From positions 3,903,001 to 3,967,000 of the forward strand of contig NZ_CP084712.1 of the NCBI RefSeq assembly GCF_023822045.1: a DNA stretch of 64,000 nucleotides. The letters run 5' to 3'. The stretch comes from Sphingopyxis sp. USTB-05. GTDB lineage: Bacteria; Pseudomonadota; Alphaproteobacteria; Sphingomonadales; Sphingomonadaceae. Positions 1-64,000 of this stretch are shown piece after piece; within the stretch, counting starts at the first letter, position 1; every line of letters starts with the position of its first letter. A program made the translations under genes and the position numbers. The notes beneath the pieces were generated by a model that saw only the letters and a program-made list of their open reading frames with translations, searched no databases and was not told the origin of the DNA.

Positions 1-1
1 T

Positions 2-520
2 CGCCCCCTCTGCCGCATCACATTTCGGAATACTCCAGCCACTCCCATGGCCGACGACACTTCCGATTTCGCGCTCAACCACGCAGTTGTATGCGTTGCC
101 TTCGAACAGATTGGTGGAGCCTCCCGAGCTCTCGATGGGGCGATTGCTTATGCGCGCGAACGCCAGGCTTTCGGCCAAAGCATTGGTTCATACCAAGCCA
201 TCAAGCACAAGCTGGCCGACATCTGGACCAAGATTGAGATCGCACGCGCGCATGCAATGTATGCTGCGTGGTCGCTTGGTGCCCGGGCAAGCGACTTGCC
301 GCTCGCTGCTGCCGCGGCTCGTGCTGCTGCGACCGAAGCCTATCTGTTTGCCGCGCAAGAAACGCTACAGGTCCATGGCGGCTACGGCTTCACTTTCGAA
401 GCAGACTCACACTTATTCTACCGTCGGGCCCGAGCGCTTGCGGCCAGCCACGGACCTGCGATCGAGTGGCGGTCGCATTTAGCCGCTAGGCTGATCGCCG
501 GCGAGGCCGCGCTGCATTGA
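2..520 (+). CDS. Acyl-CoA dehydrogenase, C-terminal part (5' end outside window)
   Basis: The reading frame is open to the left edge of the window, so the N-terminal and middle domains lie outside. What remains is the C-terminal helical domain of an acyl-CoA dehydrogenase: FEQIGGASRALD, then RERQAFGQSIGSYQAIKHKLAD, then QVHGGYGFTFEADSHLFYRRAR. Enzymes of this family oxidise acyl-CoA to 2-enoyl-CoA with FAD and pass electrons to ETF. The usual Tyr-Glu-Gly-Thr segment carrying the catalytic glutamate is not visible after the HLFYRRAR helix, so this may be the non-catalytic partner of a heteromeric enzyme with the next gene, which begins at or just after its stop. The internal ATG at 47 is not a credible start. 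Confidence 0.85.
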   Translation, partial: RPLCRITFRNTPATPMADDTSDFALNHAVVCVAFEQIGGASRALDGAIAYARERQAFGQSIGSYQAIKHKLADIWTKIEIARAHAMYAAWSLGARASDLPLAAAAARAAATEAYLFAAQETLQVHGGYGFTFEADSHLFYRRARALAASHGPAIEWRSHLAARLIAGEAALH

Positions 521-531
521 AAGGCCTGCAG

Positions 532-1752
532 ATGGACTTTGCCGATTCTCCCGTCGATGCCCAGTTCCGCGCTCTTGCACGGGAGTGGCTTGCCGGTCAT
601 GCACCGGTAGCGCGCGGTCGGGGGCGGGTTTCCTGGTCTGATGATGCAACACTTGTGGCTGCAGCTCGGGATTGGCAAAGTAAGAAGGCCGCTGCCGGTT
701 ACGCCGCTGTCGCACTGCCACGCGAGTATGGCGGAGGTGGCGGGACAACCGCTCAGCAGGTTATCTTCCGGCAGGAAGAAGAGCGATACGACGTCCCATT
801 TGGCGTCTATGAAATTGGACTCGGTATGTGCGTGCCGACCTTACTCGCACTTGGGAGCGATCTGGTCAAAGAGCGGTTCATTGCCCGCGCGATCAATGGT
901 GACGAGATTTGGTGTCAGCTATTCTCGGAACCTGCCGCCGGCTCTGATCTTGCTGCCTTGCGAACGAAGGCCGTGAAGGCTGGAGACCACTGGGTTGTCG
1001 AGGGTCAGAAGGTTTGGACCACCGGAGCACAGTTCTCTGACTATGGCCTTGTGCTTGCAAGGACCGATCCCGGCGCGACCAAACATGCCGGGCTGACGCT
1101 CTTCATTGTCGACATGCGCGCGCCCGGCGTCGAGGTCCGACCAATCCGGCAGCTCGATGGTGGCGCCGAGTTCAACGAAGTTTTCCTGTCCAGTGTTGTA
1201 ATCCCGGACGAGTTTCGTTTGACCGCGCCAGGCGGCGGCTGGGCAGGAGCAATGACGACGCTCATGTTCGAGCGACTCAATGTCGGTGCGAATATCGGGC
1301 TGATCGATTCATCGACATTGATCGATCTCAGCGGGCGCCTCGAAACATCAACCGGACGCGCAAGCGACGATCCTCTTGTTCGCGACATGATTGCCCAAGC
1401 ATACTTGAATGATCGCGGGCTCAAGCTGCTCACCTACCGAACCTTGACGTACCTAGGTCGCGGCCAGCTGCCCGGGCCAGAGCAATCGATCACCAAGCTA
1501 GTGATAGCCAGCCAGGCGCAGTTGATTGCCAACTTGCTGCTTGACCTGCGCGGACAGGAAGGAGCGCTTGCCGGGGACGCCCTGGGCAAAGGCTGGGAGG
1601 CTGTTGAGAGGTCCTGGAGTTTTGGCGCGGCCATGCGGATTGCGGGTGGTACGGACGAGATCCTACGCAACGTGATTGCAGAGCGTGTGCTGGGTCTGCC
1701 GGCGGCCAAGCGCGACGATACCGCTCGCCCGTTCAATGAGAATCCGGCGTGA
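532..1752 (+). CDS. Acyl-CoA dehydrogenase
   Basis: A 406-residue FAD enzyme for the first oxidation of a CoA-thioester beta-oxidation cycle. The family signature LFSEPAAGSDLAALR and the following EGQKVWTTGAQ strand are present, and the C terminus has the AGGTDEILRNVIAERVLGLP segment seen in FadE-type enzymes of sterol and branched-chain catabolism. I chose ATG 532 because AAAGG lies about seven bases upstream; an in-frame TTG at 517 would overlap the stop of the preceding gene. The adjacent, nearly overlapping acyl-CoA dehydrogenase suggests an alpha-beta pair as in steroid side-chain degradation. Family assignment is firm; the substrate is unknown. Confidence 0.9.
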   Translation: MDFADSPVDAQFRALAREWLAGHAPVARGRGRVSWSDDATLVAAARDWQSKKAAAGYAAVALPREYGGGGGTTAQQVIFRQEEERYDVPFGVYEIGLGMCVPTLLALGSDLVKERFIARAINGDEIWCQLFSEPAAGSDLAALRTKAVKAGDHWVVEGQKVWTTGAQFSDYGLVLARTDPGATKHAGLTLFIVDMRAPGVEVRPIRQLDGGAEFNEVFLSSVVIPDEFRLTAPGGGWAGAMTTLMFERLNVGANIGLIDSSTLIDLSGRLETSTGRASDDPLVRDMIAQAYLNDRGLKLLTYRTLTYLGRGQLPGPEQSITKLVIASQAQLIANLLLDLRGQEGALAGDALGKGWEAVERSWSFGAAMRIAGGTDEILRNVIAERVLGLPAAKRDDTARPFNENPA

Positions 1753-2109
1753 TCACGCACACCAGAGGGGCACAAGCTCGACCGGCCGATTGCTTCGGCG
1801 CACCGGCAGCCAGTGATTCCGCACCCCGGAACAGTTCCCGTCCCAAATTCCTCGCAATTGCCGGTCGCAGCCACGTCTTGCAGCGGGGCCGTTTTGTCGG
1901 ACTGTGTAAGAGTGACCTCATGTGGAGGCCGTTGCCAGCATTCGACTGCGGGCCACGCGCGGCGAGGGCCAAGTGGGGCGAAATACCTGATCGTCTCGGC
2001 AGGCGCGCCGGCGCTTGCACCGTTCGTTGCACGGACTGAAGCGGGGCAAAGGAGCGGCCTTTCAAAATCGCCACGGTGGCTAAAAATTCTTTATCCGAAG
2101 GGAAGACTG
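1753..2109. other. Intergenic gap, no gene recognised
   Basis: About 357 bases between the acyl-CoA dehydrogenase and the SDR. The SDR frame stays open leftwards through most of it, but the extension has no family similarity I can see and a clear ribosome-binding site (GAAGGGAAG) precedes ATG 2110. The last 50 bases are A+T-richer and may hold a promoter. I see no hairpin terminator or repeat. Confidence 0.5.
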
Positions 2110-3015
2110 ATGACTGATACACTTCGCTATGATGGACGGGTTGCCATTGTCACTGGCGCTGGCGGCGGCTTGGGGCGGGCACATGCCCTAATGCTCGCCA
2201 GCAGAGGCGCGCGCGTCCTTGTCAACGACCTCGGATCGTCGGCGGCCGGCGCTGGGGCTAACACTGGACCAGCGGCTAAGGTTGTCGAGGAGATCCGCGC
2301 GGCCGGCGGCGAAGCGGTAGCTAACACGGACTCGGTCATCGATGGTTCCAGGCTGGTCGAAGCAGCGCTCGATCATTTCGGGCAGGTCGACATCATCGTC
2401 AACAACGCCGGGTTTCTGCGTGACGTCGGCTTTCACAAGATGACCGAACAGGACTGGAGTGATCTCTATGACGTCCATATGCTGGGAGCATTCCGGATCG
2501 TTCATGCCGCCTGGCCGCGGCTGCGCAACCAGAGCTACGGCCGGATCATCAATACTTCTTCGGCCGCTGGGATTTATGGCAACTTCGGCCAGGTCAATTA
2601 TGGCACTTTCAAGCTTGCGCTCCACGGTTTCACCCAAGCCCTCGCGGTTGAAGGACGCGCCCGCAACATTCATGTCAACTCGATTGCACCGGCGGCGGAT
2701 TCGCGCCTGACCCGAACAGTCATGACACCTGAACAGCTCGCTCCGATGCGCGCAGAACTTGTCAGCCCGCTTGTCGGTTGGCTGACCCACGAGACCTGCA
2801 GCGAGACTGGCGGCCTGTTCGAAGTCGGCGGCGGCTGGGTGAGCAAGCTGCGCTGGCAACGCAGCCGAGGCGAACGAATCGGAGGCGGTGAAGATTTCGC
2901 CCCGGAACAGGTTCGCGACGCATGGCCGACGATCATTGATTTCGCTGACGCAGAGGCACCAGGTGACTTTGCAGCGGGGATGGCACCATTCCAGAAGATT
3001 ATGGAAGGCGCATGA
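2110..3015 (+). CDS. SDR, (3R)-hydroxyacyl-CoA dehydrogenase-like
   Basis: A 301-residue short-chain dehydrogenase. The N terminus has the cofactor motif TGAGGGLGRAHALMLASRGA, then NNAG, and the active-site Ser with YGTFK (Tyr and Lys four apart). Length and the ARVLVNDLG start of the second strand resemble the SDR domain of peroxisomal multifunctional enzyme type 2, which oxidises (3R)-hydroxyacyl-CoA. It starts at ATG 2110 behind a strong GAAGGGAAG site, and its stop overlaps the start of the next crotonase gene by four bases. The location between acyl-CoA dehydrogenases and enoyl-CoA hydratases fits a third-step role in beta-oxidation. The stereochemical assignment is an inference from family resemblance. 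Confidence 0.85.
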   Translation: MTDTLRYDGRVAIVTGAGGGLGRAHALMLASRGARVLVNDLGSSAAGAGANTGPAAKVVEEIRAAGGEAVANTDSVIDGSRLVEAALDHFGQVDIIVNNAGFLRDVGFHKMTEQDWSDLYDVHMLGAFRIVHAAWPRLRNQSYGRIINTSSAAGIYGNFGQVNYGTFKLALHGFTQALAVEGRARNIHVNSIAPAADSRLTRTVMTPEQLAPMRAELVSPLVGWLTHETCSETGGLFEVGGGWVSKLRWQRSRGERIGGGEDFAPEQVRDAWPTIIDFADAEAPGDFAAGMAPFQKIMEGA

Positions 3016-3782
3016 GCAAAGGGTATGCGATCGCGCTCGAGGTCGAACGCGACGGACCGATCGCGATCGCACGCCTTGCATCGCCCGAGCGGGGCAATTC
3101 GCTTGGGCCGGCTGACCTAGGTCGCATCACCGACCTGATCAACGATCTGGCCGTAACCGAGGGTGTTGGGGTCATTGTTCTGACCGGGAAAGACGGAATC
3201 TTTTCGGCCGGAGCTGCGCTCGATGTTCTGGCCGACAGCCCTGCCGATGAACTGGCCGCAATCGTCGCAAACCAAACCGGACGGCTAGCGGCGGCGATCG
3301 CCGGATCTCCGGTCGCCATCGTCGCTGTTGTTGACGGTGCTGCTGCAGGTTCGGGCGCCGGAATCGCCTTGCTCGCGGATATCATGGTCATGTCTTCCAG
3401 CGCACGGCTGCTCTTTCCGTTCGCTCGGCTGGGTCTGGTTCCTGACACGGGCATCAACCGCAGCCTGATCGCGGCAGTGGGTGCGGCGCGGGCACGCGCC
3501 CTGCTGATGACTGGAGGCTCGCTGTCTGCTGAGCAATGCCTTAGCCTGGGTCTGGCGGAAACTGTCGTACCCGCCGATGGACTTGCCGATGCAGTGCAAA
3601 AACTGACGATCAAGCTGGCGGGGGTTCCGCGCGGAACGCATGGCGCCATCAGATCCTTGTTAGCTTCCAGCGAGGCGGAAGCAGGACTAATAGCCGAGGC
3701 CCAGGCTCAAGCTGACAGGATGCGCGATCCGATCACTCAAGCAGCTCTGACCTCTGCACTCGCCCTTCTCAGGGGCTCCTGA
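3012..3782 (+). CDS. Enoyl-CoA hydratase/isomerase family protein
   Basis: A 256-residue crotonase-fold protein. It has the oxyanion-hole segment DGAAAGSGAGIALLADIMVM and the downstream FARLGLVPDTGINRSLIAAVG, which resembles PaaG-type isomerases more than classical hydratases: the usual glutamate of the PE-x-KLG motif is replaced, while Asp follows in VPDTG. It may therefore isomerise or hydrate an unsaturated CoA ester. The start overlaps the SDR stop (ATGA), with GGAAGG upstream, so the two are translationally coupled. It ends the first plus-strand operon; a convergent minus-strand operon follows after 15 bases. Confidence 0.85.
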   Translation: MSKGYAIALEVERDGPIAIARLASPERGNSLGPADLGRITDLINDLAVTEGVGVIVLTGKDGIFSAGAALDVLADSPADELAAIVANQTGRLAAAIAGSPVAIVAVVDGAAAGSGAGIALLADIMVMSSSARLLFPFARLGLVPDTGINRSLIAAVGAARARALLMTGGSLSAEQCLSLGLAETVVPADGLADAVQKLTIKLAGVPRGTHGAIRSLLASSEAEAGLIAEAQAQADRMRDPITQAALTSALALLRGS

Positions 3783-3797
3783 GCTCGGTGCTGCAAT

Positions 3798-4514
3798 CTA
3801 TCGGGCAGCCGCTGCAGCGACGAATGCGTCAAACAGGCAGCGATCAGCTTCCGAAATGTGAAATTCCGGGTGCCACTGGGTAGCTATCCAGAAATATCGA
3901 TCCCGTCGCTCGATCGCTTCGACAACGCCGTCAGGAGCAACTGCGGCTGCACTCGCTTCGACCCCTGCCTCGGTAACCCCCTGCGAATGCAGACTGTTTA
4001 CCGGCAGACGGTCGCGACCAACGATTTCGCGAAAACGGCTCCCCGGCGTGACGATAACTTCATGCGCCGCCTCTTCATAGGGCGCCGCATCGCGATGCAT
4101 GTGCCATTCGGGACGCACCGACTTGAGTGAAGGAACGATTGTGCCGCCAGCGGCGACATTCATGACCTGGAACCCACCGCAGATACCGAGCAGAGGTAGA
4201 TCGCGCTCCGTCACGCGCTGCACTAGAGCCAATTCAAACCGAGTCCGCGCGACTTTCTCCGCTGGTTCCTGATTAACAGTTGAGGGATCGATAAGCTGGG
4301 GGTGGGGAAACTGATACCCACCGCCGGAAATGAGCACGCCGTCCAGCACACCGAGATAGTCATCGATGAGCTCGGCCTCGTGCGGGAGCATCACCGGCAG
4401 GGCGCCAGCGCCCGACAGGGCTGCCATCATGGCCTGGTTGGCGAAATAATGAAGTTGCCGCGCATCACTTCGCAATTCGACATCAGCCGTGACACCGATG
4501 AGTGGTCTGCGCAT
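3798..4514 (-). CDS. Gamma-glutamyl-gamma-aminobutyrate hydrolase-like class I amidotransferase (peptidase C26)
   Basis: A 238-residue PuuD-like hydrolase. The nucleophile sits in LLGICGGFQVMNVAAGG (Cys112) and the His-Glu pair in TQWHPEFH (His215, Glu217); LDGVLISGGG is the usual substrate-loop strand. PuuD enzymes cleave gamma-glutamylated amines such as gamma-glutamyl-GABA. Its start overlaps the stop of the upstream aminotransferase by one base, and it is the last gene of a four-gene minus-strand operon with an aminotransferase, a FAD amine oxidase-like protein and a P1 peptidase. That context supports removal of a gamma-glutamyl or amide group during amine breakdown; the substrate is unknown. 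Confidence 0.85.
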   Translation of the reverse strand: MRRPLIGVTADVELRSDARQLHYFANQAMMAALSGAGALPVMLPHEAELIDDYLGVLDGVLISGGGYQFPHPQLIDPSTVNQEPAEKVARTRFELALVQRVTERDLPLLGICGGFQVMNVAAGGTIVPSLKSVRPEWHMHRDAAPYEEAAHEVIVTPGSRFREIVGRDRLPVNSLHSQGVTEAGVEASAAAVAPDGVVEAIERRDRYFWIATQWHPEFHISEADRCLFDAFVAAAAAR

Positions 4515-5845
4515 CAGGCCGTACCCGCAATTGCTCGGTCGATCGCCGACGCAAGCTTGTCAACGATTTCGCCCACTTGCGCTTCGGTGATGATGAACGG
4601 GGGAGCAAGCAAGATGTGGTCACCCTGAGTACCATCCACTGTCCCGAACCCCGGATAGCACAGCAGACCTCTGTCCATCGCCGCGCTCTGGATTGCGTTC
4701 CAAACCATTCGCTCAGGGGCGAATGGCTCCTTGCTCTCCCGATCGGCGACAAGTTCAATTCCGAGTAGCAGCCCCCGCCCGCGCACATCGCCGATATGGG
4801 GATGCTGGTTGAACTTGTCGTTCAAGGAATCCCGCAGGAGTTCGCCCTGGCGGCGCACATCGGCGAGAAGGTCCTGCTCTTCGATTTCCTGCAGTACAGC
4901 GAGGCCTGCCGCGGCGGCGGTCGCGTGACAGTTATAGGTATGGCCATGGAAAAAGAACCCTCGACCTCCAGCTAAGGTTGCCACGATCCGGTCGCTGACA
5001 AGGATTGCGCTAAGCGGCTGATAGCCGGCACCAAGGCCTTTCGCGACAACGGCGATGTCAGGGACCACCCCATCCTGTTCGCATGCAAGGTAGGTTCCGC
5101 AGCGTCCGGCGCCTGCCAGGATTTCATCGAGAATGAGCAGGACACCATACTTTTGGCAGACCGCCTGGATCGCCTGGAAATAGCCCGAAACCGGCGGAAT
5201 ACATCCCGCAGTGGCGCCGACGACAGTTTCCGCAACGAATCCGGCGACGTTTTCCGGACCAAGTTGAATGATGGCGTCTTCGAGCTCGTCTGCGAGCCGG
5301 CGGACATATTCGGCTTCAGTTTCCCCGCTGCTCTGCTCACGGTAAGCATAGCAAGGCGAGACAAAATGATGCGGGGGTAGAAAGCCCTCGAAGAGCGATC
5401 TGCGGATGAGGTTCCCGCTAACGCCGAGTGCTCCAATCGTACATCCATGATAGCTCTGACGCCGGGAAATGAAGCGGGTTCGACCGGGTTCACCGTTTTC
5501 ATTATGAAACTGCAGCGCAAGCTTGAGCGCGCCATCCATCGATTCTGATCCGCCTGAACCGGGATATACCCAGTCGAGCCCGGCCGGCGTCGCGGCAACC
5601 AGCGCTTCGGCGAAACGTTCGACCGCATCCGTGGTGAAGTACGCGTTATAGAGATAGGGCATGGTATGCGCCTGGGCGGCAATAGCATCCGCCACCCGGG
5701 TGGCGCTGTGGCCTAGGCACGAGACCCCAGCCCCCGACGCGGCATCGAGATAGCGCCGGCCGGCAGCATCGATGACATAGGGTCCATCACCTCCAACGGC
5801 GACAGGGTATTCACGGCCAAGCAGTCGGCGCATTACATTGGTCAT
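4514..5845 (-). CDS. Class III aminotransferase (PLP-dependent)
   Basis: A 443-residue fold-type I aminotransferase. Landmarks are PGSGGSESMDGALKLA, ISRRQSYHGCTIGALGVSG, the PLP-binding Asp in LLILDEILAGAGRCG (Asp240) and the Schiff-base lysine in VVAKGLGAGYQPLSA (Lys269). The family transfers amino groups from omega-amines or beta/gamma-amino acids to a keto acid. In this operon it lies between a PuuD-like hydrolase and a FAD amine oxidase-like protein, so an omega-amine or beta-amino acid substrate is plausible. Its stop and start overlap the neighbouring genes by a few bases, which argues for coupled translation. Confidence 0.88.
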   Translation of the reverse strand: MTNVMRRLLGREYPVAVGGDGPYVIDAAGRRYLDAASGAGVSCLGHSATRVADAIAAQAHTMPYLYNAYFTTDAVERFAEALVAATPAGLDWVYPGSGGSESMDGALKLALQFHNENGEPGRTRFISRRQSYHGCTIGALGVSGNLIRRSLFEGFLPPHHFVSPCYAYREQSSGETEAEYVRRLADELEDAIIQLGPENVAGFVAETVVGATAGCIPPVSGYFQAIQAVCQKYGVLLILDEILAGAGRCGTYLACEQDGVVPDIAVVAKGLGAGYQPLSAILVSDRIVATLAGGRGFFFHGHTYNCHATAAAAGLAVLQEIEEQDLLADVRRQGELLRDSLNDKFNQHPHIGDVRGRGLLLGIELVADRESKEPFAPERMVWNAIQSAAMDRGLLCYPGFGTVDGTQGDHILLAPPFIITEAQVGEIVDKLASAIDRAIAGTA

Positions 5846-6993
5846 ACCGAGACCTCCCTACCCACCAGTCGATCCGGCAGGACCTGATCCGGTGTCAAAC
5901 CAAAAGCTGCAAGGCCTTCCGGCCATGACCCTCCCGTTACGAGCGCAGACACAATCGCTGCCATTGCCGGCGCTGTCTGCAAGCCGTATCCGCCTTGCCC
6001 CGCCAGCCAGAAGAACCCATCGGCGTCGGGCGCGAACCCGGCCGTTGGGACACGGTCAGAGACGAAAGAGCGCAGCCCTGCCCAGCGATGCTGGATCCGC
6101 GGCACTGTCATCGTCGTATATTCCTCGACCTTCCACGCTGCCAGCGCCAGGTCATATTCCTCAGGCTGAGCGTCGGTGGGAGGACTATCGACTTCGTCTA
6201 CTGGCGACGCCAGAATCCGCCCGGATTCCGGGATCATGTAGAAGTCGTCGACTGCGGCCTTGACGAATGGCCACTCGCTGGCGTCGATCCCGTTCGGGGG
6301 GTCGAACATAATCACCGTCCGCCGCTTTGGCTCAAGACCAAGGGGCCGCACGCCTGCCAGCCCGGCCACATGATCCGCCCAAGCTCCGGCCGCATTGATT
6401 AGCACTGGCGCAGCATATTGCTGACCGCGTTCGGTTGTCACCTGCCACAACCCTGCCTTGTAATCGATACACACGACACGGGATCCGGTAACGGTTTCAC
6501 CATTGCCATGCTTGATCCTTCGGGCATAGGCTTGCAGCAATCGATCGGCATCGAGCCTGCGACCGCCGTAATCGACCACTCCTTCGACGATGTCGTCTCC
6601 GCCAGTCTTCAGTACTGGCACCATTGCCTGCATGACTTTTTCGTCAACCCGCTCGATCGTATCGGTGAACAGCCGCATCTCGGTTTCGAGCCCAGCCAGC
6701 GCCTCCACCATTGTTGGGCGAGCCACGAACAGCGCTGGTGTCGGTCTGCAAAATGGTTGGTCCGAGAAATCGCCTGGCGGTTGCTCGAAAAACTCCCGAC
6801 TATAGGCGGTCATGGCGCGCACTGCATGGTTGCCAATGCCAAAATGGTAGTATGTCGCGCTACGCCCGGAAGAATGATAACCCACCGCCTGTTCAGCTTC
6901 GAGCACCACCACGCGCGCGTAACTTGCCAGAGCCGCGGCAGCTGACATGCCGGCGATCCCGCCCCCGATTACTAGCACATCCGCACAGTTCAT
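5842..6993 (-). CDS. FAD-dependent amino acid/amine oxidoreductase (DAO family)
   Basis: A 383-residue flavoprotein. The dinucleotide-binding motif is at the N terminus (VIGGGIAGMSAAAALAS), followed by VVLEAEQAVGYHSSGRSA, and the C terminus has FWLAGQGGYGLQTAPAMA, the second FAD contact of D-amino acid oxidase/glycine oxidase-type proteins (similar to GlpD and DadA relatives). Such enzymes oxidise secondary or primary amines to imines. Start and stop overlap the flanking genes by four bases. Together with the aminotransferase and peptidases it suggests an oxidative deamination route for an amino acid released from a peptide or amide. Confidence 0.85.
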   Translation of the reverse strand: MNCADVLVIGGGIAGMSAAAALASYARVVVLEAEQAVGYHSSGRSATYYHFGIGNHAVRAMTAYSREFFEQPPGDFSDQPFCRPTPALFVARPTMVEALAGLETEMRLFTDTIERVDEKVMQAMVPVLKTGGDDIVEGVVDYGGRRLDADRLLQAYARRIKHGNGETVTGSRVVCIDYKAGLWQVTTERGQQYAAPVLINAAGAWADHVAGLAGVRPLGLEPKRRTVIMFDPPNGIDASEWPFVKAAVDDFYMIPESGRILASPVDEVDSPPTDAQPEEYDLALAAWKVEEYTTMTVPRIQHRWAGLRSFVSDRVPTAGFAPDADGFFWLAGQGGYGLQTAPAMAAIVSALVTGGSWPEGLAAFGLTPDQVLPDRLVGREVSV

Positions 6994-8114
6994 GTCGCAC
7001 TCGCAGGCCCGCGGCCATACCGTTGCATCACTTCGACAAGCTTGTCGTTCGGCAGTGCATGCACAATTGTTCCATCGGCGCCGGTCATCGAGTCCGACAT
7101 GGTCATGGAATTGATGATTGCCTCTTCGACCGCTTCTGAGGCAGCGCGAAAGAGCGGGTTCATGGCCTCATTTGGCAGCATGCGAAGGCCTTCTGCGATC
7201 GCGACATCATTGAAGGGCACGCGATTTCCGGTTGAGAAGGCGATTATGAAGTCGCCCGATCTATTTGATCCGAACCCACCGACTCGGCCCAAGCCAATGC
7301 CGCCGCGGCGTGCCAGTCTCGCACATTGCGGCGGCAACAGCGGCGCATCTGTTGCGAGTATGATCACGATCGAGCCCTGATCGCGCCGCTGGGGACTATC
7401 CACGACCTCATAGCCGAGATGCCGACCGACCGGGACACCATCGACGGTAAGCTCGGACCGATTACCAAAATTCGATTGAACAAGAGCGCCGACGGTAAAG
7501 CTACCGCAGGGGGTGGCCGCTACTCTTGATGAAGTCCCAATCCCGCTTTTGAATTCGAAAGTCATCATGCCCGTGCCGCCACCAATTGAACCTTCGGCGA
7601 CCGGTCCGCCAGTGGCAGCATCGAGCGCTGCGACGACGTCTGCCCGGATAATCGGCCCTTCCCAACCGTCATTGAGCACGCCATCGAAGGTTTCGCCGGC
7701 CATCGGTTGGTGCCATCGGTCATCAATGCCGTTCTGCTTGGGATGAGCCAACAGCGTGTCACGCAGGACCCCAATCGAAAAAGCCGAGCTCATGCAGATT
7801 GGTGAGGTGAGAACGCCGGTTTCAGCAATCCAATGGCTGCCGGTAACTTCGCCGAAGCCATTGAAGGAATGGAAGCCAGCAAAGACCGATTCCTGCCAGT
7901 AGGGCACGCGCAGCGGATGGATGGCAGTGACACCGGTCCGCAAGATACGCGGCGAGTCTGCAATCCGCGTTACGTGCCCAACTCGGACCCCGGCAATATC
8001 GGTTATCGCATTTAGCGGCCCCGTCGGCAGCTGCCCGATCGTCAGCCCGAGGTCGCGATATCTGCATTGTGTCATTCGGATTACCATTTGCCCCACAGAA
8101 AACTGACTGATCAA
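6990..8114 (-). CDS. P1 family peptidase (DmpA/BapA-like aminopeptidase)
   Basis: A 374-residue N-terminal-nucleophile hydrolase. The self-cleavage site is visible as DQGSIVIILATDAPLLPPQ (Gly247-Ser248 counted from the longest start), followed by RVGGFGSNRSGDFIIAFST; the N-terminal part shows NAITDIAGVRVGHVT. DmpA releases N-terminal L- or D-amino acids and BapA releases beta-amino acids. Three ATGs compete: 8114, 8087 (GTGGGG just upstream) and 8075; I cannot decide, and the shorter forms fit family lengths better. It is the first gene of the four-gene amine operon, and a 20-bp palindrome lies directly upstream at 8130-8149, which probably controls the operon. Confidence 0.88.
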   Translation of the reverse strand: MISQFSVGQMVIRMTQCRYRDLGLTIGQLPTGPLNAITDIAGVRVGHVTRIADSPRILRTGVTAIHPLRVPYWQESVFAGFHSFNGFGEVTGSHWIAETGVLTSPICMSSAFSIGVLRDTLLAHPKQNGIDDRWHQPMAGETFDGVLNDGWEGPIIRADVVAALDAATGGPVAEGSIGGGTGMMTFEFKSGIGTSSRVAATPCGSFTVGALVQSNFGNRSELTVDGVPVGRHLGYEVVDSPQRRDQGSIVIILATDAPLLPPQCARLARRGGIGLGRVGGFGSNRSGDFIIAFSTGNRVPFNDVAIAEGLRMLPNEAMNPLFRAASEAVEEAIINSMTMSDSMTGADGTIVHALPNDKLVEVMQRYGRGPASAT

Positions 8115-8129
8115 AACATGGACTATGAA

Positions 8130-8149
8130 TTAACCGTCCGGACGGATAA
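8130..8149. promoter_or_regulatory. Operator-like 20-bp palindrome upstream of the P1 peptidase operon
   Basis: TTAACCGTCCGGACGGATAA is palindromic except for one pair, with a perfect 12-bp core CCGTCCGGACGG at 8134-8145. It lies just before the first gene of the minus-strand amine operon. The ACCG...CGGT-type half-sites resemble those of TetR-family repressors; no regulator gene is near. Related palindromes are at 8425-8444 and 12736-12754. Confidence 0.5.
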
Positions 8150-8402
8150 TGCAACCGGAATCGCTGATCCTTGACTGCCGGGTCCGCTCTTTGACCCGAT
8201 CGCGCTTGTCTGGCGCAAGCAGCTGCCTTGGCTGGTGGGCTGATTGCCCATTCATCTAGCGATCCCAGGAGAGACCGATCTCGCGCAAGGCAAAGCCCGG
8301 CCAAGCCCATCGGCATATAGCCACCCGAGGAGGCTCGAATTGAGCTCTTGTGCGACAGCTAGCCGTGGTGATCTTTGATTCCACGCCCCATAGATCATTG
8401 AT

Positions 8403-8444
8403 CAGCCGGTCGGCTGTTTATAAATTGACCGAACGGTCGATCAA
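8403..8444. promoter_or_regulatory. Operator-like palindromes upstream of TonB receptor
   Basis: Two dyads lie 45-90 bases before the receptor gene. CAGCCGGTCGGCTG (8403-8416) has perfect 6-bp arms. TTGACCGAACGGTCGATCAA (8425-8444) is a near-perfect 20-bp palindrome whose left end could double as a -35 box (TTGACC). The right half, CGGTCGATCAA, differs from that of the 12736-12754 palindrome by one base, so one regulator may serve both. The regulator is not encoded in the window. Confidence 0.5.
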
Positions 8445-8489
8445 TGCTAGCCCGCGCCGCTAATGGGGTAATCAAGGGGAGAAGGGTCG

Positions 8490-10676
8490 ATGCGTAAGTT
8501 ACCGTTTTTTCTCGGTGCTGTTCTGATCAGCACGCCAGCCTTCGCGCAGGAGGCCGATTCGCCTTCAACCGAGCCGGAGATCAACGACAACGCCATCGTC
8601 GTAACAGCCCGCAAGCGGGATGAGCGAATTGTCGATGTGCCGCTTTCGATCAGCGCTCTCGGAGCTGGCGATATCGATGCGAAAGCATCCCTGCGACTGC
8701 TCGACCTGGCCAACTCGGTCCCGAATCTTGTCAACATCAGCAATGGCAACGATTCTCTCTCGCTGATCGTCGTGCGCGGGGTCGCCAGTCAGTCGCGGGT
8801 GAACGCGGGATTCGATTCCGGTGTCGGCGTCTACGTCGACGGGGTAGTTCAAGGTAAGCTCTACAGCTTCAACCAGGAATTGTTTGACACCGAGCGGGTT
8901 GAATTCCTGCGGGGTCCCCAAGGAACGCTTTTCGGCCGCAATTCGATTGCCGGCGCGATCAGCATTACCACCCGCAAGCCCGAGTTCGAATTCGGCGGCG
9001 ATGCAACAGTGCAACTCGGCAGTTACGACGAACGTCGATTTTCTGCCTTCCTGACCGGACCCGTTGCCGAAGACAAGCTTGCAATCAGCATCGGTGGCTT
9101 CCGGACCACTCGGCACGGCTATATCACCAACGTCCTCGATGGGCAGGATATCGGCAACATCGATTCCGTCGGCGGGCGGATCAAGGCCCTATGGCGGCCA
9201 AACAGCGATGTATCGGTCTTGCTGTCAGCAGATTATACGAACGAGGACCAGCTTGCTCCTGTACCGCAGCCGATTAGCGGATATGGCGCTGTCACTGGCA
9301 CCTACAAGACCAACACCAACCTTCCCCCGATTGCGAAACGCGAGTTATTCGGTGTTTCCGGTCAGATCGACTGGTCAACCTCAACTGACCTGACCCTGAC
9401 TTCGATTACCGCCTACCGGACCGCCTCCTCGTTGCGCAATAATGATCCCGACTTCGGCCCATTGGCAGTCGTGGACAGCCAAAAAAAGCAGGATCAATGG
9501 CAATTCTCCCAGGAGTTGCGCCTTGCTGGCAAGCTGGGGCCTCAATTTTCCTTTGTCAGCGGCCTTTACTATTTCAAGCAGGAGGTTGACGGTTATGCCT
9601 CGAGCACTTTCGGCAACATTACCAACGTCCCGGGATTCCTGAGGGGGCTGACCGGTTCTACGAGCGGGGTGGTAGGATCGGAATCCTTCGCAGGCTTCGT
9701 CAATGCTGATTGGGAGGCGCTACCGCGCCTAACGCTGACGCTCGGGGCACGACTGACCTATGAGAATCAGACCCTCGACTTCCGTCAGCAAGGCTTCCCG
9801 TTCGTTGCGCCCACCCTGCCACGTGAAACCGATGCTGGTTCCGATACCGATTTCTCGCCCCTTGTTACCTTGCGCTACAAGCTTGCGCCGAGCGTATCGA
9901 TCTACGGGACGGTGTCGCGCGGATACAAGAGCGGGGGCTGGAACCTCGACAACGTAACGAGCTTCTCGATCACCTCGTTTAAACAGTTGCGGTTCAATCG
10001 CGAGCAGCTGACCAACTATGAAGTTGGTTTGAAGGGTGACGTTCTGAACGGTGATCTGGGCTTTGCATTCTCCGGCTTCCAGCAAAACTATGGCGACATC
10101 CAGACCGCGAAACTTGTGCCAGTACTGGGCGGCGGCGGGGCGCTGATCGCGGTTGTCTCGAATGCTGCGAGCGCGAGAATCCGTGGGCTCGAAGGGGAAG
10201 TCAAGGTTCGTCCCTTCAAGCCGTTCACGGTTGTCGGAACGCTCGGCTACGCTGACGCGCGGTTCAAGGACTACCGCGATACCACGGCCGGCGGCGCCCC
10301 GTTGATCTTCGACGGCAACCGTATTCCGAATTCTCCTGAACTGACAGCCAGCCTCACCGCCACATTGCGAGTGCCTGTGAATGACAGGCTCACCTTGGGC
10401 GGGCGCGCGCAATACAGCTATGTCGATGGCTTCTTCCAGGATCGCGATAACAGCGCCGCGTTGCGGATCCCGTCTCGCGACACCGTCGACATGTCGATCG
10501 AAGCCGAGATCGACAAAAACTTCCGGCTGGCGTTCAATGTCAGCAACCTGTTCAACAACCAGGTTCCGGTCTCTGTCGGTCCGGGCGGTTTCGGCTTTCC
10601 GGGTGTAGGGGCAAATCAAAACGTTCAGTTGTCCCTGCCGCGGATGTGGAATGTTCGAGCAAGCTTGAAGTTCTAG
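8490..10676 (+). CDS. TonB-dependent outer membrane receptor
   Basis: A 728-residue outer-membrane receptor. A signal peptide ends at about residue 20 (STPAFA before QEADS). Next come a TonB-box/plug start (AIVVTARKRDERIVDVPLSIS), the plug landmark VEFLRGPQGTLFGRNSIAGAISITT, and a beta-barrel finishing in an aromatic residue (VRASLKF). It belongs to the sphingomonad receptor group that imports hydrophobic organic substrates rather than proven siderophores. ATG 8490 follows GGGGAGAAGG. It stands alone between the amine operon and the enoyl-CoA hydratase gene, under the palindromic operators at 8403-8444. It probably supplies the substrate for the surrounding CoA pathway; this is an inference from position. 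Confidence 0.92.
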   Translation: MRKLPFFLGAVLISTPAFAQEADSPSTEPEINDNAIVVTARKRDERIVDVPLSISALGAGDIDAKASLRLLDLANSVPNLVNISNGNDSLSLIVVRGVASQSRVNAGFDSGVGVYVDGVVQGKLYSFNQELFDTERVEFLRGPQGTLFGRNSIAGAISITTRKPEFEFGGDATVQLGSYDERRFSAFLTGPVAEDKLAISIGGFRTTRHGYITNVLDGQDIGNIDSVGGRIKALWRPNSDVSVLLSADYTNEDQLAPVPQPISGYGAVTGTYKTNTNLPPIAKRELFGVSGQIDWSTSTDLTLTSITAYRTASSLRNNDPDFGPLAVVDSQKKQDQWQFSQELRLAGKLGPQFSFVSGLYYFKQEVDGYASSTFGNITNVPGFLRGLTGSTSGVVGSESFAGFVNADWEALPRLTLTLGARLTYENQTLDFRQQGFPFVAPTLPRETDAGSDTDFSPLVTLRYKLAPSVSIYGTVSRGYKSGGWNLDNVTSFSITSFKQLRFNREQLTNYEVGLKGDVLNGDLGFAFSGFQQNYGDIQTAKLVPVLGGGGALIAVVSNAASARIRGLEGEVKVRPFKPFTVVGTLGYADARFKDYRDTTAGGAPLIFDGNRIPNSPELTASLTATLRVPVNDRLTLGGRAQYSYVDGFFQDRDNSAALRIPSRDTVDMSIEAEIDKNFRLAFNVSNLFNNQVPVSVGPGGFGFPGVGANQNVQLSLPRMWNVRASLKF

Positions 10677-11079
10677 TAATCCCGGATCCCAGGTTAGCGA
10701 TTCTGGACGAAAGTCCCGAAGGGATCGGATAGAGGCGTGCGGCTTTCAGACCCACCGAGGCCGCCCGCCTCTTCAACTCTGCTGCACCGATCACCTCGTT
10801 CACTTCTGCTCACAGCCTTGACTTAGGATCAGCCGGGCCCAGGGCTGCGTGTCGAGACATGGTCATGATGCATTTTCTGGAACTGCAGGCTCATTCCAGG
10901 GCTCGATAGCTATGCATAGCCATGACGCGGCGCGACCGGGCAGCTTTTGATACCAGGCAAGCTGTTTCAATCGCCCAGCAGCGAAATCACGAACGCTATC
11001 CTAAATTCAAAGGATGGCCATAATGGCGGTGGAATTCGGATAATCCAACGATGATAGCATTTTGATTCTGCGAGGCTCA
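10677..11079. other. Intergenic region with two small palindromes
   Basis: About 400 bases without a credible gene. It contains a perfect 12-bp palindrome GCTATGCATAGC at 10909-10920 and an 11-bp dyad GCCATAATGGC at 11017-11027, both upstream of the crotonase gene at 11080; either could be an operator. No T-tailed hairpin is visible after the receptor stop. Confidence 0.35.
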
Positions 11080-12069
11080 ATGACTGCCCCTGTATCGCTT
11101 GTTCAGCGTGGCCCAGTGGCCTGCATCGAGATCGACAATCCACCGGTCAATGCCTTGTCGCACGCAGCGCGCAGTCAGCTCATTGCCGCAGTTGCCGAAG
11201 CTGGACGCAGTGAGGCGCAGGCAATTGCGATAGTTGGCAAGGGACGTAACTTCATCGCTGGAGCAGACATTGCCGAACTAGAACATCCGGTGCGAGCGCC
11301 CGGACTGCTCGAGCTCGAGGAAGCCTGCCGGCTCGCACCGCAACCAGTGATCGCCGTGATGCACGGTATGGTGCTGGGTGGCGGTATGGTTGTTGCCTAT
11401 TGCGCCGACTTTCGGATTGCGGCGCCGGGCACACTTTTTGGCATGCCGGAAGTCAAGCTTGGGCTGTTGGCAACCTTTGGAGGTACGCAATTCTTGCCGC
11501 GACTGGTCGGCATGCCGGCCGCCCTCAAACTCCTGATCGGAGCCGAGCCAATTGACCTGAAGGAAGCGCAGGAAATCGGCTTCGTCGACGCGGTTGGCGA
11601 TCTGCAGATGGCAGTGACGATGGCTCCTAGGTTCTCAAAACGCCCGATTCGCAACATCGCAGGCGAACCAGCCCAAGCGGCACTTGCCGCAATCAGTCGC
11701 TATGAAACTGCACTGGATCCCGAATGGCAGGCTCCGCAGGCAACCCTTGAGGCTGCACGCGCAGGTGTGGAACACGGACTTGAGGCTGGACTGGCCCTTG
11801 AAGCCACCTCGTTTGAGACTCTGAGAGCCTCGCGGCAGTCGCGTGTATTGCGTCGATACTTCTTTGCCAGCCGCGCGCTTGCCCGCCACCCTGAACGCGA
11901 CATTGCGTTGGCGAGGTTTCGCAAAATCGGGCCTGATCGCGGCGAACTTCGCCGTGCAGCCCAAAACATGATCGATAAAGGCGAGCTAACCGATACCGCA
12001 GTCGCAGACGCGGCGATCGTCGAAGCGCTGGCGCTGCCAGCGTGGCGCGCTGACCTGTTGCTCGAGTGA
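11080..12069 (+). CDS. Enoyl-CoA hydratase with FadB-like C-terminal extension
   Basis: A 329-residue crotonase protein, longer than the usual ~260. The core shows IDNPPVNALS, the oxyanion segment MVLGGGMVVAYCADFRIA and the catalytic-glutamate motif GMPEVKLGLLATFGGTQFLPRLVG. Residues from about 190 onward (SFETLRASRQSRVLRRYFFASRALAR) resemble the linker that joins the hydratase domain to the dehydrogenase domains in FadB-type trifunctional proteins, but no NAD-binding domain follows. It is therefore either a naturally trimmed FadB-like hydratase or a partner for the separate SDR. ATG 11080 is preferred over an upstream in-frame TTG at 11062; the ribosome-binding site (GCGAGG) is weak. Confidence 0.82.
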   Translation: MTAPVSLVQRGPVACIEIDNPPVNALSHAARSQLIAAVAEAGRSEAQAIAIVGKGRNFIAGADIAELEHPVRAPGLLELEEACRLAPQPVIAVMHGMVLGGGMVVAYCADFRIAAPGTLFGMPEVKLGLLATFGGTQFLPRLVGMPAALKLLIGAEPIDLKEAQEIGFVDAVGDLQMAVTMAPRFSKRPIRNIAGEPAQAALAAISRYETALDPEWQAPQATLEAARAGVEHGLEAGLALEATSFETLRASRQSRVLRRYFFASRALARHPERDIALARFRKIGPDRGELRRAAQNMIDKGELTDTAVADAAIVEALALPAWRADLLLE

Positions 12070-12198
12070 TATACTACCGATAGGCCGCAATTCGCCATCC
12101 GCTTGGCGGCCTGTCCAAGGCAACAGAGCCCCCAGTCAACTGCCGCGCCCAATGGACCTCGCGGAACTGGAATTGGATCAAAAGCAGAAGGAACCATC

Positions 12199-12549
12199 AT
12201 GGCAAGCATTATACGTCTGAACAGCGGCCCCCGGATGAGCCAGGCCGTGATCCACAACGGTACGATATACCTTGCCGGCCAGATTGGGGTGCCTGGCGAA
12301 TCTGCGGCCAACCAGACCCAAGACATTCTTACCAAGATCGATGCACTGCTCGAGCAGAGCGGCAGCAACAGGTCGCACGTGCTTTTCGCGACCATCTGGC
12401 TCGCCGACATGGCGGACTTCGAGGAAATGAACGCCGTCTGGGACAACTGGATCGATCGCGAGGCTCCCCCTGCGCGCGCTACAGGTCAGTCTCGGCTTGC
12501 ACGGCCGGGTTGTAAGGTCGAGATCATCGTTGTCGCGGCTGTCAAGTAA
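12199..12549 (+). CDS. RidA/YjgF family protein
   Basis: A 116-residue RidA-fold protein (VIHNGTIYLAGQIG, then DILTKIDALLEQSGS, FATIWLADMADFEEMNAVWDNWI and PPARATGQSRLARPGCKVEIIVVAAVK). Canonical RidA hydrolyses reactive 2-aminoacrylate-type enamines; this looser subfamily often lies in catabolic operons where it may act on enamine or imine intermediates. The start ATG 12199 has GAAGGA seven bases upstream; an open extension to 12103 has no support. A weak hairpin AGCCtgatGGCT followed by five T lies after the stop at about 12581. The link to the amine operon 4 kb away is only suggestive. Confidence 0.82.
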   Translation: MASIIRLNSGPRMSQAVIHNGTIYLAGQIGVPGESAANQTQDILTKIDALLEQSGSNRSHVLFATIWLADMADFEEMNAVWDNWIDREAPPARATGQSRLARPGCKVEIIVVAAVK

Positions 12550-12735
12550 TCCGCCTTCGTTTCAAATTCGGCCGCGATGTAGCCTGATGGCTTTTTCTGG
12601 GTACAGCCCGCCATCGCCCGAACATTTAGTCTAATTAGATTGAGCCCCCTTTCGCCAGGGCCTGTTCCCCGCACCATCTTAAGAATGAACTCAGCCTCGC
12701 TGGACCTGCCGTGCGGCCACAAAAGGCGCTTGCAT

Positions 12736-12754
12736 TTGACGACCGGTCGGTCAA
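12736..12754. promoter_or_regulatory. Operator-like palindrome upstream of thiolase operon
   Basis: TTGACGACCGGTCGGTCAA has a perfect GACCGGTC core flanked by TTGAC and GGTCAA (one-base offset between arms). It lies 33 bases before the thiolase GTG and shares its right half with the palindrome at 8425-8444. It probably represses the thiolase-MaoC-acyl-CoA synthetase operon through a TetR-type protein encoded elsewhere. Confidence 0.5.
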
Positions 12755-12786
12755 TAAATGGGCCGAAAGTACAGAGGAGAGTTCTC

Positions 12787-13965
12787 GTGTCGAAGGTTTA
12801 CGTTGCCGGTGTCGCCATGGTCCCCTTCACCAAGCCTGGGCGAAGCGAAACATACGATCTGATGGGTGCTGAAGCGGTACGCGCGGCTATTGCCGACGCG
12901 GGAATTGCCTATTCGAAGGTCGAACAGGCCTATGCCGGCTTTGTCTATGGCGATTCTACCTCGGGCCAGAAAGCGCTTTATTCGGTCGGTTTGACTGGCA
13001 TTCCAATTATCAATGTCAACAATGCGTGCGCAACCGGCTCCACCGCGCTGTTCCTTGCGCGCCAGGCAGTTGAAAGCGGCGCGGTCGATGTGGCCTTGGC
13101 CGTTGGGTTTGAACAAATGATGCCCGGTGCGCTGGATGTAATGTTTACGGACCGGCCTTCGATCCTGGAAAACTACGTCAGGATTGCAGAGCAGGCGCCA
13201 GGCGACGACAACACCAGGCCACCAGCTGCCCGGCTGTTTGGCGGTGCCGGCGCCGAATATCAAAGGCGCACCGGCTTCGAGAGCCGAAGCTTTGCTCTCG
13301 TAGCGGAAAAGGCCCGCCGTCACGCCTTCAACAACCCGCTCGCGATCTTCCGCGATCCGCTTACAGCCGATGAAATCATGGCCTCACCTACGATCTTTGG
13401 CCCCCTCACCCGTCTGCAGTGCTGCCCACCCACCTGCGGAGCGGCGGCTGCGATCATCGTTTCAGAGAAGTTCAAGCGAGCCAATCCGGGTCGCTATGTT
13501 GAGATAGCCGCGCAGGCCATGACCACGGACCCAGAGCAATCCTTCAGCAATGGCAGCCTGATCGATGCGGTCGGGTTCAATATGGCGCGTGACGCTGCCC
13601 TGCAGGTATACGAGAAAGCAGGCATCGGCCCCAAGGATGTGCCGGTGGTCGAGTTGCACGATTGCTTCACAACCAACGAGGTGCTCACTTACGAGGCTCT
13701 CGGGCTGGCGGCACCGGGAGAAGCGGAAAAGTTCATCCGCGACGGAGACAACACGTATGGCGGTCGGACTGTAACCAATCCTTCTGGCGGGCTGCTTTCC
13801 AAGGGACACCCGCTTGGCGCCACGGGCCTCGCGCAGTGTAGCGAGCTCGTCTGGCAATTGCGGGGCGATGCCGACAAACGTCAGGTTGCGGGAGCGAAGG
13901 TCGGGCTGCAACATAACCTCGGTCTAGGCGGCGCCTGCGTCGTTACCCTTTACAAGGCTGCTTGA
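12787..13965 (+). CDS. SCP2-type thiolase (acetyl-CoA acetyltransferase family)
   Basis: A 392-residue thiolase of the sterol-carrier-protein-x type, performing the last cleavage of a beta-oxidation cycle. The catalytic set is complete: NVNNACATGS (Cys81), VELHDCFTTNEV, SKGHPLGATG and the second cysteine in LGGACVVTLYK. GTG 12787 follows AGAGGAGAG at good spacing; the open frame upstream to 12640 lacks family similarity. It heads an operon (thiolase, two MaoC proteins, acyl-CoA synthetase) with one-base to four-base junctions, under the 12736-12754 palindrome. SCP2-type thiolases are typical for branched or sterol side chains, in agreement with the racemase downstream. Confidence 0.9.
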   Translation: MSKVYVAGVAMVPFTKPGRSETYDLMGAEAVRAAIADAGIAYSKVEQAYAGFVYGDSTSGQKALYSVGLTGIPIINVNNACATGSTALFLARQAVESGAVDVALAVGFEQMMPGALDVMFTDRPSILENYVRIAEQAPGDDNTRPPAARLFGGAGAEYQRRTGFESRSFALVAEKARRHAFNNPLAIFRDPLTADEIMASPTIFGPLTRLQCCPPTCGAAAAIIVSEKFKRANPGRYVEIAAQAMTTDPEQSFSNGSLIDAVGFNMARDAALQVYEKAGIGPKDVPVVELHDCFTTNEVLTYEALGLAAPGEAEKFIRDGDNTYGGRTVTNPSGGLLSKGHPLGATGLAQCSELVWQLRGDADKRQVAGAKVGLQHNLGLGGACVVTLYKAA

Positions 13966-13966
13966 G

Positions 13967-14410
13967 ATGGTTGACCTGTCGGTAATCGGAAGAACATGGC
14001 CGAAACGAACGATTGTTGCCGAGGAAGGTGCCCTGCGTTTCTTCGCAAAGGCCACGGGCGAGACCAATCCGGTCTACAGCGACGTGTCCGCTGCCAAGGC
14101 TGCGGGACACCCGGGACTCCCGTTGCCCCCAACCTATTTGTTCACGCTCGATTTGCTTGCGCCGTCTGAAACCTTCTGGCTCGATGACCTTAAGGTTCCC
14201 CTGGCAAAAGTGCTCCATGCAGAACAAAGCTTTGAGTATCGGCGAATGGCCTATGCTGGCGAAGAGCTGACGATCGAAACGAAGATCAGCGATGCCTATG
14301 ACAGAAAGGGCGGACTGCTCGAATTCATAGTGCGCGATATGACCGTCACCGATACCAAGGGAGACGAATGTGCGCTGCTCAAGACAACCCTGGTGGTGCG
14401 ACATGGCTGA
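13967..14410 (+). CDS. MaoC-like dehydratase, probably non-catalytic subunit
   Basis: A 147-residue single hot-dog domain of the MaoC/FAS1 dehydratase N-terminal group. The region that carries the Asp-His pair in active (R)-hydratases reads TGETNPVYSDVSAAKAAG here, lacking the His, while the next gene has the full GDHNPIHVD motif. Two such half-proteins usually form a heteromeric enoyl-CoA hydratase, as in the ChsH1-ChsH2 hydratase of cholesterol degradation. It starts one base after the thiolase stop and its stop overlaps the next ATG. Confidence 0.82.
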   Translation: MVDLSVIGRTWPKRTIVAEEGALRFFAKATGETNPVYSDVSAAKAAGHPGLPLPPTYLFTLDLLAPSETFWLDDLKVPLAKVLHAEQSFEYRRMAYAGEELTIETKISDAYDRKGGLLEFIVRDMTVTDTKGDECALLKTTLVVRHG

Positions 14411-14819
14411 CGAACCAGAAGTGATCTCAGTCGGCACCCGCTTGCCGGAGCACGTGCTGCCGCCGATCTCCCGCACCACCCTCGCGCTGTTTGCGGGGGC
14501 GTCTGGCGATCACAATCCAATCCATGTCGACATAGACTTTGCCAGGTCTGCCGGCATGCAAGACGTCTTCGCACACGGCATGCTGTCGATGGCTTACCTT
14601 GCGCAACTACTTACCGGCTGGATGCCCCAGGCCCAATTGCGTTCCTGGAAGGCCCGGTTTGTCTCAATCACCCCAGTTGGGGCGGTCGTTTCCTGCAACG
14701 GTGAGGTCGTCGAGCTTTTCGAAGTGGATGGTGAGCGACGGGCTCGCCTGAAGATCTTGGCCACGATCGGCGGCGACGTGCAAACTCTGGCCGGCGAAGC
14801 GGAGGTCGCGCTTCCATGA
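14403..14819 (+). CDS. MaoC-like enoyl-CoA hydratase, catalytic subunit
   Basis: A 138-residue hot-dog hydratase with the catalytic signature ASGDHNPIHVDIDFA and FAHGMLSMAYLAQLL. It adds water to 2-enoyl-CoA to give (3R)-hydroxyacyl-CoA, matching the (3R)-specific type of SDR at 2110. ATG 14403 overlaps the stop of the preceding MaoC gene, and its own stop overlaps the acyl-CoA synthetase start, so stoichiometric production of the pair is likely. Confidence 0.87.
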   Translation: MADEPEVISVGTRLPEHVLPPISRTTLALFAGASGDHNPIHVDIDFARSAGMQDVFAHGMLSMAYLAQLLTGWMPQAQLRSWKARFVSITPVGAVVSCNGEVVELFEVDGERRARLKILATIGGDVQTLAGEAEVALP

Positions 14820-16333
14820 CTGCAACCGTCATCAGTGGATCAAACCTGATCACCGGCAGTACCATCGACCAGCGCGCTGCCAAGGTGGCGACTGGATTGG
14901 CCGAGATGGGCATTGGAGCTGGTGACACTGTTGCAATCCTGCTCCGCAACGATCCGGTTTTCTTCGAAATTTCGTTTGGAGCAAACCTTCTGGGGGCAAA
15001 TGTCGTACCAGTAAACTGGCACTTCCGCAGCGATGAAGCCTTGTTCGTGATTGCCGACAGTGGTGCCAAACTGATTGTCGCTCACGAGGATCTCCTTCCG
15101 GTTCTCGGCGACCATTCGTCACTTTCATTGCCGATCCTGGTCTGTCCTGTCCCGCAAGAGGTCGCCGAGGCCTACGGCAGTCCGGTCTCGACAATCGATG
15201 AATGGGCGAGCTGGCGTGACAAGCATGCCGAATGGCGAGGCGAACCGCAGATCACCCGCTTCGGAATGATTTACACGTCGGGAACCACGGGCAAACCAAA
15301 GGGCGTGAAACGAGAGCCGGCAGATGCTGAGATGGCTAAACGCATGGCCGCGCTGATGGCGACGGCGCTCGGTCTTGTCCCTGGTCAGACAATACGTACA
15401 GTCATAACTGGACCAATTTATCACGCCGCACCCAACACGTACGCATTGGTAGCGGGCCGTGTCGGTGAGTTGGTGGTAATGCAACCGCGTTTTGACGCCG
15501 AAGGGCTTCTAGCGCTCATCGAGCATCACCGACTTACTCATGTTCACTTGGTACCGACTATGTTTGTGCGCCTTCTTAAGCTTCCCGAGCAGGTGCGCTC
15601 GAAATACGATCTGTCATCGCTTCGGTTTGTGGCCCACGGCGCAGCGCCCTGCCCGCCTGAGATCAAACAAGCCATGATCGCTTGGTGGGGGCCGATCATT
15701 CACGAATACTACGGCGGCAGCGAGACTGGTGGTGCCGTTTATCACAATTCCGAAGAAGCCTTGCGCAAGCCCGGAACTGTCGGTCGTGCAATGGATGGCT
15801 GCGCGATCCGCATTCTTGACGACGAGGGCAATGAGGTCCCAGCCGGGACCCCTGGCCATGTGTATATTCGTTCAACCAGTTTCCCGGACTTTACCTACCA
15901 TGGTCGCGATGCTGACCGCCTTGCAATCGAGCGCGAAGGCTTCGTCACGATCGGCGATATCGGGTTTCTCGATGAAGATGGTTATCTGTTCCTCTGCGAT
16001 CGAGCAAACGACATGATCATTTCGGGAGGGGTCAACATCTACCCAGCGGAGATCGAAGCCGTTCTACTTTCCCATCCAGGCATCGCAGACGCGGCCGTCT
16101 TCGGCGTACCCGACGCAGAGTTTGGAGAAGCCGTTTGCGCGGCGATTCAGCCTGCCGACATTGGCGGACCCGATGCCTCGGAAGTAAGGGCCTTTGTCCG
16201 CAGCAAGCTCGCAGCTTTCAAGGCTCCTCGGCACGTCGAATTCCACTCCACCCTGCCTCGTGAAGACTCCGGCAAGATCCTGCGTCGCTTGCTGAAGGAA
16301 CCACACTGGGCGGGAACCGGAAGGACAATCTGA
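14816..16333 (+). CDS. Acyl-CoA synthetase (AMP-forming)
   Basis: A 505-residue ANL-superfamily ligase that activates a carboxylic acid with ATP and CoA. Visible are the phosphate loop MIYTSGTTGKPKGVK (about 152-165), the HEYYGGSETGGAV adenine-binding motif, the hinge FVTIGDIGFLDEDGYLFLCDR and the C-terminal lysine region PREDSGKILRRLL. The N terminus is about 30-40 residues shorter than typical FadD proteins, but the start is fixed by the four-base ATGA overlap with the MaoC gene. It is the last gene of the thiolase operon and probably performs the entry step for this block. Confidence 0.9.
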   Translation: MTATVISGSNLITGSTIDQRAAKVATGLAEMGIGAGDTVAILLRNDPVFFEISFGANLLGANVVPVNWHFRSDEALFVIADSGAKLIVAHEDLLPVLGDHSSLSLPILVCPVPQEVAEAYGSPVSTIDEWASWRDKHAEWRGEPQITRFGMIYTSGTTGKPKGVKREPADAEMAKRMAALMATALGLVPGQTIRTVITGPIYHAAPNTYALVAGRVGELVVMQPRFDAEGLLALIEHHRLTHVHLVPTMFVRLLKLPEQVRSKYDLSSLRFVAHGAAPCPPEIKQAMIAWWGPIIHEYYGGSETGGAVYHNSEEALRKPGTVGRAMDGCAIRILDDEGNEVPAGTPGHVYIRSTSFPDFTYHGRDADRLAIEREGFVTIGDIGFLDEDGYLFLCDRANDMIISGGVNIYPAEIEAVLLSHPGIADAAVFGVPDAEFGEAVCAAIQPADIGGPDASEVRAFVRSKLAAFKAPRHVEFHSTLPREDSGKILRRLLKEPHWAGTGRTI

Positions 16334-16600
16334 CCCTTGCAATCTTTGCCATCAGTGCAGCGGGCAGCAGTCTTGAAGTTCCGGGCAATGGGCGAACTGA
16401 GCATGGCTAAGGCTGTACGAGGAGCCCGTTCAATCAGCCAAGCGTCATCTGCCCGGCAGCAAGGCGGCGACGGTCAAGCGATCTTGCGCCATCCGACCGG
16501 TACAATGCCTGCTTGAGCAACAAGTTCTTCGGCCGCACGTCGAGGTGGCGATCTTGCAACCAGCGCCGAGCTTGTGACGGACTGAGGAAGGTGCACAATT

Positions 16601-17677
16601 ATGACATCAGCGGGACCGCTCAAAGGCCTTCGCGTTATTGAATTTTCCGGAATTGGTCCCGCACCATTTGCCGCGATGCTGCTGGCAGACATGGGAGCCG
16701 ATGTTGTCCGAATTGATCGGCCGAATGCGCCGATGGAATATGTTCTAGCACGCGGCAAACGCTCGATTGCGCTCAACATGAAACAGTCGGCGGACCGAGA
16801 CATGGCCGTTGACTTGATCAAGCGCGCCGAGATCTTAATCGAAGGATTCCGACCCGGCGTGATGGAACGTCTTGGGCTCGGTCCGGAACCGATGCTCGCG
16901 ACCAATCCCAAGCTTGTATATGGGCGCATGACTGGTTGGGGGCAATTTGGACCTTTAGCCCAAGCCGCTGGCCATGACCTCAACTACATCGCTATCTCGG
17001 GCGCGCTCCATGCCATCGGCTCTGCGGATGGCCCACCGCTGCCGCCCTTGAACCTCGTAGGCGATTTCGGTGGTGGATCACTTTATCTCGCCATGGGTTT
17101 GCTGGCGGCGCTTAGCCATGCGCGGGCGACTGGCCAGGGTCAGGTCGTCGACGCCGCAATGAGCGACGGAGCAAGCTCGCTGATGGGGTTGTTTTATGGT
17201 CTCAAAGCCCGCGGCGAATGGAACGACTCGCGGTCTGCAAACTTTCTCGACGGAGCCGCTCCTTACTATCGCTGCTACCGTTGTGCCGATGGGAGTTGGA
17301 TATCCATTGCCGCAATCGAACCTCAATTCTGGACGGAGCTTCGCGAACGGGTTGGGCTTGTCGACCCGCTCTTCGACCGTCGGGATGATACCGCATCTTG
17401 GCCGGAGATATCTCGAGCTCTTGAAGAAATCTTTGCGACGCGAACTCGAGCGCAATGGTGTGATTTGCTCGAGGGAAGCGATGCCTGTTTCGCACCTGTT
17501 CTTTCTTTAAGTGAAGCTCCGTTACATCCGCACAATCAGGCCCGCGGCACCTTCACGGCCAATGCGCAGGCAGCACCCGCACCGCGATTCTCGGTGACTC
17601 CTGCCAATATTGGGCAAGAACCTCCTGCCACAGACGCCGATCGTGAAGCCATTTTGCGGGACTGGCTAGGCCATTAG
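16601..17677 (+). CDS. Alpha-methylacyl-CoA racemase (CoA transferase family III)
   Basis: A 358-residue CaiB/BaiF-fold protein. The segment [20 protein letters not shown] and [19 protein letters not shown] place His125 and Asp155 at the positions of the catalytic His126 and Asp156 of mycobacterial alpha-methylacyl-CoA racemase, which supports racemase rather than CoA transferase. The enzyme interconverts 2R and 2S methyl-branched acyl-CoA, a step needed for isoprenoid and sterol side chains. The ATG is preceded by GAGGAAGG. It lies 267 bases after the acyl-CoA synthetase, so it may have its own promoter. Confidence 0.9.
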
Positions 17678-18051
17678 GCGAATTCTGGCACCTTCGGCCA
17701 AGCAGGAGCGATCGATCACAGCACAGGGCTGCGGCCAGCGCGTCGATGACCGGCCGGTTTTGAGCGGCATTATCTTGGTCAATCGTATTGGTTTGAGGGG
17801 GCGGTATCCGCCGAGAGAATAACGCCCGGTAACGACTCTCTAGAACCGCTGGACGCGATGGAGGCGTCAATGCACTAACAATCCAACCGGACCACTCGGT
17901 GGGGGCCGGTCACTCGCTGTGCGCTGAACAACAGCAAATGAGACTCGTCCTACGGAAAATTCTGGTATATCGATCAGAGCTTATAAAGCGTTAGTGCAGC
18001 TGAAAATCGATAATAACATTCCAATTTTTGGTGGTTGGGCAGGGCTGTCAC
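17678..18051. other. Intergenic gap at end of region A
   Basis: About 370 bases with no credible gene. A perfect 10-bp palindrome ACCGGCCGGT lies at 17750-17759. Composition becomes A+T-rich near 17990-18030. I see no other structure. Confidence 0.4.
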
Positions 18052-18270
18052 GTGGCGATCGATGCGATTTTAAAGTTTATCAACGATCCGGAAACCGGCG
18101 AAGGCTCTGTTCGTATTCGTTTTGGCCATGCTAGAAATGAAAATGGCGTGCGAGGGATAGTCCACGCGATCAACGCGCATTCAATACTGGTCGAATCCGA
18201 CGTCTCAATTGAGCTGGGAGGACGTGTAGATGTCACGGTTCCTCATGCAGGATCGCGAAGCGCAGTCGTT
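18052..18270 (+). pseudogene. PilZ-like domain protein, truncated
   Basis: The frame (GTG 18052, or TTG 18028) encodes VRGIVHAINAHSILVESDVS and GGRVDVTVPHAGSRSAVVRW, which matches the middle of small sphingomonad PilZ-like proteins (cyclic-di-GMP receptor fold). After VVRW, the point where such proteins finish with a short glycine-containing strand, the sequence changes into an IS5-family transposase remnant read on the opposite strand. The nominal stop at 18333 lies inside that remnant. I read it as a gene cut by an old insertion; the PilZ assignment is moderate because the N-terminal RxxxR motif is not clear. Confidence 0.45.
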
Positions 18271-18432
18271 CGATGGGTTTGCAGCAGGGCATCCCAGACA
18301 CCCTGTTCGGCCCAGCGACGGAAGCGGACATAGACCGAGTTCCACTTGCCGTAACGCTCGTGGATGTCGCGCCAGGGGCAGCCGACCCGCAGCACGTGAA
18401 GCATTCCATTGAGGAAGCGCCGGTTATCGCTC
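18270..18432 (-). mobile_element. IS5-family transposase remnant
   Basis: Reading the minus strand gives SDNRRFLNGMLHVLRVGCPW, then RDIHERYGKWNSVYVRFRRW and AEQGVWDALLQ. This is the conserved N-terminal domain of IS5-family (IS1031/IS427-type OrfA) transposases. There is no start codon, no DDE domain and no terminal inverted repeat; a stop lies two codons before the first matching residue. The fragment is sandwiched between the truncated PilZ-like gene and the stop of the S9 peptidase (18424), so the transposon end was lost by deletion. Confidence 0.75.
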
Positions 18433-20391
18433 TCTCAGCGTCCGCTCGAACCAGGCGACCACGCGCGTGAGAGAATCCATTTGGTTTTCGCGGCGCGAAA
18501 AGCCGTGGCCTTCTTCGGGATAATAAACTGCCTCGACCGTCCGCCCTCGTTCTAGCAGTCGGGCTTGCAGTGCCGTCGCTTCGCTCTTCGGGGTTCGAAT
18601 GTCATTTTCGCCCTGCAGGATCAGCAGCGGCGCCTCGATCCGATCGATATAGGTGGATGGGCTGGAACGCTCATATTGTTCAGCGTTTACTACCGGATCG
18701 CCGAGCAGATTGCGGACATAGGCCTGCAATACCGGCTCGGTGCTGGCCAGCAGGGTCTGCCAGTTGAGGATGCCGAAGAGATCAACTCCAGAAGCAAAGA
18801 CTTCGGGATGGCGCGCCAGCCCCATGACGGTCAGATAACCGCCATAGGATCCTCCCATGATGCCAACGCGGCGACGGTCGACATAACCGGTCGCCAAAAG
18901 AAAATTGACGCCGGCAACCAAATCGTCGAGATCGCTGCCGCCCAGATCACCTACATTGGCGAGCTGAAAATCCATGCCATAACCGGTCGAGCCCCGAAAA
19001 TTTGGTGCGATGACGACGAAGCCGCGGCTCGCCAGAGCGACTGCGTCGCGGTTGAAAAAATCCGAGATCTGCGCCGTCGGGCCGCCATGGGCCATAACAA
19101 CCGCCGGGGCTGTACCATCGCGCGCGAGATTGGGCGGAATCCATACAAAGGCGCTGATGACCAGTCCGTCCTTGCTGGGATAATGCACCAATTCGGTACG
19201 CGGCAGCCGGTCGCCGTCCAGCGCCGCCGGGCTGAGTTCGGTGATCTTGGCCGCGGTTTTCGAAGCCATGGAGTATGTCCAGAAATCATTCGGCTGATGA
19301 CCAGCTTGATGCCGGAAAAGCAGGGTTGCGCCATCGGCGGTGAAGGGGGACTGGCCGGAGGACGCGAAGCGGTTCATTCCTTCGGGCAGCAGCAGCGATT
19401 CGCTCTCGCCACGCCTGGCGTCATAGAGAAAGATGCCGCTGCGTCCCGATGCATTTTCCTCAAACGCGATATCCGGCCGCCCGGGGACGAACCAGCCGCC
19501 GCTCTGCGGCCACGGGCTGGAGCGCAGCCAACGGATCGCGCCGGTGTCTAGCGAAAGCAGGCCGCTGCGTCTGTTCTCGCCGGGACTGCTGGCAAAGAAG
19601 GCGATGCGGTCGCCTTCGTCGGAAAGATCCGAGGCAATCGCATAGACGCCCTCGCCGCTTGGTCCGAGGGGGTGGGGCGCCGACCCGTCGAGCGGGACGA
19701 GGATCATCGCGCCGTCAGTCTGCTGCACATTGAGACGATTGGCGAGCAGCGCCTTACCATCGGGCGTGAACTCTACCGGCGCCCAACGATAGCCGGGTGC
19801 ATCTTCTGCAATGAGTGTCCGGCGCTTACCTGTCGCGATGTCCAAGACCGCAAGGTCAAAGTTCGAGGCATTCGCCTCGCGGCTGCTGAACGCCAGAAGG
19901 CGACCGTCATAAGAACCGACCGCGCCGATTTCAGATGTGTCGGGGCTTGCAGTCACGTTGCGCTCTGCCCCGGTCTCGAGATCGAGCAGGATCAGGTCAT
20001 ACATTTCGCGGCCGCCGCTGTCAGTCTCATACACGATCCGCTTCCGATCCGGCAGCGCTATGGGGTTCAATTGTCGATCAGGCGAGCGAGAGGCCGATCG
20101 GGGTCTGTCGCCAGCGCGGTCAAGCGTCCAAAGGTTAAATGGCCCATCAAGATTAGCTGTCGCGAGGATCGTCTCGCCGTCATCTATCCAAATCGCTCCA
20201 AACGCATCCTTGGCCGCGAAGAGTTCCTCGACGGATGGAACCAGCGGCCGGGAGAGCGACTGACTTTTGACCAGCAAGGGGTCGGTCAACGGCCGTGGAG
20301 GTTGCCCTTCCTCGCCGGAGGCGTTTCCGGGGATGAAAAGGAGGATGAGCGAAAGGGTGATGGGCCATCGGCGAGGAAATAGGCTGTGCAT
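18424..20391 (-). CDS. S9 family peptidase (prolyl oligopeptidase type), secreted
   Basis: A 655-residue serine peptidase. A signal peptide occupies the first ~25 residues (ITLSLILLFIPGNASG). Residues ~60-390 form a beta-propeller with repeated WTLD/LDLETG-like blades. The C-terminal alpha/beta-hydrolase domain has Ser515 in IMGGSYGGYL, Asp597 in QGENDIRTP and His629 in EEGHGFSRREN. Such enzymes cut short peptides, often after proline, in the periplasm; lasso-peptide isopeptidases belong to the same family. It is divergent from the esterase/sigma/receptor operon, which ends in a second S9 peptidase, so the two probably serve one pathway. The IS remnant touches its 3' end. Confidence 0.9.
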   Translation of the reverse strand: MHSLFPRRWPITLSLILLFIPGNASGEEGQPPRPLTDPLLVKSQSLSRPLVPSVEELFAAKDAFGAIWIDDGETILATANLDGPFNLWTLDRAGDRPRSASRSPDRQLNPIALPDRKRIVYETDSGGREMYDLILLDLETGAERNVTASPDTSEIGAVGSYDGRLLAFSSREANASNFDLAVLDIATGKRRTLIAEDAPGYRWAPVEFTPDGKALLANRLNVQQTDGAMILVPLDGSAPHPLGPSGEGVYAIASDLSDEGDRIAFFASSPGENRRSGLLSLDTGAIRWLRSSPWPQSGGWFVPGRPDIAFEENASGRSGIFLYDARRGESESLLLPEGMNRFASSGQSPFTADGATLLFRHQAGHQPNDFWTYSMASKTAAKITELSPAALDGDRLPRTELVHYPSKDGLVISAFVWIPPNLARDGTAPAVVMAHGGPTAQISDFFNRDAVALASRGFVVIAPNFRGSTGYGMDFQLANVGDLGGSDLDDLVAGVNFLLATGYVDRRRVGIMGGSYGGYLTVMGLARHPEVFASGVDLFGILNWQTLLASTEPVLQAYVRNLLGDPVVNAEQYERSSPSTYIDRIEAPLLILQGENDIRTPKSEATALQARLLERGRTVEAVYYPEEGHGFSRRENQMDSLTRVVAWFERTLRER

Positions 20392-20565
20392 ACCCTCATG
20401 ATGACTGCGGAGAGGTTTTCCGCCATTAAGTCTGTTGTAGGGCCAGAGATCGAAATTGGCGCTACATAGAAGCGCGCGCTCGATTGAAATCCCGGATAGG
20501 CATTACGGAAGCCGTCTCCTCATGCATCGATACAAGATGTAGCTTTAGCTGAGGGGACATCCTTG

Positions 20566-22227
20566 ATGATCGCGCGACGAAATGTCCTGCGGGCCGGTAT
20601 ATTTGGTTCTGCCTTTCCCTTGCTCGATAGTTCGATTGCAGTTGCGACAACCGGAACCGACCAGAAATCGGCCAAGGATCGCGTGGAGACGGGGATTATA
20701 TGCGACACACCTAGCGGTAGAGTGCGCGGTGTCCGCAAGGGTGGTGTCCGGATCTTCCTCGGCCTCCCCTATGCTGGACCCCTTACCTCGGCACACAGGT
20801 TTTCTCCTGCGCCCCTTCTCGCGCCTTGGGCTGGAATACGGAATGCGTATAATTATGGGCCGATCTGCCCAAGTGAAGACCGTCAAGGCGATGAGAGCGC
20901 GAGTGAATGGCCATTCCTCCTTCAGCGCGGACCTGTAACGCTGGCGGGCGACGATTGCCTGCGGCTCAACATTTGGGCGCCCGCTTCGGGTGATCGACCA
21001 AAGCCCGTGATGGTTTGGCTGCATGCCCAAGGATTCGGCGGCGGATCGAGCCAGCATTTCCTTGCGACGAACGGGGAAAATCTCGCGCGCGAGCAAGACG
21101 TCGTTGTCATCAGTCTGAATCATCGGGTGGGCGTACTCGGCTATGCCGATTTGTCGCAGGTTGCTGGCGGAGACGAGGATTCGGGGAACGTCGGCATGTT
21201 GGACATCATTGCCGCGCTCCGCTGGGTACGGGATCATATTGCAAGTTTCGGCGGGGACTCCGATAATGTGACGATCTTCGGCCACTCGGGCGGCGGTTTC
21301 AAGACCAGTGTCCTGCTTGCAATGCCTGCGGCAAACGGCTTGTTTCACAAAGCGATCATTCAAAGCGGCGCGCGGCCCTTTGTCCATGACCGGGTCAGCG
21401 CCGCCGCGCTTACGAAAGCCTGGCTTGACGCTCTGGGGGCGCCTGAAGCGAATGTTTCCGAGTTGCGCGCTATGCCAGTATCTCGCTTGCTTGAGGCCGC
21501 TGGCAAGGCCTCAGCGGGCGTCCAGCGCAGCGCCGGTCGACCGGCGGATTTTCATCCCCCCGCTTGGTATTGGCAGCCGTTGGCGGGTGTGCCGAGCCTG
21601 CCGGACCACCCCTTTGGCGAGAAGGCGCCTGTCTCATCGAGGAGTGTACCGTTGATGATTGGCCGCACACATCATGAATTTCCGCGAAGCGTCGACGCGC
21701 CCGAAAATGAAGCGATGGACTGGGAGCAGCTCGCAAAGAATCTGTCTGCTGAGCTTGGCCGCCGTACGGACGGCGCCATCGCCGCTGCCCGCGCGGACAA
21801 CCCGGCAGCCCCGCCGGTCGAAATCGCAGCGATCTTGTCTGGACGACATTTCCAGATGGGCAGCGAACGCATGGCAAGGCTTCGCGAGGCGGCCGGCCAA
21901 GCGCCGACCTGGATGTATCGTTTTGATTGGAAAACCGAGTTGTTCGACGGTCGACCGAGGGCCTATCACGGCGCCGACGTGCCGTTTGTCTTTGCCAACA
22001 CTGACCTGTGCGACCAGGCGACTGGCGGCGGCGATCGCGCACGCCGTTTGTCGCGCGTGATGGCCAGCTGCTGGGCCCGGTTTGCTCGGACAGGAAATCC
22101 CAATGGTCCAGGCCTCCCGCATTGGCCGCCGTTTGCCGGATTGGCTCCGTCGACGATGATTTTCGATGATGATCGCCGCGTGCGCGCCAACCTCGAGCCG
22201 GCGCAGCGGCGATTGTTTCGGCCATGA
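20566..22227 (+). CDS. Type B carboxylesterase, exported
   Basis: A 553-residue esterase of the carboxylesterase/para-nitrobenzyl esterase group. The N terminus (MIARRNVLRAG plus a hydrophobic stretch) looks like a signal sequence with twin arginine. Landmarks are VRGVRKGGVRIFLGLPYA, DDCLRLNIWAP, the oxyanion strand and the nucleophile elbow IFGHSGGGFKTS (Ser241), which has His-Ser-Gly-Gly-Gly rather than the common Glu-Ser-Ala-Gly; the catalytic His is likely in YHGADVPFVF. ATG 20566 follows GAGGGG. Its stop overlaps the ECF sigma factor start by four bases, an unusual arrangement that ties the enzyme to the sensing system. Confidence 0.88.
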   Translation: MIARRNVLRAGIFGSAFPLLDSSIAVATTGTDQKSAKDRVETGIICDTPSGRVRGVRKGGVRIFLGLPYAGPLTSAHRFSPAPLLAPWAGIRNAYNYGPICPSEDRQGDESASEWPFLLQRGPVTLAGDDCLRLNIWAPASGDRPKPVMVWLHAQGFGGGSSQHFLATNGENLAREQDVVVISLNHRVGVLGYADLSQVAGGDEDSGNVGMLDIIAALRWVRDHIASFGGDSDNVTIFGHSGGGFKTSVLLAMPAANGLFHKAIIQSGARPFVHDRVSAAALTKAWLDALGAPEANVSELRAMPVSRLLEAAGKASAGVQRSAGRPADFHPPAWYWQPLAGVPSLPDHPFGEKAPVSSRSVPLMIGRTHHEFPRSVDAPENEAMDWEQLAKNLSAELGRRTDGAIAAARADNPAAPPVEIAAILSGRHFQMGSERMARLREAAGQAPTWMYRFDWKTELFDGRPRAYHGADVPFVFANTDLCDQATGGGDRARRLSRVMASCWARFARTGNPNGPGLPHWPPFAGLAPSTMIFDDDRRVRANLEPAQRRLFRP

Positions 22228-22829
22228 CCGACTTGGTCCCCACCGACCGGGCTATATGGATATCGCGGCATGTGCTCCCACATGAGCGAGCCTTGCGCGG
22301 TTGGCTGGCCAAATATTCGGCCAGCGCCATAAATATCGACGACATTGTGCAAGAAAGTTACGCGGCAATCTTCGATCTTGCGACCGTTGATCATATTCGT
22401 CGGCCGCAAGCCTATTTGTTCGAAATCGCACGCTCAATCATTTTGCAGCAACTCCGGCGGGCACGAATTGTCCCTATCCATAGCGTGGCTGACGTCGCAC
22501 TTCTCGACCGGCCTGACGATCAGCCCAGCCCGGAAGACATTGTGGCGGGCCGACAAGAGTTGCATCAGCTGGCGGACGCCGTCGCACAGCTCCCGCCACG
22601 CTGCGCGGAGGTTTTTCGGCTGCGAAAGATCGATGGTCTGTCCCAGCGTGACACTGCAAGCGCGCTCGGTATCTCGGAGAATACCGTCGAAAAGCAGATA
22701 GGGAAAGCCATCCGCGTTCTGTCCGACATACTCGGACGTGGCGGAAAACAAAGGCCCGATGCATCTAAGGCGCGAAAAGTAAACAGGAAAGATAATGATG
22801 GAACCCCGCGAGACCAGTTCGGCGATTGA
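22224..22829 (+). CDS. ECF sigma factor (FecI-like)
   Basis: A 201-residue RNA polymerase sigma factor. Region 2 is in DDIVQESYAAIFDLATVDHI and RPQAYLFEIARSIILQQLRR; region 4 is LPPRCAEVFRLRKIDGLSQR followed by DTASALGISENTVEKQIGKA. FecI-type sigmas are activated when a FecR-TonB receptor pair senses an extracellular ligand. The gene overlaps the esterase stop upstream and the FecR start downstream, so the regulatory pair is built into the operon and probably autoregulates it. Confidence 0.92.
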   Translation: MTDLVPTDRAIWISRHVLPHERALRGWLAKYSASAINIDDIVQESYAAIFDLATVDHIRRPQAYLFEIARSIILQQLRRARIVPIHSVADVALLDRPDDQPSPEDIVAGRQELHQLADAVAQLPPRCAEVFRLRKIDGLSQRDTASALGISENTVEKQIGKAIRVLSDILGRGGKQRPDASKARKVNRKDNDGTPRDQFGD

Positions 22830-23760
22830 GGCCGCCGCAATCGGCTGGGTTGCCAAGCTCGATCGTGGGCCGCTGTCGGAAAACGAGAGTGCGGCGCTCG
22901 ACGCCTGGCTGACCAGTGATTCTCGCCGGCGCGGGGCATTCGCGCGTGCGCAAGCCGTGATGGCGCTTGCCGATCGGTCTCGGGCATTGCGGCAACCTGA
23001 CTCCTTGGGGTGGGACGCGAGGAAGTATTTTTGGCGATGGCCGTCGATCCGTGCAGAACGGTGGCCGAGAGTAGCTGTTGTAGCATGCATCGCGCTGCTG
23101 ATTGGCTGGGCAGCATTGCCCGGCGCTGAAACGATTGCGACGCAGCGCGGCGAAATCCGCATGGCCGTCTTGTCTGACGGTTCACGTGCAACGCTTGATA
23201 CCAAGAGTAATCTTGTAGTGCGGTTTCAGCGTTCGCGCCGTGATGTTGAGCTGCTTGAAGGCACGGCACTTTTTGACGTGGCGAAGGATCGCGAGCGTCC
23301 GTTCGTCGTTCACGCCGGGCCGATCGATGCGATTGCGGTCGGAACAAGCTTTAGCGTGACGCGCGACAGGAGCGGGGAGGCTGTTGTAACGGTCCGCGAA
23401 GGGCGTGTTGCCATCCGCGACCGGAAAGGGCGGATAACCCATATACTGACAGCCAATATGACAGCGAAGGCAGATGACGAGGCGGCGACGAGCGTAGCGA
23501 AATTGACGACAGAGGACGTGAATCGCGAACTCGCCTGGCGTTCGCACATGATTGCGCTCGATGGCGACACCTTGACCGAGGCGGCTGAAAAATTTGCCCG
23601 CTATGGCGGTCCGCCTATTGTGATCGCCGATAAAGCAGTCGGTTCGCGGACGCTTTCCGGCTGGTTCGCAGCCGACGATCCGCGCGGCTTCGCTCGCGCG
23701 GCCGCATTGTCGCTTGGCGTACGCGCTCGCGAGAAGGAAAATTCGATCATCATCGAGTGA
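22795..23760 (+). CDS. FecR-type anti-sigma/signal transducer
   Basis: A 321-residue inner-membrane protein. The N-terminal DUF4880-like segment (AAAIGWVAKLDRGPLSENES and DAWLTSDSRRRGAFARA) contacts the sigma factor. One membrane helix lies at about residues 82-104 (VAVVACIALLIGWAALPG), and the periplasmic FecR domain follows (RGEIRMAVLSDGSRATLDTK, ELLEGTALFDVAKDRERPFV, VGTSFSV). Tandem ATGs at 22795 and 22798 follow AGGAAAG; the start lies within the sigma gene. It receives the signal from the STN domain of the receptor encoded 78 bases downstream. Confidence 0.92.
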   Translation: MMEPRETSSAIEAAAIGWVAKLDRGPLSENESAALDAWLTSDSRRRGAFARAQAVMALADRSRALRQPDSLGWDARKYFWRWPSIRAERWPRVAVVACIALLIGWAALPGAETIATQRGEIRMAVLSDGSRATLDTKSNLVVRFQRSRRDVELLEGTALFDVAKDRERPFVVHAGPIDAIAVGTSFSVTRDRSGEAVVTVREGRVAIRDRKGRITHILTANMTAKADDEAATSVAKLTTEDVNRELAWRSHMIALDGDTLTEAAEKFARYGGPPIVIADKAVGSRTLSGWFAADDPRGFARAAALSLGVRAREKENSIIIE

Positions 23761-23826
23761 AGATATGGCGGAAGCTTCTGCGCCATGCATCGAGAGATGA
23801 ATGGGTCGTGACTTGGCCCGCAAATT

Positions 23827-23835
23827 GGGGGGGGG
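23827..23835 (+). repeat. Nine-G homopolymer at the receptor ribosome-binding site
   Basis: A run of nine G ends three bases before the ATG of the receptor gene and occupies the Shine-Dalgarno position. Homopolymer runs of this length slip during replication; a change in length would alter the spacing of the translation signal. Confidence 0.7.
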
Positions 23836-23838
23836 CAT

Positions 23839-26800
23839 ATGGCGAAATATCAAACAGCTTTTCTGGCAGGCGCAGCAATTTCAGCACTCGCGGTCGCGGC
23901 GCCCGCCGCCGCGCAGGAGCGGGATTTCAACATTCGCTCGCAGTCTGCGACAACCGCCATCCCCGAGTTCGCGCGCCAGGCCCGCATCCAGATCGTCGCC
24001 CCGGCGGATACGCTGGTGGGGGTGGTGACCCCGAGCATCCGCGGCTCGCGCGACATAAGGGTTGCGTTAGCCGAACTGCTGCGGGGCAGCGGTCTTGAGA
24101 TTGTTTCGGATAATGGCCGGGTCATCGTGTTGCGCCGTGTCCCACAAGGCTCGGCGGCGGAATTCTCCGCCGCCGAGCCCGAAGCGGAAATTATCGTGAC
24201 GGGATCGCGGATACAGGGAGCAGGATCGGTAACCGCCGCGCCGGTGGCGCAGCTTCGAGGCGATTCGGTTGTCACGCGTAGCGGTAGCATTTCGATCGGG
24301 GACCAGCTGAGCCTTCTGCCTCAGTTCCGGACTTCGGGCACTCAGGCGGCATCGACAGCGCTAGGCACGCAAGCGCCAGGACAAGTCGGGATCAACCTTC
24401 TCGACTTGCGCGGCCTCGGGCCAACGCGAACGCTGGTTCTCCAAAATGGTCGTCGGCTGGTCTCGAGCACGCAGCAAATCTCGCAGCCTGACACCAACAC
24501 GATCCCCGCGGAGTTGATCGACCGCGTCGATATTCTGACCGGCGGCGCGTCGAGCGTCTATGGCGCCGATGCAATCGCAGGGGTCGTTAATTTCGTTCTG
24601 AAGCAAGATTATGAGGGGCTGTCGCTCCATGGGCAAGCGGGGATCAGCGATCGAGGCGACGCAGGCGCTCGGACGATTGGCCTCGTCGCCGGGCATAACT
24701 TCGCAAGCGACAGAGCGAATGTGGCAATCGCGCTCGAATATGCGCAGCGCGACGGATTGCGATACACGGATCGCGAATTTTCCAATGGTCAGTCGGACTT
24801 TATCCAGAATCCGCTGGCCGCCCAGGCTGGTCAACCTTTGACCATCCCGATCAATGATATCCGCTTTTTGTCCTATTCCAACGGTGGAACGCTACCTTAT
24901 GGTCCACCCTTCTATCGCTTTCAGCCAAACGGTACCCTCGCGCCAGCAAACACCGGGACCGCAAGCTATCCCAATCTCGGCATCAGCGACGGCGGCGATG
25001 GCTATGGTCCGATTGAAGCCGGCTCCTTGCTCCCGGACAATGAGCGCTTCTCGGGGACTTTGCTTGCGCATTTCGGCGTCACGGACGCGATCACCCTGTT
25101 CGGGCAAGCTGATGTTATCTGGCAGCGCTCATCCGCATTTAGCGGACCGCTCATCCAGCAGTTCGTCTTTTCGAAAACCAATCCCTATCTTTCATCGCAG
25201 GCGTTGGGCGTGCTCAACGCTTATGGCCCGACGGCGGCTGGACCGGATTTTGTCGCCGTCCGAGCTCTTACCGACGTCGGAACCTTTGGTGAGCGCGATA
25301 CGCGCGAGACCTATCGCGGCGTCATTGGGGCGAAGGGTGAGCTTAGCGACCATTTGCGCTACGAACTTTCCTACAGCTACGGTCGGACGAACGTCGAGAC
25401 CAATTTCTTCAACAATGTCATCATCCCGCGCACGACCTTGGCCGCGGATGCGGTCATCGACACGGCTGGCGTGCTTGGCACCGTCGGTGCGATTGTTTGC
25501 CGGTCCCGCCTGAATGCGCCCACGAGCACAAACCCTGATATTGCCGGCTGTGCGCCCGCCAATTTCTTTGGAAATGGCGCCGTCACCCCGGCAGCGCGCG
25601 ATTATCTGGCGATTACAACCACGTCTCGGGGCAGATTGCAGCAACATCTTGCCGGGGGCTTTCTCGCTGGTGACACGGGGGGATTTCTAACTTTGCCGGG
25701 CGGCGCGATTGGGTTTGTCGTTGGCGCCGAGTTTCGCCGGGAATCGACCCGCTATACACCTGATCCCCGTGACACGCTCGGTCGGACACAGTCGGGCGGG
25801 GCCGGTGTCGCAGGTTCGGTCGAAGTGGTCGAGGCTTACGGCGAGCTCAAAATTCCCGTTTTGGCTGACCTTCCTTTTGCCAGGCGGCTCGAATTAGGTG
25901 TTTCGGGGCGCCTCAGCGATTATAATTTGTCGAGGGTCGGAACCACGACATCCTGGGGTGTGAGCGCCTTATATCAGCCGGTGCGCGATGTGACGCTTCG
26001 CGGATCCTATCAGCGAGCCGTGCGCGCGCCCAATGTCACGGAGCTGTTTCAACCCACGCTGACCGGGACGACGCAGATCACCGATCCTTGTGATGCGCGT
26101 TTCATTGCGCAGGGTACATCTACTCGGCGCGCCAATTGTGCGGCCCTCGGCATCCCCACGAATTTTCAGACGCCGACCATTCCGATCACAATCGCTACCG
26201 TCACGAGCGGGAACCCCGATCTCGATGTCGAGCGGGGTACCACCTACAGCTTTGGTGCGGTCCTGCAGCCAAGCTTCATCCCGCGTTTCAGCCTGTCGGT
26301 CGATTATTACAACATTGAACTCAAGGGAGCGATTGCGGGCGTGAATAGCACGACGATCAGCCCATTCCGCGTGCCGTCGCAATGCGTGGACGCGCCGACC
26401 CTCGACAATCCCTTTTGCCCGCTCGTCGAGCGCGACGCGGGGTTCAACATTACGCGCGTCACGCAATATCCGATCAATCTGACGCGGTTGACGGCCTCGG
26501 GCATCGATGCTGACTTGAGCTATCGGATGCCATTATCGAGCGATGCAGGTATTTCGTTTCGTGGCCTCGCAAGTTATGTGATCAAGCGTGACGACTATCG
26601 CTCACCGGCTCTTCCCGACTTCCGCACGCAAATCGTCGAAACCCCGAGTTCGCCCCGGTTTCAAGCAACTTTGGCAACGACGCTAACGCTGGGGCCGGTG
26701 GAATTAACCCATCGAGCCCGGTATTTCTCGAGCGTATATTACAAGAATGATGACGTTGCCTTCTTTGAAAGTGTGAACGGCGCGGCACCCTTAAATGTCA

Positions 26801-27015
26801 ATCGCCGTGCACCGGGTTGGGTGAAGACCGGCTCCTACAACTATCACGACCTTCGGCTTGGCTTTGATTTTGGCGAGGGACGCAGCTTCTATCTCGGCGT
26901 CGACAATCTTGCCGACAAAAAACCACCCTTCAGCATATACGGTGCTGGCTTCGGCGGTGCCCAGTTCGATAGCGTGGGTCGGCTGTTCTATGCCGGTTTC
27001 AGGGTGGCGATGTGA
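23839..27015 (+). CDS. TonB-dependent receptor with N-terminal STN signalling domain
   Basis: A 1058-residue outer-membrane transducer. After the signal peptide (AVAAPAAAQ) comes an STN domain at about residues 30-100 (FNIRSQSATTAIPEFARQAR and VALAELLRGSGLEIVSDNGR) that talks to FecR. The plug begins near residue 118 with EIIVTGSRIQG and contains GVNLLDLRGLGPTRTLVL-like and DILTGGASSVYGADAIAGVV motifs. The barrel is large and ends with FYAGFRVAM. This receptor type (like those with oar/peptide-uptake relatives) fits a bulky ligand. A nine-G tract lies at the ribosome-binding site. The stop overlaps a GTG of the next gene. Receptor class is certain; ligand unknown. Confidence 0.93.
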   Translation: MAKYQTAFLAGAAISALAVAAPAAAQERDFNIRSQSATTAIPEFARQARIQIVAPADTLVGVVTPSIRGSRDIRVALAELLRGSGLEIVSDNGRVIVLRRVPQGSAAEFSAAEPEAEIIVTGSRIQGAGSVTAAPVAQLRGDSVVTRSGSISIGDQLSLLPQFRTSGTQAASTALGTQAPGQVGINLLDLRGLGPTRTLVLQNGRRLVSSTQQISQPDTNTIPAELIDRVDILTGGASSVYGADAIAGVVNFVLKQDYEGLSLHGQAGISDRGDAGARTIGLVAGHNFASDRANVAIALEYAQRDGLRYTDREFSNGQSDFIQNPLAAQAGQPLTIPINDIRFLSYSNGGTLPYGPPFYRFQPNGTLAPANTGTASYPNLGISDGGDGYGPIEAGSLLPDNERFSGTLLAHFGVTDAITLFGQADVIWQRSSAFSGPLIQQFVFSKTNPYLSSQALGVLNAYGPTAAGPDFVAVRALTDVGTFGERDTRETYRGVIGAKGELSDHLRYELSYSYGRTNVETNFFNNVIIPRTTLAADAVIDTAGVLGTVGAIVCRSRLNAPTSTNPDIAGCAPANFFGNGAVTPAARDYLAITTTSRGRLQQHLAGGFLAGDTGGFLTLPGGAIGFVVGAEFRRESTRYTPDPRDTLGRTQSGGAGVAGSVEVVEAYGELKIPVLADLPFARRLELGVSGRLSDYNLSRVGTTTSWGVSALYQPVRDVTLRGSYQRAVRAPNVTELFQPTLTGTTQITDPCDARFIAQGTSTRRANCAALGIPTNFQTPTIPITIATVTSGNPDLDVERGTTYSFGAVLQPSFIPRFSLSVDYYNIELKGAIAGVNSTTISPFRVPSQCVDAPTLDNPFCPLVERDAGFNITRVTQYPINLTRLTASGIDADLSYRMPLSSDAGISFRGLASYVIKRDDYRSPALPDFRTQIVETPSSPRFQATLATTLTLGPVELTHRARYFSSVYYKNDDVAFFESVNGAAPLNVNRRAPGWVKTGSYNYHDLRLGFDFGEGRSFYLGVDNLADKKPPFSIYGAGFGGAQFDSVGRLFYAGFRVAM

Positions 27016-27515
27016 TCACCGCGCTATTGTTGGCGGCAGCTTCGCCGGCCGTGCCCGACTGGTCGGGGCATTGGGAGGGGACGCTCATCAACTTCCCCGA
27101 ACGGGGGGGCGCTCCGCCCATAACGATCAGTCGGGACATCGGGCCTTGGCCGACGCAGGACGCGACCTGCACGCCTTTTGTGACGACTTATCGTGAGGCT
27201 GGCGTAGTAAAGGGGGTCAAGGACTACAAGCTTTGTCGCGGAACGGGCGCCGACGATCTTTACATCGACGAAGGTGCGGTGCCCGAAGGTCCGGATGTTC
27301 GCCTCCCTGCGCGCCTTTTCGGCGACACGCTCGTCAGCATCTTCAAATATCGCGACCTGTTGCTTCTCGTATCGACGCAAACGGCGGGCGGCATCATGAC
27401 TGAGGATATCGTCACTGCTAAGGACGTACCCGCCGGCGATGCCGTCGTGCAATTAAATGGCAGGTCGCTGCAGCGCCTCGAGCTTCGGCGTAGCGAGAAG
27501 GGTCACGCCCCATGA
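27012..27515 (+). CDS. Secreted protein of unknown function
   Basis: A 167-residue protein that I do not recognise. It starts with a short hydrophobic leader (ITALLLAAASPAVPD), then a beta-rich, lipocalin-like stretch with DWSGHWEGTLINFP and RLFGDTLVSIFKYRDLLLLV. Only two cysteines remain after the leader (TCTPF and KLCRG), which could form a periplasmic disulfide. The GTG start overlaps the receptor stop and its stop overlaps the FKBP start by four bases, so it is co-translated with both. Position suggests a periplasmic ligand-binding or accessory role; this is inference only. Confidence 0.7.
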   Translation: MITALLLAAASPAVPDWSGHWEGTLINFPERGGAPPITISRDIGPWPTQDATCTPFVTTYREAGVVKGVKDYKLCRGTGADDLYIDEGAVPEGPDVRLPARLFGDTLVSIFKYRDLLLLVSTQTAGGIMTEDIVTAKDVPAGDAVVQLNGRSLQRLELRRSEKGHAP

Positions 27516-28009
27516 TCGGAGCCGAGAAGGTCCGCCGCCTCAGCGGCTCGGCCAAGGCAGCCGTGATGCTGGCCGCCATCGGTTGTGCGAGCACTTCTCA
27601 GCCATTCGCGTTTGCAAAAGAGTCGAACTCTACCGCATTTCTTAATCGTAACGCCCGCGAGCAAGGCGTCGTCGTGCTCCCAGGCATTCAATATAGGATT
27701 CTGGCATCGGGATCACAGGATGGCGACCATCCCAAACTGTCCGGCAATCTGACCGTTCATTATGAGGGCAGCTTGCCCTCCGGCGAAATTTTCGACTCCT
27801 CTTTCGCGCGGGGTGACCCGGATACATTTAAGGGGCGTGAAGTAATTCCGGGATGGCAAGTCGCTCTGAGGTTGATGCGCCCCGGCGATGAATGGATGGT
27901 CTATATCCCGGCGGAGCTTGCCTATGGGGCAAAAGGTGCGGGGCCGATTCCCCCTGACAGTGCGCTCATATTTCGCATTCATCTGATATCTGCGGCGGCG
28001 GAGCAATGA
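27512..28009 (+). CDS. FKBP-type peptidyl-prolyl cis-trans isomerase, exported
   Basis: A 165-residue protein with an N-terminal export signal (VMLAAIGCASTSQPFAFA; an imperfect lipobox around Cys25 is possible) and one FKBP domain from about residue 60: LTVHYEGSLPSGEIFDSS, VIPGWQVALRLMRPGDEWMV, YIPAELAYGAKGAG and IPPDSALIFRIHLI. FKBPs rotate X-Pro peptide bonds. Here the gene is sandwiched, with four-base overlaps on both sides, between a secreted unknown protein and a prolyl-oligopeptidase-type peptidase, which suggests it prepares proline bonds in an imported peptide or folds its operon partners in the periplasm. Confidence 0.9.
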   Translation: MIGAEKVRRLSGSAKAAVMLAAIGCASTSQPFAFAKESNSTAFLNRNAREQGVVVLPGIQYRILASGSQDGDHPKLSGNLTVHYEGSLPSGEIFDSSFARGDPDTFKGREVIPGWQVALRLMRPGDEWMVYIPAELAYGAKGAGPIPPDSALIFRIHLISAAAEQ

Positions 28010-29970
28010 TTGCGGCACCATTCCTGCGCAGTTTGGGCGCTATGCTGCTTGCGCTTGGAGTCTCCGCTGCTGCACTCGGCAGTTCGCAGCAGTCCAGGTC
28101 GCCGGGGCGCGATATTCAAGAGGTAGGCGCGGCGCGCCTGGAACATCTGCCTCTGATTAAGGAGGCAGATCTCGAAGCCGCTCGCGCATATGAATCGCTT
28201 CGCGGCGTCAGTCTGCTCGATTGGTTTGAGGATGGCTCCTTGCTCATCCAGGCGCGAGACGGCGCGGCGAACCAGCTTTTTCGCCTGGCCGCGCCCAAAG
28301 GAATGCGGCAGCAGCTTACCACCGCGGCTGATCCCCCTATTATCGGCTTTCCCCTGGCGGGCGGTGGTTTCGCCTACATCCGCGATGCGGCGGGAGACGA
28401 ATGGTACGAAGTCCTGCTCGCTGGAATTGGTACGGCCCCGCGGCGGCTCAGCGAGCCCGATACGCGAAATCTTCTGACGGCGGTCAGTCCCGACCGACGA
28501 CACGTAGCTTGGGCGAGCGTCGCGCGCGGTTCCGCCGAACATGAGGTGGTTGTTGTCGATGCGTCCAAGCCCGACCTGCCAAAGCGCGTCTACAAGGACG
28601 CGGGCTCGGCCTTTCCGGTGGCTTTCTCGAACGATGGCAATCGCCTCATAATTTCGCGCCAAATCGCGCCAACCGAACGTTCGATGGTACTGGTCGATCT
28701 GGTCACGGGAACGACAACGCCGGTCGCCGGCGAGCAAGGCGCGATGCTCCGCGACCCCCAATTCTTTCCCGATGATCAATCGATAATCTATGTCAGCGAT
28801 GCGGGATCGGATGCGATGCGGCTGGTCAGCCTTGACCTGCGGAGCGGCAAGCAGCGCGACCTTACGCGGCGCAGCGGATGGAATGTCGAGCTATTCGACT
28901 TGGCGCCTGATGGGAGATCGGCAGCCTATACTGTCAACGCCGACGGCTATTCCGAGCTTTATCTGATCGATATTGCAAGCGGTCGCGTGCATCCTGGCCC
29001 GAAGTTGCCCCGCGGCGTTATCTCTACCTTGCGTTATTCTCCCGACGGCAGTCGGATCGCCTTCGGGCTTGCGACGGCGACGTCGCCCGGCGATGTGTGG
29101 GTCTTGAGGCTCGCAGGGCAAAAGCTCGAGCGCTGGACAATACCGGACTCGGAAATCGCGTTGACGGATGGGTTTATCGAACCAAAGCTGATCCGTTTCC
29201 GGTCATTCGACGGTCTCCAAATTCCAGCGTTTCTATATCGTCCCGAGACCGCCAAGGCGAACGTACGAATACCGGTCATCATCGATTTCCACGGTGGTCC
29301 GGAGGATCAGGCAAGGCCCGTTTATAGGAGCGACCTACAATATTATGCTCGGTCGCTCGGCGCGGCTGTCATTCAGCCCAATGTTCGGGGAAGCGCAGGT
29401 TATGGCAAGCACTTTATGAGCTTGGACAACGGAATGAAACGCGAGGACGCGGTTCGCGATGTCGGCGCATTGCTTGAGTGGGTCGCTAGCCAACGCGACT
29501 TGGACCCGAAGCGCGTCATCGTCTCGGGCGGTTCCTATGGTGGTTATCTCACTCTTGCCAGCCTGATCCATTATCCGGATCGCCTTGCCGGAGGGGCCGA
29601 TGCCTATGGCGTATCCAATTTCATTACATTTCTCGAGAGTACGGCGGAGTATCGACGGGCCCTCCGGCGGCCTGAATATGGCGACGAGCGCGATGTAGAA
29701 ATGCGGAAATTTCTAAAGGCGATTTCTCCGCTCACGAATGTGGAGCGCATGCAGAAGCCATTGCTTGTGATGCAAGGGGCCAATGATCCGCGGGTCCCGC
29801 GATCGGAATCAGATCAAATCGTCTCGGCATTGCGGGCGCGAGGAATTCATGCGCCATATATCCTTTTCGGTGACGAGGGCCATGGTTTTCGCAAAGAAGC
29901 GAATCAGACGCTCCGTATCGCTGCCCAAGCCACCTTCATGGCCGCGCTGTTCAGGAGTTCAGGGCGGTAA
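28006..29970 (+). CDS. S9 family peptidase (prolyl oligopeptidase type), secreted
   Basis: A 654-residue paralogue of the minus-strand S9 peptidase. A signal peptide covers residues 1-28 (AMLLALGVSAAALGS). The propeller shows repeated blades ending LDLRSGK or IDIASGR. The hydrolase domain has Ser510 in VSGGSYGGYL, Asp594 in QGANDPRVP and His626 in GDEGHGFRKE. It is the last gene of the esterase-sigma-FecR-receptor operon, its start overlapping the FKBP stop. It probably degrades the receptor ligand after import; lasso-peptide isopeptidases in related bacteria have the same fold and the same receptor/sigma neighbours, but no lasso-peptide synthesis genes are present here. Confidence 0.91.
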   Translation: MIAAPFLRSLGAMLLALGVSAAALGSSQQSRSPGRDIQEVGAARLEHLPLIKEADLEAARAYESLRGVSLLDWFEDGSLLIQARDGAANQLFRLAAPKGMRQQLTTAADPPIIGFPLAGGGFAYIRDAAGDEWYEVLLAGIGTAPRRLSEPDTRNLLTAVSPDRRHVAWASVARGSAEHEVVVVDASKPDLPKRVYKDAGSAFPVAFSNDGNRLIISRQIAPTERSMVLVDLVTGTTTPVAGEQGAMLRDPQFFPDDQSIIYVSDAGSDAMRLVSLDLRSGKQRDLTRRSGWNVELFDLAPDGRSAAYTVNADGYSELYLIDIASGRVHPGPKLPRGVISTLRYSPDGSRIAFGLATATSPGDVWVLRLAGQKLERWTIPDSEIALTDGFIEPKLIRFRSFDGLQIPAFLYRPETAKANVRIPVIIDFHGGPEDQARPVYRSDLQYYARSLGAAVIQPNVRGSAGYGKHFMSLDNGMKREDAVRDVGALLEWVASQRDLDPKRVIVSGGSYGGYLTLASLIHYPDRLAGGADAYGVSNFITFLESTAEYRRALRRPEYGDERDVEMRKFLKAISPLTNVERMQKPLLVMQGANDPRVPRSESDQIVSALRARGIHAPYILFGDEGHGFRKEANQTLRIAAQATFMAALFRSSGR

Positions 29971-30137
29971 GCGATAGATGTCGTGCGGTTTCGCTACGCC
30001 GCCATGGTTTGCGTTCGAAAAGCAGGACTAATTTCGGTAAATCCCCGATGCGGTGAGAGAATTCGACCGAAATTTCCCCACCTGGACATAGGTATCGGCT
30101 ATTCGCCCCGGTCTGACGGCACATTAAACGTCAACGA

Positions 30138-30308
30138 GTGGCCAATATATGGCTCGAAGGAAATGACAGCGCCTATCAGGGCTGGGAGGCATGGTGGATC
30201 GGGGTGGGTGCCGGCTTTTTATTGTGCGCTGTCGTTTACCTGATCACGTGGGCAGCCGTCGCCACAGCCAAATGGATATGGCGTGGGCGCCAAAACCGCC
30301 AACCCTAG
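30138..30308 (+). CDS. Possible small single-span membrane protein
   Basis: A 56-residue frame from GTG 30138: a polar start (ANIWLEGNDSAYQGWEAWW), one strong hydrophobic helix (GVGAGFLLCAVVYLITWAAV) and a basic tail ending RGRQNRQP. The topology looks natural, but there is no ribosome-binding site I trust, and the surroundings are gene remnants. It converges with the phage-like fragment at 30349. It could be a holin-sized phage protein or the tail of a lost gene. Confidence 0.35.
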   Translation: MANIWLEGNDSAYQGWEAWWIGVGAGFLLCAVVYLITWAAVATAKWIWRGRQNRQP

Positions 30309-30348
30309 GGAGCGCGCCGCCTCAGCAACGCGCGCGGCCGCGCAACCG

Positions 30349-30768
30349 TCATCCCTTCCCCAGCTGCTGATCGATCAGCCCCGGCAACGAAGCCTGCGCC
30401 TCGCGCATGATCGAAGGCACGTCGACCCGGGCGGCGCGCGAGGTGCGACGGATGCCGACAAAAGCGACGATCGTCTCGGCGGCAACTTGCCCCTTCCGCA
30501 GTCCGCCATTCTTGCGCAGCGACTTCGCCGACCGGGACTTCCCCGCGGCGCTGAGGCTCGCACCCTGCACGACAAGCAACGCGCGGCCGCTGGGGGTCAG
30601 CACGAAAACGAGTGGCCCGATTCTGGTTGCCAGGCCGAGGCCGTTATAGGTTTCCGGCGTGACGCTGCGCCTGCCGACCCGCGCCGGAATGTCGTCGCTC
30701 GCGATCCAAAACCGCCTGCCCTTGCGCGGCGATATCTCGGCGCCTGCGGTATAGGCGAAGTCGGGCAT
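30349..30768 (-). pseudogene. Phage-like protein fragment
   Basis: A 139-residue frame. GRRFWIASDDIPARVGRRSV, TPETYNGLG, GRALLVVQGASLSAAGKSRS and PSIMREAQASLPGLI follow the pattern of the C-terminal half of DUF6441-type phage structural proteins, as far as I can recall that family; those proteins are usually about 200 residues. A stop codon lies immediately before the ATG and there is no ribosome-binding site, so the N-terminal part is missing. The plus-strand frame over the same bases looks like a shadow. I treat it as a prophage remnant with limited certainty. Confidence 0.4.
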
Positions 30769-30922
30769 TTATATACATGAGAAAGCAGAGCGGAAGTGAC
30801 ACAGGCGGGTTTCTCCAATGAGATTTATATAACGCCCGCTATGATCGAGGCTGGGGCATCGGTTTTGCGCTTTGCTGGCGCTGGCCTTTGGGATGGGGGC
30901 CGAGAGGCCCCACTATACGAAA

Positions 30923-31288
30923 CTAAAGCCGCCGCAACGCGTCGTCATACGCTTTCAGACCGTCCCACAATGAATTGAATCGCGCTCTCGTCGTTGAAGG
31001 CGCATCAATCGCTGAAACCTGCTTCACATATGTATGGGCAAGACTGTCGCGGACGGTCTTAAGGTTGCTCAATTCCGCAACAAACTTGGTATGTACCGCG
31101 ACGTTTATCGTTTTTCCAATTTCTTCAATCGTCACTATGCCAACGAGGCGAATAAGCATCGATCGAAAATGAGCCTCGTGATCGAAACCGTAGGTCCTTT
31201 TGACGACCTGCTTTTCGACGAATTTCAGATTTGCCGCATCACTTACCTTCCTACGGCAGTGGCACATAATAACTTCGTCCATCGACAT
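30923..31288 (-). pseudogene. HEPN-domain protein, C-terminal fragment
   Basis: The minus-strand frame ends in FVAELSNLKTVRDSLAHTYVK and FNSLWDGLKAYDDALRRL. The RDSLAH hexamer (30,0xx side of position 31034-31051) is the R-x4-H motif of HEPN ribonuclease-type domains, here in a RiboL-PSP-HEPN-like setting; the preceding VEKQVVKRTYGFDHEAHF helix also fits. The frame stays open to 31528, but from about 31290 leftmost coding evidence switches to the plus strand (next entry), so the true N terminus is lost. HEPN proteins are common in toxin-antitoxin and phage-defence loci. This copy is very likely dead. Confidence 0.5.
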
Positions 31289-31294
31289 CTCGAG

Positions 31295-31825
31295 GCGCGC
31301 CGCGCAAGTCTCGATGACGTGGCGCCAGAGCCTGCCGCAAATGCTAAGGTTGCGATTGGTTTCTCGGAGGTGGTCGCACACCAGTTCTCGTTGAAGGTCG
31401 AACAAATCCTCAAAGCGTGGAATTTTCCTGGCGAATGCCGCGTCTATTACGACAAGGATGCGAGCGATTTCGTCATCGACGGTAAACCGAGAGGCAGTCG
31501 CGGCAAGGGACTGCGCGCAATTACGCATGCCGCCGTTTCGATCACATTACTCGAATATTGCCAGGAGCATGAACTACCGCACCCGGGCTTTCTGCTTCTG
31601 GACTCCCCGCTCCTTGCCTATTTCAAGCCCGAAGGGGACGAGGATACCGCGCTGCAAGGTACTGATCTGAAAGAGCGCTTCTATGGCTACCTCAAGGCAC
31701 ATCATGGCGTTGAAAGCCAAGTTATCATCATTGAAAATCAGCATCCGCCAGATAGCGAACTCGAGGGCCTCAACCTTACAGTGTTTACGCGCAACCCGGC
31801 TGAGGGGCGCTTCGGGCTGTTGTAA
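31295..31825 (+). pseudogene. SMC/Rad50-like ATPase, C-terminal fragment
   Basis: The plus-strand frame contains FSLKVEQILKAWNFPGECRV, DFVIDGKPRGSRGKGLRAIT (an ABC-signature-like turn) and GFLLLDSPLLAY (a Walker-B-like strand), then QVIIIENQHPP. This is the tail of a large ATPase of the kind found in defence islands. The N-terminal P-loop and coiled coils are missing. The nominal frame begins at 31034, but its first ~85 residues are antisense to the HEPN fragment and look artificial. Both fragments lose their N termini at about 31.29 kb, which points to one deletion junction. Confidence 0.55.
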
Positions 31826-32253
31826 GCACACTCAGGTCGCGCGCTTTTTGGCACTCACGCCCTTCTCCTCTTGCGCAAGCTGCAACGAATGAGGAGCTGG
31901 TTTCGCGTTGAGTAGTCAGCATGTCGAACGAACGAAATCGGGCGCATTGCTGATTTCCTGCTCTGACATTCGCGAACGGCAGGTTTCAGGCTGCCGCCTC
32001 GCGGCCGGCTACGGCTTAGATCAGGCGCGTTCCTGCCGGTAAGTTCTGAAGCACCCGAACGGCAGCTCTCAGGCATCGGTCTCGTGGCCGGCTATGACCG
32101 GGATCAGGCGCAAAGCAGCCTTTACAGATCACCTCACCAACGGCTATCGCGGCAGCGTGCTCGCAATCGTGAGTACACCTACTGAGTACACATGCGTCGT
32201 TTCACGTCGCGTAAAATGTCGGAAAACCGTGGGCTTCCAGCCCATCCGACCCC
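31826..32253. other. Gene-free stretch with degenerate repeats
   Basis: About 430 bases with no credible gene. It holds two copies of a 56-base repeat (see 31973-32111) and the short direct repeat GAGTACAC at 32171-32178 and 32184-32191. The right end leads into the tRNA attachment-site copy. Confidence 0.5.
31973..32111. repeat. Two degenerate 56-base direct repeats
   Basis: Units at 31973-32028 and 32056-32111 start with CGAACGGCAG and end with ATCAGGCGC. They align without gaps at 44 of 56 positions, with a period of 83 bases. They may be remnants of a repeated intergenic element or of duplicated gene ends. Confidence 0.6.
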
Positions 32254-32270
32254 TCCCGTAGGGGTCACCA
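32254..32270 (+). repeat. Copy of tRNA-Glu 3' end (probable att site)
   Basis: TCCCGTAGGGGTCACCA is an exact 17-base duplicate of the last 17 bases of the tRNA-Glu gene (32380-32396), including the encoded CCA. Upstream bases do not continue the tRNA. Such partial 3'-end copies are the usual scar of site-specific integration at a tRNA gene. It lies where accessory debris on the left meets the catabolic region on the right. Confidence 0.6.
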
Positions 32271-32321
32271 TCGGTCACGGGAGCGGTCGGCTCCCCTTTT
32301 CCGCAAATTTCCGACCCACAA

Positions 32322-32396
32322 GGCCCCTTCGTCTAGCGGTCAGGACGCGGCCCTCTCACGGCTGAAACACGGGTTCGATTCCCGTAGGGGTCACCA
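32322..32396 (+). tRNA. tRNA-Glu (anticodon CTC)
   Basis: The sequence folds as a cloverleaf: acceptor GGCCCCT pairs with AGGGGTC, the anticodon stem CGGCC/GGCTG encloses loop CTCTCAC with anticodon CTC, and the T-arm is CGGGTTCGATTCCCG. The CCA end is encoded. It matches bacterial tRNA-Glu in the D-arm TCGTCTAGCGGTCAGGAC. No integrase gene is adjacent. Confidence 0.93.
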
Positions 32397-32426
32397 ATAT
32401 TTCGCCCGCGATCAGTGTGACGGCAG

Positions 32427-33530
32427 TTATATGTCGAACAGGTCGGAAAAGCCGTGCGGTTGCGACCGCAGATATTGCGGCGGCGCGGTCACGCGCGCCC
32501 CCAGATGCGCGGCGGCATGCCAGGGCCAGCGCGGGTCGAACAGGATCGTGCGCGCCAGCGCCACCAGATCGGCGTCGCCCGTCGCAACGATCGCCTCCGC
32601 CTGATCATAATCGGTGATCAGTCCGACCGCGACGACGGGCATGGCCACCGCTTGCTTCACCGCGCGCGCGAGGGGAACCTGATAGCCGGGTCCAACCGGA
32701 ATATCCTGCCGCGGATCTAGCCCGCCGCTCGACACATGGATCGCGGCGCAACCGCGCGCTTCCAGCGCCTGCGCGAACGCCACCGTCTGTTCGATCGTCC
32801 AGCCGCCGTCGACCCAGTCGGTCCCCGACACGCGGACGGTGACCGGACGGTCCGCGGGAAAAGCCTGCCGCACCGCGTCGAACACCTCGAGCGGGAAACG
32901 CATCCGGTTTTCGAGGCTGCCGCCATAGTCGTCGGTCCGCCGGTTCGAGAGCGGCGAGAGAAACTGATGCAGCAGATAGCCATGCGCACCGTGCAGTTGG
33001 ACGGCGTCGATGCCGAGACGCGCCGCGCGCACCGCGGCGGCGGCGAAAGCGTCGCGAACACGGGCCAGGCCGGCGCGATCGAGTTCGTGCGGCGCGACCT
33101 GCCCCTCGGCGAAGGCCAGCGCCGACGGCGCCTCGGTCGGCCAGCCGTTCGGGTCGCCCGGCGGCAGTTGTGCGCCGCCCTTCCACGGTACTTCGGTCGA
33201 CGCCTTGCGGCCGGCATGGCCAAGCTGGATCGCGACCGGCATGTCGGACCAACGGCGAACGGAATCGAGGGTGCGCGCCATCGCGGCCTCGGTCGCGTCG
33301 TCCCATAGGCCGACGTCGGCGTGGCTGATCCGCCCTTCGGGCAACACCGCCGTCGCCTCGATCGTCAGCAACGCCGCCCCCGATAGCGCGAGATTGCCCA
33401 GATGAATGAGGTGCCAGTCGGTCATGCAGCCGTCGATCGCCGAATATTGGCACATCGGCGCGATCACGATGCGGTTGCGCAAGGCAAGGCGGCCGACCGG
33501 CAAGGGCGTGAACAGGGCAGGATAGGACAC
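32427..33530 (-). CDS. NADH:flavin oxidoreductase, old yellow enzyme family (YqjM-like)
   Basis: A 367-residue FMN ene-reductase. APMCQYSAIDGCMTDWHLIH has the redox-tuning Cys27 typical of YqjM-like enzymes; QLGHAGRK, LHGAHGYLLHQFLSPLSNRR and DYGGSLENRMRFPLEV are the FMN and substrate-site motifs. It reduces alpha,beta-unsaturated carbonyls with NAD(P)H. The GTG start follows GCGGAG at six bases. It lies 34 bases after an SDR gene on the same strand and converges on the tRNA. In this context it may saturate a ring or side-chain enone. Confidence 0.9.
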   Translation of the reverse strand: MSYPALFTPLPVGRLALRNRIVIAPMCQYSAIDGCMTDWHLIHLGNLALSGAALLTIEATAVLPEGRISHADVGLWDDATEAAMARTLDSVRRWSDMPVAIQLGHAGRKASTEVPWKGGAQLPPGDPNGWPTEAPSALAFAEGQVAPHELDRAGLARVRDAFAAAAVRAARLGIDAVQLHGAHGYLLHQFLSPLSNRRTDDYGGSLENRMRFPLEVFDAVRQAFPADRPVTVRVSGTDWVDGGWTIEQTVAFAQALEARGCAAIHVSSGGLDPRQDIPVGPGYQVPLARAVKQAVAMPVVAVGLITDYDQAEAIVATGDADLVALARTILFDPRWPWHAAAHLGARVTAPPQYLRSQPHGFSDLFDI

Positions 33531-33564
33531 GATATGCTCCGCTTTGGTGTGACGGGCCTGCGCC

Positions 33565-34347
33565 CTACACGCCCATCATACCGGCGGTCGTCGCGCCGTC
33601 GATCACATAGTCGGCGCCCGAGATAAAAGCCGCCTCGTCAGAGGCGAGGAAGGCGACGAGCGCGCTCACCTCGCCGAGCTGCGCCATACGTTTCATCGGC
33701 GCCATCCCTTCGAACGCCGCGCGCGCGGCGACCGGATCGGGGGAGCGATCGATGACGCCGCGGATCATGTCGGTTTCGACGACGCCGGGCAGCACCGCGT
33801 TGACGCGAATCGCATATCCCTGCCCCGCGCAATGGATCGCCGCCGATTTGACCAGCGCGACGACCGCCGCCTTGGTCACCGAATAGGCGACGTAATTGCC
33901 CATCGCGCGGTGCGCGTTCATCGACGAATTGACGATGATCGAACCTTGGGGCCCTTGCGGGTTCTTCGCCATCGCGCGGATCGCGTGCTGGACGGTGAGC
34001 ATGACGCCCGTCTGGTTCACCCCGACGATATGGTCCCATGCGTCGATGCCGATATCCTCGACGCTTGCATCGCCCGCCTCGGTCCCGGCGTTGGCGAAGG
34101 CGATGTCGAGCCGGCCATATTCGGCCTCGATCTCGGCCATCAGCGCATCCCAAGCCGCTGCGTCCTCGACGCGGTGGGCGCGGAAGATTGCACCGGTCCG
34201 GTCCTCAACCGTGGCCGCCGCCTCGGCGTTCGAGCCGGTGAACACGACCTTCGCACCTTCGTTCGTCAACCGCTCGACCGTCGCGGCACCGATTCCGCTC
34301 GTCCCGCCGGTGACCAGGGCGACCTTGCCGCCGAGCCTCTGCTGCAT
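33565..34347 (-). CDS. SDR family oxidoreductase
   Basis: A 260-residue classical short-chain dehydrogenase: GKVALVTGGTSGIGAATVER cofactor motif, AFANAG, the active-site NSSMNAH serine with YSVTK, and a C-terminal SGADYVIDGATTAGMMGV. The start follows GAGGAGAGG. It is the first gene of a two-gene operon with the old yellow enzyme. It probably interconverts an alcohol and a ketone of the same substrate; specificity cannot be read. Confidence 0.9.
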   Translation of the reverse strand: MQQRLGGKVALVTGGTSGIGAATVERLTNEGAKVVFTGSNAEAAATVEDRTGAIFRAHRVEDAAAWDALMAEIEAEYGRLDIAFANAGTEAGDASVEDIGIDAWDHIVGVNQTGVMLTVQHAIRAMAKNPQGPQGSIIVNSSMNAHRAMGNYVAYSVTKAAVVALVKSAAIHCAGQGYAIRVNAVLPGVVETDMIRGVIDRSPDPVAARAAFEGMAPMKRMAQLGEVSALVAFLASDEAAFISGADYVIDGATTAGMMGV

Positions 34348-34472
34348 CGCGCCTCTCCTCTCGCTGTTCCTCTTGCCAGTTTCGCTACATCGGTGAACCT
34401 ATCAATACAGCAAGGTGACGCGGGCGCGCCGCGAACGCATGTTGCGCCGATAACAGGAGGAGAGGACCGGCG

Positions 34473-35234
34473 ATGAGCGAGAGCGAGCATCCACCCCGCA
34501 TCGATTGCGTGCTGATCTGCGGCGGCGTCTGGCACGACATGGACTTTGCGCGGCTCGAGCTGCTCAAACTGCTCGCCGAAGACCAGCGCGTGCGGACGCG
34601 CGTGTTCGAGAATTATGAGAATATCGAGGCGATCGAGGGTGCCGATATCCTGATCACCTACACCTGCGATGTCACCCCGTCGCTGCCCGCGCAGGAGGCG
34701 CTGAAGCGCTGGCTGACCAAGGGCGGGCGCTGGTACGCGCTGCACGGCACCAACTCGATCCTGCGCCTGCTCGATACGGGCGTATGGGACGCGCCGCGCT
34801 GGGCGCCGCTGATGATGGATCTCCTCGGCTCGCAGTTCATCAGCCATCCCGCGATCGAACCCTATACCGTCCGCGTCGCCGACCCCGACCATCCGCTCGT
34901 CGAAGGCATCGCGCCGTTCGAGACGACCGACGAACTGTATCACCTCGAAACGCATGGCGCGCTCCACGTCCTGCTCGATACGGAATGCAGCGGGCCAGGC
35001 ACCGGCTTCGTCGAGGCCGAGGATGCGCCCGGCACCTATCCGGTGTTTTATATCAAGCAGCATGGCGCGGGCGCGGTGCTTTACCTCACGCTCGGCCATT
35101 GCCGTGGGCATTACGACCTGCAGCCGATGATGGACTGGTGGCCGACGGTCGACCGCTGTGCATGGGACCTGCCGGTCTTCTACGACCTGCTGCGCCGCGG
35201 GATCGGCTGGCTGAAGGAACGCGAGCGCGTGTGA
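34473..35234 (+). CDS. ThuA-like domain protein
   Basis: A 253-residue protein with the class I glutamine-amidotransferase-like ThuA fold: VLICGGVWHDMDFARLELLK at the start, ADILITYTCD, GGRWYALHGTNSILRLLD, FISHPAIEPYTVRVADPDHP and the C-terminal TLGHCRGHYDL. ThuA-type proteins occur in sugar and trehalose utilisation, but many sit in catabolic clusters without known activity. AGGAGGAGAGG precedes the ATG. It stands alone, divergent from the SDR-ene reductase pair; a second, diverged ThuA-like gene is at 49633. Function is unknown. Confidence 0.78.
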   Translation: MSESEHPPRIDCVLICGGVWHDMDFARLELLKLLAEDQRVRTRVFENYENIEAIEGADILITYTCDVTPSLPAQEALKRWLTKGGRWYALHGTNSILRLLDTGVWDAPRWAPLMMDLLGSQFISHPAIEPYTVRVADPDHPLVEGIAPFETTDELYHLETHGALHVLLDTECSGPGTGFVEAEDAPGTYPVFYIKQHGAGAVLYLTLGHCRGHYDLQPMMDWWPTVDRCAWDLPVFYDLLRRGIGWLKERERV

Positions 35235-35276
35235 GCGGCGGTGCCCGGTATCGGCCGGGAGCGGCCCCTCTATCCT

Positions 35277-35366
35277 CGTCACCCCGGACTTGACCCGGCG
35301 TCCCGCTTTTTTTGAAGCTTGCCGGCGCGTTCAAAAGCGGGATCCCGGGTCAAGCCCGGGATGACG
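35277..35366. repeat. Interspersed palindrome, family 1
   Basis: Two 34-base arms (35277-35310 and 35333-35366) match in inverted orientation at 30 of 34 positions; they contain the CCCGGGTCAAGCCCGGGATG type core common in sphingomonad intergenic regions. It lies between the ThuA-like gene and the convergent GMC oxidoreductase and could terminate both transcripts. Confidence 0.8.
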
Positions 35367-35423
35367 GAAGTGGAGGAGATGGACGTCAGGTCCCGACCCC
35401 CCAAGCAGGCATCGTCGCATAAG

Positions 35424-37061
35424 TTACGCCACCGCCCTCAACCGTCGCCGGTCCTCGCGGATCAGCCCAGCCGCGCGGAGCGCCAGCGCCATTGCGGGGG
35501 CATTGGTGTTCCCCGTCACCGGCGACGGCATCACCGAACAGTCGACGACGCGCAGCCCGCGCACGCCATTGACGCGCAGCCGCGCGTCGGTGACCGCGCG
35601 ATTGTCGCTGCCCATCCGGCAGGTCCCGACCCCGTGCAGTCCGCATGTGGCGAGGCGGCGGAACGCCGCGAGAATCTCGGCATCGCTCTGTACCGCCGCG
35701 CCCGGCAGCAGTTCGCGTTCGACGAGGCCGACGAGGGCCGGCTGCGCCATATAGCGGCGCATCGCGTGGACCGCGGCGATCGCGGTGCGTTCATCCTCGC
35801 GCGTCGACAGCCAATTGGGTTTGATGTCGGCGGGCGCATCGCTGCCGGGGCCGGCGATCAATATACTTCCCTCGCTCGTCAGACGAAGGAGCTGGCCATA
35901 GATGGTCATCCCCGGCTTGCGGTCGATGCTGTTCAGCGGCACCGGATGCTTGTCGTCACCGAGCGCGAAAGTGTAACCGCCGAGATAGAGTTGCAGGTCG
36001 GGCCGCAGGTCGCGGCTCGTCAAGTTGAGAAAGGCACCGACCTCGAACGGCCCGGTCGCCATGATCCCGCCGCGCGTCAGCATATATTGCGCCATCGCGC
36101 GCATCAGCCCGATCCCGAAAAAACTACGGTTGCTGCCGACGTCGCGCGACAGACGGTGCGGCATCGAAAAGCCGAGATGCTCGCGCATACGCCCGCCGAC
36201 ATCGGGGGCGTCGACGACGGGCTCGACTCCTGCGGCGCGCAGTACATCGGCGGGGCCGATGCCCGATCGCTGAAGCAGCAGGGGACTCTCCAGCGTGCCG
36301 CCCGACACGATCACCTCGCCATCGCAATCGAAATGCTGGGTCTGTCCCGCGACCTTTGCCTCGACGCCCGTGACGCGCCCGCCCGCCACGATCAGCCGCT
36401 CGGCCATGGCGTATGTGACGACGTGCAGGTTCGGCCGTTTCTTCGCACGCGCGAGAAAGGTGGTCGCCGCGCTCTCGCGCCGGCCGCGCCGGACATTGTG
36501 CGAATAGAAACCGACCCGGTCCGATGTCGCGGCGTTGAGATCGTCTACAGGCCTCAGCCCCATCTCGACTCCCGCCTGCACCATCGTTTCGGCGAGAGGA
36601 TAGCTATGGATCTTGGGCGCGACGCCGACGGGTCCGCCCGCACCGCGCATCGCACTCGCGCCGAGGCCGTGATCCTCAAGGCTGCGGAAGGCGTCGGTCA
36701 TCGCGTCGCCGTTCCAGCCGGTGCAACCGAGTTTTTCCCATTCGTCATAGTCGGCGGGCTCGCCGCGGCTCCAGATCATGCCATTGACCGCCGACGATCC
36801 GCCAAGCCCCTTGCCCCGAATCCACACTTCGCCCGGCGCGCCGCCGTCGCCGCGCGGCTGCGACACGCCATAGGCCCAGATATGGTCGGGATTGGTGACG
36901 AGCTTTGCGACGCCTTTGGGGATCGCGACCCAGCGGCTGTCGTTGCTGCCGCCCGCTTCGAGCAGCAGCACGCGAACCTCTGGATCGGCGCTGAGTTGCT
37001 CGGCAAGCACGCAGCCCGCCGATCCGGCCCCAACGACGATATAGTCCCAGCTTTCCGCCAT
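35424..37061 (-). CDS. GMC family oxidoreductase
   Basis: A 545-residue flavoprotein of the glucose-methanol-choline group, oxidising a primary or secondary alcohol. The FAD motif YIVVGAGSAGCVLAEQLSAD is at the N terminus, GLGGSSAVNGMIWSRGEPAD is signature 1, VIVSGGTLESPLLLQRSGIG is signature 2, and the active-site region near the C terminus is CGLHGVGTCRMGSD with VMPSPVTGNTNAPAMALA. ATG 37061 follows AGGAGA; the longer open frame to 37196 is unsupported. It is divergent from two SDR genes, which could act on its product. Confidence 0.91.
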   Translation of the reverse strand: MAESWDYIVVGAGSAGCVLAEQLSADPEVRVLLLEAGGSNDSRWVAIPKGVAKLVTNPDHIWAYGVSQPRGDGGAPGEVWIRGKGLGGSSAVNGMIWSRGEPADYDEWEKLGCTGWNGDAMTDAFRSLEDHGLGASAMRGAGGPVGVAPKIHSYPLAETMVQAGVEMGLRPVDDLNAATSDRVGFYSHNVRRGRRESAATTFLARAKKRPNLHVVTYAMAERLIVAGGRVTGVEAKVAGQTQHFDCDGEVIVSGGTLESPLLLQRSGIGPADVLRAAGVEPVVDAPDVGGRMREHLGFSMPHRLSRDVGSNRSFFGIGLMRAMAQYMLTRGGIMATGPFEVGAFLNLTSRDLRPDLQLYLGGYTFALGDDKHPVPLNSIDRKPGMTIYGQLLRLTSEGSILIAGPGSDAPADIKPNWLSTREDERTAIAAVHAMRRYMAQPALVGLVERELLPGAAVQSDAEILAAFRRLATCGLHGVGTCRMGSDNRAVTDARLRVNGVRGLRVVDCSVMPSPVTGNTNAPAMALALRAAGLIREDRRRLRAVA

Positions 37062-37184
37062 GGCATTTCTCCTGTCCCGCCATGATGTGATCCCGAGCGG
37101 CCATCCACCGCACCTAGCGCAATAAATAGTCCCCTCGTCCTCGGCGCAGCATGATAGTGCCGGGGCAAAAAGAGGGAGGACAGG

Positions 37185-37931
37185 ATGACAGGGCAAGGCC
37201 GCGTTTCAGGCAAGATCGCGTTCGTGACCGGCGGCGCTTCGGGGCTGGGGCTCGACATCGTGCGCCGCTTCGTCGCCGAGGGCGCAAGCGTCGTCATCGC
37301 CGATATCGACGTCGCTGCGGGCGAGGCACTCGCCGCCGAACTCGGGCAGCGCTTCGTCCGGCTCGACGTATCGAAGGAGGCGGAGTGGCTCGCCGCACTC
37401 GGCACCTGCGATCGCATCGACATCCTTGTCAACAATGCGGGCATTACGACGCACGGGTCGATCGAGGATCTGACGCTCGAAGCCTTTCGTCACGAATTTT
37501 CGGTCGACGTCGACGGCGTCTTTCTGGGCTGCAAGCACGTAATCCCGAAGATGAAGGATCATGGCGGGTCGGTAGTCAACATGTCGTCGATGTGCGGCGT
37601 CCGCGCGCAGGGCGACCTTGCCGCCTATAACGCTGCCAAGGCAGCGGTGACGCACCTGACCAAGTCGGTCGCGCTGCATTATGCACGCAAGGGCTATGGC
37701 ATCCGCTGCAATTCGGTGCACCCGGGCGCGATCCATACGCCGATCCTCGACAAGGTGATGGCGCAGGTCGCCGACGGACAGGCGCTCTACGATAGCTGGG
37801 TCGCGACGCATCCTGTGGGAAGGCTCGGCAAGCCCGAGGAAATTTCGGCGATCGTCCTTTATCTCGCCTCCGACGAGTCCGCCTTTGCGACGGGCGCCGA
37901 GTTTCGCATCGACGGCGGCAGTTCGCTGTGA
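37185..37931 (+). CDS. SDR family oxidoreductase
   Basis: A 248-residue classical SDR: VTGGASGLGLDIVRRFVAEG, DRIDILVNNAG, the active-site NMSSMCG serine with YNAAK, and ATGAEFRIDGGSSL at the end. The ATG follows GGGAGGA. The stop overlaps the GTG of a second SDR gene by four bases, so the two are made together and may handle different hydroxyl groups or stereoisomers of one substrate. Divergent from the GMC oxidoreductase. Confidence 0.9.
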   Translation: MTGQGRVSGKIAFVTGGASGLGLDIVRRFVAEGASVVIADIDVAAGEALAAELGQRFVRLDVSKEAEWLAALGTCDRIDILVNNAGITTHGSIEDLTLEAFRHEFSVDVDGVFLGCKHVIPKMKDHGGSVVNMSSMCGVRAQGDLAAYNAAKAAVTHLTKSVALHYARKGYGIRCNSVHPGAIHTPILDKVMAQVADGQALYDSWVATHPVGRLGKPEEISAIVLYLASDESAFATGAEFRIDGGSSL

Positions 37932-38644
37932 CGGCGGGCCGTCTCGCCGGCCGCGCCGCGCTCGTCACCGGCGCCGGGTCGGGCATCGGCCTCGCGACCG
38001 CCAAACGCCTGACTGCCGACGGCGCGCAGGTGCTTACCACCGATCGCGCGGGTGAGGTCGACATTGTCGCCGATGTCACCGCGCCCGGCGCCAACGCCCG
38101 ACTGGTCGCCGACGCCGAGGCGCGTTTCGGGCGGCTCGACATCGTCGTCGCCTGCGCGGGGATCACCGGCTTGGAAATGCTCGACGGGGCCGGCGACGAA
38201 TTTTTCGACGCGATGATGGCGGTCAACGTCACCGCGGTATTTCGCCTGATGCGCGACGCATTGCCGCTGCTCAAGCGTTCGTCATATGGCCGGATCGTCC
38301 TGATTGGATCGGTGATGTCGAGCTTTGGCGAGGCCGGGATGACCGCCTATAGCGCGTCGAAACATGCGGTGCTCGGCATGACGAAATCGGTCGCGGCCGA
38401 GGTCGGTGCGTTCGGGATCACGGTCAATTGCATACAGCCCGGCGCGATCGACACGCCGATGACCGCGCCCGCCTTTGCCGCGATGCCCGAATTCAGACAA
38501 CGCTGGATCGACAAGGCCGCATTGGGCCGGCTCGGACAGCCCGAAGATATCGCCGACGTCGCTGCCTTTCTGGCCTCCGACGACGCGCGATTCATGTCCG
38601 GACATGGGGTTTTCGTCGACGGCGGGGCAACACAACGCCAATAA
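37928..38644 (+). CDS. SDR family oxidoreductase
   Basis: A 238-residue classical SDR: VTGAGSGIGLATAKRLTADG, VVACAGITG, the active-site serine strand LIGSVMSSFG with YSASK, and MSGHGVFVDGGATQRQ at the C terminus. GTG start overlapping the preceding SDR stop. It is only distantly similar to its neighbour, so the pair is not a recent duplication. A TonB receptor gene follows after 130 bases with its own ribosome-binding site. Confidence 0.9.
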   Translation: MTAGRLAGRAALVTGAGSGIGLATAKRLTADGAQVLTTDRAGEVDIVADVTAPGANARLVADAEARFGRLDIVVACAGITGLEMLDGAGDEFFDAMMAVNVTAVFRLMRDALPLLKRSSYGRIVLIGSVMSSFGEAGMTAYSASKHAVLGMTKSVAAEVGAFGITVNCIQPGAIDTPMTAPAFAAMPEFRQRWIDKAALGRLGQPEDIADVAAFLASDDARFMSGHGVFVDGGATQRQ

Positions 38645-38774
38645 AATCAATATGTTATGATCCGTCACGGCATGCCTGATATTTTTGATGATTGTTGAAT
38701 CGGGGTATTAAGCGGACCTTCCCCTCCAACGTGACCGGCGAGCCTATGCGCCGGCGCGAGGAGGGAGGAACGCG

Positions 38775-41168
38775 ATGATCACGCATGCCCGAATGCTGCC
38801 TGCTGTTTACGCCACCGTATCGCTCGCCGCACTGGCGATCGCCACCCCGGCAGCGGCCCAGGAGGCCCCCGTCGAAGAAAGCAGCGGCGGTGCCATCCGC
38901 GAGATCGTCGTCACCGCGCAGAAGCGCGAGGAAAGCATCCAGTCGATTCCGATCGCGGTGACCGCGCTCGATGAAAAGGCGCTGGAATCGGCGACGATCG
39001 ACGATATCCGCGATATCGCCGGCCGCGTCCCCAGCCTCGTCGTCGACTCGGTCGGCGCGGGCCCAAGCGCCGCCGCCATCGCGATCCGCGGCATCAGCTT
39101 CGAGGATATCGAAAAAAGCTTCGACCCCGCAGTCGGCGTCGTTGTCGACGGTGTGTTCATCGGGACCAACACCGGCCAGCTTCTCGACAGCTTCGACCTC
39201 GAACGGCTCGAAGTCCTTCGCGGGCCGCAAGGCACCCTGTTCGGCCGCAATACGATCGGCGGCGTGATCAATGTCATCCGCACCCGCCCGACCGAGGATT
39301 TCGGCGTGCGCGGCCAGTTCGCCTACAGCCGTTTCGACACCAAGCGCGCGCGCCTTGTCGTCAACACCGGCAAGCTCGGCGATTTCATCGCGCTCAAGGC
39401 GTTCGGCTATTACGATAAGACCGACGGCTTTTATCACAATGTCACCAAGGACCGCCGCGAGGGCAAATATGAAACGCTGACGGGCGGCGTCACCGCGCTG
39501 ATCACGCCGAGCGACGCGATCACCGCGCAGGTCACCTATCAGCACACGCGCGAACGCGGCGAAACCGTCGCATCGGCGCTGTCCGAAACCGGCCGCGATG
39601 TCATCTGCGCCGCCCCTGGCGCGCCCGGCTTTTCGCCCGCCGCAGAATGCAACCGCTGGTCGTTGCCAGCGCATGGCCTCTACACGACGTTCCAGAATAT
39701 CGAGACCCCGGTCCGCAACAATGTCGACAGCATCACGGGCAATATCGACATCGACCTCAGCGACAATCTGACGTTGTCGTCGGTCACCGGATACATCAAG
39801 AACCGGGAGTCCGTGACGCAGGATTTCGACGGCAGTTCAGCCAATTTCTTCGACACGCGGCGCCAACAGAAATACAAGCAGTTCAGCCAGGAACTGCGCC
39901 TGCTCGCCGACTTCGATACGGTCAACGTCCTGCTCGGCGGCTATTATTTCGACAGCTCGTACACGCTAGACCAGTCGACCAATTTCGGCGTCGTTCTCGG
40001 TCAGGGTTCGACCGCGGTGCTGCGCCAATATGTCGATCACAGCGCCAAATCCTACGCCGGCTTTGCCGATGCGCAGATCAACCTGACCGACGCGTTCAAA
40101 ATTTCGCTCGGCGCGCGCTACACCAAGGACAAGAAGGAAATCTTCAACAACTATGGTCGGATCGGCGCGCTCGTCCGCATCACGCTGCCGACTTTTGACG
40201 GCATGTCGTGCGTCGCGGTGACCGGAACGACAAGCCCCGCGCCGGGCGTGGTGATCCCGGTTTATAGCGCGGCAAACAACTGCTCCGGCAGCGACAGCTT
40301 CGACAAATTCACCTGGCGCGCCAACGCCGAATATACGATCGAACCCGGCAAGCTCGTCTATGCGTCCTTCTCACGCGGGTTCCGCTCGGGCGGGTTCAAC
40401 GGCCGCGCGGCATCGCCGACGTCGCTCGGGCCGTATCAGCCCGAAACGGTCGACGCCTATGAGGTCGGGCTCAAGGCCGACTGGCTCGACCGCACGCTGC
40501 GCACCAACCTCGCCTTCTATTACACCAAATATGACAATAAGCAGGAAGAGGTGGTGCAGCCCTCGCCCCCGGGTTCGTCGAGCCCGCAGGAAACGGTCGT
40601 GCGCAATGCCTCTTCGGCCGACATCAAGGGGTTTGAAGCCGAAATCATCGCGCAGATGACGGATTCTTTCAGCTTCAACGCTTCGTTCAGTTACACTGAT
40701 GCCAAATATAAGAATTTCTTCAACGACATCGTCGGCCTGACGCCCGGCAGCCCGGCCGACGGCATTGCGGACGATGTGTCGACGCTGACGCTGCGCCGCG
40801 CGCCCAAATATCAATGGTCGGCGGGGCTCAACTATTCGAAGGAAATCGGCTCGGGCCGCTTCGATGCGTCGACGCTGCTGCGGTATCAGAGCAAATATGT
40901 GACCTGCATCGCGCCGAACCGCCCGGTCGTCCCGGGCGCGGTGACCAACGACAATCGCTGCTTCACCGAGGATCGCGAAAATCTGTCGGCGCAGATCGGC
41001 TACACCTTCCTGCTTGGCGACGATCGCGAAGTCAGCCTGGCGTTGTTCGGCCGCAACCTCACCAACCACAAGGGCCTGTCGTCGACCCTGCCGGTCGCGG
41101 GTCTCTTCACCTTCGGCGCAGCACAGGCGCCGCGCACCTACGGGGTCGAGCTCGGCTTCCGTTTCTGA
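38775..41168 (+). CDS. TonB-dependent outer membrane receptor
   Basis: A 797-residue receptor without an STN domain. The signal peptide ends near residue 28 (ATPAAAQ). REIVVTAQKREESIQSIPIA is the TonB-box/plug start, LEVLRGPQGTLFGRNTIGGV the plug landmark, and the barrel ends in GVELGFRF. It resembles the first receptor (8490) in type but not closely in sequence. ATG 38775 follows GGGAGGA. Downstream are a carotenoid-cleavage-type dioxygenase and an acyl-CoA synthetase, separated by a hairpin. Likely importer of the hydrophobic substrate of region D. Confidence 0.93.
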   Translation: MITHARMLPAVYATVSLAALAIATPAAAQEAPVEESSGGAIREIVVTAQKREESIQSIPIAVTALDEKALESATIDDIRDIAGRVPSLVVDSVGAGPSAAAIAIRGISFEDIEKSFDPAVGVVVDGVFIGTNTGQLLDSFDLERLEVLRGPQGTLFGRNTIGGVINVIRTRPTEDFGVRGQFAYSRFDTKRARLVVNTGKLGDFIALKAFGYYDKTDGFYHNVTKDRREGKYETLTGGVTALITPSDAITAQVTYQHTRERGETVASALSETGRDVICAAPGAPGFSPAAECNRWSLPAHGLYTTFQNIETPVRNNVDSITGNIDIDLSDNLTLSSVTGYIKNRESVTQDFDGSSANFFDTRRQQKYKQFSQELRLLADFDTVNVLLGGYYFDSSYTLDQSTNFGVVLGQGSTAVLRQYVDHSAKSYAGFADAQINLTDAFKISLGARYTKDKKEIFNNYGRIGALVRITLPTFDGMSCVAVTGTTSPAPGVVIPVYSAANNCSGSDSFDKFTWRANAEYTIEPGKLVYASFSRGFRSGGFNGRAASPTSLGPYQPETVDAYEVGLKADWLDRTLRTNLAFYYTKYDNKQEEVVQPSPPGSSSPQETVVRNASSADIKGFEAEIIAQMTDSFSFNASFSYTDAKYKNFFNDIVGLTPGSPADGIADDVSTLTLRRAPKYQWSAGLNYSKEIGSGRFDASTLLRYQSKYVTCIAPNRPVVPGAVTNDNRCFTEDRENLSAQIGYTFLLGDDREVSLALFGRNLTNHKGLSSTLPVAGLFTFGAAQAPRTYGVELGFRF

Positions 41169-41232
41169 CGAAGATACGGCCCCGCCACGGGCACGGCGGG
41201 ATCGCAAGGGGGAACCCAAAAAAGGGGGACGG

Positions 41233-41255
41233 GGGGCGGCGCAATGCACCGCCCC
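41233..41255 (+). terminator. Possible terminator hairpin after TonB receptor
   Basis: GGGGCGG and CCGCCCC form a seven-base-pair stem with a nine-base loop, followed by TTGTT. A weaker stem CCCGCC/GGCGGG lies just before it. The T tract is poor, so partial termination before the dioxygenase gene is more likely than a full stop. Confidence 0.35.
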
Positions 41256-41281
41256 TTGTTCGATGATCAGAGGGATTCACG

Positions 41282-42742
41282 ATGACGCAGGCCTTTTTCG
41301 ACCACCCTTTTCTTTCGGGGCATCACCAGCCCGTGCGGTTCGAGGCGACCGCCCCTGACCTGATCGTCGATGGCGAGATTCCCGACGATCTGGTCGGCGT
41401 TTTCTACCGCAACGGTCCCGAGCCGCTCTATCCGACGCGCGAGGGCGAGTATCACTGGTTCGACGGCGACGGCATGGTCTATGCCTTTCATATCGAAGGT
41501 GGCCGCGCGTCGATGCTCAACCGCTGGGTGCGGACCGAGAAGTTCGAGATGGAGAAGGCCGCGGGCAAACGCCTTTTCGGCCTGTTCGGCAATCCGATGA
41601 CCGCCGACCCGTCGACGCAGGGAAAGCGATACAACACCGCCAACACCAATATCATCGTGCATGGCGGCAAGCTGCTCGCGCTGATGGAGGGCGCGCCCGC
41701 GGTCGAGCTCGATCCGCGCACGCTCGAGACGCTGGGCGAGGAACATTATGGCGGGACGATCACCACGACCTTCTCCGCCCATCCCAAGATCGACCATCAT
41801 ACCGGCGAACTCGTCAATATCGGCGCGATGATCAACGGCCCGATGGGCGCCGCGCAAATTCGTTATGACGTGATTGCTGCCGACGGCAGCGTGCGCAAGG
41901 CCGAGCTGATCGACATGCCGCACAATGCGTTGATGCACACGTTCTTTCTGACCGAAAACTGGGTCGTCTTCCCGGTGATTCCGATCGACGTCGATCTCGG
42001 CCGGTTCATGAAGGGCGGCCCGATGACCGCGTGGGTCAACAATCGTCCGACCAAATTCGCCGTGATGCCGCGCGAAGGATCGGCGAGCGATGTGCGCTGG
42101 TTCGATTACGAGCCGCGCCACATGTTCCACGAGCTCAACGTCTGGGAACAGGATGGCAAGATCATCGCCGATGTCGCAGCGGCAAACGGGACAGCGCTGT
42201 TCCCCGACGAAACGGGCGTGAAACGGACGCACGGCGACACGCAGCAGAGCCTGCGCCGCTGGACGATCGATCCGCGCACCAATTCGGGGGGCAGCTGGAT
42301 CAAGGAAGAGACGCTCAACGACCGCGATATCCAGTTTCCGCGTCCCGACGACCGCTTCGTCACGCGCGCGTCGCGGCACAGCTTTGCCAACATCAACCTC
42401 AACAGCCGCGACGGGCGTGCCGAAGGGATGGACGGCGTGCTGCGTTTCGACACCGTCAGCGGCACCGAAGATGTTTATCACTTCGGCAACGGCGCCTCGT
42501 GCGGCGAACTGATTTTCGCTCCCAAAGTGGGCGCGCAGGGCGAAGGCGATGGCTATGCGATGACGCTCGTTCACCGTGCCGGTGCAGCGACGAGCGAACT
42601 CGCGATATTTGCCGCGCTCGACATTGCAGCGGGACCGATCGCGACGATCCAGGTCCCCTTCCGCGTGCCGTCGGGTTTCCATTGCAATTTCTATGCTGCG
42701 GACTCCAGTCTCTATCGGCAGGCGCTGGGCGAAGCAGCATAA
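41282..42742 (+). CDS. Carotenoid oxygenase family dioxygenase (lignostilbene/carotenoid cleavage type)
   Basis: A 486-residue seven-bladed propeller enzyme that splits an alkene to two carbonyls with O2 and Fe(II). The four iron-ligand histidines are in place: FSAHPKID (about 167), MHTFFLTENW (about 219), HMFHELNVWE (about 283) and VPSGFHCNFY (about 466); FYRNGPEP is the usual N-terminal motif. The last motif has HC where most relatives have HG. The family covers apocarotenoid, stilbene and isoeugenol cleavage. Between a TonB receptor and an acyl-CoA synthetase, cleavage followed by CoA activation of the product acid is a reasonable reading. Confidence 0.9.
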   Translation: MTQAFFDHPFLSGHHQPVRFEATAPDLIVDGEIPDDLVGVFYRNGPEPLYPTREGEYHWFDGDGMVYAFHIEGGRASMLNRWVRTEKFEMEKAAGKRLFGLFGNPMTADPSTQGKRYNTANTNIIVHGGKLLALMEGAPAVELDPRTLETLGEEHYGGTITTTFSAHPKIDHHTGELVNIGAMINGPMGAAQIRYDVIAADGSVRKAELIDMPHNALMHTFFLTENWVVFPVIPIDVDLGRFMKGGPMTAWVNNRPTKFAVMPREGSASDVRWFDYEPRHMFHELNVWEQDGKIIADVAAANGTALFPDETGVKRTHGDTQQSLRRWTIDPRTNSGGSWIKEETLNDRDIQFPRPDDRFVTRASRHSFANINLNSRDGRAEGMDGVLRFDTVSGTEDVYHFGNGASCGELIFAPKVGAQGEGDGYAMTLVHRAGAATSELAIFAALDIAAGPIATIQVPFRVPSGFHCNFYAADSSLYRQALGEAA

Positions 42743-42750
42743 ACCACCGT

Positions 42751-42832
42751 CGTCATTGCGAGGAGCGAAGCGACGCGGCAATCCAGCTTGGCGTAAACCG
42801 CTCTGGATTGCTTCGCTTCGCTCGCAATGACG
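42751..42832. repeat. Interspersed palindrome, family 2 (copy 1)
   Basis: An inverted repeat beginning CGTCATTGCGAGGAGCGAAG and ending CTTCGCTCGCAATGACG, with the inner arms AATCCAG/CTGGATT. Related copies are at 44464-44539, 56445-56536 and a short one at 59885-59914. All lie between genes. Confidence 0.85.
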
Positions 42833-42856
42833 GTGTTAGGCAGGAGCTAAGAGCAG

Positions 42857-44443
42857 GTGGAACCCAAGGTCGCAGCATTTGAACGGGTCGCCGATGTCGC
42901 GCGACGGAACGCCCGCGAGCGGCCCGACAAGATCCTGTTCCATTTCGAAGGGCGCGCCACGCGCTACGACGAATTTGACGCGAACAGCAGCCGGGGCGCG
43001 AACGCGCTGATCGCGCTCGGGCTGAAACCCGACGACCGCGTCGCGTATCTTGGCAAGAACAGCGATATCTATTTCGAGCTGGTGATGGCGGTCGCCAAGG
43101 CAGGCGGCGTGATGACGCCAGTCAACTGGCGGCTCGCGGTTCCCGAGATTGCGTGGATCATCGACAATTGCGGCGCGCGCATCCTGTTCGTCGGCCCCGA
43201 GTTCACCGACCTAGTCGCTGCAAACCGCGACGCTTTTCCGGGCGTGGAGCATGTGATCGCCACCGAAGGCGCCGCAGGCGGCTTTGCCGATTATCGGACC
43301 TGGCGTGACAGCTTCGCCGACACCGACCCCGACGTGCCGCGCGGCACAGCAGACGCGGTGATCCAGATGTATACGTCGGGCACCACCGGCAAGCCGAAGG
43401 GCGCGGTGCTCACCAACGGGTCGGTCTTGCGATCGAAACTCGACCGCGACCCCGCGCTGCAAGCCGATTGGGAACGCTGGGAAGCCGATGATGTCGGGCT
43501 CGTCGCGATGCCCTGCTTTCATATCGGCGGCACCGGCTATGGCATCACCGTGATGACCAATGGCGCGACGGGGGTGATCACGCGCGAATTCGATCCGGGC
43601 GGGGTACTCGACCTGATCGAAGCTTATGGCATCTCGAAAATCTTCATGGTGCCCGCAGCGATGCAGATCATCGTCAATCAGCAGCGCGCGCGCGACGTCG
43701 ATTTTTCGCGCCTCCGCCATATCGCCTATGGCGCCTCGCCGATCCCGCTCGACCTGCTGCGCCAGTGCATCGACATCTTCCAGTGCGGTTTCGTCCAGAT
43801 GTACGGAATGACCGAGACGTCGGGAACGATCGCCGCGCTGCCGCCCGAAGATCATGACCCGGCGGGCAACGAGCGGATGCGGTCGGTCGGCAAGCCGCTG
43901 CGCGGCGTCGAAATGCGCGTGATCGACGCCGACGGCAACCCCCTGCCCCCGCGTGAAATCGGCGAGATCGCGATCCGGACGCAGGCCAATATGCGCGAAT
44001 ATTGGGGCCGCCCCGAAGCGACCGCGGAGACGATCGACCGCGACGGCTGGCTACGCACCGGCGACGCCGGCTACACCGATGAGGACGGCTATTTCTACCT
44101 CCACGACCGGGTGAAAGACATGATCATCTCGGGCGGCGAGAATGTCTATCCGGCCGAGGTCGAGAATGCGATCTACGGCCACCCCGCGGTCGCCGACGTT
44201 GCGATTGTCGGCGTTCCCGACGACAAATGGGGCGAAGCGGTGAAGGCCTGCGTCGTGCTGCGCGACGGTGCGAGCGCCGATAGCGCCGACATCATCGGCT
44301 GGGCGCGGACACGGATTGCGGGCTACAAGTGCCCCAAGTCGGTCGACTTCATTCCCGCGCTGCCGCGCAATCCGTCGGGCAAGATCCTCCGCCGCGAACT
44401 GCGTGCGCCCTATTGGGAAGGGCGCGAGCGGCAGATCAGCTAG
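42857..44443 (+). CDS. Acyl-CoA synthetase (AMP-forming)
   Basis: A 528-residue ANL ligase: phosphate loop MYTSGTTGKPKGAVL (about 171-185), QMYGMTETSGTIAALP, the hinge WLRTGDAGYTDEDGYFYLHD and the C-terminal catalytic lysine in LPRNPSGKILRREL. GTG 42857 with AGGAG about ten bases upstream. It probably activates the carboxylic acid made by the upstream dioxygenase or imported by the receptor, feeding the acyl-CoA dehydrogenases at 51.7-55.5 kb. It is about equally distant from the region A ligase, so no recent duplication. Confidence 0.91.
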   Translation: MEPKVAAFERVADVARRNARERPDKILFHFEGRATRYDEFDANSSRGANALIALGLKPDDRVAYLGKNSDIYFELVMAVAKAGGVMTPVNWRLAVPEIAWIIDNCGARILFVGPEFTDLVAANRDAFPGVEHVIATEGAAGGFADYRTWRDSFADTDPDVPRGTADAVIQMYTSGTTGKPKGAVLTNGSVLRSKLDRDPALQADWERWEADDVGLVAMPCFHIGGTGYGITVMTNGATGVITREFDPGGVLDLIEAYGISKIFMVPAAMQIIVNQQRARDVDFSRLRHIAYGASPIPLDLLRQCIDIFQCGFVQMYGMTETSGTIAALPPEDHDPAGNERMRSVGKPLRGVEMRVIDADGNPLPPREIGEIAIRTQANMREYWGRPEATAETIDRDGWLRTGDAGYTDEDGYFYLHDRVKDMIISGGENVYPAEVENAIYGHPAVADVAIVGVPDDKWGEAVKACVVLRDGASADSADIIGWARTRIAGYKCPKSVDFIPALPRNPSGKILRRELRAPYWEGRERQIS

Positions 44444-44463
44444 CCAATCTCGAGACAAAACCC

Positions 44464-44539
44464 CGTCATTGCGAGCGCAGCGAAGCGATCCAGAGCGTGA
44501 CAAGCCGCCCTAGATTGCTTCGCTGCGCTCGCAATGACG
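44464..44539. repeat. Interspersed palindrome, family 2 (copy 2)
   Basis: Starts CGTCATTGCGAGCGCAGCGA and ends CGCTGCGCTCGCAATGACG. It lies between two convergent genes (acyl-CoA synthetase and SDR), where a bidirectional terminator would be expected. Confidence 0.85.
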
Positions 44540-44546
44540 ATGGGAT

Positions 44547-45359
44547 TTATTGCGCCTGCAGCTTCGCCATCGCCGCGCCGACCGCGGCGGCGATATCGCC
44601 TTCCTGCGGATTGCCGCGCAGCGCGAGCCCGCCGTTGGGCTGGAGATTCTCTCCCGTCACAAACGCCTCGTCGCTCGCAAGCCACAGGCACGCATTGGCA
44701 ACATCCTCGGACGTGTTGAGCCGCCCGAGCGGATAACGCGGCAGGAAGGCGTCGACGAGCCCTGGCGTCGCAAAGGCGCCCTGCGTCATCGGCGATTCGG
44801 TGAACGCGGGCGACACGATATTTGCGCGAATACCCGCAGCGCCGAAATCATTCGCGACGCAGCGGACCAACGCCTCCGACCCCGTCTTGGTGCCGATATA
44901 GGCCGCATGATTGCTGATCGGCGACCGCGTCGTGGCCGACGAAATCTGGATGATCGAGCCCCCGGTCGGATCGTTCGTCAGCATCGCGCCGACAAACGCC
45001 TGCAGAAAATGATGCACCCCGGTGAATTGCAAAGCGACGATCGCCGCAAGCTCGTCCTCGGTCACGTCGAGCAGCGGCTTGAGCAGTCCCCAGCCGCTCG
45101 CGTTCATCGCAATATCGACCCCGCCCATCGTCGCCTTCGCCGCATCGGCGAGCGCGAAGACCGAGGCCTTGTCGGTGATGTCGCAGAGCGCGGCATGGCC
45201 GCCGATTTCGGCGGCGAGCGCGTCGAGGGGTTCCTGCTTGCGTCCCGCGACCATCACCGTCGCGCCCTCGCGGGCAAAGATCCGCGCCGTGATCTGCGCC
45301 ATATTCCCCGCCGATGCCGCGCCGATGATGACCGCGCGCTTTCCTGCCAGCCTGCCCAT
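44547..45359 (-). CDS. SDR family oxidoreductase
   Basis: A 270-residue SDR with an altered glycine motif (IIGAASAGNMAQITARIFAR instead of TGxxxGIG), the active-site serine in IQISSATTRS with YIGTK, and a C-terminal VTGENLQPNGGLALRG. The start follows GAGGAG. It lies 10 bases after the NADP-dependent MDR gene on the same strand, so the two form an operon convergent with the acyl-CoA synthetase. The motif change may alter cofactor preference. Confidence 0.87.
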   Translation of the reverse strand: MGRLAGKRAVIIGAASAGNMAQITARIFAREGATVMVAGRKQEPLDALAAEIGGHAALCDITDKASVFALADAAKATMGGVDIAMNASGWGLLKPLLDVTEDELAAIVALQFTGVHHFLQAFVGAMLTNDPTGGSIIQISSATTRSPISNHAAYIGTKTGSEALVRCVANDFGAAGIRANIVSPAFTESPMTQGAFATPGLVDAFLPRYPLGRLNTSEDVANACLWLASDEAFVTGENLQPNGGLALRGNPQEGDIAAAVGAAMAKLQAQ

Positions 45360-45369
45360 AGCGATCTCC

Positions 45370-46368
45370 TCAGAGTTTCAAGAGTTGCTTGCCGCGGTTC
45401 TGGCCGCTGAACAGGCGCTTCAGCGTTTCGGGCGCATTCTCGAACCCATGCTGCAAATCCTCGCGATAATTGAGCCGGCCATCGAGCACGAAGCCTTCGA
45501 GCCGCTTGCGAAGCTCTGGAAACTCGTTCGCCCAGTCGAGCACGATGAAGCCCGCCATCGACCCACGGCGAAAGATCAGGTTGAAGTAATTCTGCGGCCC
45601 CGCCGGCAGCGTCCCCATCTCGTACCGGCTGATCCCGCCGCACACGGCGACGCGCGCGCCGGTGGCGATCTCGCCGAGCATATCGTTGAGGATCGCGCCG
45701 CCGACATTGTCAAAGATGACATTCACGCCGCCGGGGCAATGTTCCTTGATCTGTCCACGGACGTTACCAGCCTTATAATCGATCGCGGCATCATAGCCCG
45801 CTTCCTCGACAAGCCAGCGGCACTTGTCCTCGCCCCCCGCTATGCCCACGGCGCGGCATCCGGCGATCTTGGCGAGCTGGCCGACGACCGACCCCGTCGC
45901 CCCCGCGGCGCCCGACACCAGCACCGTGTCGCCCGCGACCGGCCGCCCGACCTTGAACAGCCCGCAATAGGCCGTGACACCCGTGGTCCCGAGCACCGAT
46001 AGCATCGCGGTCGGCGGCAACCGGGTATCGATCTTCACCAGTCCTTCGCCGCTGGAAAAATGCCATTCGGTCCAGCCAGTCGAGCCCATCACCAGGTCGC
46101 CGACGGCAAAGCCCGCATGGTTGCTCTCCACCACTTCGCTGATCCCGCTGCCGCGCATCACATCGCCGATCGCCATCGGCGCGACATAGTCGGCGATATT
46201 CTCCATCCAGCCCTTCTGCGCGGGATCGAAGCCGAGATAGAGTGTCTTCAAGAGCAGTTCGCCCTCGCCGGGCGCGCCGACTTCGGCCTCGACGAGCCGG
46301 AAGTCGCCATCCTCGATTCCGCGCCCGCGCGGATGTCCGTTCAGCAGCCATTGGCGCGATGTCGGCAT
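45370..46368 (-). CDS. NADP-dependent MDR oxidoreductase (CurA/prostaglandin reductase type)
   Basis: A 332-residue zinc-free medium-chain reductase. The Rossmann motif is VLVSGAAGATGSVVGQLAKI with GIAGGEDKCRWLVEEAGYDA following, and the N-terminal WLLNGHPRG and LYLGFDPAQKGWM regions are typical of 2-alkenal/15-oxoprostaglandin reductases. It saturates enones with NADPH. ATG 46368 follows GGGGAGAG; the open extension to 46572 lacks similarity. A second member with a similar N terminus is at 48620, on the opposite strand. Confidence 0.88.
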   Translation of the reverse strand: MPTSRQWLLNGHPRGRGIEDGDFRLVEAEVGAPGEGELLLKTLYLGFDPAQKGWMENIADYVAPMAIGDVMRGSGISEVVESNHAGFAVGDLVMGSTGWTEWHFSSGEGLVKIDTRLPPTAMLSVLGTTGVTAYCGLFKVGRPVAGDTVLVSGAAGATGSVVGQLAKIAGCRAVGIAGGEDKCRWLVEEAGYDAAIDYKAGNVRGQIKEHCPGGVNVIFDNVGGAILNDMLGEIATGARVAVCGGISRYEMGTLPAGPQNYFNLIFRRGSMAGFIVLDWANEFPELRKRLEGFVLDGRLNYREDLQHGFENAPETLKRLFSGQNRGKQLLKL

Positions 46369-46486
46369 CGATACTCTCCCCATTATTTGCACCGAAACTG
46401 CGCCCGCGCTTGGCCTGCAACCACCGCCAAAAGTGCCAGTCGATTGAAGGGCGCCGAGGCGTAGGGTGTGATCAGGGAGAGAGACG

Positions 46487-48610
46487 ATGCCCGAAGTCCG
46501 CCGCAGTTTTTGCCGTTTCTGCCACGCCAATTGCGCGATGCTCGTCACCGTCGACGAAGGCCGCGTCACCAAGGTGCAAGGTGATCCCGACGACCCTGTG
46601 TTCGGCGGCTATACCTGTATCAAGGGGCGCCAGCTCGCCGAGGCGCACAATGGCCCGCAGCGGCTGACGGTTTCGCAAAAGCGTGTCGGGGGCGTGTTCG
46701 AAGACATATCGATGACGAATGCACTCGACGAGGTCGGCGCGAAACTGGCGGCGATCGTCGCCGAGCACGGCCCCCACGCCGTCGCCGTCTATGGCGGTAC
46801 CTACGCCTTCCAGAACAGCGCCGGGGTCGGCAGCGCGATGTCCTTCGCGCAGGGGCTCGGCACGCGCAACATCTACACTTCGGTGACGCTCGACCAGCCT
46901 GCGAAGGTCTATACGACGATGCGTTACGGGAGCTGGATGGGCGGGATGCACACGTTCAGCGAGGCCGACGTCGCCTTTTTCATCGGCAACAATCCGATCG
47001 TCTCGCACTATGGCCCGCCGGGCGGCCTGCCCCCCTTCTCGCCCTCGCGGCGCCTGCGCGATGCGCTCGAAGGCGGGCTGAAGCTGATCGTTGCCGACCC
47101 GCGGCAGAGCGACGTCGCCGCGCTCGCGCATATCCACCTGCCCGTGCGGCCCGGCGAAGATCCCGCGCTGCTCGCGGGGATCATCCACGTCATTCTGTCT
47201 GAGGGGCTCTATGACAAGGCCTTTGTTCAGCGTTACGTCGACGGTCTCGACGAGTTGCAGCGCGCGGTCGCGGGCTTCACCCCCGATGTCGCCGCGGCGC
47301 GTGCGGGAGTCGAGGAAGGCCAACTGATCGCCGCCGCGCGGATGTTCGCGAACGGGACCAAGGGCGTCGTCTCGACCGGCACCGGGCCAGAGATGGCGGG
47401 CAACGGCACGCTCACCCAATATCTGGTTTCGTCGATCAACATCATCTGCGGGCGCTTCTGCCGTGAGGGCGAGAAAAGCTCGATCCCCCGCGTCTTCACG
47501 CCGGTGACGCCGCGCCGCGCGCAGGTCGCGCCGCCGATGGCGCTCTATGGCGAGGGTTTCCCCGCCTCGCGTATCCGCGGCCTGACGCACCTCGGCATGG
47601 AAATGCCGTGCAATGTCCTCGCCGACGAAATGCTGACGCCTGGTGAAGGCCAGGTGCGGGCGCTGATCGTCATCGGTGGCAATCCGGTGGTCGCCTTCCC
47701 CGATCAGGACAAGATGACGCGCGCGATCGACGGGCTCGAGCTGCTCGTCTCGATCGACGTCAACGCCGAGTCCGCAACCGCGAAACGCGCCGATTACATC
47801 CTCGCCCCCAAAATGTGCCTAGAACGCGAGGACATCAGCAATCTCAGCGAATGGTGGTACGAGATTCCCTACGCCCGCTATACCGAAGCTATGATCGAAG
47901 CGCCCGATGGGCTGCTCGAGGAGTGGGAGATGCTCTGGGAACTCGCGCACCGCCTGGGCACCGGCATGCCGCTTGCGGGCGGAGCCTGCCCGATGGATCA
48001 GCGGCCCAGCAAAGAGACTTTCCTCGACTTGATGGTCGCGGGCTGCTCCGTCGCGCCGAGCATCGTGCGGGCGGATACCGTGGACGGCAAGGCGGTGATC
48101 TATGCCGACCGCCACCCGGTGGTCGAGGCAGGCGATCCTGACGCGCCGGGACGCTTCGACCTGACCGCGGGCGCGATGCCCGACCAATTGATCGCCTACG
48201 CCGGCGCCGCCCAGCCGACACCCGATTTTCCCTGGCGCATGGTATCGCGGCGCAGCCGGCATCGCTTCAATTCGACGGGGCAGAATCTGCCCGCGCTCCG
48301 CGCCAAGCGCACCACGAACCCCGCCTTCCTGCATCCCGACGATCTCGCGCTGATCCCCTGCGCCGACGGCGACACCGTCCGCATCCGGTCGGCGGCGGGC
48401 GAAGTCGTCGCGGTCGCGCGCGCTGCCGAAAACATGCGCCCCGGCGTCGTGTCGATGGCGCATGCCTTCGGCGGCCCCGACATCGGCCCCGACGGCGTCC
48501 ACGAACATGGCGCCTCGACCAACCGCCTCGTCAGCGAGAGCGTCGCTTACGACCCCATCACCGGCCAGTCGCTGCAAAGCGCGATTCCGGTCTCCATCGT
48601 CCCGGCCTGA
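46487..48610 (+). CDS. Molybdopterin-dependent oxidoreductase (formate dehydrogenase/DMSO reductase superfamily)
   Basis: A 707-residue protein. The N terminus carries a four-cysteine [4Fe-4S] motif (Cys9, Cys12, Cys16, Cys44) followed by IKGRQLAEAHNGPQRL. Downstream are molybdopterin-binding regions around FIGNNPIVSHYG, VSTGTGPEMAGNGTLTQYLV, INIICGRFCREGEKS, LIVIGGNPVVAFPDQDKM, and a C-terminal VSRRSRHRFNST-type domain. At the position where relatives have a Cys, Sec or Ser ligand to Mo I see LDQPAKVYTTMRYGS, with no obvious ligand. There is no Tat signal, so it is cytoplasmic. It heads a nine-gene plus-strand operon. Reaction unknown; hydroxylation or dehydroxylation of the pathway substrate is possible. 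Confidence 0.87.
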   Translation: MPEVRRSFCRFCHANCAMLVTVDEGRVTKVQGDPDDPVFGGYTCIKGRQLAEAHNGPQRLTVSQKRVGGVFEDISMTNALDEVGAKLAAIVAEHGPHAVAVYGGTYAFQNSAGVGSAMSFAQGLGTRNIYTSVTLDQPAKVYTTMRYGSWMGGMHTFSEADVAFFIGNNPIVSHYGPPGGLPPFSPSRRLRDALEGGLKLIVADPRQSDVAALAHIHLPVRPGEDPALLAGIIHVILSEGLYDKAFVQRYVDGLDELQRAVAGFTPDVAAARAGVEEGQLIAAARMFANGTKGVVSTGTGPEMAGNGTLTQYLVSSINIICGRFCREGEKSSIPRVFTPVTPRRAQVAPPMALYGEGFPASRIRGLTHLGMEMPCNVLADEMLTPGEGQVRALIVIGGNPVVAFPDQDKMTRAIDGLELLVSIDVNAESATAKRADYILAPKMCLEREDISNLSEWWYEIPYARYTEAMIEAPDGLLEEWEMLWELAHRLGTGMPLAGGACPMDQRPSKETFLDLMVAGCSVAPSIVRADTVDGKAVIYADRHPVVEAGDPDAPGRFDLTAGAMPDQLIAYAGAAQPTPDFPWRMVSRRSRHRFNSTGQNLPALRAKRTTNPAFLHPDDLALIPCADGDTVRIRSAAGEVVAVARAAENMRPGVVSMAHAFGGPDIGPDGVHEHGASTNRLVSESVAYDPITGQSLQSAIPVSIVPA

Positions 48611-48619
48611 GGAGCCCAT

Positions 48620-49636
48620 ATGCCTGACAACCGCCGCTTCCTGCTCGTACGCCGCCCCAATGGCGAACCTGTGCCGGAAGACTTCTCTTTCGTTAGTGAA
48701 CCCACGCCCGAGCTTGCCGACGGCCAGTTTCTGATCCGCAACCATTATGCCTCGCTCGACCCCGCGATCCGCGGCTGGATGGACGATGCGCCGAGCTATA
48801 TGCCGCCAATCCCGCTCGGCGATCCGGTGCGCGCCTCGACCATCGGCATCGTCGAAGCGAGCAAGGCCGAAGGTTTCGCGCCCGGCCAGTGGGTGATGGG
48901 CCTCAACGGAATCGAGGATTATTCGGTCGGCACAGTCGGCGGCTTCACCCAGCCGATCGACGCCGCACTCGTGCCGTCGGTCACCAATTATCTGTCTGTG
49001 CTCGGTGCAGTCGGGATGACCGCTTACTTCGGCTATATCGACGTCTGCGAACCCAAGCCGGGCGATGTCGTGCTCGTTACCGGCGCGGCAGGCGCGGTCG
49101 GATCGCTTGTGGGGCAGATCGCGAAGATCAAGGGCGCGAGCAAGGTCATCGGCATCGCGGGCGGACCGGAAAAATGCGCCAAGCTGGTCGAACGCTACGG
49201 CTTCGACGCGGCGATCGATTATCGCGGCAAGGATCTTCAGGCACTCACGGAGGCGGTCCGCGCCGAAGCCCCCGATGGCGTCGACATCATTTTCGAGAAT
49301 GTCGGCGGCGACATCCTCGACGCGGGCCTCAACAATCTGCGCCACGGCGCGCGCATCGGGCTCTGCGGCCTGATCAGCGAGTATAACAGCGTCGAAAAGA
49401 TCGGTGCGCGCAACATCTGGCAGCTTATCGTCCACCGCGCTTCTATCCGCGGGCTGCTCGTCGCCGATTATATCCCGCGCTTCGCCGAAGGCGGTGCCGA
49501 GATGGCGGCGTGGCTGCAACAGGGCAAGATGGTCGCCGACGAGCATATCGACGAAGGTATCGAGAATAGCTTCGATGCCTTCATGCGGCTGTTCGCGGGA
49601 AGCAATCAGGGCAAGATGATCCTCAAAATCGCATGA
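48620..49636 (+). CDS. NADP-dependent MDR oxidoreductase
   Basis: A 338-residue zinc-free medium-chain reductase: ASLDPAIRGWMDDAPSYMPP, the Rossmann motif VLVTGAAGAVGSLVGQIAKI, GIAGGPEKCAKLVERYGFDA and IFENVGGDILDAGLNNL. It reduces alpha,beta-unsaturated ketones with NADPH. AGGAG lies before ATG 48620, nine bases after the molybdopterin gene stop; its stop overlaps the ThuA-like gene. It is homologous to the minus-strand gene at 45370 but well diverged. Confidence 0.9.
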   Translation: MPDNRRFLLVRRPNGEPVPEDFSFVSEPTPELADGQFLIRNHYASLDPAIRGWMDDAPSYMPPIPLGDPVRASTIGIVEASKAEGFAPGQWVMGLNGIEDYSVGTVGGFTQPIDAALVPSVTNYLSVLGAVGMTAYFGYIDVCEPKPGDVVLVTGAAGAVGSLVGQIAKIKGASKVIGIAGGPEKCAKLVERYGFDAAIDYRGKDLQALTEAVRAEAPDGVDIIFENVGGDILDAGLNNLRHGARIGLCGLISEYNSVEKIGARNIWQLIVHRASIRGLLVADYIPRFAEGGAEMAAWLQQGKMVADEHIDEGIENSFDAFMRLFAGSNQGKMILKIA

Positions 49637-50421
49637 GCGCGCCACGCCGCCTTCTCGTCCTGTCGGGCGGCCATCCCTACGAAGCCGAACCCTTCGCCGA
49701 ACTGCTCGCGAGCTTCGAGGGCTGGGCGGTCACGCACCTGATCCATCCCGAGGCCGAGACAGCGGTCGCCGAGGGCGCGGCGATCAACGCCGATGCAATT
49801 CTCTTCTACGATATGCCCGGATATCGTTTCGAGGGCGGAAAAGCGGCAACGCGGCCGCCTTCTTTCACTTATCGCCGCGCGATCGCCGACTATTTCGCGC
49901 GCGGCGGCGGTGCGGTCGCGATGCATCATGCGATCGCGGGCTGGGCCGAATGGCCCGAATGGGCCGAGATGCTCGGCGGACGCTTCCTCTACGATCCCGG
50001 CGAGGCGCATGGCGAAACCCATCTCGACTCGGGCTATCGCCACGAGGTCCGCTATGACGCCGTCGTCCTCGATCCCGATCATCCAGTGACCGCAGGTCTG
50101 CCGCCGCGCTTTCCGCTCTGCGACGAGCTGTATCTGGCGCCTGTCTGGGGCGCCGCGAAACCCCTGCTCCGCGCCGATCACGCCTTCGTCCGCGACAATT
50201 TCTATTCGGCGGCGCAGGCCGTCGCGGGCCGTATGTTCAGCAACGCGGGTTGGGATCATCGCCCCGAAAGCGACGTGATCGCATGGGAAAAGCCGGTGGG
50301 CGCAGGCTGCCTCGTCTATCTCCAGCCGGGCGACGGACCCGCCGCCTATGCCGATTCGAACCTTCGACGGCTGCTTGCGAATGCGCTCACCCATGTCGCC
50401 GCCGGCCCCAACCACTCCTAA
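49633..50421 (+). CDS. ThuA-like domain protein
   Basis: A 262-residue ThuA-fold protein: LLVLSGGHPYEAEPFAELLA, ADAILFYDMPGYRF, ARGGGAVAMHHAIAGWAEWP, GGRFLYDPGEAHGETHLDSG and GCLVYLQPGDGPAAYADSNL. It overlaps the MDR gene by four bases, so it is clearly part of the catabolic operon rather than of sugar metabolism. The first ThuA-like gene (34473) shares the fold but little sequence. Such proteins are uncharacterised; a hydrolase- or isomerase-like role is only a guess. Confidence 0.78.
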   Translation: MSAPRRLLVLSGGHPYEAEPFAELLASFEGWAVTHLIHPEAETAVAEGAAINADAILFYDMPGYRFEGGKAATRPPSFTYRRAIADYFARGGGAVAMHHAIAGWAEWPEWAEMLGGRFLYDPGEAHGETHLDSGYRHEVRYDAVVLDPDHPVTAGLPPRFPLCDELYLAPVWGAAKPLLRADHAFVRDNFYSAAQAVAGRMFSNAGWDHRPESDVIAWEKPVGAGCLVYLQPGDGPAAYADSNLRRLLANALTHVAAGPNHS

Positions 50422-50496
50422 CGAAATTGTGCATCGCGCGCGCGGAGCGGCTGCATATAGTTGCGCGTATAAAGAGAAGAACGAGGGAAGAGGCGC

Positions 50497-51753
50497 GTGA
50501 ACGATATCGCCGCAAGCAGTTTTTTCGACCCGCAAGTCATCGCGGACCCGTTCGACTATTATCGAGCCTGGTTGCCCAAAAGCCCCGTCGTGCAATTGTC
50601 GGAGGGGATGTTCCTCGTCCTTTCCTATGATCTTTGTGCGCAGGCGACGGGTGACGTCGAGACATTCTCGAACAATTTTCAGGGCACGTTGTCGGGCGCG
50701 ATGGCCGAGGACGGCGATGTCGCCGCAATTCTCGCCGAGGGCTGGCCGCAGGTCGATACGCTGCTGACCGCCGACCCGCCGACACACACGCGCTTCCGCA
50801 AGCTCGTCAACCTCGCCTTTTCGATGAAGCGCGTCGCCGCGATCGAGGAGGATATGCGCGGTGTCGTCATCGACCTGATCGAGAAGATGGCAGACGCCAA
50901 GGATTCCGGGCGCGAAACCGATTTCGTCCGCGATTTCGGCATCCCCCTGCCCGTCGCGATGATCGCGAGCCAAATCGGCATGGAGGGCGACCTCGACCGC
51001 GTGAAGCGCTGGTCCGACGCCTTCGTCGATCGGCTTGGCCGAATGATCCCCAAGGACCGCGAGCTCGAATGCGCGCGCGAAGTCGTCGAGTTCCAGCATT
51101 ATGTGAAGGCAAAGATCGACGAACGCCGCGCCAATCGCACCGACGACCTGCTATCCGACCTTGTCCATGCCGAGGTCGATGGCGAACGACCGCTCGAGGA
51201 TGCCGAAATCCTTTCGATCATGCAGCAGTTGATGGTCGCGGGGAACGAGACGACGACTTCGGCGCTCGCGGGCGGGCTGCTCCAGCTCATCGAAAATCCC
51301 GACCAGATGGCAAAGGCGGTCGCCGCCGCAGATGAAGGAAATGAGCGCGCGATCATCAACCTGGTCGAAGAGGTGCTGCGCATCGAAAGCCCGACCGCGG
51401 GCATGTGGCGCATGGTGCTGAAGGACGCCGAGCTTGGCGGGGTCAAAATCCCGAAGGGCGCGATGGTCCAGCTTCGCTATGCCGCAGCGAACCGCGACCC
51501 CGCCAAATATCCCGACCCCGACCGGTTCGATATGGAACGCGCCAATGCGCGCAGCCATCTCGCCTTCGGCAAGGGCATCCATATGTGCGTCGGCAATATG
51601 TTGAGCAGGAAGGAAATGGCGGTCGCTTATTCCGAACTGCTGAAGCGCCTCACCGACTTCAGCCTCGCCGACGGCCACACGCCGAGCTGGCCGCCGAACA
51701 TGCTGCTGCGTGGGCTCACCGCCCTGCCGATCACATTCGGGCGCCGCGTATGA
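50497..51753 (+). CDS. Cytochrome P450
   Basis: A 418-residue soluble bacterial P450. The heme ligand is Cys364 in LAFGKGIHMCVGNMLSRKEM; the I-helix oxygen-activation motif is VAGNETTTS (248-256); the ExxR pair is Glu292/Arg295 in NLVEEVLRIE; DPPTHTRFRKLVNLAFS is the C-helix. It hydroxylates an unactivated carbon with electrons from a ferredoxin, which is not encoded in this window. GTG 50497 follows GAGGGAAGAGG. The next gene overlaps by four bases. Bacterial P450s in such operons often start terpenoid or steroid degradation. Confidence 0.94.
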   Translation: MNDIAASSFFDPQVIADPFDYYRAWLPKSPVVQLSEGMFLVLSYDLCAQATGDVETFSNNFQGTLSGAMAEDGDVAAILAEGWPQVDTLLTADPPTHTRFRKLVNLAFSMKRVAAIEEDMRGVVIDLIEKMADAKDSGRETDFVRDFGIPLPVAMIASQIGMEGDLDRVKRWSDAFVDRLGRMIPKDRELECAREVVEFQHYVKAKIDERRANRTDDLLSDLVHAEVDGERPLEDAEILSIMQQLMVAGNETTTSALAGGLLQLIENPDQMAKAVAAADEGNERAIINLVEEVLRIESPTAGMWRMVLKDAELGGVKIPKGAMVQLRYAAANRDPAKYPDPDRFDMERANARSHLAFGKGIHMCVGNMLSRKEMAVAYSELLKRLTDFSLADGHTPSWPPNMLLRGLTALPITFGRRV

Positions 51754-52811
51754 ATTTCGATCTCGACGAAGACCAGCAGCTCACGCGCGACATGATCGGG
51801 CGCTTTCTCGGCCCGGTCGACGTCGCCGCGCGACACGCGATGCGCAAAGGCGAAAACGGCTATTCGCGCGCGCGTTGGCAGGACATTGCCGATCTCGGCC
51901 TGCTCGCGCTCGCCGCTCCACAAGCGATGGGCGGCATCGGCGGGACGATGGTCGATCTGGCACTCGTCGCCGAGGCGCTGGGCAAGGGGGTCGCGATCGA
52001 TCCCTGGCTTGAGAACGGCGTGCTGCCCGTCCGGCTTGCCGCGGCTGCGGGCGATACGGCTCTGGTCGCCGACCTGATCGTCGGCACGCAATTCGCTGCG
52101 GTCGCCTTTGCCGAACCCGCGCGCCGATATGAAACCGAAGCCGTAGGCACCAGGGCGGAGGGTGGCCAGATCGTCGGGGCGAAGACCTTCGTCCTCGGCG
52201 CACCGCTCGCCGATACGCTGCTCGTTACCCTTGCCGGCAACAAGGTGGCCAGGATTAGGAAGGGCGCTGCCGGCATCGTGCAGCAGGACTATCCGGTCAT
52301 CGACGGTTCGAACGCCGCCACGTTCGACCTGCATCGCTCCCCGGCCGAAATCCTCGACCTGCCGAAGGCCAAGTTCGAGCGCGTGATCGGGGACGTTCGC
52401 ATGCTCGCCGCCGCCGAAATGGTCGGGCTTGCGCAGACGATGTTCGACGACACGCTCGCCTATGTCGGCGAGCGCCAACAGTTCGGCGCCGCGATCGGCA
52501 GCTTCCAGGCACTCCAGCACCGCCTCGTCGAATGCTATGCCGCGCTAGAACAGGCGCGCTCGATGATGCTGCGCACCGCGATGCTCGACCCGACGACCGA
52601 GGACGCGAACTGGCCGCGGATCGCCGCGGGTGCCAAGGCCTTCGTCGGCGAAGCGGCGACACGGATCGGGCTCGAAGCGGTGCAGATGCATGGCGGGATG
52701 GGCCAGACCGACGAGCTGGCGATCGGCCATGCGCTAAAGCGGGTAATGCTGCTCGACAAATTGTTCGGCGACCAGGATCATTGCCTGCGCAGCTTTGCGA
52801 GAGCCGCATGA
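51750..52811 (+). CDS. Acyl-CoA dehydrogenase (probable non-catalytic-type subunit)
   Basis: A 353-residue acyl-CoA dehydrogenase, shorter than usual. It begins MNFDLDEDQQLTRDMIGRFL and ends with VQMHGGMGQTDELAIGHALKR. The middle domain is abbreviated and the motif SE-x2-AGSD is not present (VAFAEPARRYETEAVGT replaces it). In steroid-type heterotetrameric enzymes one subunit looks like this while the other binds FAD fully; the partner is probably the gene at 54353. ATG 51750 overlaps the P450 stop by four bases. The enzyme would desaturate a CoA ester of the pathway intermediate. Confidence 0.85.
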   Translation: MNFDLDEDQQLTRDMIGRFLGPVDVAARHAMRKGENGYSRARWQDIADLGLLALAAPQAMGGIGGTMVDLALVAEALGKGVAIDPWLENGVLPVRLAAAAGDTALVADLIVGTQFAAVAFAEPARRYETEAVGTRAEGGQIVGAKTFVLGAPLADTLLVTLAGNKVARIRKGAAGIVQQDYPVIDGSNAATFDLHRSPAEILDLPKAKFERVIGDVRMLAAAEMVGLAQTMFDDTLAYVGERQQFGAAIGSFQALQHRLVECYAALEQARSMMLRTAMLDPTTEDANWPRIAAGAKAFVGEAATRIGLEAVQMHGGMGQTDELAIGHALKRVMLLDKLFGDQDHCLRSFARAA

Positions 52812-53200
52812 GCGCGCTTGCCCCCATCGCGCCGGGCCTGTGGACCGACGAGGCCGAACCGCGGCTGATCGGCGCGCGCCGCGCCGATGGCGAGATCATC
52901 TTCCCCGTTCCCGGTGGCGACGCCGCGGCACTTGTCGAGCCCGTGGCGCTGTCGCGCAAGGGGACGCTCTGGTCGTGGACCACGCAAGGCTTCGAACCGA
53001 AGGAGCCGTACAGCGGCCCGCAACCCTTTCAGCCCTTCCTTATCGGCTATGTCGAACTGCCCGGCGAGGTGATCGTCGAAACGCGGATCGTCGATGCCAC
53101 TGCCGCCGACCTCGTCATCGGCATGCCGATGGAGTTCGCCGTCGTCCCCTTCGACGACGCGCGGTCGACCTATGCCTTCCGTCCGGAGCGCCTGCCATGA
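52808..53200 (+). CDS. DUF35-type OB-fold protein lacking the zinc ribbon cysteines
   Basis: A 130-residue protein of the Zn-ribbon/OB-fold (DUF35) group that pairs with thiolase-fold enzymes. The OB-fold part is clear (GTLWSWTTQGFEPKEPY, then PFLIGYVELPGEVIVETRIV and MEFAVVPF), but the protein contains no cysteine at all, so the rubredoxin-like zinc ribbon is degenerate. It overlaps the stop of the acyl-CoA dehydrogenase and the start of the thiolase-like gene. In cholesterol degradation a DUF35 domain is required by the aldolase Ltp2; the same partnership is likely here. Confidence 0.8.
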   Translation: MSALAPIAPGLWTDEAEPRLIGARRADGEIIFPVPGGDAAALVEPVALSRKGTLWSWTTQGFEPKEPYSGPQPFQPFLIGYVELPGEVIVETRIVDATAADLVIGMPMEFAVVPFDDARSTYAFRPERLP

Positions 53201-54345
53201 GTGACGACGTCCATATCATCGGGGCGGGTATCCATCCCTTCGGCCGTACCGACGGTCGCTCGGGGCGCGATCAGGGTGTGTTCGCCGTACGCGAAGCACT
53301 TGCCGATGCCGGGATCGAATGGAGCGACGTCGAATTCGCCTATGGCGGATCGGCCGCGGCGGGGTCCGCCGACATCATGGTCAACGAACTTGGTCTGACA
53401 AGCGTGCCCTTCATCAACGTCGCGAATGGCTGTGCGACCGGGGGCAGCGCGCTGACCGCTGCGCGCAACGCCATCGCGGCGGGGGCGTGCGACATCGCGC
53501 TCGCGGTCGGCTTCGACAAGCATCCGCGCGGCGCCTTCAATGCCAAGCCCGCCGAATATGGCCTGCCCGAATGGTATGGCGAGACGGGCATGATGCTGAC
53601 GACGCAATTTTTTGCGCTCAAGATCCAGCGCTACATGGCGCTCCACGGCATCAGTCGCCGCACGCTTGGCCTCGTCGCCGAAAAGGCATTTCGCAACGGC
53701 ACGCTCTGCGACCATGCCTGGCGGCGATCGCCCGTCGATCTCGATACGATCCTGAACGCGCCGATGGTCAACGATCCGCTGACCAAATATATGTTCTGCT
53801 CGCCCGCGGAGGGCGCGGTCGCACTTGTGCTCGCCAGCGGCAAAAAGATACGCGAACTGGGCTCCGACGCAGTGCGCATCGCCAGCGTCGCCTTCCGTAC
53901 CCGCCCCGAAGGGTCGTTCGAGGTGTTCGCGCCGTCGATCAGCGTCAATGGCGGCGGCAAGCCGACCCAGATTGCCAGCAAGGCGGCGTTCGAAATGGCG
54001 GGTATCGGCCCCGAAGATGTTTCCGTCGCGCAATTGCAGGACACCGAGAGCGGCGCCGAAATCATGCACATGGCCGAGAATGGCTTCTGCGCCGACGGCG
54101 AGCAGGAACAATGGCTGGCCGAGGGCTGGAGCGAAATCGGCGGCAAGATGCCGGTCAACACCGACGGCGGCTGCCTCGCGTGCGGCGAACCGATCGGCGC
54201 GTCGGGCCTCAGGCAAGTTTACGAAAATACGGTGCAATTGCGAGGCCGCGGCGGCGGGCGGCAGGTGCCGAACGACCCGAAGGTCGGTTACTCTCATGTC
54301 TATGGAGCGCCCGGCCTGTCGGCGGTGGCGATCCTTGAACGTTAG
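53197..54345 (+). CDS. Thiolase-superfamily protein, probably Ltp2-like aldolase
   Basis: A 382-residue thiolase-fold protein. Cys79 is kept in INVANGCATGGSALTAARNA, but the two histidines of active SCP2 thiolases are missing: the HDCF position reads QLQDTESGAE and the GHP position reads GEPIGASGLRQ. The C terminus shows SHVYGAPGLSAVAI. Loss of these residues and the adjacent DUF35 protein resemble the retro-aldolase systems (Ltp2 with ChsH2) that cut a beta-hydroxyacyl-CoA side chain without thiolysis. ATG 53197 overlaps the DUF35 stop. The aldolase assignment is an inference; the superfamily is certain. Confidence 0.82.
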   Translation: MSDDVHIIGAGIHPFGRTDGRSGRDQGVFAVREALADAGIEWSDVEFAYGGSAAAGSADIMVNELGLTSVPFINVANGCATGGSALTAARNAIAAGACDIALAVGFDKHPRGAFNAKPAEYGLPEWYGETGMMLTTQFFALKIQRYMALHGISRRTLGLVAEKAFRNGTLCDHAWRRSPVDLDTILNAPMVNDPLTKYMFCSPAEGAVALVLASGKKIRELGSDAVRIASVAFRTRPEGSFEVFAPSISVNGGGKPTQIASKAAFEMAGIGPEDVSVAQLQDTESGAEIMHMAENGFCADGEQEQWLAEGWSEIGGKMPVNTDGGCLACGEPIGASGLRQVYENTVQLRGRGGGRQVPNDPKVGYSHVYGAPGLSAVAILER

Positions 54346-54352
54346 TGGACTT

Positions 54353-55561
54353 ATGGATCTAGACCTTACCAAGGACGAACTGGAATTTCGCGAGGAGGTC
54401 CGCGACTTCCTCCGCACCTCGCTCCCGGCCCACGTCCGCGACGGCGCCAGGCGCACGCCCGGCGTGTTCGTCGAACCCGACATTGGCCTGGTCTGGCACC
54501 GCATCCTCAACGACAAGGGCTGGGTCGCCTATCATTGGCCCCAGGATTGCGGCGGTACCGGCTGGACGCCGATGCAGCGCTATATCTTTGAAAAGGAATG
54601 CGCGATCGCGGGCGCGCCGGCGCTGTCGGTACTCGGCCTTCGCCTCGTCGGTCCGGTGATCTGCGCCTTTGGGACGCAGGAGCAGAAGGACCGTTTCCTG
54701 CCCGCCATCCGCGCCGGCACCGACTATTGGTGCCAGGGCTATTCCGAACCGCAGAGCGGCTCCGATCTCGCCTCGCTCCGTACCCGCGCGCGGCGCGACG
54801 GCAACGAATATGTCGTTGACGGGTCGAAAATCTGGACCACCCACGCGCATCACGCGAACTGGATCTTCTGCCTCGTCCGTACCGACGGCGAGGTGAAGAA
54901 ACAGGCGGGCATCAGTTTCCTGCTGATCCCGATGGACCAGCCCGGCGTCACCGTCACCCCGATCATCACGATGGCGGGCGATCATGAGGTGAACCAGGTC
55001 TTCCTCGACGGCGCTCGCACGTCGGTCGACAATCGCATCGGCGAAGAAGGACAAGGCTGGACGATCGCGAAATTCCTGCTCGAAAACGAGCGTGGCGGAT
55101 CATTCCACGCGCCGCGGCTGATCCGTGCGATCGACCATCTCGAACAGCTCGCGGGCGTCGCGCCGAGCGGCCATAATGGCACTCTCGGCGGCGACATCCA
55201 GATTGCGACACGCATAGCGAAACTGCGACTCGAAGCCGAAGCGCTCGAAACCACCGAGCTTCGTATCCTCGCCGACATTGCGAAAGGCCGCCCGGCCGGT
55301 CCGCAGACCTCGCTCGTCAAGCTGCTGTCGTCCGAAATCCATCAGCGTATCGACGGGCTCGCAATGGACCTGCACGGCTATGACGGGCTGCAATTACCGA
55401 CCGTGCGCCCGCTCTATGGCAACGAAGCGCCGCCCGCGATCGGCGACGAGGACGCGCAGGTCGCGGCCGCCCGCTATCTCAACAGTCGTGCCTGGACCGT
55501 CTTCGGCGGTTCGAGCGAAGTCCAGAAGAACATCATAGCAAAGACGGTGCTACGCCTATGA
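54353..55561 (+). CDS. Acyl-CoA dehydrogenase
   Basis: A 402-residue FAD enzyme. MDLDLTKDELEFREEVRDFL opens the N-terminal helical domain; WCQGYSEPQSGSDLASLRTR is signature 1; VVDGSKIWTTHAHHANW follows; the C terminus carries VFGGSSEVQKNIIAKTVLRL. It begins seven bases after the thiolase-like gene (ATG 54353; the open frame further upstream is a shadow) and its stop overlaps the LuxR gene. It is the probable FAD-binding partner of the shorter dehydrogenase at 51750. Confidence 0.9.
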   Translation: MDLDLTKDELEFREEVRDFLRTSLPAHVRDGARRTPGVFVEPDIGLVWHRILNDKGWVAYHWPQDCGGTGWTPMQRYIFEKECAIAGAPALSVLGLRLVGPVICAFGTQEQKDRFLPAIRAGTDYWCQGYSEPQSGSDLASLRTRARRDGNEYVVDGSKIWTTHAHHANWIFCLVRTDGEVKKQAGISFLLIPMDQPGVTVTPIITMAGDHEVNQVFLDGARTSVDNRIGEEGQGWTIAKFLLENERGGSFHAPRLIRAIDHLEQLAGVAPSGHNGTLGGDIQIATRIAKLRLEAEALETTELRILADIAKGRPAGPQTSLVKLLSSEIHQRIDGLAMDLHGYDGLQLPTVRPLYGNEAPPAIGDEDAQVAAARYLNSRAWTVFGGSSEVQKNIIAKTVLRL

Positions 55562-56424
55562 CACATGCATTGCGACTTGCCGATCAGTGTGAAATAGTCC
55601 CGCCTATGGGAGAAAAGGCAGTCAAACTGCCGGACGACGGGTTCGCACCACCAATGAATGCCCGGGCGCTCGTCGAAGCGGTAACGGTCCGCAGCGTGGA
55701 GGATATCCACGATGCGGCGGTTGTGCTGCGCGATTATGCCGCATCGCATGGCCTCCGCGCCGCGCTCTGTGACGATATCGCGTCCAAGGAAACGATGGTC
55801 GACGCCGATGGCGCGGTACTTGCCGCCGACCTCTTCGGATGGCTCGGCGATGGCGAGCGCTGGTGGGAGGACCATAGGCTGGCCCTCCATTCGCCCCTAC
55901 CGCGCTCGTGCCGCTATGAGAGCGAGCCTTTCTGGTGCAACGGCGACGGGTTCCGTACGGCGAACCCCAACCCCTATCTCGACGACATTAATCTCGCGCG
56001 CTATTTTGCCGCGAACGAACGCTACAAGGCCGCGATCGTCGTCCCGGTCCACCTGCCTTTCGGGCAGATTTCCGCCAACAGCTATCATCCGATGGATCAT
56101 ACCATCACCGACCTGACCGACCAGTTCGCCGAGATCGGGCACATATTGGGTGCAGGCACGCGGCGCTTCATCGCAGGCTATGCCTCGGCGATGCGAACCA
56201 AGCGGCGTATTCCGTCGGACTGCGAACTGTCGAAGCGCGAGGTCGAGTGCCTGCGCTGGGCCGCAATCGGCAAGACCGACCGCGAGATCGGGATGATCAT
56301 TTCGTTGAGCCACGCGACCGTGCGCTATCATGTTCACCGCGCGGGCGAAAAGCTGAACTCGGTCAACCGCGCGCAAACGATCTTCAAGGCCGGGCAACTC
56401 GGCTATCTCGGCGCAAACAGCTAA
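55558..56424 (+). CDS. LuxR family transcriptional regulator
   Basis: A 288-residue regulator. The C-terminal helix-turn-helix (about 222-282) reads LSKREVECLRWAAIGKTDRE, IGMIISLSHATVRYHVHRAG and EKLNSVNRAQTIFKA, a textbook LuxR/GerE domain. The N-terminal ~200 residues resemble a ligand-binding domain of the autoinducer type in outline, but no synthase gene is present, so it probably senses a pathway compound. It is the last gene of the nine-gene operon and overlaps the acyl-CoA dehydrogenase. A dyad at 57132-57155 is a candidate target. Confidence 0.88.
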   Translation: MTHALRLADQCEIVPPMGEKAVKLPDDGFAPPMNARALVEAVTVRSVEDIHDAAVVLRDYAASHGLRAALCDDIASKETMVDADGAVLAADLFGWLGDGERWWEDHRLALHSPLPRSCRYESEPFWCNGDGFRTANPNPYLDDINLARYFAANERYKAAIVVPVHLPFGQISANSYHPMDHTITDLTDQFAEIGHILGAGTRRFIAGYASAMRTKRRIPSDCELSKREVECLRWAAIGKTDREIGMIISLSHATVRYHVHRAGEKLNSVNRAQTIFKAGQLGYLGANS

Positions 56425-56444
56425 AACGCGCTTCTTTTTAAACG

Positions 56445-56536
56445 CGTCATTGCGAGGAGCGAAGCGACGCGGCAATCCAGATTGGCGTAAACCGCCTGGA
56501 TTGCTTCCCCCGGCTTTCGCCGGGGTCGCAATGACG
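56445..56536. repeat. Interspersed palindrome, family 2 (copy 3)
   Basis: Starts CGTCATTGCGAGGAGCGAAG and ends GGTCGCAATGACG. Its left arm is nearly identical to copy 1 (42751); the right arm has a different insertion, CCCCCGGCTTTCGCCGGGG, itself a small hairpin. It lies between the convergent LuxR and VOC genes. Confidence 0.85.
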
Positions 56537-56552
56537 ATGCTTTTCGCCGAAC

Positions 56553-57089
56553 TTAGCCCAAAGACCGTAGCGGCTCGCTGCCATCCCAGCCTTTCGCCGC
56601 CTCGCGCATCATTGCAAACAGTTCGCGCGTGCCCGCCTGCGGTTCGAGCAGTTCGACCAGCGTCCCTGGCCCAGTACCGGGATCGGCATAAATCACCCCG
56701 CCGGTTTCGCCGACCGGCGCCTCGAAAATAATCTCTGCCCCGACCTCGCCGCAGCGCGTCCGTGCTTCGGCGATCGAGTCGACCAACACGCACACATGGT
56801 GCAGCCCCTCGCCCACCGCATACTCACCGCGATAAAGTGATTTCGCGTCATTCTCGGGCCGGATCAGCTCGATCTGCATGTCGCCCCAATAGCCGAGCGC
56901 CATGGTGAACATCGGATCGCTTGCCTCGCCGCGATAGCGCCCGCCGGGAAGCGACACATTGGGCAGGAGAAAGAAGGGACCGGCGCCCATCACCTCGGTC
57001 CAATGCCGGACCGCCGCGTCGAAATCGGACGGTACAAAGGCTAGCTGCATGATGTCGCCGAGCGATGCGAGCGTTCCTGGTCCGGCCAT
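56553..57089 (-). CDS. VOC (glyoxalase/extradiol dioxygenase fold) family protein
   Basis: A 178-residue vicinal-oxygen-chelate protein: IMQLAFVPSDFDAAVRHWTE, the second half LHHVCVLVDSIAEARTRCGE and GPGTLVELLEP. The first metal-ligand histidine position reads Gln and the last Glu is kept, so the metal site is partly altered. Two tandem copies of GAGGGGA(C/G)AGAC-ATG precede the frame (starts at 57107 and 57089); I chose 57089. It is divergent from the first Rieske gene with a shared 117-base promoter region. It may be an isomerase, epimerase or dehydratase of the pathway. Confidence 0.82.
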   Translation of the reverse strand: MAGPGTLASLGDIMQLAFVPSDFDAAVRHWTEVMGAGPFFLLPNVSLPGGRYRGEASDPMFTMALGYWGDMQIELIRPENDAKSLYRGEYAVGEGLHHVCVLVDSIAEARTRCGEVGAEIIFEAPVGETGGVIYADPGTGPGTLVELLEPQAGTRELFAMMREAAKGWDGSEPLRSLG

Positions 57090-57131
57090 GTCTCTCCCCT
57101 CGAACATGTCTGTCCCCTCAAAAGCGATAGC

Positions 57132-57155
57132 GCACAAGCGCCGGGCTTTGTGCGA
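57132..57155. promoter_or_regulatory. Dyad operator in the divergent VOC/Rieske promoter region
   Basis: CGCACAA (57132-57138) and TTGTGCG (57149-57155) are perfect inverted 7-base arms with a ten-base spacer, placed midway between the two divergent starts. Spacing fits a dimeric helix-turn-helix regulator. The LuxR protein of the neighbouring operon is the nearest candidate. Confidence 0.5.
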
Positions 57156-57205
57156 TAAGCCTTTCGAGACCCGGAGTCATACTGGGCAAAATGTGAGGGA
57201 GTGCC

Positions 57206-58435
57206 ATGGCCGAGTCCGATCCGAAGATCGCACCGCAGGACTGGTTCGCCGTCCGCAAGCGCAATGCGCGCGCGGGCCTGCGCAAGCTGGTCGCGATCGT
57301 CGCCGAGAACCGCACCGACCGCGCGGAGGCGCCGCTGCCGCTGCACAAGTCCATCTATATGAGCGAAGCGCGCAACGCCGCCGAGATGGAGCATATTTTC
57401 CGGAACGAGCCGATCGTCGCGGGACTTTCAGGCGACATTCCCAAGACCGGCGACACGCTCGTCTTCGACTCGGTCGGCCCGTCGATCCTCGTCACGCGCG
57501 GCAAGGACGGCGTCGCGCGCGCCGTCCTCAACATGTGTACGCATCGCGGCGCGAAGCTGGTCGAGGAGAAGGAACCGTGGCAGGGCTCGCGACCGCGCCT
57601 TGTCTGTCCCTTCCACGCCTGGACCTTCGACCCCGCCGGGCAGCTTGTCGGGCAACCGGGCAAGGAAGGCTTCGCGAATTGCGAGATCGGCGCGCGCAAC
57701 CTGATCGAACTCCCCTGCGCCGAGCATCTCGGGCTGATCTTCGTCCGTGCCAATCCCGATGGCGAGCCAATCGACGCGGCGGCGCATCTCGGTGATTTCG
57801 GTCCGGTGCTGGCGCAGCTCGAACTTCACCGCGCCGAACCGGTGAAGAAGGGCATATTGACCGCCGATTCCAACTGGAAATTCGCGCTCGACACTTATGG
57901 CGAGGGCTATCATTTCAAGATGCTCCACGCCTCGACCATCGGCGGCACGCACTATAGCGACCGCAATGTCTATGAACCGATCGGCCGCCACCACCGCGTC
58001 AGTTTCCCCGACCTTTCCATCGGCAATCTCGTCGGCAAGGACGAGAGCGAATGGCCCGAAACCGATTATGGCGGGGTCCATTATCTCTTCCCCAACACCG
58101 TTATCTTCTTCGGCGCGGTGACGCCGGGCGTCTATTTCACGCAGGTCTTTCGCCTGTTCCCCGACGGCGCGGGCAAGATGTTCTGCCAGTTCGCGGTCTA
58201 TGCGCCCTTCGGGGTCGAGAACGAGCAGCACCGCGCGATGTGCGAGCTGGCCTATGACGCGACCGCCACGGTCGTGCAGACCGAGGATTATCGCGTCGCG
58301 AGCAGCGGTTATTCGAACCTGATGACCGCGCCCGACGACTTCCGCGTCGTGCTCGGCGCGAATGAGCCCGCGCTGCACGGCGTCCACCGCTCGATCGCCG
58401 CGGCATGCAAGATGCCGCTCGACCAGATCGCCTGA
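57206..58435 (+). CDS. Rieske non-heme iron oxygenase, alpha subunit
   Basis: A 409-residue ring-hydroxylating oxygenase component. The Rieske [2Fe-2S] ligands are Cys111/His113 (NMCTHRGAKL) and Cys134/His137 (LVCPFHAWTF). The mononuclear iron site is in ALDTYGEGYHFKMLHAST (His236, His241) with a bridging acidic residue before it. GAGGGAG precedes the ATG. It is divergent from the VOC gene and 17 bases ahead of a second Rieske alpha subunit; no beta subunit, ferredoxin or reductase gene is present. Regioselectivity and substrate are unknown. Confidence 0.92.
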   Translation: MAESDPKIAPQDWFAVRKRNARAGLRKLVAIVAENRTDRAEAPLPLHKSIYMSEARNAAEMEHIFRNEPIVAGLSGDIPKTGDTLVFDSVGPSILVTRGKDGVARAVLNMCTHRGAKLVEEKEPWQGSRPRLVCPFHAWTFDPAGQLVGQPGKEGFANCEIGARNLIELPCAEHLGLIFVRANPDGEPIDAAAHLGDFGPVLAQLELHRAEPVKKGILTADSNWKFALDTYGEGYHFKMLHASTIGGTHYSDRNVYEPIGRHHRVSFPDLSIGNLVGKDESEWPETDYGGVHYLFPNTVIFFGAVTPGVYFTQVFRLFPDGAGKMFCQFAVYAPFGVENEQHRAMCELAYDATATVVQTEDYRVASSGYSNLMTAPDDFRVVLGANEPALHGVHRSIAAACKMPLDQIA

Positions 58436-58452
58436 CCCTTTCGGAGTATCAG

Positions 58453-59877
58453 ATGAACGACCTTTCGCCTCCCCAGGACCAGACCCGCGACGACCGCTGC
58501 CCGGGCACCAGCTACACCGACATGCTGAATGCCGATACGCGGCGCGTTCCCGACTATCTGTTCGCCGAGTCCAACCAGGAACTCGGCGACGAGCCGATCG
58601 CGATCGAGCGTTATGTCAGCGAGGACTGGGCCAAGCTTGAGCGCGAGAAGATGTGGCCGAACATCTGGCAATTCGCGGCCCGCGAAGAGGATATGCCGAG
58701 CCCCGGCGACACGGTCGTCTATGACATCAACGAAAAGAGCATATTGCTCGTCCGTCAGAAGGACCTCTCGATAAAGGCCTTCTACAACGTCTGCCTCCAC
58801 CGCGGCCGCAAGCTGCGTACCGAAAGCGGTCCCGCAGTGCACCTGCGTTGTCCATTCCACGGCTTTTCCTGGCACCACGACGGCCGTTTCAAGGAAGCGC
58901 CGTGCGCGTGGGACTTCAAACATCTCGACGACAAGGACATGAGTCTGCCCGAGTTGAAGGTCGACCGCTGGCAGGGTTTCATCCTGGTTACCGAGAACCA
59001 TGATCTGCCGAGCTTCCGCGACTGGGTTGGCCCCGGCGTCGAACATTATGACAATTGGCGGCTCGACGAATGCCATACCGCGGCCTGGGTCGGCCGCGTT
59101 ATCCCCGCCAACTGGAAGGCGGTTGCCGAGGCGTTCATGGAAGCATGGCACAGCATCGTCACGCATCCACAGATTCTGGGCTTCACCGCCGACGCCAACA
59201 CGCGCTACGACCTTTATGGCGATTTCCTGAATCGCGCGATTACGCCGGCAGGCGCGATGTCGCCGCATATCAAGGGCAAGGATCAATTCTATGTCCTGAA
59301 ATCGCTCGAGGAGTTCATCGGCGGCGGCGACAGCCGCGCGCGGCGCGCGACCGGCGACCCGGCCGACCTGAAGGGTTTTGACGCCGACGATCCGATGCTC
59401 GCGCGCAAGGTGCTCGCACAGGCGAACCGCGACGCCTTTTCGGCGATGAACGGGCATGATTATTCGAACGCGACCGACAGCGAGATGCTCGACAATTTCA
59501 CCTATAACGTCTTCCCGAACTGGGCGCCGTGGGGCGGGCTGGTGCCGAACATCGTCTATCGCTGGCGGCCGTGGGGCGACACGGACCACAGCCTGATGGA
59601 GGTCCGCATCCTGATGCGCACACCCAAGGGCGAGAAGGCTCCCAAGTCAGCACCGATGCACCTGATCCCTGATGACCAGCCGTTCGCCAGCGCCAGCCAC
59701 CTGATCGGCGCCGCGCTAGCGGGTGTGTTCGATCAGGATATGGAAAACCTCCCCTATGTTCAGGAGGGAATGAAATCATCGCCCAATGGCGTGATCGAAC
59801 TCGGCCATTATCAGGAAAGCCGGATCCGGCATTTCCATCGCACGCTGGGGAAATATGTGGGCGGGCAGTTGCCGTGA
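58453..59877 (+). CDS. Rieske non-heme iron oxygenase, alpha subunit
   Basis: A 474-residue oxygenase component, clearly longer than its neighbour. Rieske ligands: Cys114/His116 (YNVCLHRGRK) and Cys133/His136 (RCPFHGFSW). The catalytic iron site is in NWKAVAEAFMEAWHSIVTHP (His233, His238). An insertion of about 60 residues (KSLEEFIGGGDSRARRATGD onward) extends the catalytic domain. ATG 58453 follows GGAG; the earlier in-frame start at 58405 would lie inside the preceding gene. The two Rieske genes differ too much for a recent duplication and may oxidise different positions. Confidence 0.92.
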   Translation: MNDLSPPQDQTRDDRCPGTSYTDMLNADTRRVPDYLFAESNQELGDEPIAIERYVSEDWAKLEREKMWPNIWQFAAREEDMPSPGDTVVYDINEKSILLVRQKDLSIKAFYNVCLHRGRKLRTESGPAVHLRCPFHGFSWHHDGRFKEAPCAWDFKHLDDKDMSLPELKVDRWQGFILVTENHDLPSFRDWVGPGVEHYDNWRLDECHTAAWVGRVIPANWKAVAEAFMEAWHSIVTHPQILGFTADANTRYDLYGDFLNRAITPAGAMSPHIKGKDQFYVLKSLEEFIGGGDSRARRATGDPADLKGFDADDPMLARKVLAQANRDAFSAMNGHDYSNATDSEMLDNFTYNVFPNWAPWGGLVPNIVYRWRPWGDTDHSLMEVRILMRTPKGEKAPKSAPMHLIPDDQPFASASHLIGAALAGVFDQDMENLPYVQEGMKSSPNGVIELGHYQESRIRHFHRTLGKYVGGQLP

Positions 59878-59884
59878 ACATCCG

Positions 59885-59914
59885 CGTCATTGCGAGCGTA
59901 GCGAGGCAATGACG
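59885..59914. repeat. Interspersed palindrome, family 2 (short copy 4)
   Basis: CGTCATTGC and GCAATGACG form perfect nine-base arms around a 12-base centre. This is a minimal version of the copies at 42751, 44464 and 56445. It separates the second Rieske gene from the convergent NmrA-like gene. Confidence 0.8.
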
Positions 59915-59916
59915 AA

Positions 59917-60837
59917 TTAGGCGGGAACCTTCACCGGCGACCAGTCCTGCCGCGTGGCCCACTCCGCAAAAGGCGTCGGCGTCACGCCGAGCAACCGCGC
60001 CGCCGGCACCGTATCGAGCGACACCGGCGACACCGGCTGATCGTTGTACCAGCGATAGAATTTCGCCATCCCGTCATAGATGCTCGCCGGCTGCACCTCG
60101 CGCGAGCCGGTCACGAGTTCGCTCATCCGCGCCGCAAATTCATCGGGCGACAGGCTCTGAAACCGCACCGAACGCCCTGCCGCGGCGCTCAGCCGCTCGG
60201 CGACCTCGGCCCCCACCAGCGCCTCCGGCCCGCCCACCGCGATCCGGTCGGCAATCAGATCCTCGTGCAGCAGCGCGGAGACCATATAGGCCGCGACATC
60301 CTCAAGGCAGACCCAGCTTATCTTCAGCGTCTCGGCCGCTGGATAGGCAAAGATCCCGCTGTTCACGATCGCGGGCCGCGACCAGATGCGGGTGATGTTG
60401 TCCATGAACACCATCGGCTCGATGATCACGTAAGGAACGCCGCTGTCGTGGATCGCGCGCTCGATATCGCGCCGTCCGTCGTGCGCTGAGAGGTCGAGGT
60501 CGTGATCGGCAACGAAGCAACTTGTGTTGAACACGATCTTCTGCAGCCCCGCCGCGCGCGCCGCCGCCGCAATGTTGCGTCCCATCGTCGCGGCGCGGTC
60601 GCGGTCGAATTCGAACGGCAGATGCATCGCCAGTGCGTCCTGCCCTTTGAAGGCTGCGGTCAGGCTGGCGACATCATAGAGATCGGCGGCCACCTCGAGC
60701 ACATCGGGATGCGGTGTCGCCGCCATCGCGCCCGCGCGGCGCACGCCGGCGGTCGGTTCTAGCCCCCTCGCCTTCAACGCGGTCAGCAGGGGAATGCCCT
60801 GATCAGCCGGGGCGCCAAGAACGAGAATTTTCTTCAT
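59917..60837 (-). CDS. NmrA-like atypical SDR / NAD(P)-binding protein
   Basis: A 306-residue extended or atypical SDR. KKILVLGAPADQGIPLLTAL is the nucleotide-binding start, then FKGQDALAMHLPFEFDRDRA, GLQKIVFNTSCFVADHD, VPYVIIEPMVFMDNITRIWS and VCLEDVAAYMVSALLHEDL. NmrA-like proteins either sense the NAD(P) state or act as quinone or aldehyde reductases. ATG 60837 overlaps the flavoprotein stop and GGAGGG precedes it. It is the last gene of the minus-strand operon. Substrate unknown. Confidence 0.85.
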   Translation of the reverse strand: MKKILVLGAPADQGIPLLTALKARGLEPTAGVRRAGAMAATPHPDVLEVAADLYDVASLTAAFKGQDALAMHLPFEFDRDRAATMGRNIAAAARAAGLQKIVFNTSCFVADHDLDLSAHDGRRDIERAIHDSGVPYVIIEPMVFMDNITRIWSRPAIVNSGIFAYPAAETLKISWVCLEDVAAYMVSALLHEDLIADRIAVGGPEALVGAEVAERLSAAAGRSVRFQSLSPDEFAARMSELVTGSREVQPASIYDGMAKFYRWYNDQPVSPVSLDTVPAARLLGVTPTPFAEWATRQDWSPVKVPA

Positions 60838-62483
60838 GCCGCACCCTCCAATTGCTTCGCCGAAACGCGCGCGGCGTGCCGTCCGGCGAGATAGCCAAAC
60901 ACCATTCCCGGCGCGATCGTCCCGCCGGGGCCGCCGTAAGTCATGCCCATGGCCGAGGCCATGACGTTGCCCGCGGCATAAAGCCCCGCAATCGGCCCGC
61001 CGTCGACACTCAGAACCTGCGCATTGACGTCGGTTTGCGGTCCACCCTTCGTACCGAGCGCGCCGCTCTTTATCTCGACGGCAAAGAAGGGCGCCTTGCC
61101 GACCGGGCCGAGCGTCGCAGCGGTCGAGCCGCGACCGCCGGGATCGCCCCACCATTGGTCATGCGCAGCATCGCCGCGCCCGAAATCGGGGTCGCGCCCG
61201 GTCGCGCAATGATCGTTGAAGCGCTCGACCGTCGCCGCCAGCGCATCGGCATCGATGCCCAGCCGCTGGGCGAGTTCGGGCAGGCTTTCGGCGCGGATCG
61301 CCCATTGCGGCGGCGCAACCCCGCGCTCGCCGCTGATCATGCCAAAGCCGAAGCGGTCGATATATTGCTGGTCGAAGATCAGCCAGCACGGCAGGTTCGC
61401 ATAATCGAAGGCGCTCACGTCCTGGTCGTGAAACGCCGCGCCGATCGCATTATAGTTGGCGGCTTCGTTGGTGAAGCGCTTGCCCGCGCGATTGACCATG
61501 ATCGAATGCGGCAGGCTGCGCTGCCCCGCGACCAGCGTCTTGCCCGTCGAGCTTTCGCTTTCCGGCACCTCGGCGACCGGCATCCACCACGCCTCGCGCA
61601 TATTGCCGAGCATCGCGCCGACGCGCATCGCCATTTTGAGCCCGTCGCCGCTATTCGTCCGCGGGCTCAGCGGATGCGTCATCGGGCCGCGAAGAAAGGC
61701 GCGGAGCAGATCCTTGTCCCATTCGAAGCCCCCGGTCGCGAGGATCACCGCATCGGCGGCGACCGCGATCGGCCCATCGGGCGTCTCGAACGCCGCCCCG
61801 GCGACGCGCTCCTCGTCCATCAGTAGGCGCACCGCGCGATGGCCGGTTTTCGGTTCGATACCGCGATCGAGGCAGGCGCGCAGCAAGCGGCCGACAAGCG
61901 CCTGCCCGCTGCCGCGCAGATCGGCGTCGATCCGGCGCTGCAACTCCTCCGCCGTCAGCGGCTGCGGCTTCGCCTGCCCCAGCGGCGTGTCATAGATCGA
62001 GAAATAGGGCATGGGATAATAAGGCGAGAGCGTGACCTTGTCGGCCCAGTCGCCCAGTTCTTGAAACGAATAGAGCGGGCAATCGAGCGAACGCCCACCA
62101 TGCGGCATCCCGCCCGGGAATTCGGCATGGTAATCGGGAAATTCGGGGATCGGCCGGAACTGCACCGGCGTATTCGCTTCGAGGAAAGCTACCATCTCGG
62201 GTCCATGATCGAGGAAGGCCTCGATCATATGCTGCTGCATCAGCCCGTGCGACATCGACATCAGATAGGTCAGCGCCTTTTCGCGGCTGTCCTCGACGCC
62301 CAGCGTCGCTTCGTGATGATTGTTCGGAATCCAGATCATCCCGCCCGACCAGGCGGTGGTCCCGCCGACCTGATCGCCCTTTTCGAACAGCGACACGCGC
62401 GCGCCGGCTTCATGTGCGGCGATCGCGGCGGTGAAGCCCGCCCCGCCGGTGCCGAGGACGATGACGTGCGGCGCTTCGCTCAT
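60834..62483 (-). CDS. FAD-dependent dehydrogenase (fumarate reductase/3-ketosteroid dehydrogenase-like)
   Basis: A 549-residue flavoprotein. The FAD motif is VIVLGTGGAGFTAAIAAHEA; GGTTAWSGGMIWIPNNH follows, as in 3-ketosteroid delta-1-dehydrogenases and related fumarate reductase-type proteins; the C terminus has YAAGNVMASAMGMTYGGPGG and TIAPGMVFGYLAGRHAA. Such enzymes introduce or reduce a ring or side-chain double bond. ATG 62483 follows GAAGG; the long upstream open frame is a shadow. Its context (SnoaL-like protein, TPP-dependent dehydrogenase) does not by itself prove a steroid substrate. Confidence 0.88.
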   Translation of the reverse strand: MSEAPHVIVLGTGGAGFTAAIAAHEAGARVSLFEKGDQVGGTTAWSGGMIWIPNNHHEATLGVEDSREKALTYLMSMSHGLMQQHMIEAFLDHGPEMVAFLEANTPVQFRPIPEFPDYHAEFPGGMPHGGRSLDCPLYSFQELGDWADKVTLSPYYPMPYFSIYDTPLGQAKPQPLTAEELQRRIDADLRGSGQALVGRLLRACLDRGIEPKTGHRAVRLLMDEERVAGAAFETPDGPIAVAADAVILATGGFEWDKDLLRAFLRGPMTHPLSPRTNSGDGLKMAMRVGAMLGNMREAWWMPVAEVPESESSTGKTLVAGQRSLPHSIMVNRAGKRFTNEAANYNAIGAAFHDQDVSAFDYANLPCWLIFDQQYIDRFGFGMISGERGVAPPQWAIRAESLPELAQRLGIDADALAATVERFNDHCATGRDPDFGRGDAAHDQWWGDPGGRGSTAATLGPVGKAPFFAVEIKSGALGTKGGPQTDVNAQVLSVDGGPIAGLYAAGNVMASAMGMTYGGPGGTIAPGMVFGYLAGRHAARVSAKQLEGAA

Positions 62484-62485
62484 AT

Positions 62486-62878
62486 CTATGCCTTCAACTG
62501 CTCGACCATATGCGCGGTGTCGAAATAATGGATGCGCATCGACGCCATCTTGCCCGCGTCGTCGAATTCGGTGACTTCGGCGATATGCGTCTCGAACCGT
62601 TTGCCGCTCGATTTCGCGGTGACGGTGAAATGGAGCAGCGCGACGGCATATTTCTCGCCGCCGACCAGTTCCTGCCATTGGACGACCGGGTCCTCCCAAT
62701 AGCCCATGACATGCGCATAAAGTTTCTGAAGCGCATCGCGCCCGCGCCATTCGCCGCCATAGGGAAGCGAGGTCGGCTCATGGATGACGAGATCGTCCGA
62801 CATGAAGTCGGCGACCGTGTCCCACTCGCCGCGCGCGACCGCAGCGTACATCGCCTTGCTGGCTTCGAGCGGCGTCAT
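62486..62878 (-). CDS. SnoaL/NTF2-like fold protein
   Basis: A 130-residue small alpha+beta barrel: ASKAMYAAVARGEWDTVADF, MSDDLVIHEPTSLPYGGEWR, GRDALQKLYAHVMGYWEDPV and MASMRIHYFDTAHMVEQL. The fold is used by SnoaL cyclases, delta-5-3-ketosteroid isomerases and limonene epoxide hydrolase. ATG 62878 overlaps the stop of the lipoyl-protein gene by four bases, and the flavoprotein starts two bases after its stop. A double-bond isomerase or epoxide hydrolase feeding the flavoprotein is plausible. Confidence 0.82.
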   Translation of the reverse strand: MTPLEASKAMYAAVARGEWDTVADFMSDDLVIHEPTSLPYGGEWRGRDALQKLYAHVMGYWEDPVVQWQELVGGEKYAVALLHFTVTAKSSGKRFETHIAEVTEFDDAGKMASMRIHYFDTAHMVEQLKA

Positions 62879-63105
62879 TCGATCGTGCCGACGAGCGCGC
62901 CGACCGGATAGACTTCGCCCTCGACCCCCGTCGGGCGGATCGTCCCCGCAACCTGCGCCTCGATCTCGACTGTCGTCTTGTCGGTCTCGACCGTGTAGAT
63001 GATATCGCCGATCTCGACGCGCTCGCCATCGCCGAACATCCATTCATTGAGCGTCATTTCGGTGGCCGACATGCCGATCTTCGGGATGCGCAATTCCTCC
63101 GCCAT
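62875..63105 (-). CDS. Free-standing lipoyl/biotinyl domain protein
   Basis: A 76-residue protein that is just one lipoyl domain: AEELRIPKIGMSATEMTLNE, then TVETDKTTVEIEAQVAGTIR with the lipoylated lysine in DKTT, ending VYPVGALVGTIE. In 2-oxoacid and acetoin-type dehydrogenases this domain is normally the N terminus of the E2 acyltransferase. Here it is separate, five bases after the E1 beta gene, and no E2 core is visible in the window. It probably carries the acyl or reducing group for the neighbouring TPP enzyme. Confidence 0.85.
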   Translation of the reverse strand: MAEELRIPKIGMSATEMTLNEWMFGDGERVEIGDIIYTVETDKTTVEIEAQVAGTIRPTGVEGEVYPVGALVGTIE

Positions 63106-63110
63106 CGTCG

Positions 63111-64000
63111 TCACCCCTTCCAATTGACCGCGGCGCGTACCGCGTCGGCGATCGCATCCTTGTTCGGGATCCACGCCTGTTCGAGCGCGTTTGCCATCGG
63201 CACCGCCGAAAAGGCCCCGCCGATACGCGTCACCGGGGCTTTGAGCTTGCCGAAGAGTTTCTCATTGAGGCGCGAGGCGATTTCGGCGCCGGTGCCATAT
63301 TGCTTCACCGCTTCGTGGAGCACGACCGCGCGGCCGGTCTTTTCGACCGACGCGGTCACGGTCGCCTCGTCATAGGGCGCGATGGTTCGGAGATCGATCA
63401 CCTCGACCGAAATGCCTTCCTCGGCCAGCTTGCCCGCAATTTCGAGCGCGTCGAGCACGGTGCGGCCATAGGTGATGATCGAACAGTCGGTGCCCTCGCG
63501 CGTCACTGCCGCCTTGCCGAGCGGGACGATATGCCCCGGCCCCGGATCGTCCGATTTCAGGCCGTAGCAGAGGATATTCTCGATAAAGATCACCGGGTCG
63601 TTGCACGCGATCGCCGCGCGCATCAGCCCTTGGGCGTCGGCGGCGTTCGACGGCGTAACGATCTTCAACCCCGCGACATGCGCGAACCAGGCTTCGAGCA
63701 TGTCCGAATGCTGGCCGCCGAAGCCGACACCGACGCCCGTCGTCGTGCGGATCACCAGCGGGACATTCGTCTGCCCCCCCGACATGAAACGCAGCTTCGC
63801 GGCATGGTTGACGATCTGATCCATCGCCACCGTGACGAAGTTCATCAGCATGATCTCAGCGATCGGACGGAACCCCGCGAGCGCGGCGCCGACGCACGCA
63901 CCGACGATCGCCTGTTCGGAGATCGGGGTGGCACGGACGCGGTTCTCGCCATATTTTTCGGTGAGCCCGGCCGAGATTTTGAATACGCCGCCGCCCTGTT
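63111..64000 (-). CDS. TPP-dependent dehydrogenase E1 beta subunit (pyruvate/acetoin dehydrogenase type), 5' end outside window
   Basis: The frame is open to the right edge: GGVFKISAGLTEKYGENRVR, ATPISEQAIVGACVGAALAG and FRPIAEIMLMNFVTVAMDQI continue into NHAAKLRFMSGGQTNVPLVI. It covers the transketolase-like central and C-terminal domains (EGTDCSIITYGRTVLDALEI, APYDEATVTASVEKTGRAVV). About 30-40 N-terminal residues are missing. The protein decarboxylates a 2-oxo acid or diketone with an alpha subunit that should lie to the right. First visible gene of the minus-strand operon; the internal ATG at 63851 is not the start. Confidence 0.9.
   Translation of the reverse strand, partial: QGGGVFKISAGLTEKYGENRVRATPISEQAIVGACVGAALAGFRPIAEIMLMNFVTVAMDQIVNHAAKLRFMSGGQTNVPLVIRTTTGVGVGFGGQHSDMLEAWFAHVAGLKIVTPSNAADAQGLMRAAIACNDPVIFIENILCYGLKSDDPGPGHIVPLGKAAVTREGTDCSIITYGRTVLDALEIAGKLAEEGISVEVIDLRTIAPYDEATVTASVEKTGRAVVLHEAVKQYGTGAEIASRLNEKLFGKLKAPVTRIGGAFSAVPMANALEQAWIPNKDAIADAVRAAVNWKG

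Follow-up and report, generated by a model that had tools for sequence, protein, structure and literature searches.

In a 64,000-nucleotide stretch of the Sphingopyxis sp. USTB-05 genome (the window, meaning the whole of the DNA analysed), we found a locus that probably, at a rough probability of 0.6, serves the scavenging of peptides under FecIR/TonB control, i.e. by cell-surface signalling. An ECF sigma factor and FecR, a TonB-dependent receptor, predicted exported peptidases, an FKBP and a small barrel protein are encoded there in one coupled set, with similar candidate promoter sites before both the esterase-sigma unit and the receptor-peptidase unit. The operon is located next to the mlr microcystin core on a 116-kb island, which extends past the window, encodes an integrase and is bounded by 16-bp repeats at tRNA-Glu. 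The gene set is more than a chance arrangement, because the order sigma-FecR-receptor-barrel is repeated in a second lineage, domain fusions occur and promoter-like sites are shared.

Gene organisation and candidate promoters

All eight open reading frames were found, seven of them with a match in a Pfam profile search.

18424..20391, reverse strand: S9a, exported S9-family peptidase, divergent to the operon (PF00326, 166.9 bits; signal peptide predicted by eye)
20563..22227, forward strand: type-B carboxylesterase (PF00135, 301.9 bits; Tat-like signal, motif by eye)
22224..22829, forward strand: ECF sigma factor, FecI-like (region 4, 53.6 bits; region 2, 30.4 bits)
22795..23760, forward strand: FecR-type anti-sigma regulator (PF04773, 69.3 bits; DUF4880, 35.8 bits)
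23839..27015, forward strand: TonB-dependent receptor (barrel, 107.7 bits; plug, 53.5 bits; weak N-terminal STN match)
27012..27515, forward strand: 167-residue barrel protein, S9-peptidase-associated domain (predicted 10-strand beta barrel)
27512..28009, forward strand: exported FKBP-type proline isomerase, a predicted activity (PF00254, FKBP_C, 81.5 bits; curated cut-off 21.1)
28006..29970, forward strand: S9b, exported S9-family peptidase (PF00326, 131.9 bits)

The first-pass annotation had described two exported S9 enzymes around a coupled esterase-sigma-FecR-receptor-unknown-FKBP operon with overlaps of about four bases at most junctions, and the reading frames and Pfam matches confirmed this layout: the overlap is exactly 4 nt at four of the six junctions, 35 nt between the sigma and FecR genes, and a 78-nt gap separates FecR from the receptor. 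The carboxylesterase starts at TTG 20563 or ATG 20566, and is related to p-nitrobenzyl esterases and, less strongly, to fumonisin B1 esterase. As in FecIR-TonB signalling, ECF sigma and FecR genes adjoin the receptor, residues 50–100 of which match the STN domain PF07660 with an E-value of 9.4e-6 and a score of 25.8 bits, below the Pfam cut-off of 28.4. Three candidate ECF promoters of the form GGAA-N14-CATC were located.

20507..20528, forward strand: candidate promoter, 34 nt before the esterase
23770..23791, forward strand: candidate promoter, 47 nt before the receptor
20400..20421, reverse strand: weak candidate promoter, 8 nt before the S9a start codon

The esterase and receptor sites have in common CGGAAGC...CATGCATCGA, which occurs twice in the window. 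The S9a promoter is doubtful because its leader would be very short; a candidate site was present in that zone in 0.94% of shuffles. A wider pattern, GGAA-N14-C[AG]TC, which was drawn from these same loci, occurs in six of six expected zones of three loci, a result that 0.24–1.66% of shuffles reached for each zone.

Related operons and domain fusions

The sigma-FecR-receptor-barrel order is kept in L018 (Sphingomonas colocasiae, going by the name of P0034) and L080, which are mutually 74–84% alike and were counted as one lineage; the sigma factor is 40–41% and the receptor 49–50% identical to their orthologues there. In both loci the barrel gene is followed by a fusion of an S9A prolyl oligopeptidase (PF02897 with PF00326) to an FKBP, with a post-proline cleaving enzyme as the best solved relative (311.6 bits), and a divergent M13 peptidase takes the place of S9a. 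The esterase and the flanking peptidase, previously counted as parts of the set, have counterparts in the relatives, namely an esterase- or hydrolase-type protein and a divergent peptidase, of other families. The next-best receptors (G044, G090 and G215, about 571–586 bits) were considered as operon relatives and assigned to another clade, because the stretches read (just 7.4 kb for L120) contain nothing that matches the sigma factor, FecR, the barrel or the FKBP.

At the thresholds applied, neither Pfam nor NCBIfam matched the 167-residue protein, which is predicted to be an exported 10-strand barrel. In all 73 of its long homologues the barrel is the C-terminal domain of an S9 peptidase, ending at most 16 residues from the C-terminus. 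It was detected in 3/80 genomes of its own genus, 4/298 of its own family (one, G217, being a weak match with an E-value of 3e-4 inside a 1153-residue frame, region L019), 1/5 in the genus of G253, 1/1 in the genus of G022 and 1/398 in the phylum sample, that one being the source genome itself; plasmids gave no match. Barrel genes of the stand-alone kind also occur in Acidobacteriota. Seven oligopeptidase fusions contain an FKBP domain to which the operon FKBP aligns, and fusion of FKBP to M3-type peptidases was seen in 3 of 15 matches. Because the barrel is fused to S9 peptidases and an orthologous operon ends in an oligopeptidase-FKBP fusion, the barrel, FKBP and S9 peptidase look, from their sequences, like one working set.

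These fusions bear out the earlier view that FKBP and unknown protein are not placed together at random. Homologous loci with both of them absent or random, or S9 proteins grouping with housekeeping acylaminoacyl peptidases, were to count against that annotation, and such evidence was found in part: L017 (G022) retains receptor and barrel with no FKBP or S9 gene in 2.6 kb downstream, and the nearest relatives of S9b, mostly chromosomal S9 genes, have no TonB receptor nearby in 16 of 17 loci. The idea of proline-directed digestion likewise stood in one respect, the S9A-FKBP fusions fitting it, but PF02897, the S9A propeller family, had no match in S9a or S9b at E 0.01 in the Pfam search, and both are judged by sequence not to be of the S9A prolyl type. 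The best solved relative of each is 5l8s, 'Amino acyl peptidase'; S9a lies on a long branch of the S9 tree and its placement is unsure.

Genomic island

The region is an integrative genomic island, with an integrase, tRNA end repeats, foreign composition (GC 0.598 vs 0.63–0.65) and identity above that of its flanks: in a second species all island bases compared are the same, and the flanks are 80–88% alike. The integrase frame scores 42.5 bits with DUF6538 (above the cut-off) and 22.5 bits with PF00589 (below the cut-off of 27.1).

1..17677, no strand assigned: right-hand portion of the conserved core of the mlr island, with CoA, aminotransferase, S58 peptidase and receptor genes (alignment with two other mlr genomes)
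32255..32270, forward strand: island attR, repeating the tRNA-Glu(TTC) 3' end (exact 16-bp repeat of G000:C1:3819173-3819188)
32322..32396, forward strand: tRNA-Glu(CTC), just outside the island (ARAGORN)

The core aligned at about 72–90% with the two other mlr genomes, to about window position 17671. The first-pass annotation missed this setting because the mlr part of the island lies left of the window. Among plasmids, the 14-kb island end was matched over just 75 bp, at the tRNA. The mlr-carrying islands described in PMC6563193 measure 60.3 kb in C-1 and 130.0 kb in B-9; tRNA, integrase and TonB are not mentioned in that text.

Proposed function and alternative explanations

The earlier interpretation of sensing, import and digestion of proline-containing peptides is, as a whole, partly supported. 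Under FecIR/TonB-controlled scavenging, a peptide, perhaps ester- or proline-bearing, would bind the receptor, and the signal would pass from the receptor N-terminal domain to FecR and on to the sigma factor, turning on both units. The receptor would bring the peptide into the periplasm, where the barrel protein may bind it or present it to the S9 peptidase and the carboxylesterase may take off ester groups. Prolyl peptidases need a trans bond, and the FKBP could convert Xaa-Pro bonds to the form cleavable by the peptidase; among the literature matches listed, nothing was on point for this need, and no prolyl oligopeptidase-FKBP fusion with a TonB-dependent receptor was apparent from the titles. 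The operon is accessory cargo of the mlr island, outside the shared core, which fits a host living on cyanobacterial peptides. More tentatively, the locus might be a dedicated import machine for isomerase-coupled proteolysis, where the FKBP and a peptide-binding barrel of calycin fold act directly on the substrates of an S9 peptidase, the combination having evolved by protein fusion in two lineages and as an operon in another. On the mlr island it would then form a second module, directed at cyanobacterial peptides, microcystin apart, that bear proline or ester groups.

The operon could instead provide the microcystin/nodularin pathway with sensing and with uptake across the outer membrane, its receptor delivering the ~1-kDa toxin into the periplasm, where MlrA and MlrB would act on it. 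On the island it follows immediately after the conserved core, some 20 kb away from mlrCADB, and among five recognised island receptors it has the only one with adjoining sigma and FecR genes. Outer-membrane entry is left open in PMC12474180. Microcystin, TonB, Sphingopyxis and outer membrane all occur in PMC6771000; our literature search found no paper in which microcystin, mlrC and TonB-dependent occur together. Against this role, and against membership of the shared core, the operon occurs in G000 and G678 but was not found around mlr in G850 and G242, where 160 kb and 200 kb were read, and so is not shared by all the mlr-positive genomes examined; the barrel protein was not found in the whole of G242. 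In G757, which has an orthologous operon, MlrA is represented by no more than a 33% relative, encoded on a different contig. Microcystin, moreover, contains no proline, and we consider this role unlikely.

Equally improbable is that FKBP and barrel merely help to fold the large receptor and the exported enzymes, with the locus importing another nutrient. FkpA- and Mip-type FKBPs of the periplasm have known chaperone roles, and the operon FKBP comes near the barrel-assembly family BamJ of NCBIfam (93.5 bits, cut-off 100), but in the relatives it is a peptidase, and not a receptor, that carries the FKBP, and the barrel domain likewise occurs joined to S9 peptidases. Far less credible still is an AtxE-type lasso-peptide isopeptidase locus after loss of its biosynthetic genes, a link to which the first-pass annotation had drawn attention. 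The general set is alike, since in sphingomonad lasso-peptide loci an S9 enzyme adjoins FecI, FecR and a TonB receptor. The cut-off of the isopeptidase model NF033523 is 400 bits, however, and S9a reaches only 65.8 and S9b only 23.7, scores by which both are rejected as lasso isopeptidases; a true family member is encoded elsewhere in the same genome (493.6 bits).

Significance and comparison with known systems

Regulated peptide scavenging would give an uncharacterised family, the S9-peptidase-associated barrel, its first functional lead, and would place on the mlr island a regulated receptor testable for peptide sensing. The oligopeptidase-FKBP fusion would test whether proline isomerisation limits periplasmic peptide breakdown. 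For the mlr island, the analysis provides precise ends, a probable site of integration and the finding that it is nearly identical in two species.

Calycin barrels (nitrobindin, fatty-acid-binding proteins) share 5–20% identity with the barrel protein, at a Foldseek E-value of only 0.012; nitrobindin has a heme-ligating histidine, and no conserved histidine was found in barrel alignment A1. AtxE2 lasso isopeptidase loci of sphingomonads resemble the locus in gene neighbourhood and differ in that the S9 proteins here fail the isopeptidase model. The orthologous operons encode a prolyl oligopeptidase (S9A) that is fused to FKBP; in the window the S9 enzymes are of other types and the FKBP has its own gene. 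In common with the mlr island described in PMC6563193, the island bearing this operon carries mlrC-A-D-B and a shared core of ~33 kb, but the operon sits outside that core. With FecI/FecR/FecA cell-surface signalling the locus shares an ECF sigma factor, FecR, a receptor whose N-terminal domain is weakly signalling-like, the gene order and candidate promoter sites suggestive of autoregulation; nothing here points to iron citrate as ligand, and the operon differs in having an esterase in front and the barrel, FKBP and S9 peptidase after the receptor.

Genomic island carrying the mlr cluster

Sphingopyxis sp. USTB-05 (G000), for which passages of PMC9144602 report degradation of microcystins and nodularins, has a genome of a single contig (C1) of 4,679,489 bases. 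From G000:C1:3819110 to window position 32272 there are zero differences from a second species of the genus (G678), in a comparison that covers all but 99 bases, and window 1-32272 is the continuation of this common stretch. Outside it, the left flanks of the two genomes align at 80-88%, and the right flank (window DNA past the tRNA) aligns at 85-86% to a G678 site some 250 kb away. The stretch starts at the 3' end of tRNA-Glu(TTC), with an integrase ORF next, and ends at a 16-bp copy of that 3' end (window 32255-32270), 51 bp beyond which lies tRNA-Glu(CTC). Repeat to repeat, the island measures 116,098 bases, with a GC content of 0.598 (both flanking tRNAs included) versus 0.63-0.65 in its surroundings. 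In G678 the 3' end of tRNA-Glu is present again as a 47-bp copy at G678:C1:4037712-4037758, 8.3 kb from the island-adjoining tRNA, as would be expected had another small element inserted at that place. Window 32322-38322 has 78 matches in G000, the majority of which fall on a dispersed repeat (roughly 100-170 bp) at window ~35240-35414.

The island holds the mlr cluster in the known order C-A-D-B, all left of the window:

M81/MlrC_C protein, 532 aa, first
Rce1-like protein, 336 aa, second
POT transporter, 426 aa, third
beta-lactamase-fold protein, 541 aa, fourth

The existence of an mlr island is already recorded in passages of PMC6563193. Among 397 family genomes sampled, two more encode near-identical MlrA (G850, 93%; G242, 88%), and the remaining five matches besides G000 lie at 30-37%. 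The core common to these three genomes spans some 33 kb (~G000 3,887,550-3,920,670; right edge at ~window 17671); G850 and G242 have further, smaller pieces of the island as well. Within the core, window 3798-8114 (-) encodes in series a C26 amidotransferase-type peptidase, a class III aminotransferase, an FAD oxidoreductase and an S58 (DmpA-type) peptidase, which plausibly suit the gamma-glutamyl and beta-amino-acid parts of microcystin. Left of the window, at G000:C1:3859844-3863477, ORFs judged by eye resemble phenylacetate (paa) genes, which parts of PMC9144602 describe from USTB-05.

An operon past the mlr core

The operon begins 750 bases past the right edge of the core. An ORF and Pfam check recovered all eight genes where the first-pass annotation had placed them:

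18424-20391 (-), S9 peptidase (S9a)
from 20563 (+), esterase, then sigma factor, FecR and TonB receptor
27012-27515 (+), 167-residue protein, a predicted beta barrel
then FKBP (+)
to 29970 (+), S9 peptidase (S9b)

Of the six junctions, four have an overlap of exactly 4 nt and the sigma-FecR one has an overlap of 35 nt; FecR and the receptor are 78 nt apart. The STN match of the receptor falls under the Pfam cut-off. The barrel protein had no match in Pfam and NCBIfam at the thresholds used. S9a, S9b, esterase, barrel and FKBP gave no tblastn match at 1e-10 in the 160 kb (G850) or 200 kb (G242) read; the weak matches in G242 were to receptor, sigma and FecR genes that are unrelated. Since the operon is missing from these stretches and starts past the core, it is accessory cargo, placed between that core and the right end of the island.

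Orthologous operons and domain fusions

With the barrel protein as query, a genus search returned G757 and a family search G253 and G022, in addition to G000 and G678. Loci L018 (G253) and L080 (G757) share one gene order: sigma comes first, then FecR, a receptor scoring 994 and 1028 bits, the barrel and one long protein. They are 74-84% alike, so one lineage, with 37-50% identity to the window. The long protein combines an S9A prolyl oligopeptidase (PF02897 and PF00326) with a C-terminal FKBP domain, its closest solved structure being 4hvt, 'Post-proline cleaving enzyme' (311.6 bits); its gene overlaps the barrel gene by 4 nt in L080 and starts 5 nt downstream in L018. Set beside these loci, the window covers like roles using different genes (divergent S9a, esterase, sigma, FecR, receptor, barrel, FKBP and S9b). 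Downstream of the fusion gene, G253 also encodes a putative esterase (PF00756, 35.9 bits), and in both loci an M13 metallopeptidase is divergent from sigma:

L018:15311-18913 and L122:571-3387, M13 metallopeptidase with N-terminal extension, divergent from the orthologous operons

The N-terminus of the L080 M13 protein matches DUF4886 barely above the cut-off (26.9 against 26.7), a match not listed for that of L018. After its orthologous operon, G253 carries a second sigma-FecR-receptor set and an S9 peptidase (L018:439-5313, L081:8440-10377). A counter-example is G022 (L017, a 3.4-kb contig), where the receptor end and the barrel gene are kept, but the 2.6 kb past the latter encode two unnamed proteins and one patatin-like protein.

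Searching with words taken from the FKBP portion of the L080 fusion retrieved 15 long proteins: seven S9A-FKBP (query counted; two named, both sphingomonad), three M3-type peptidase-FKBP and five other. The M3-type proteins (P0035-P0037) represent a second kind of peptidase-isomerase fusion. Words from the barrel domain, with candidates restricted to ~440-1400 residues, retrieved 73 proteins, all with PF00326 and with the barrel domain ending at most 16 residues from the C-terminus; GxSYGG is present in 70. Named examples seen come from Chloracidobacterium, Pyrinomonadaceae and an Acidobacteria MAG, and in the tree these S9 proteins occupy a branch other than those of S9a or S9b. As a stand-alone protein the barrel family gave 17 matches, the window's own counted.

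Candidate promoter sites

GGAA-N14-C[AG]TC occurs 15 times on both strands of the window. Sense-strand sites lie 34 nt upstream of the esterase and 47 nt upstream of the receptor, both holding CGGAAGC-N8-CATGCATCGA, which is present at just these two places; a further site, 8 nt upstream of S9a, is too near to trust. L018 and L080 have equal-spacing sites upstream of sigma and of the receptor. Each of the six zones in the three loci thus holds one site, as do 0.24-1.66% of shuffles per zone, which is a consistency argument, the pattern having been derived from these very loci.

S9 peptidases and proposed mechanism

The closest solved structure for both S9a and S9b is 5l8s, 'Amino acyl peptidase'. 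In the tree S9b clusters with an S9 of genome G181 (100/94), and S9a sits on a long branch of unsure placement. Receptors, FecR and sigma adjoin relatives of S9b in 1 of 17 loci (L049). The window S9 enzymes need not be proline-specific. The proposal of a system for sensing, importing and digesting proline peptides holds in part, its proline side drawing on the FKBP and the orthologous S9A-FKBP fusion. As a rule prolyl oligopeptidases cleave only after trans bonds, so an FKBP would have a use.

Most likely, the receptor would bind and import a substrate and, judging from its family, signal via FecR to sigma; both units would then be induced, as the candidate sites suggest; in the periplasm, barrel and FKBP would work together with the S9 peptidase, which the fusions support; and the esterase would do some trimming.

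The likeness to lasso isopeptidases, raised in the first-pass annotation, was not borne out, as neither S9a nor S9b qualifies under the lasso isopeptidase model. A true lasso-isopeptidase-model gene (493.6 bits) is found in this genome at G000:C1:2489447-2491237, far from the operon.
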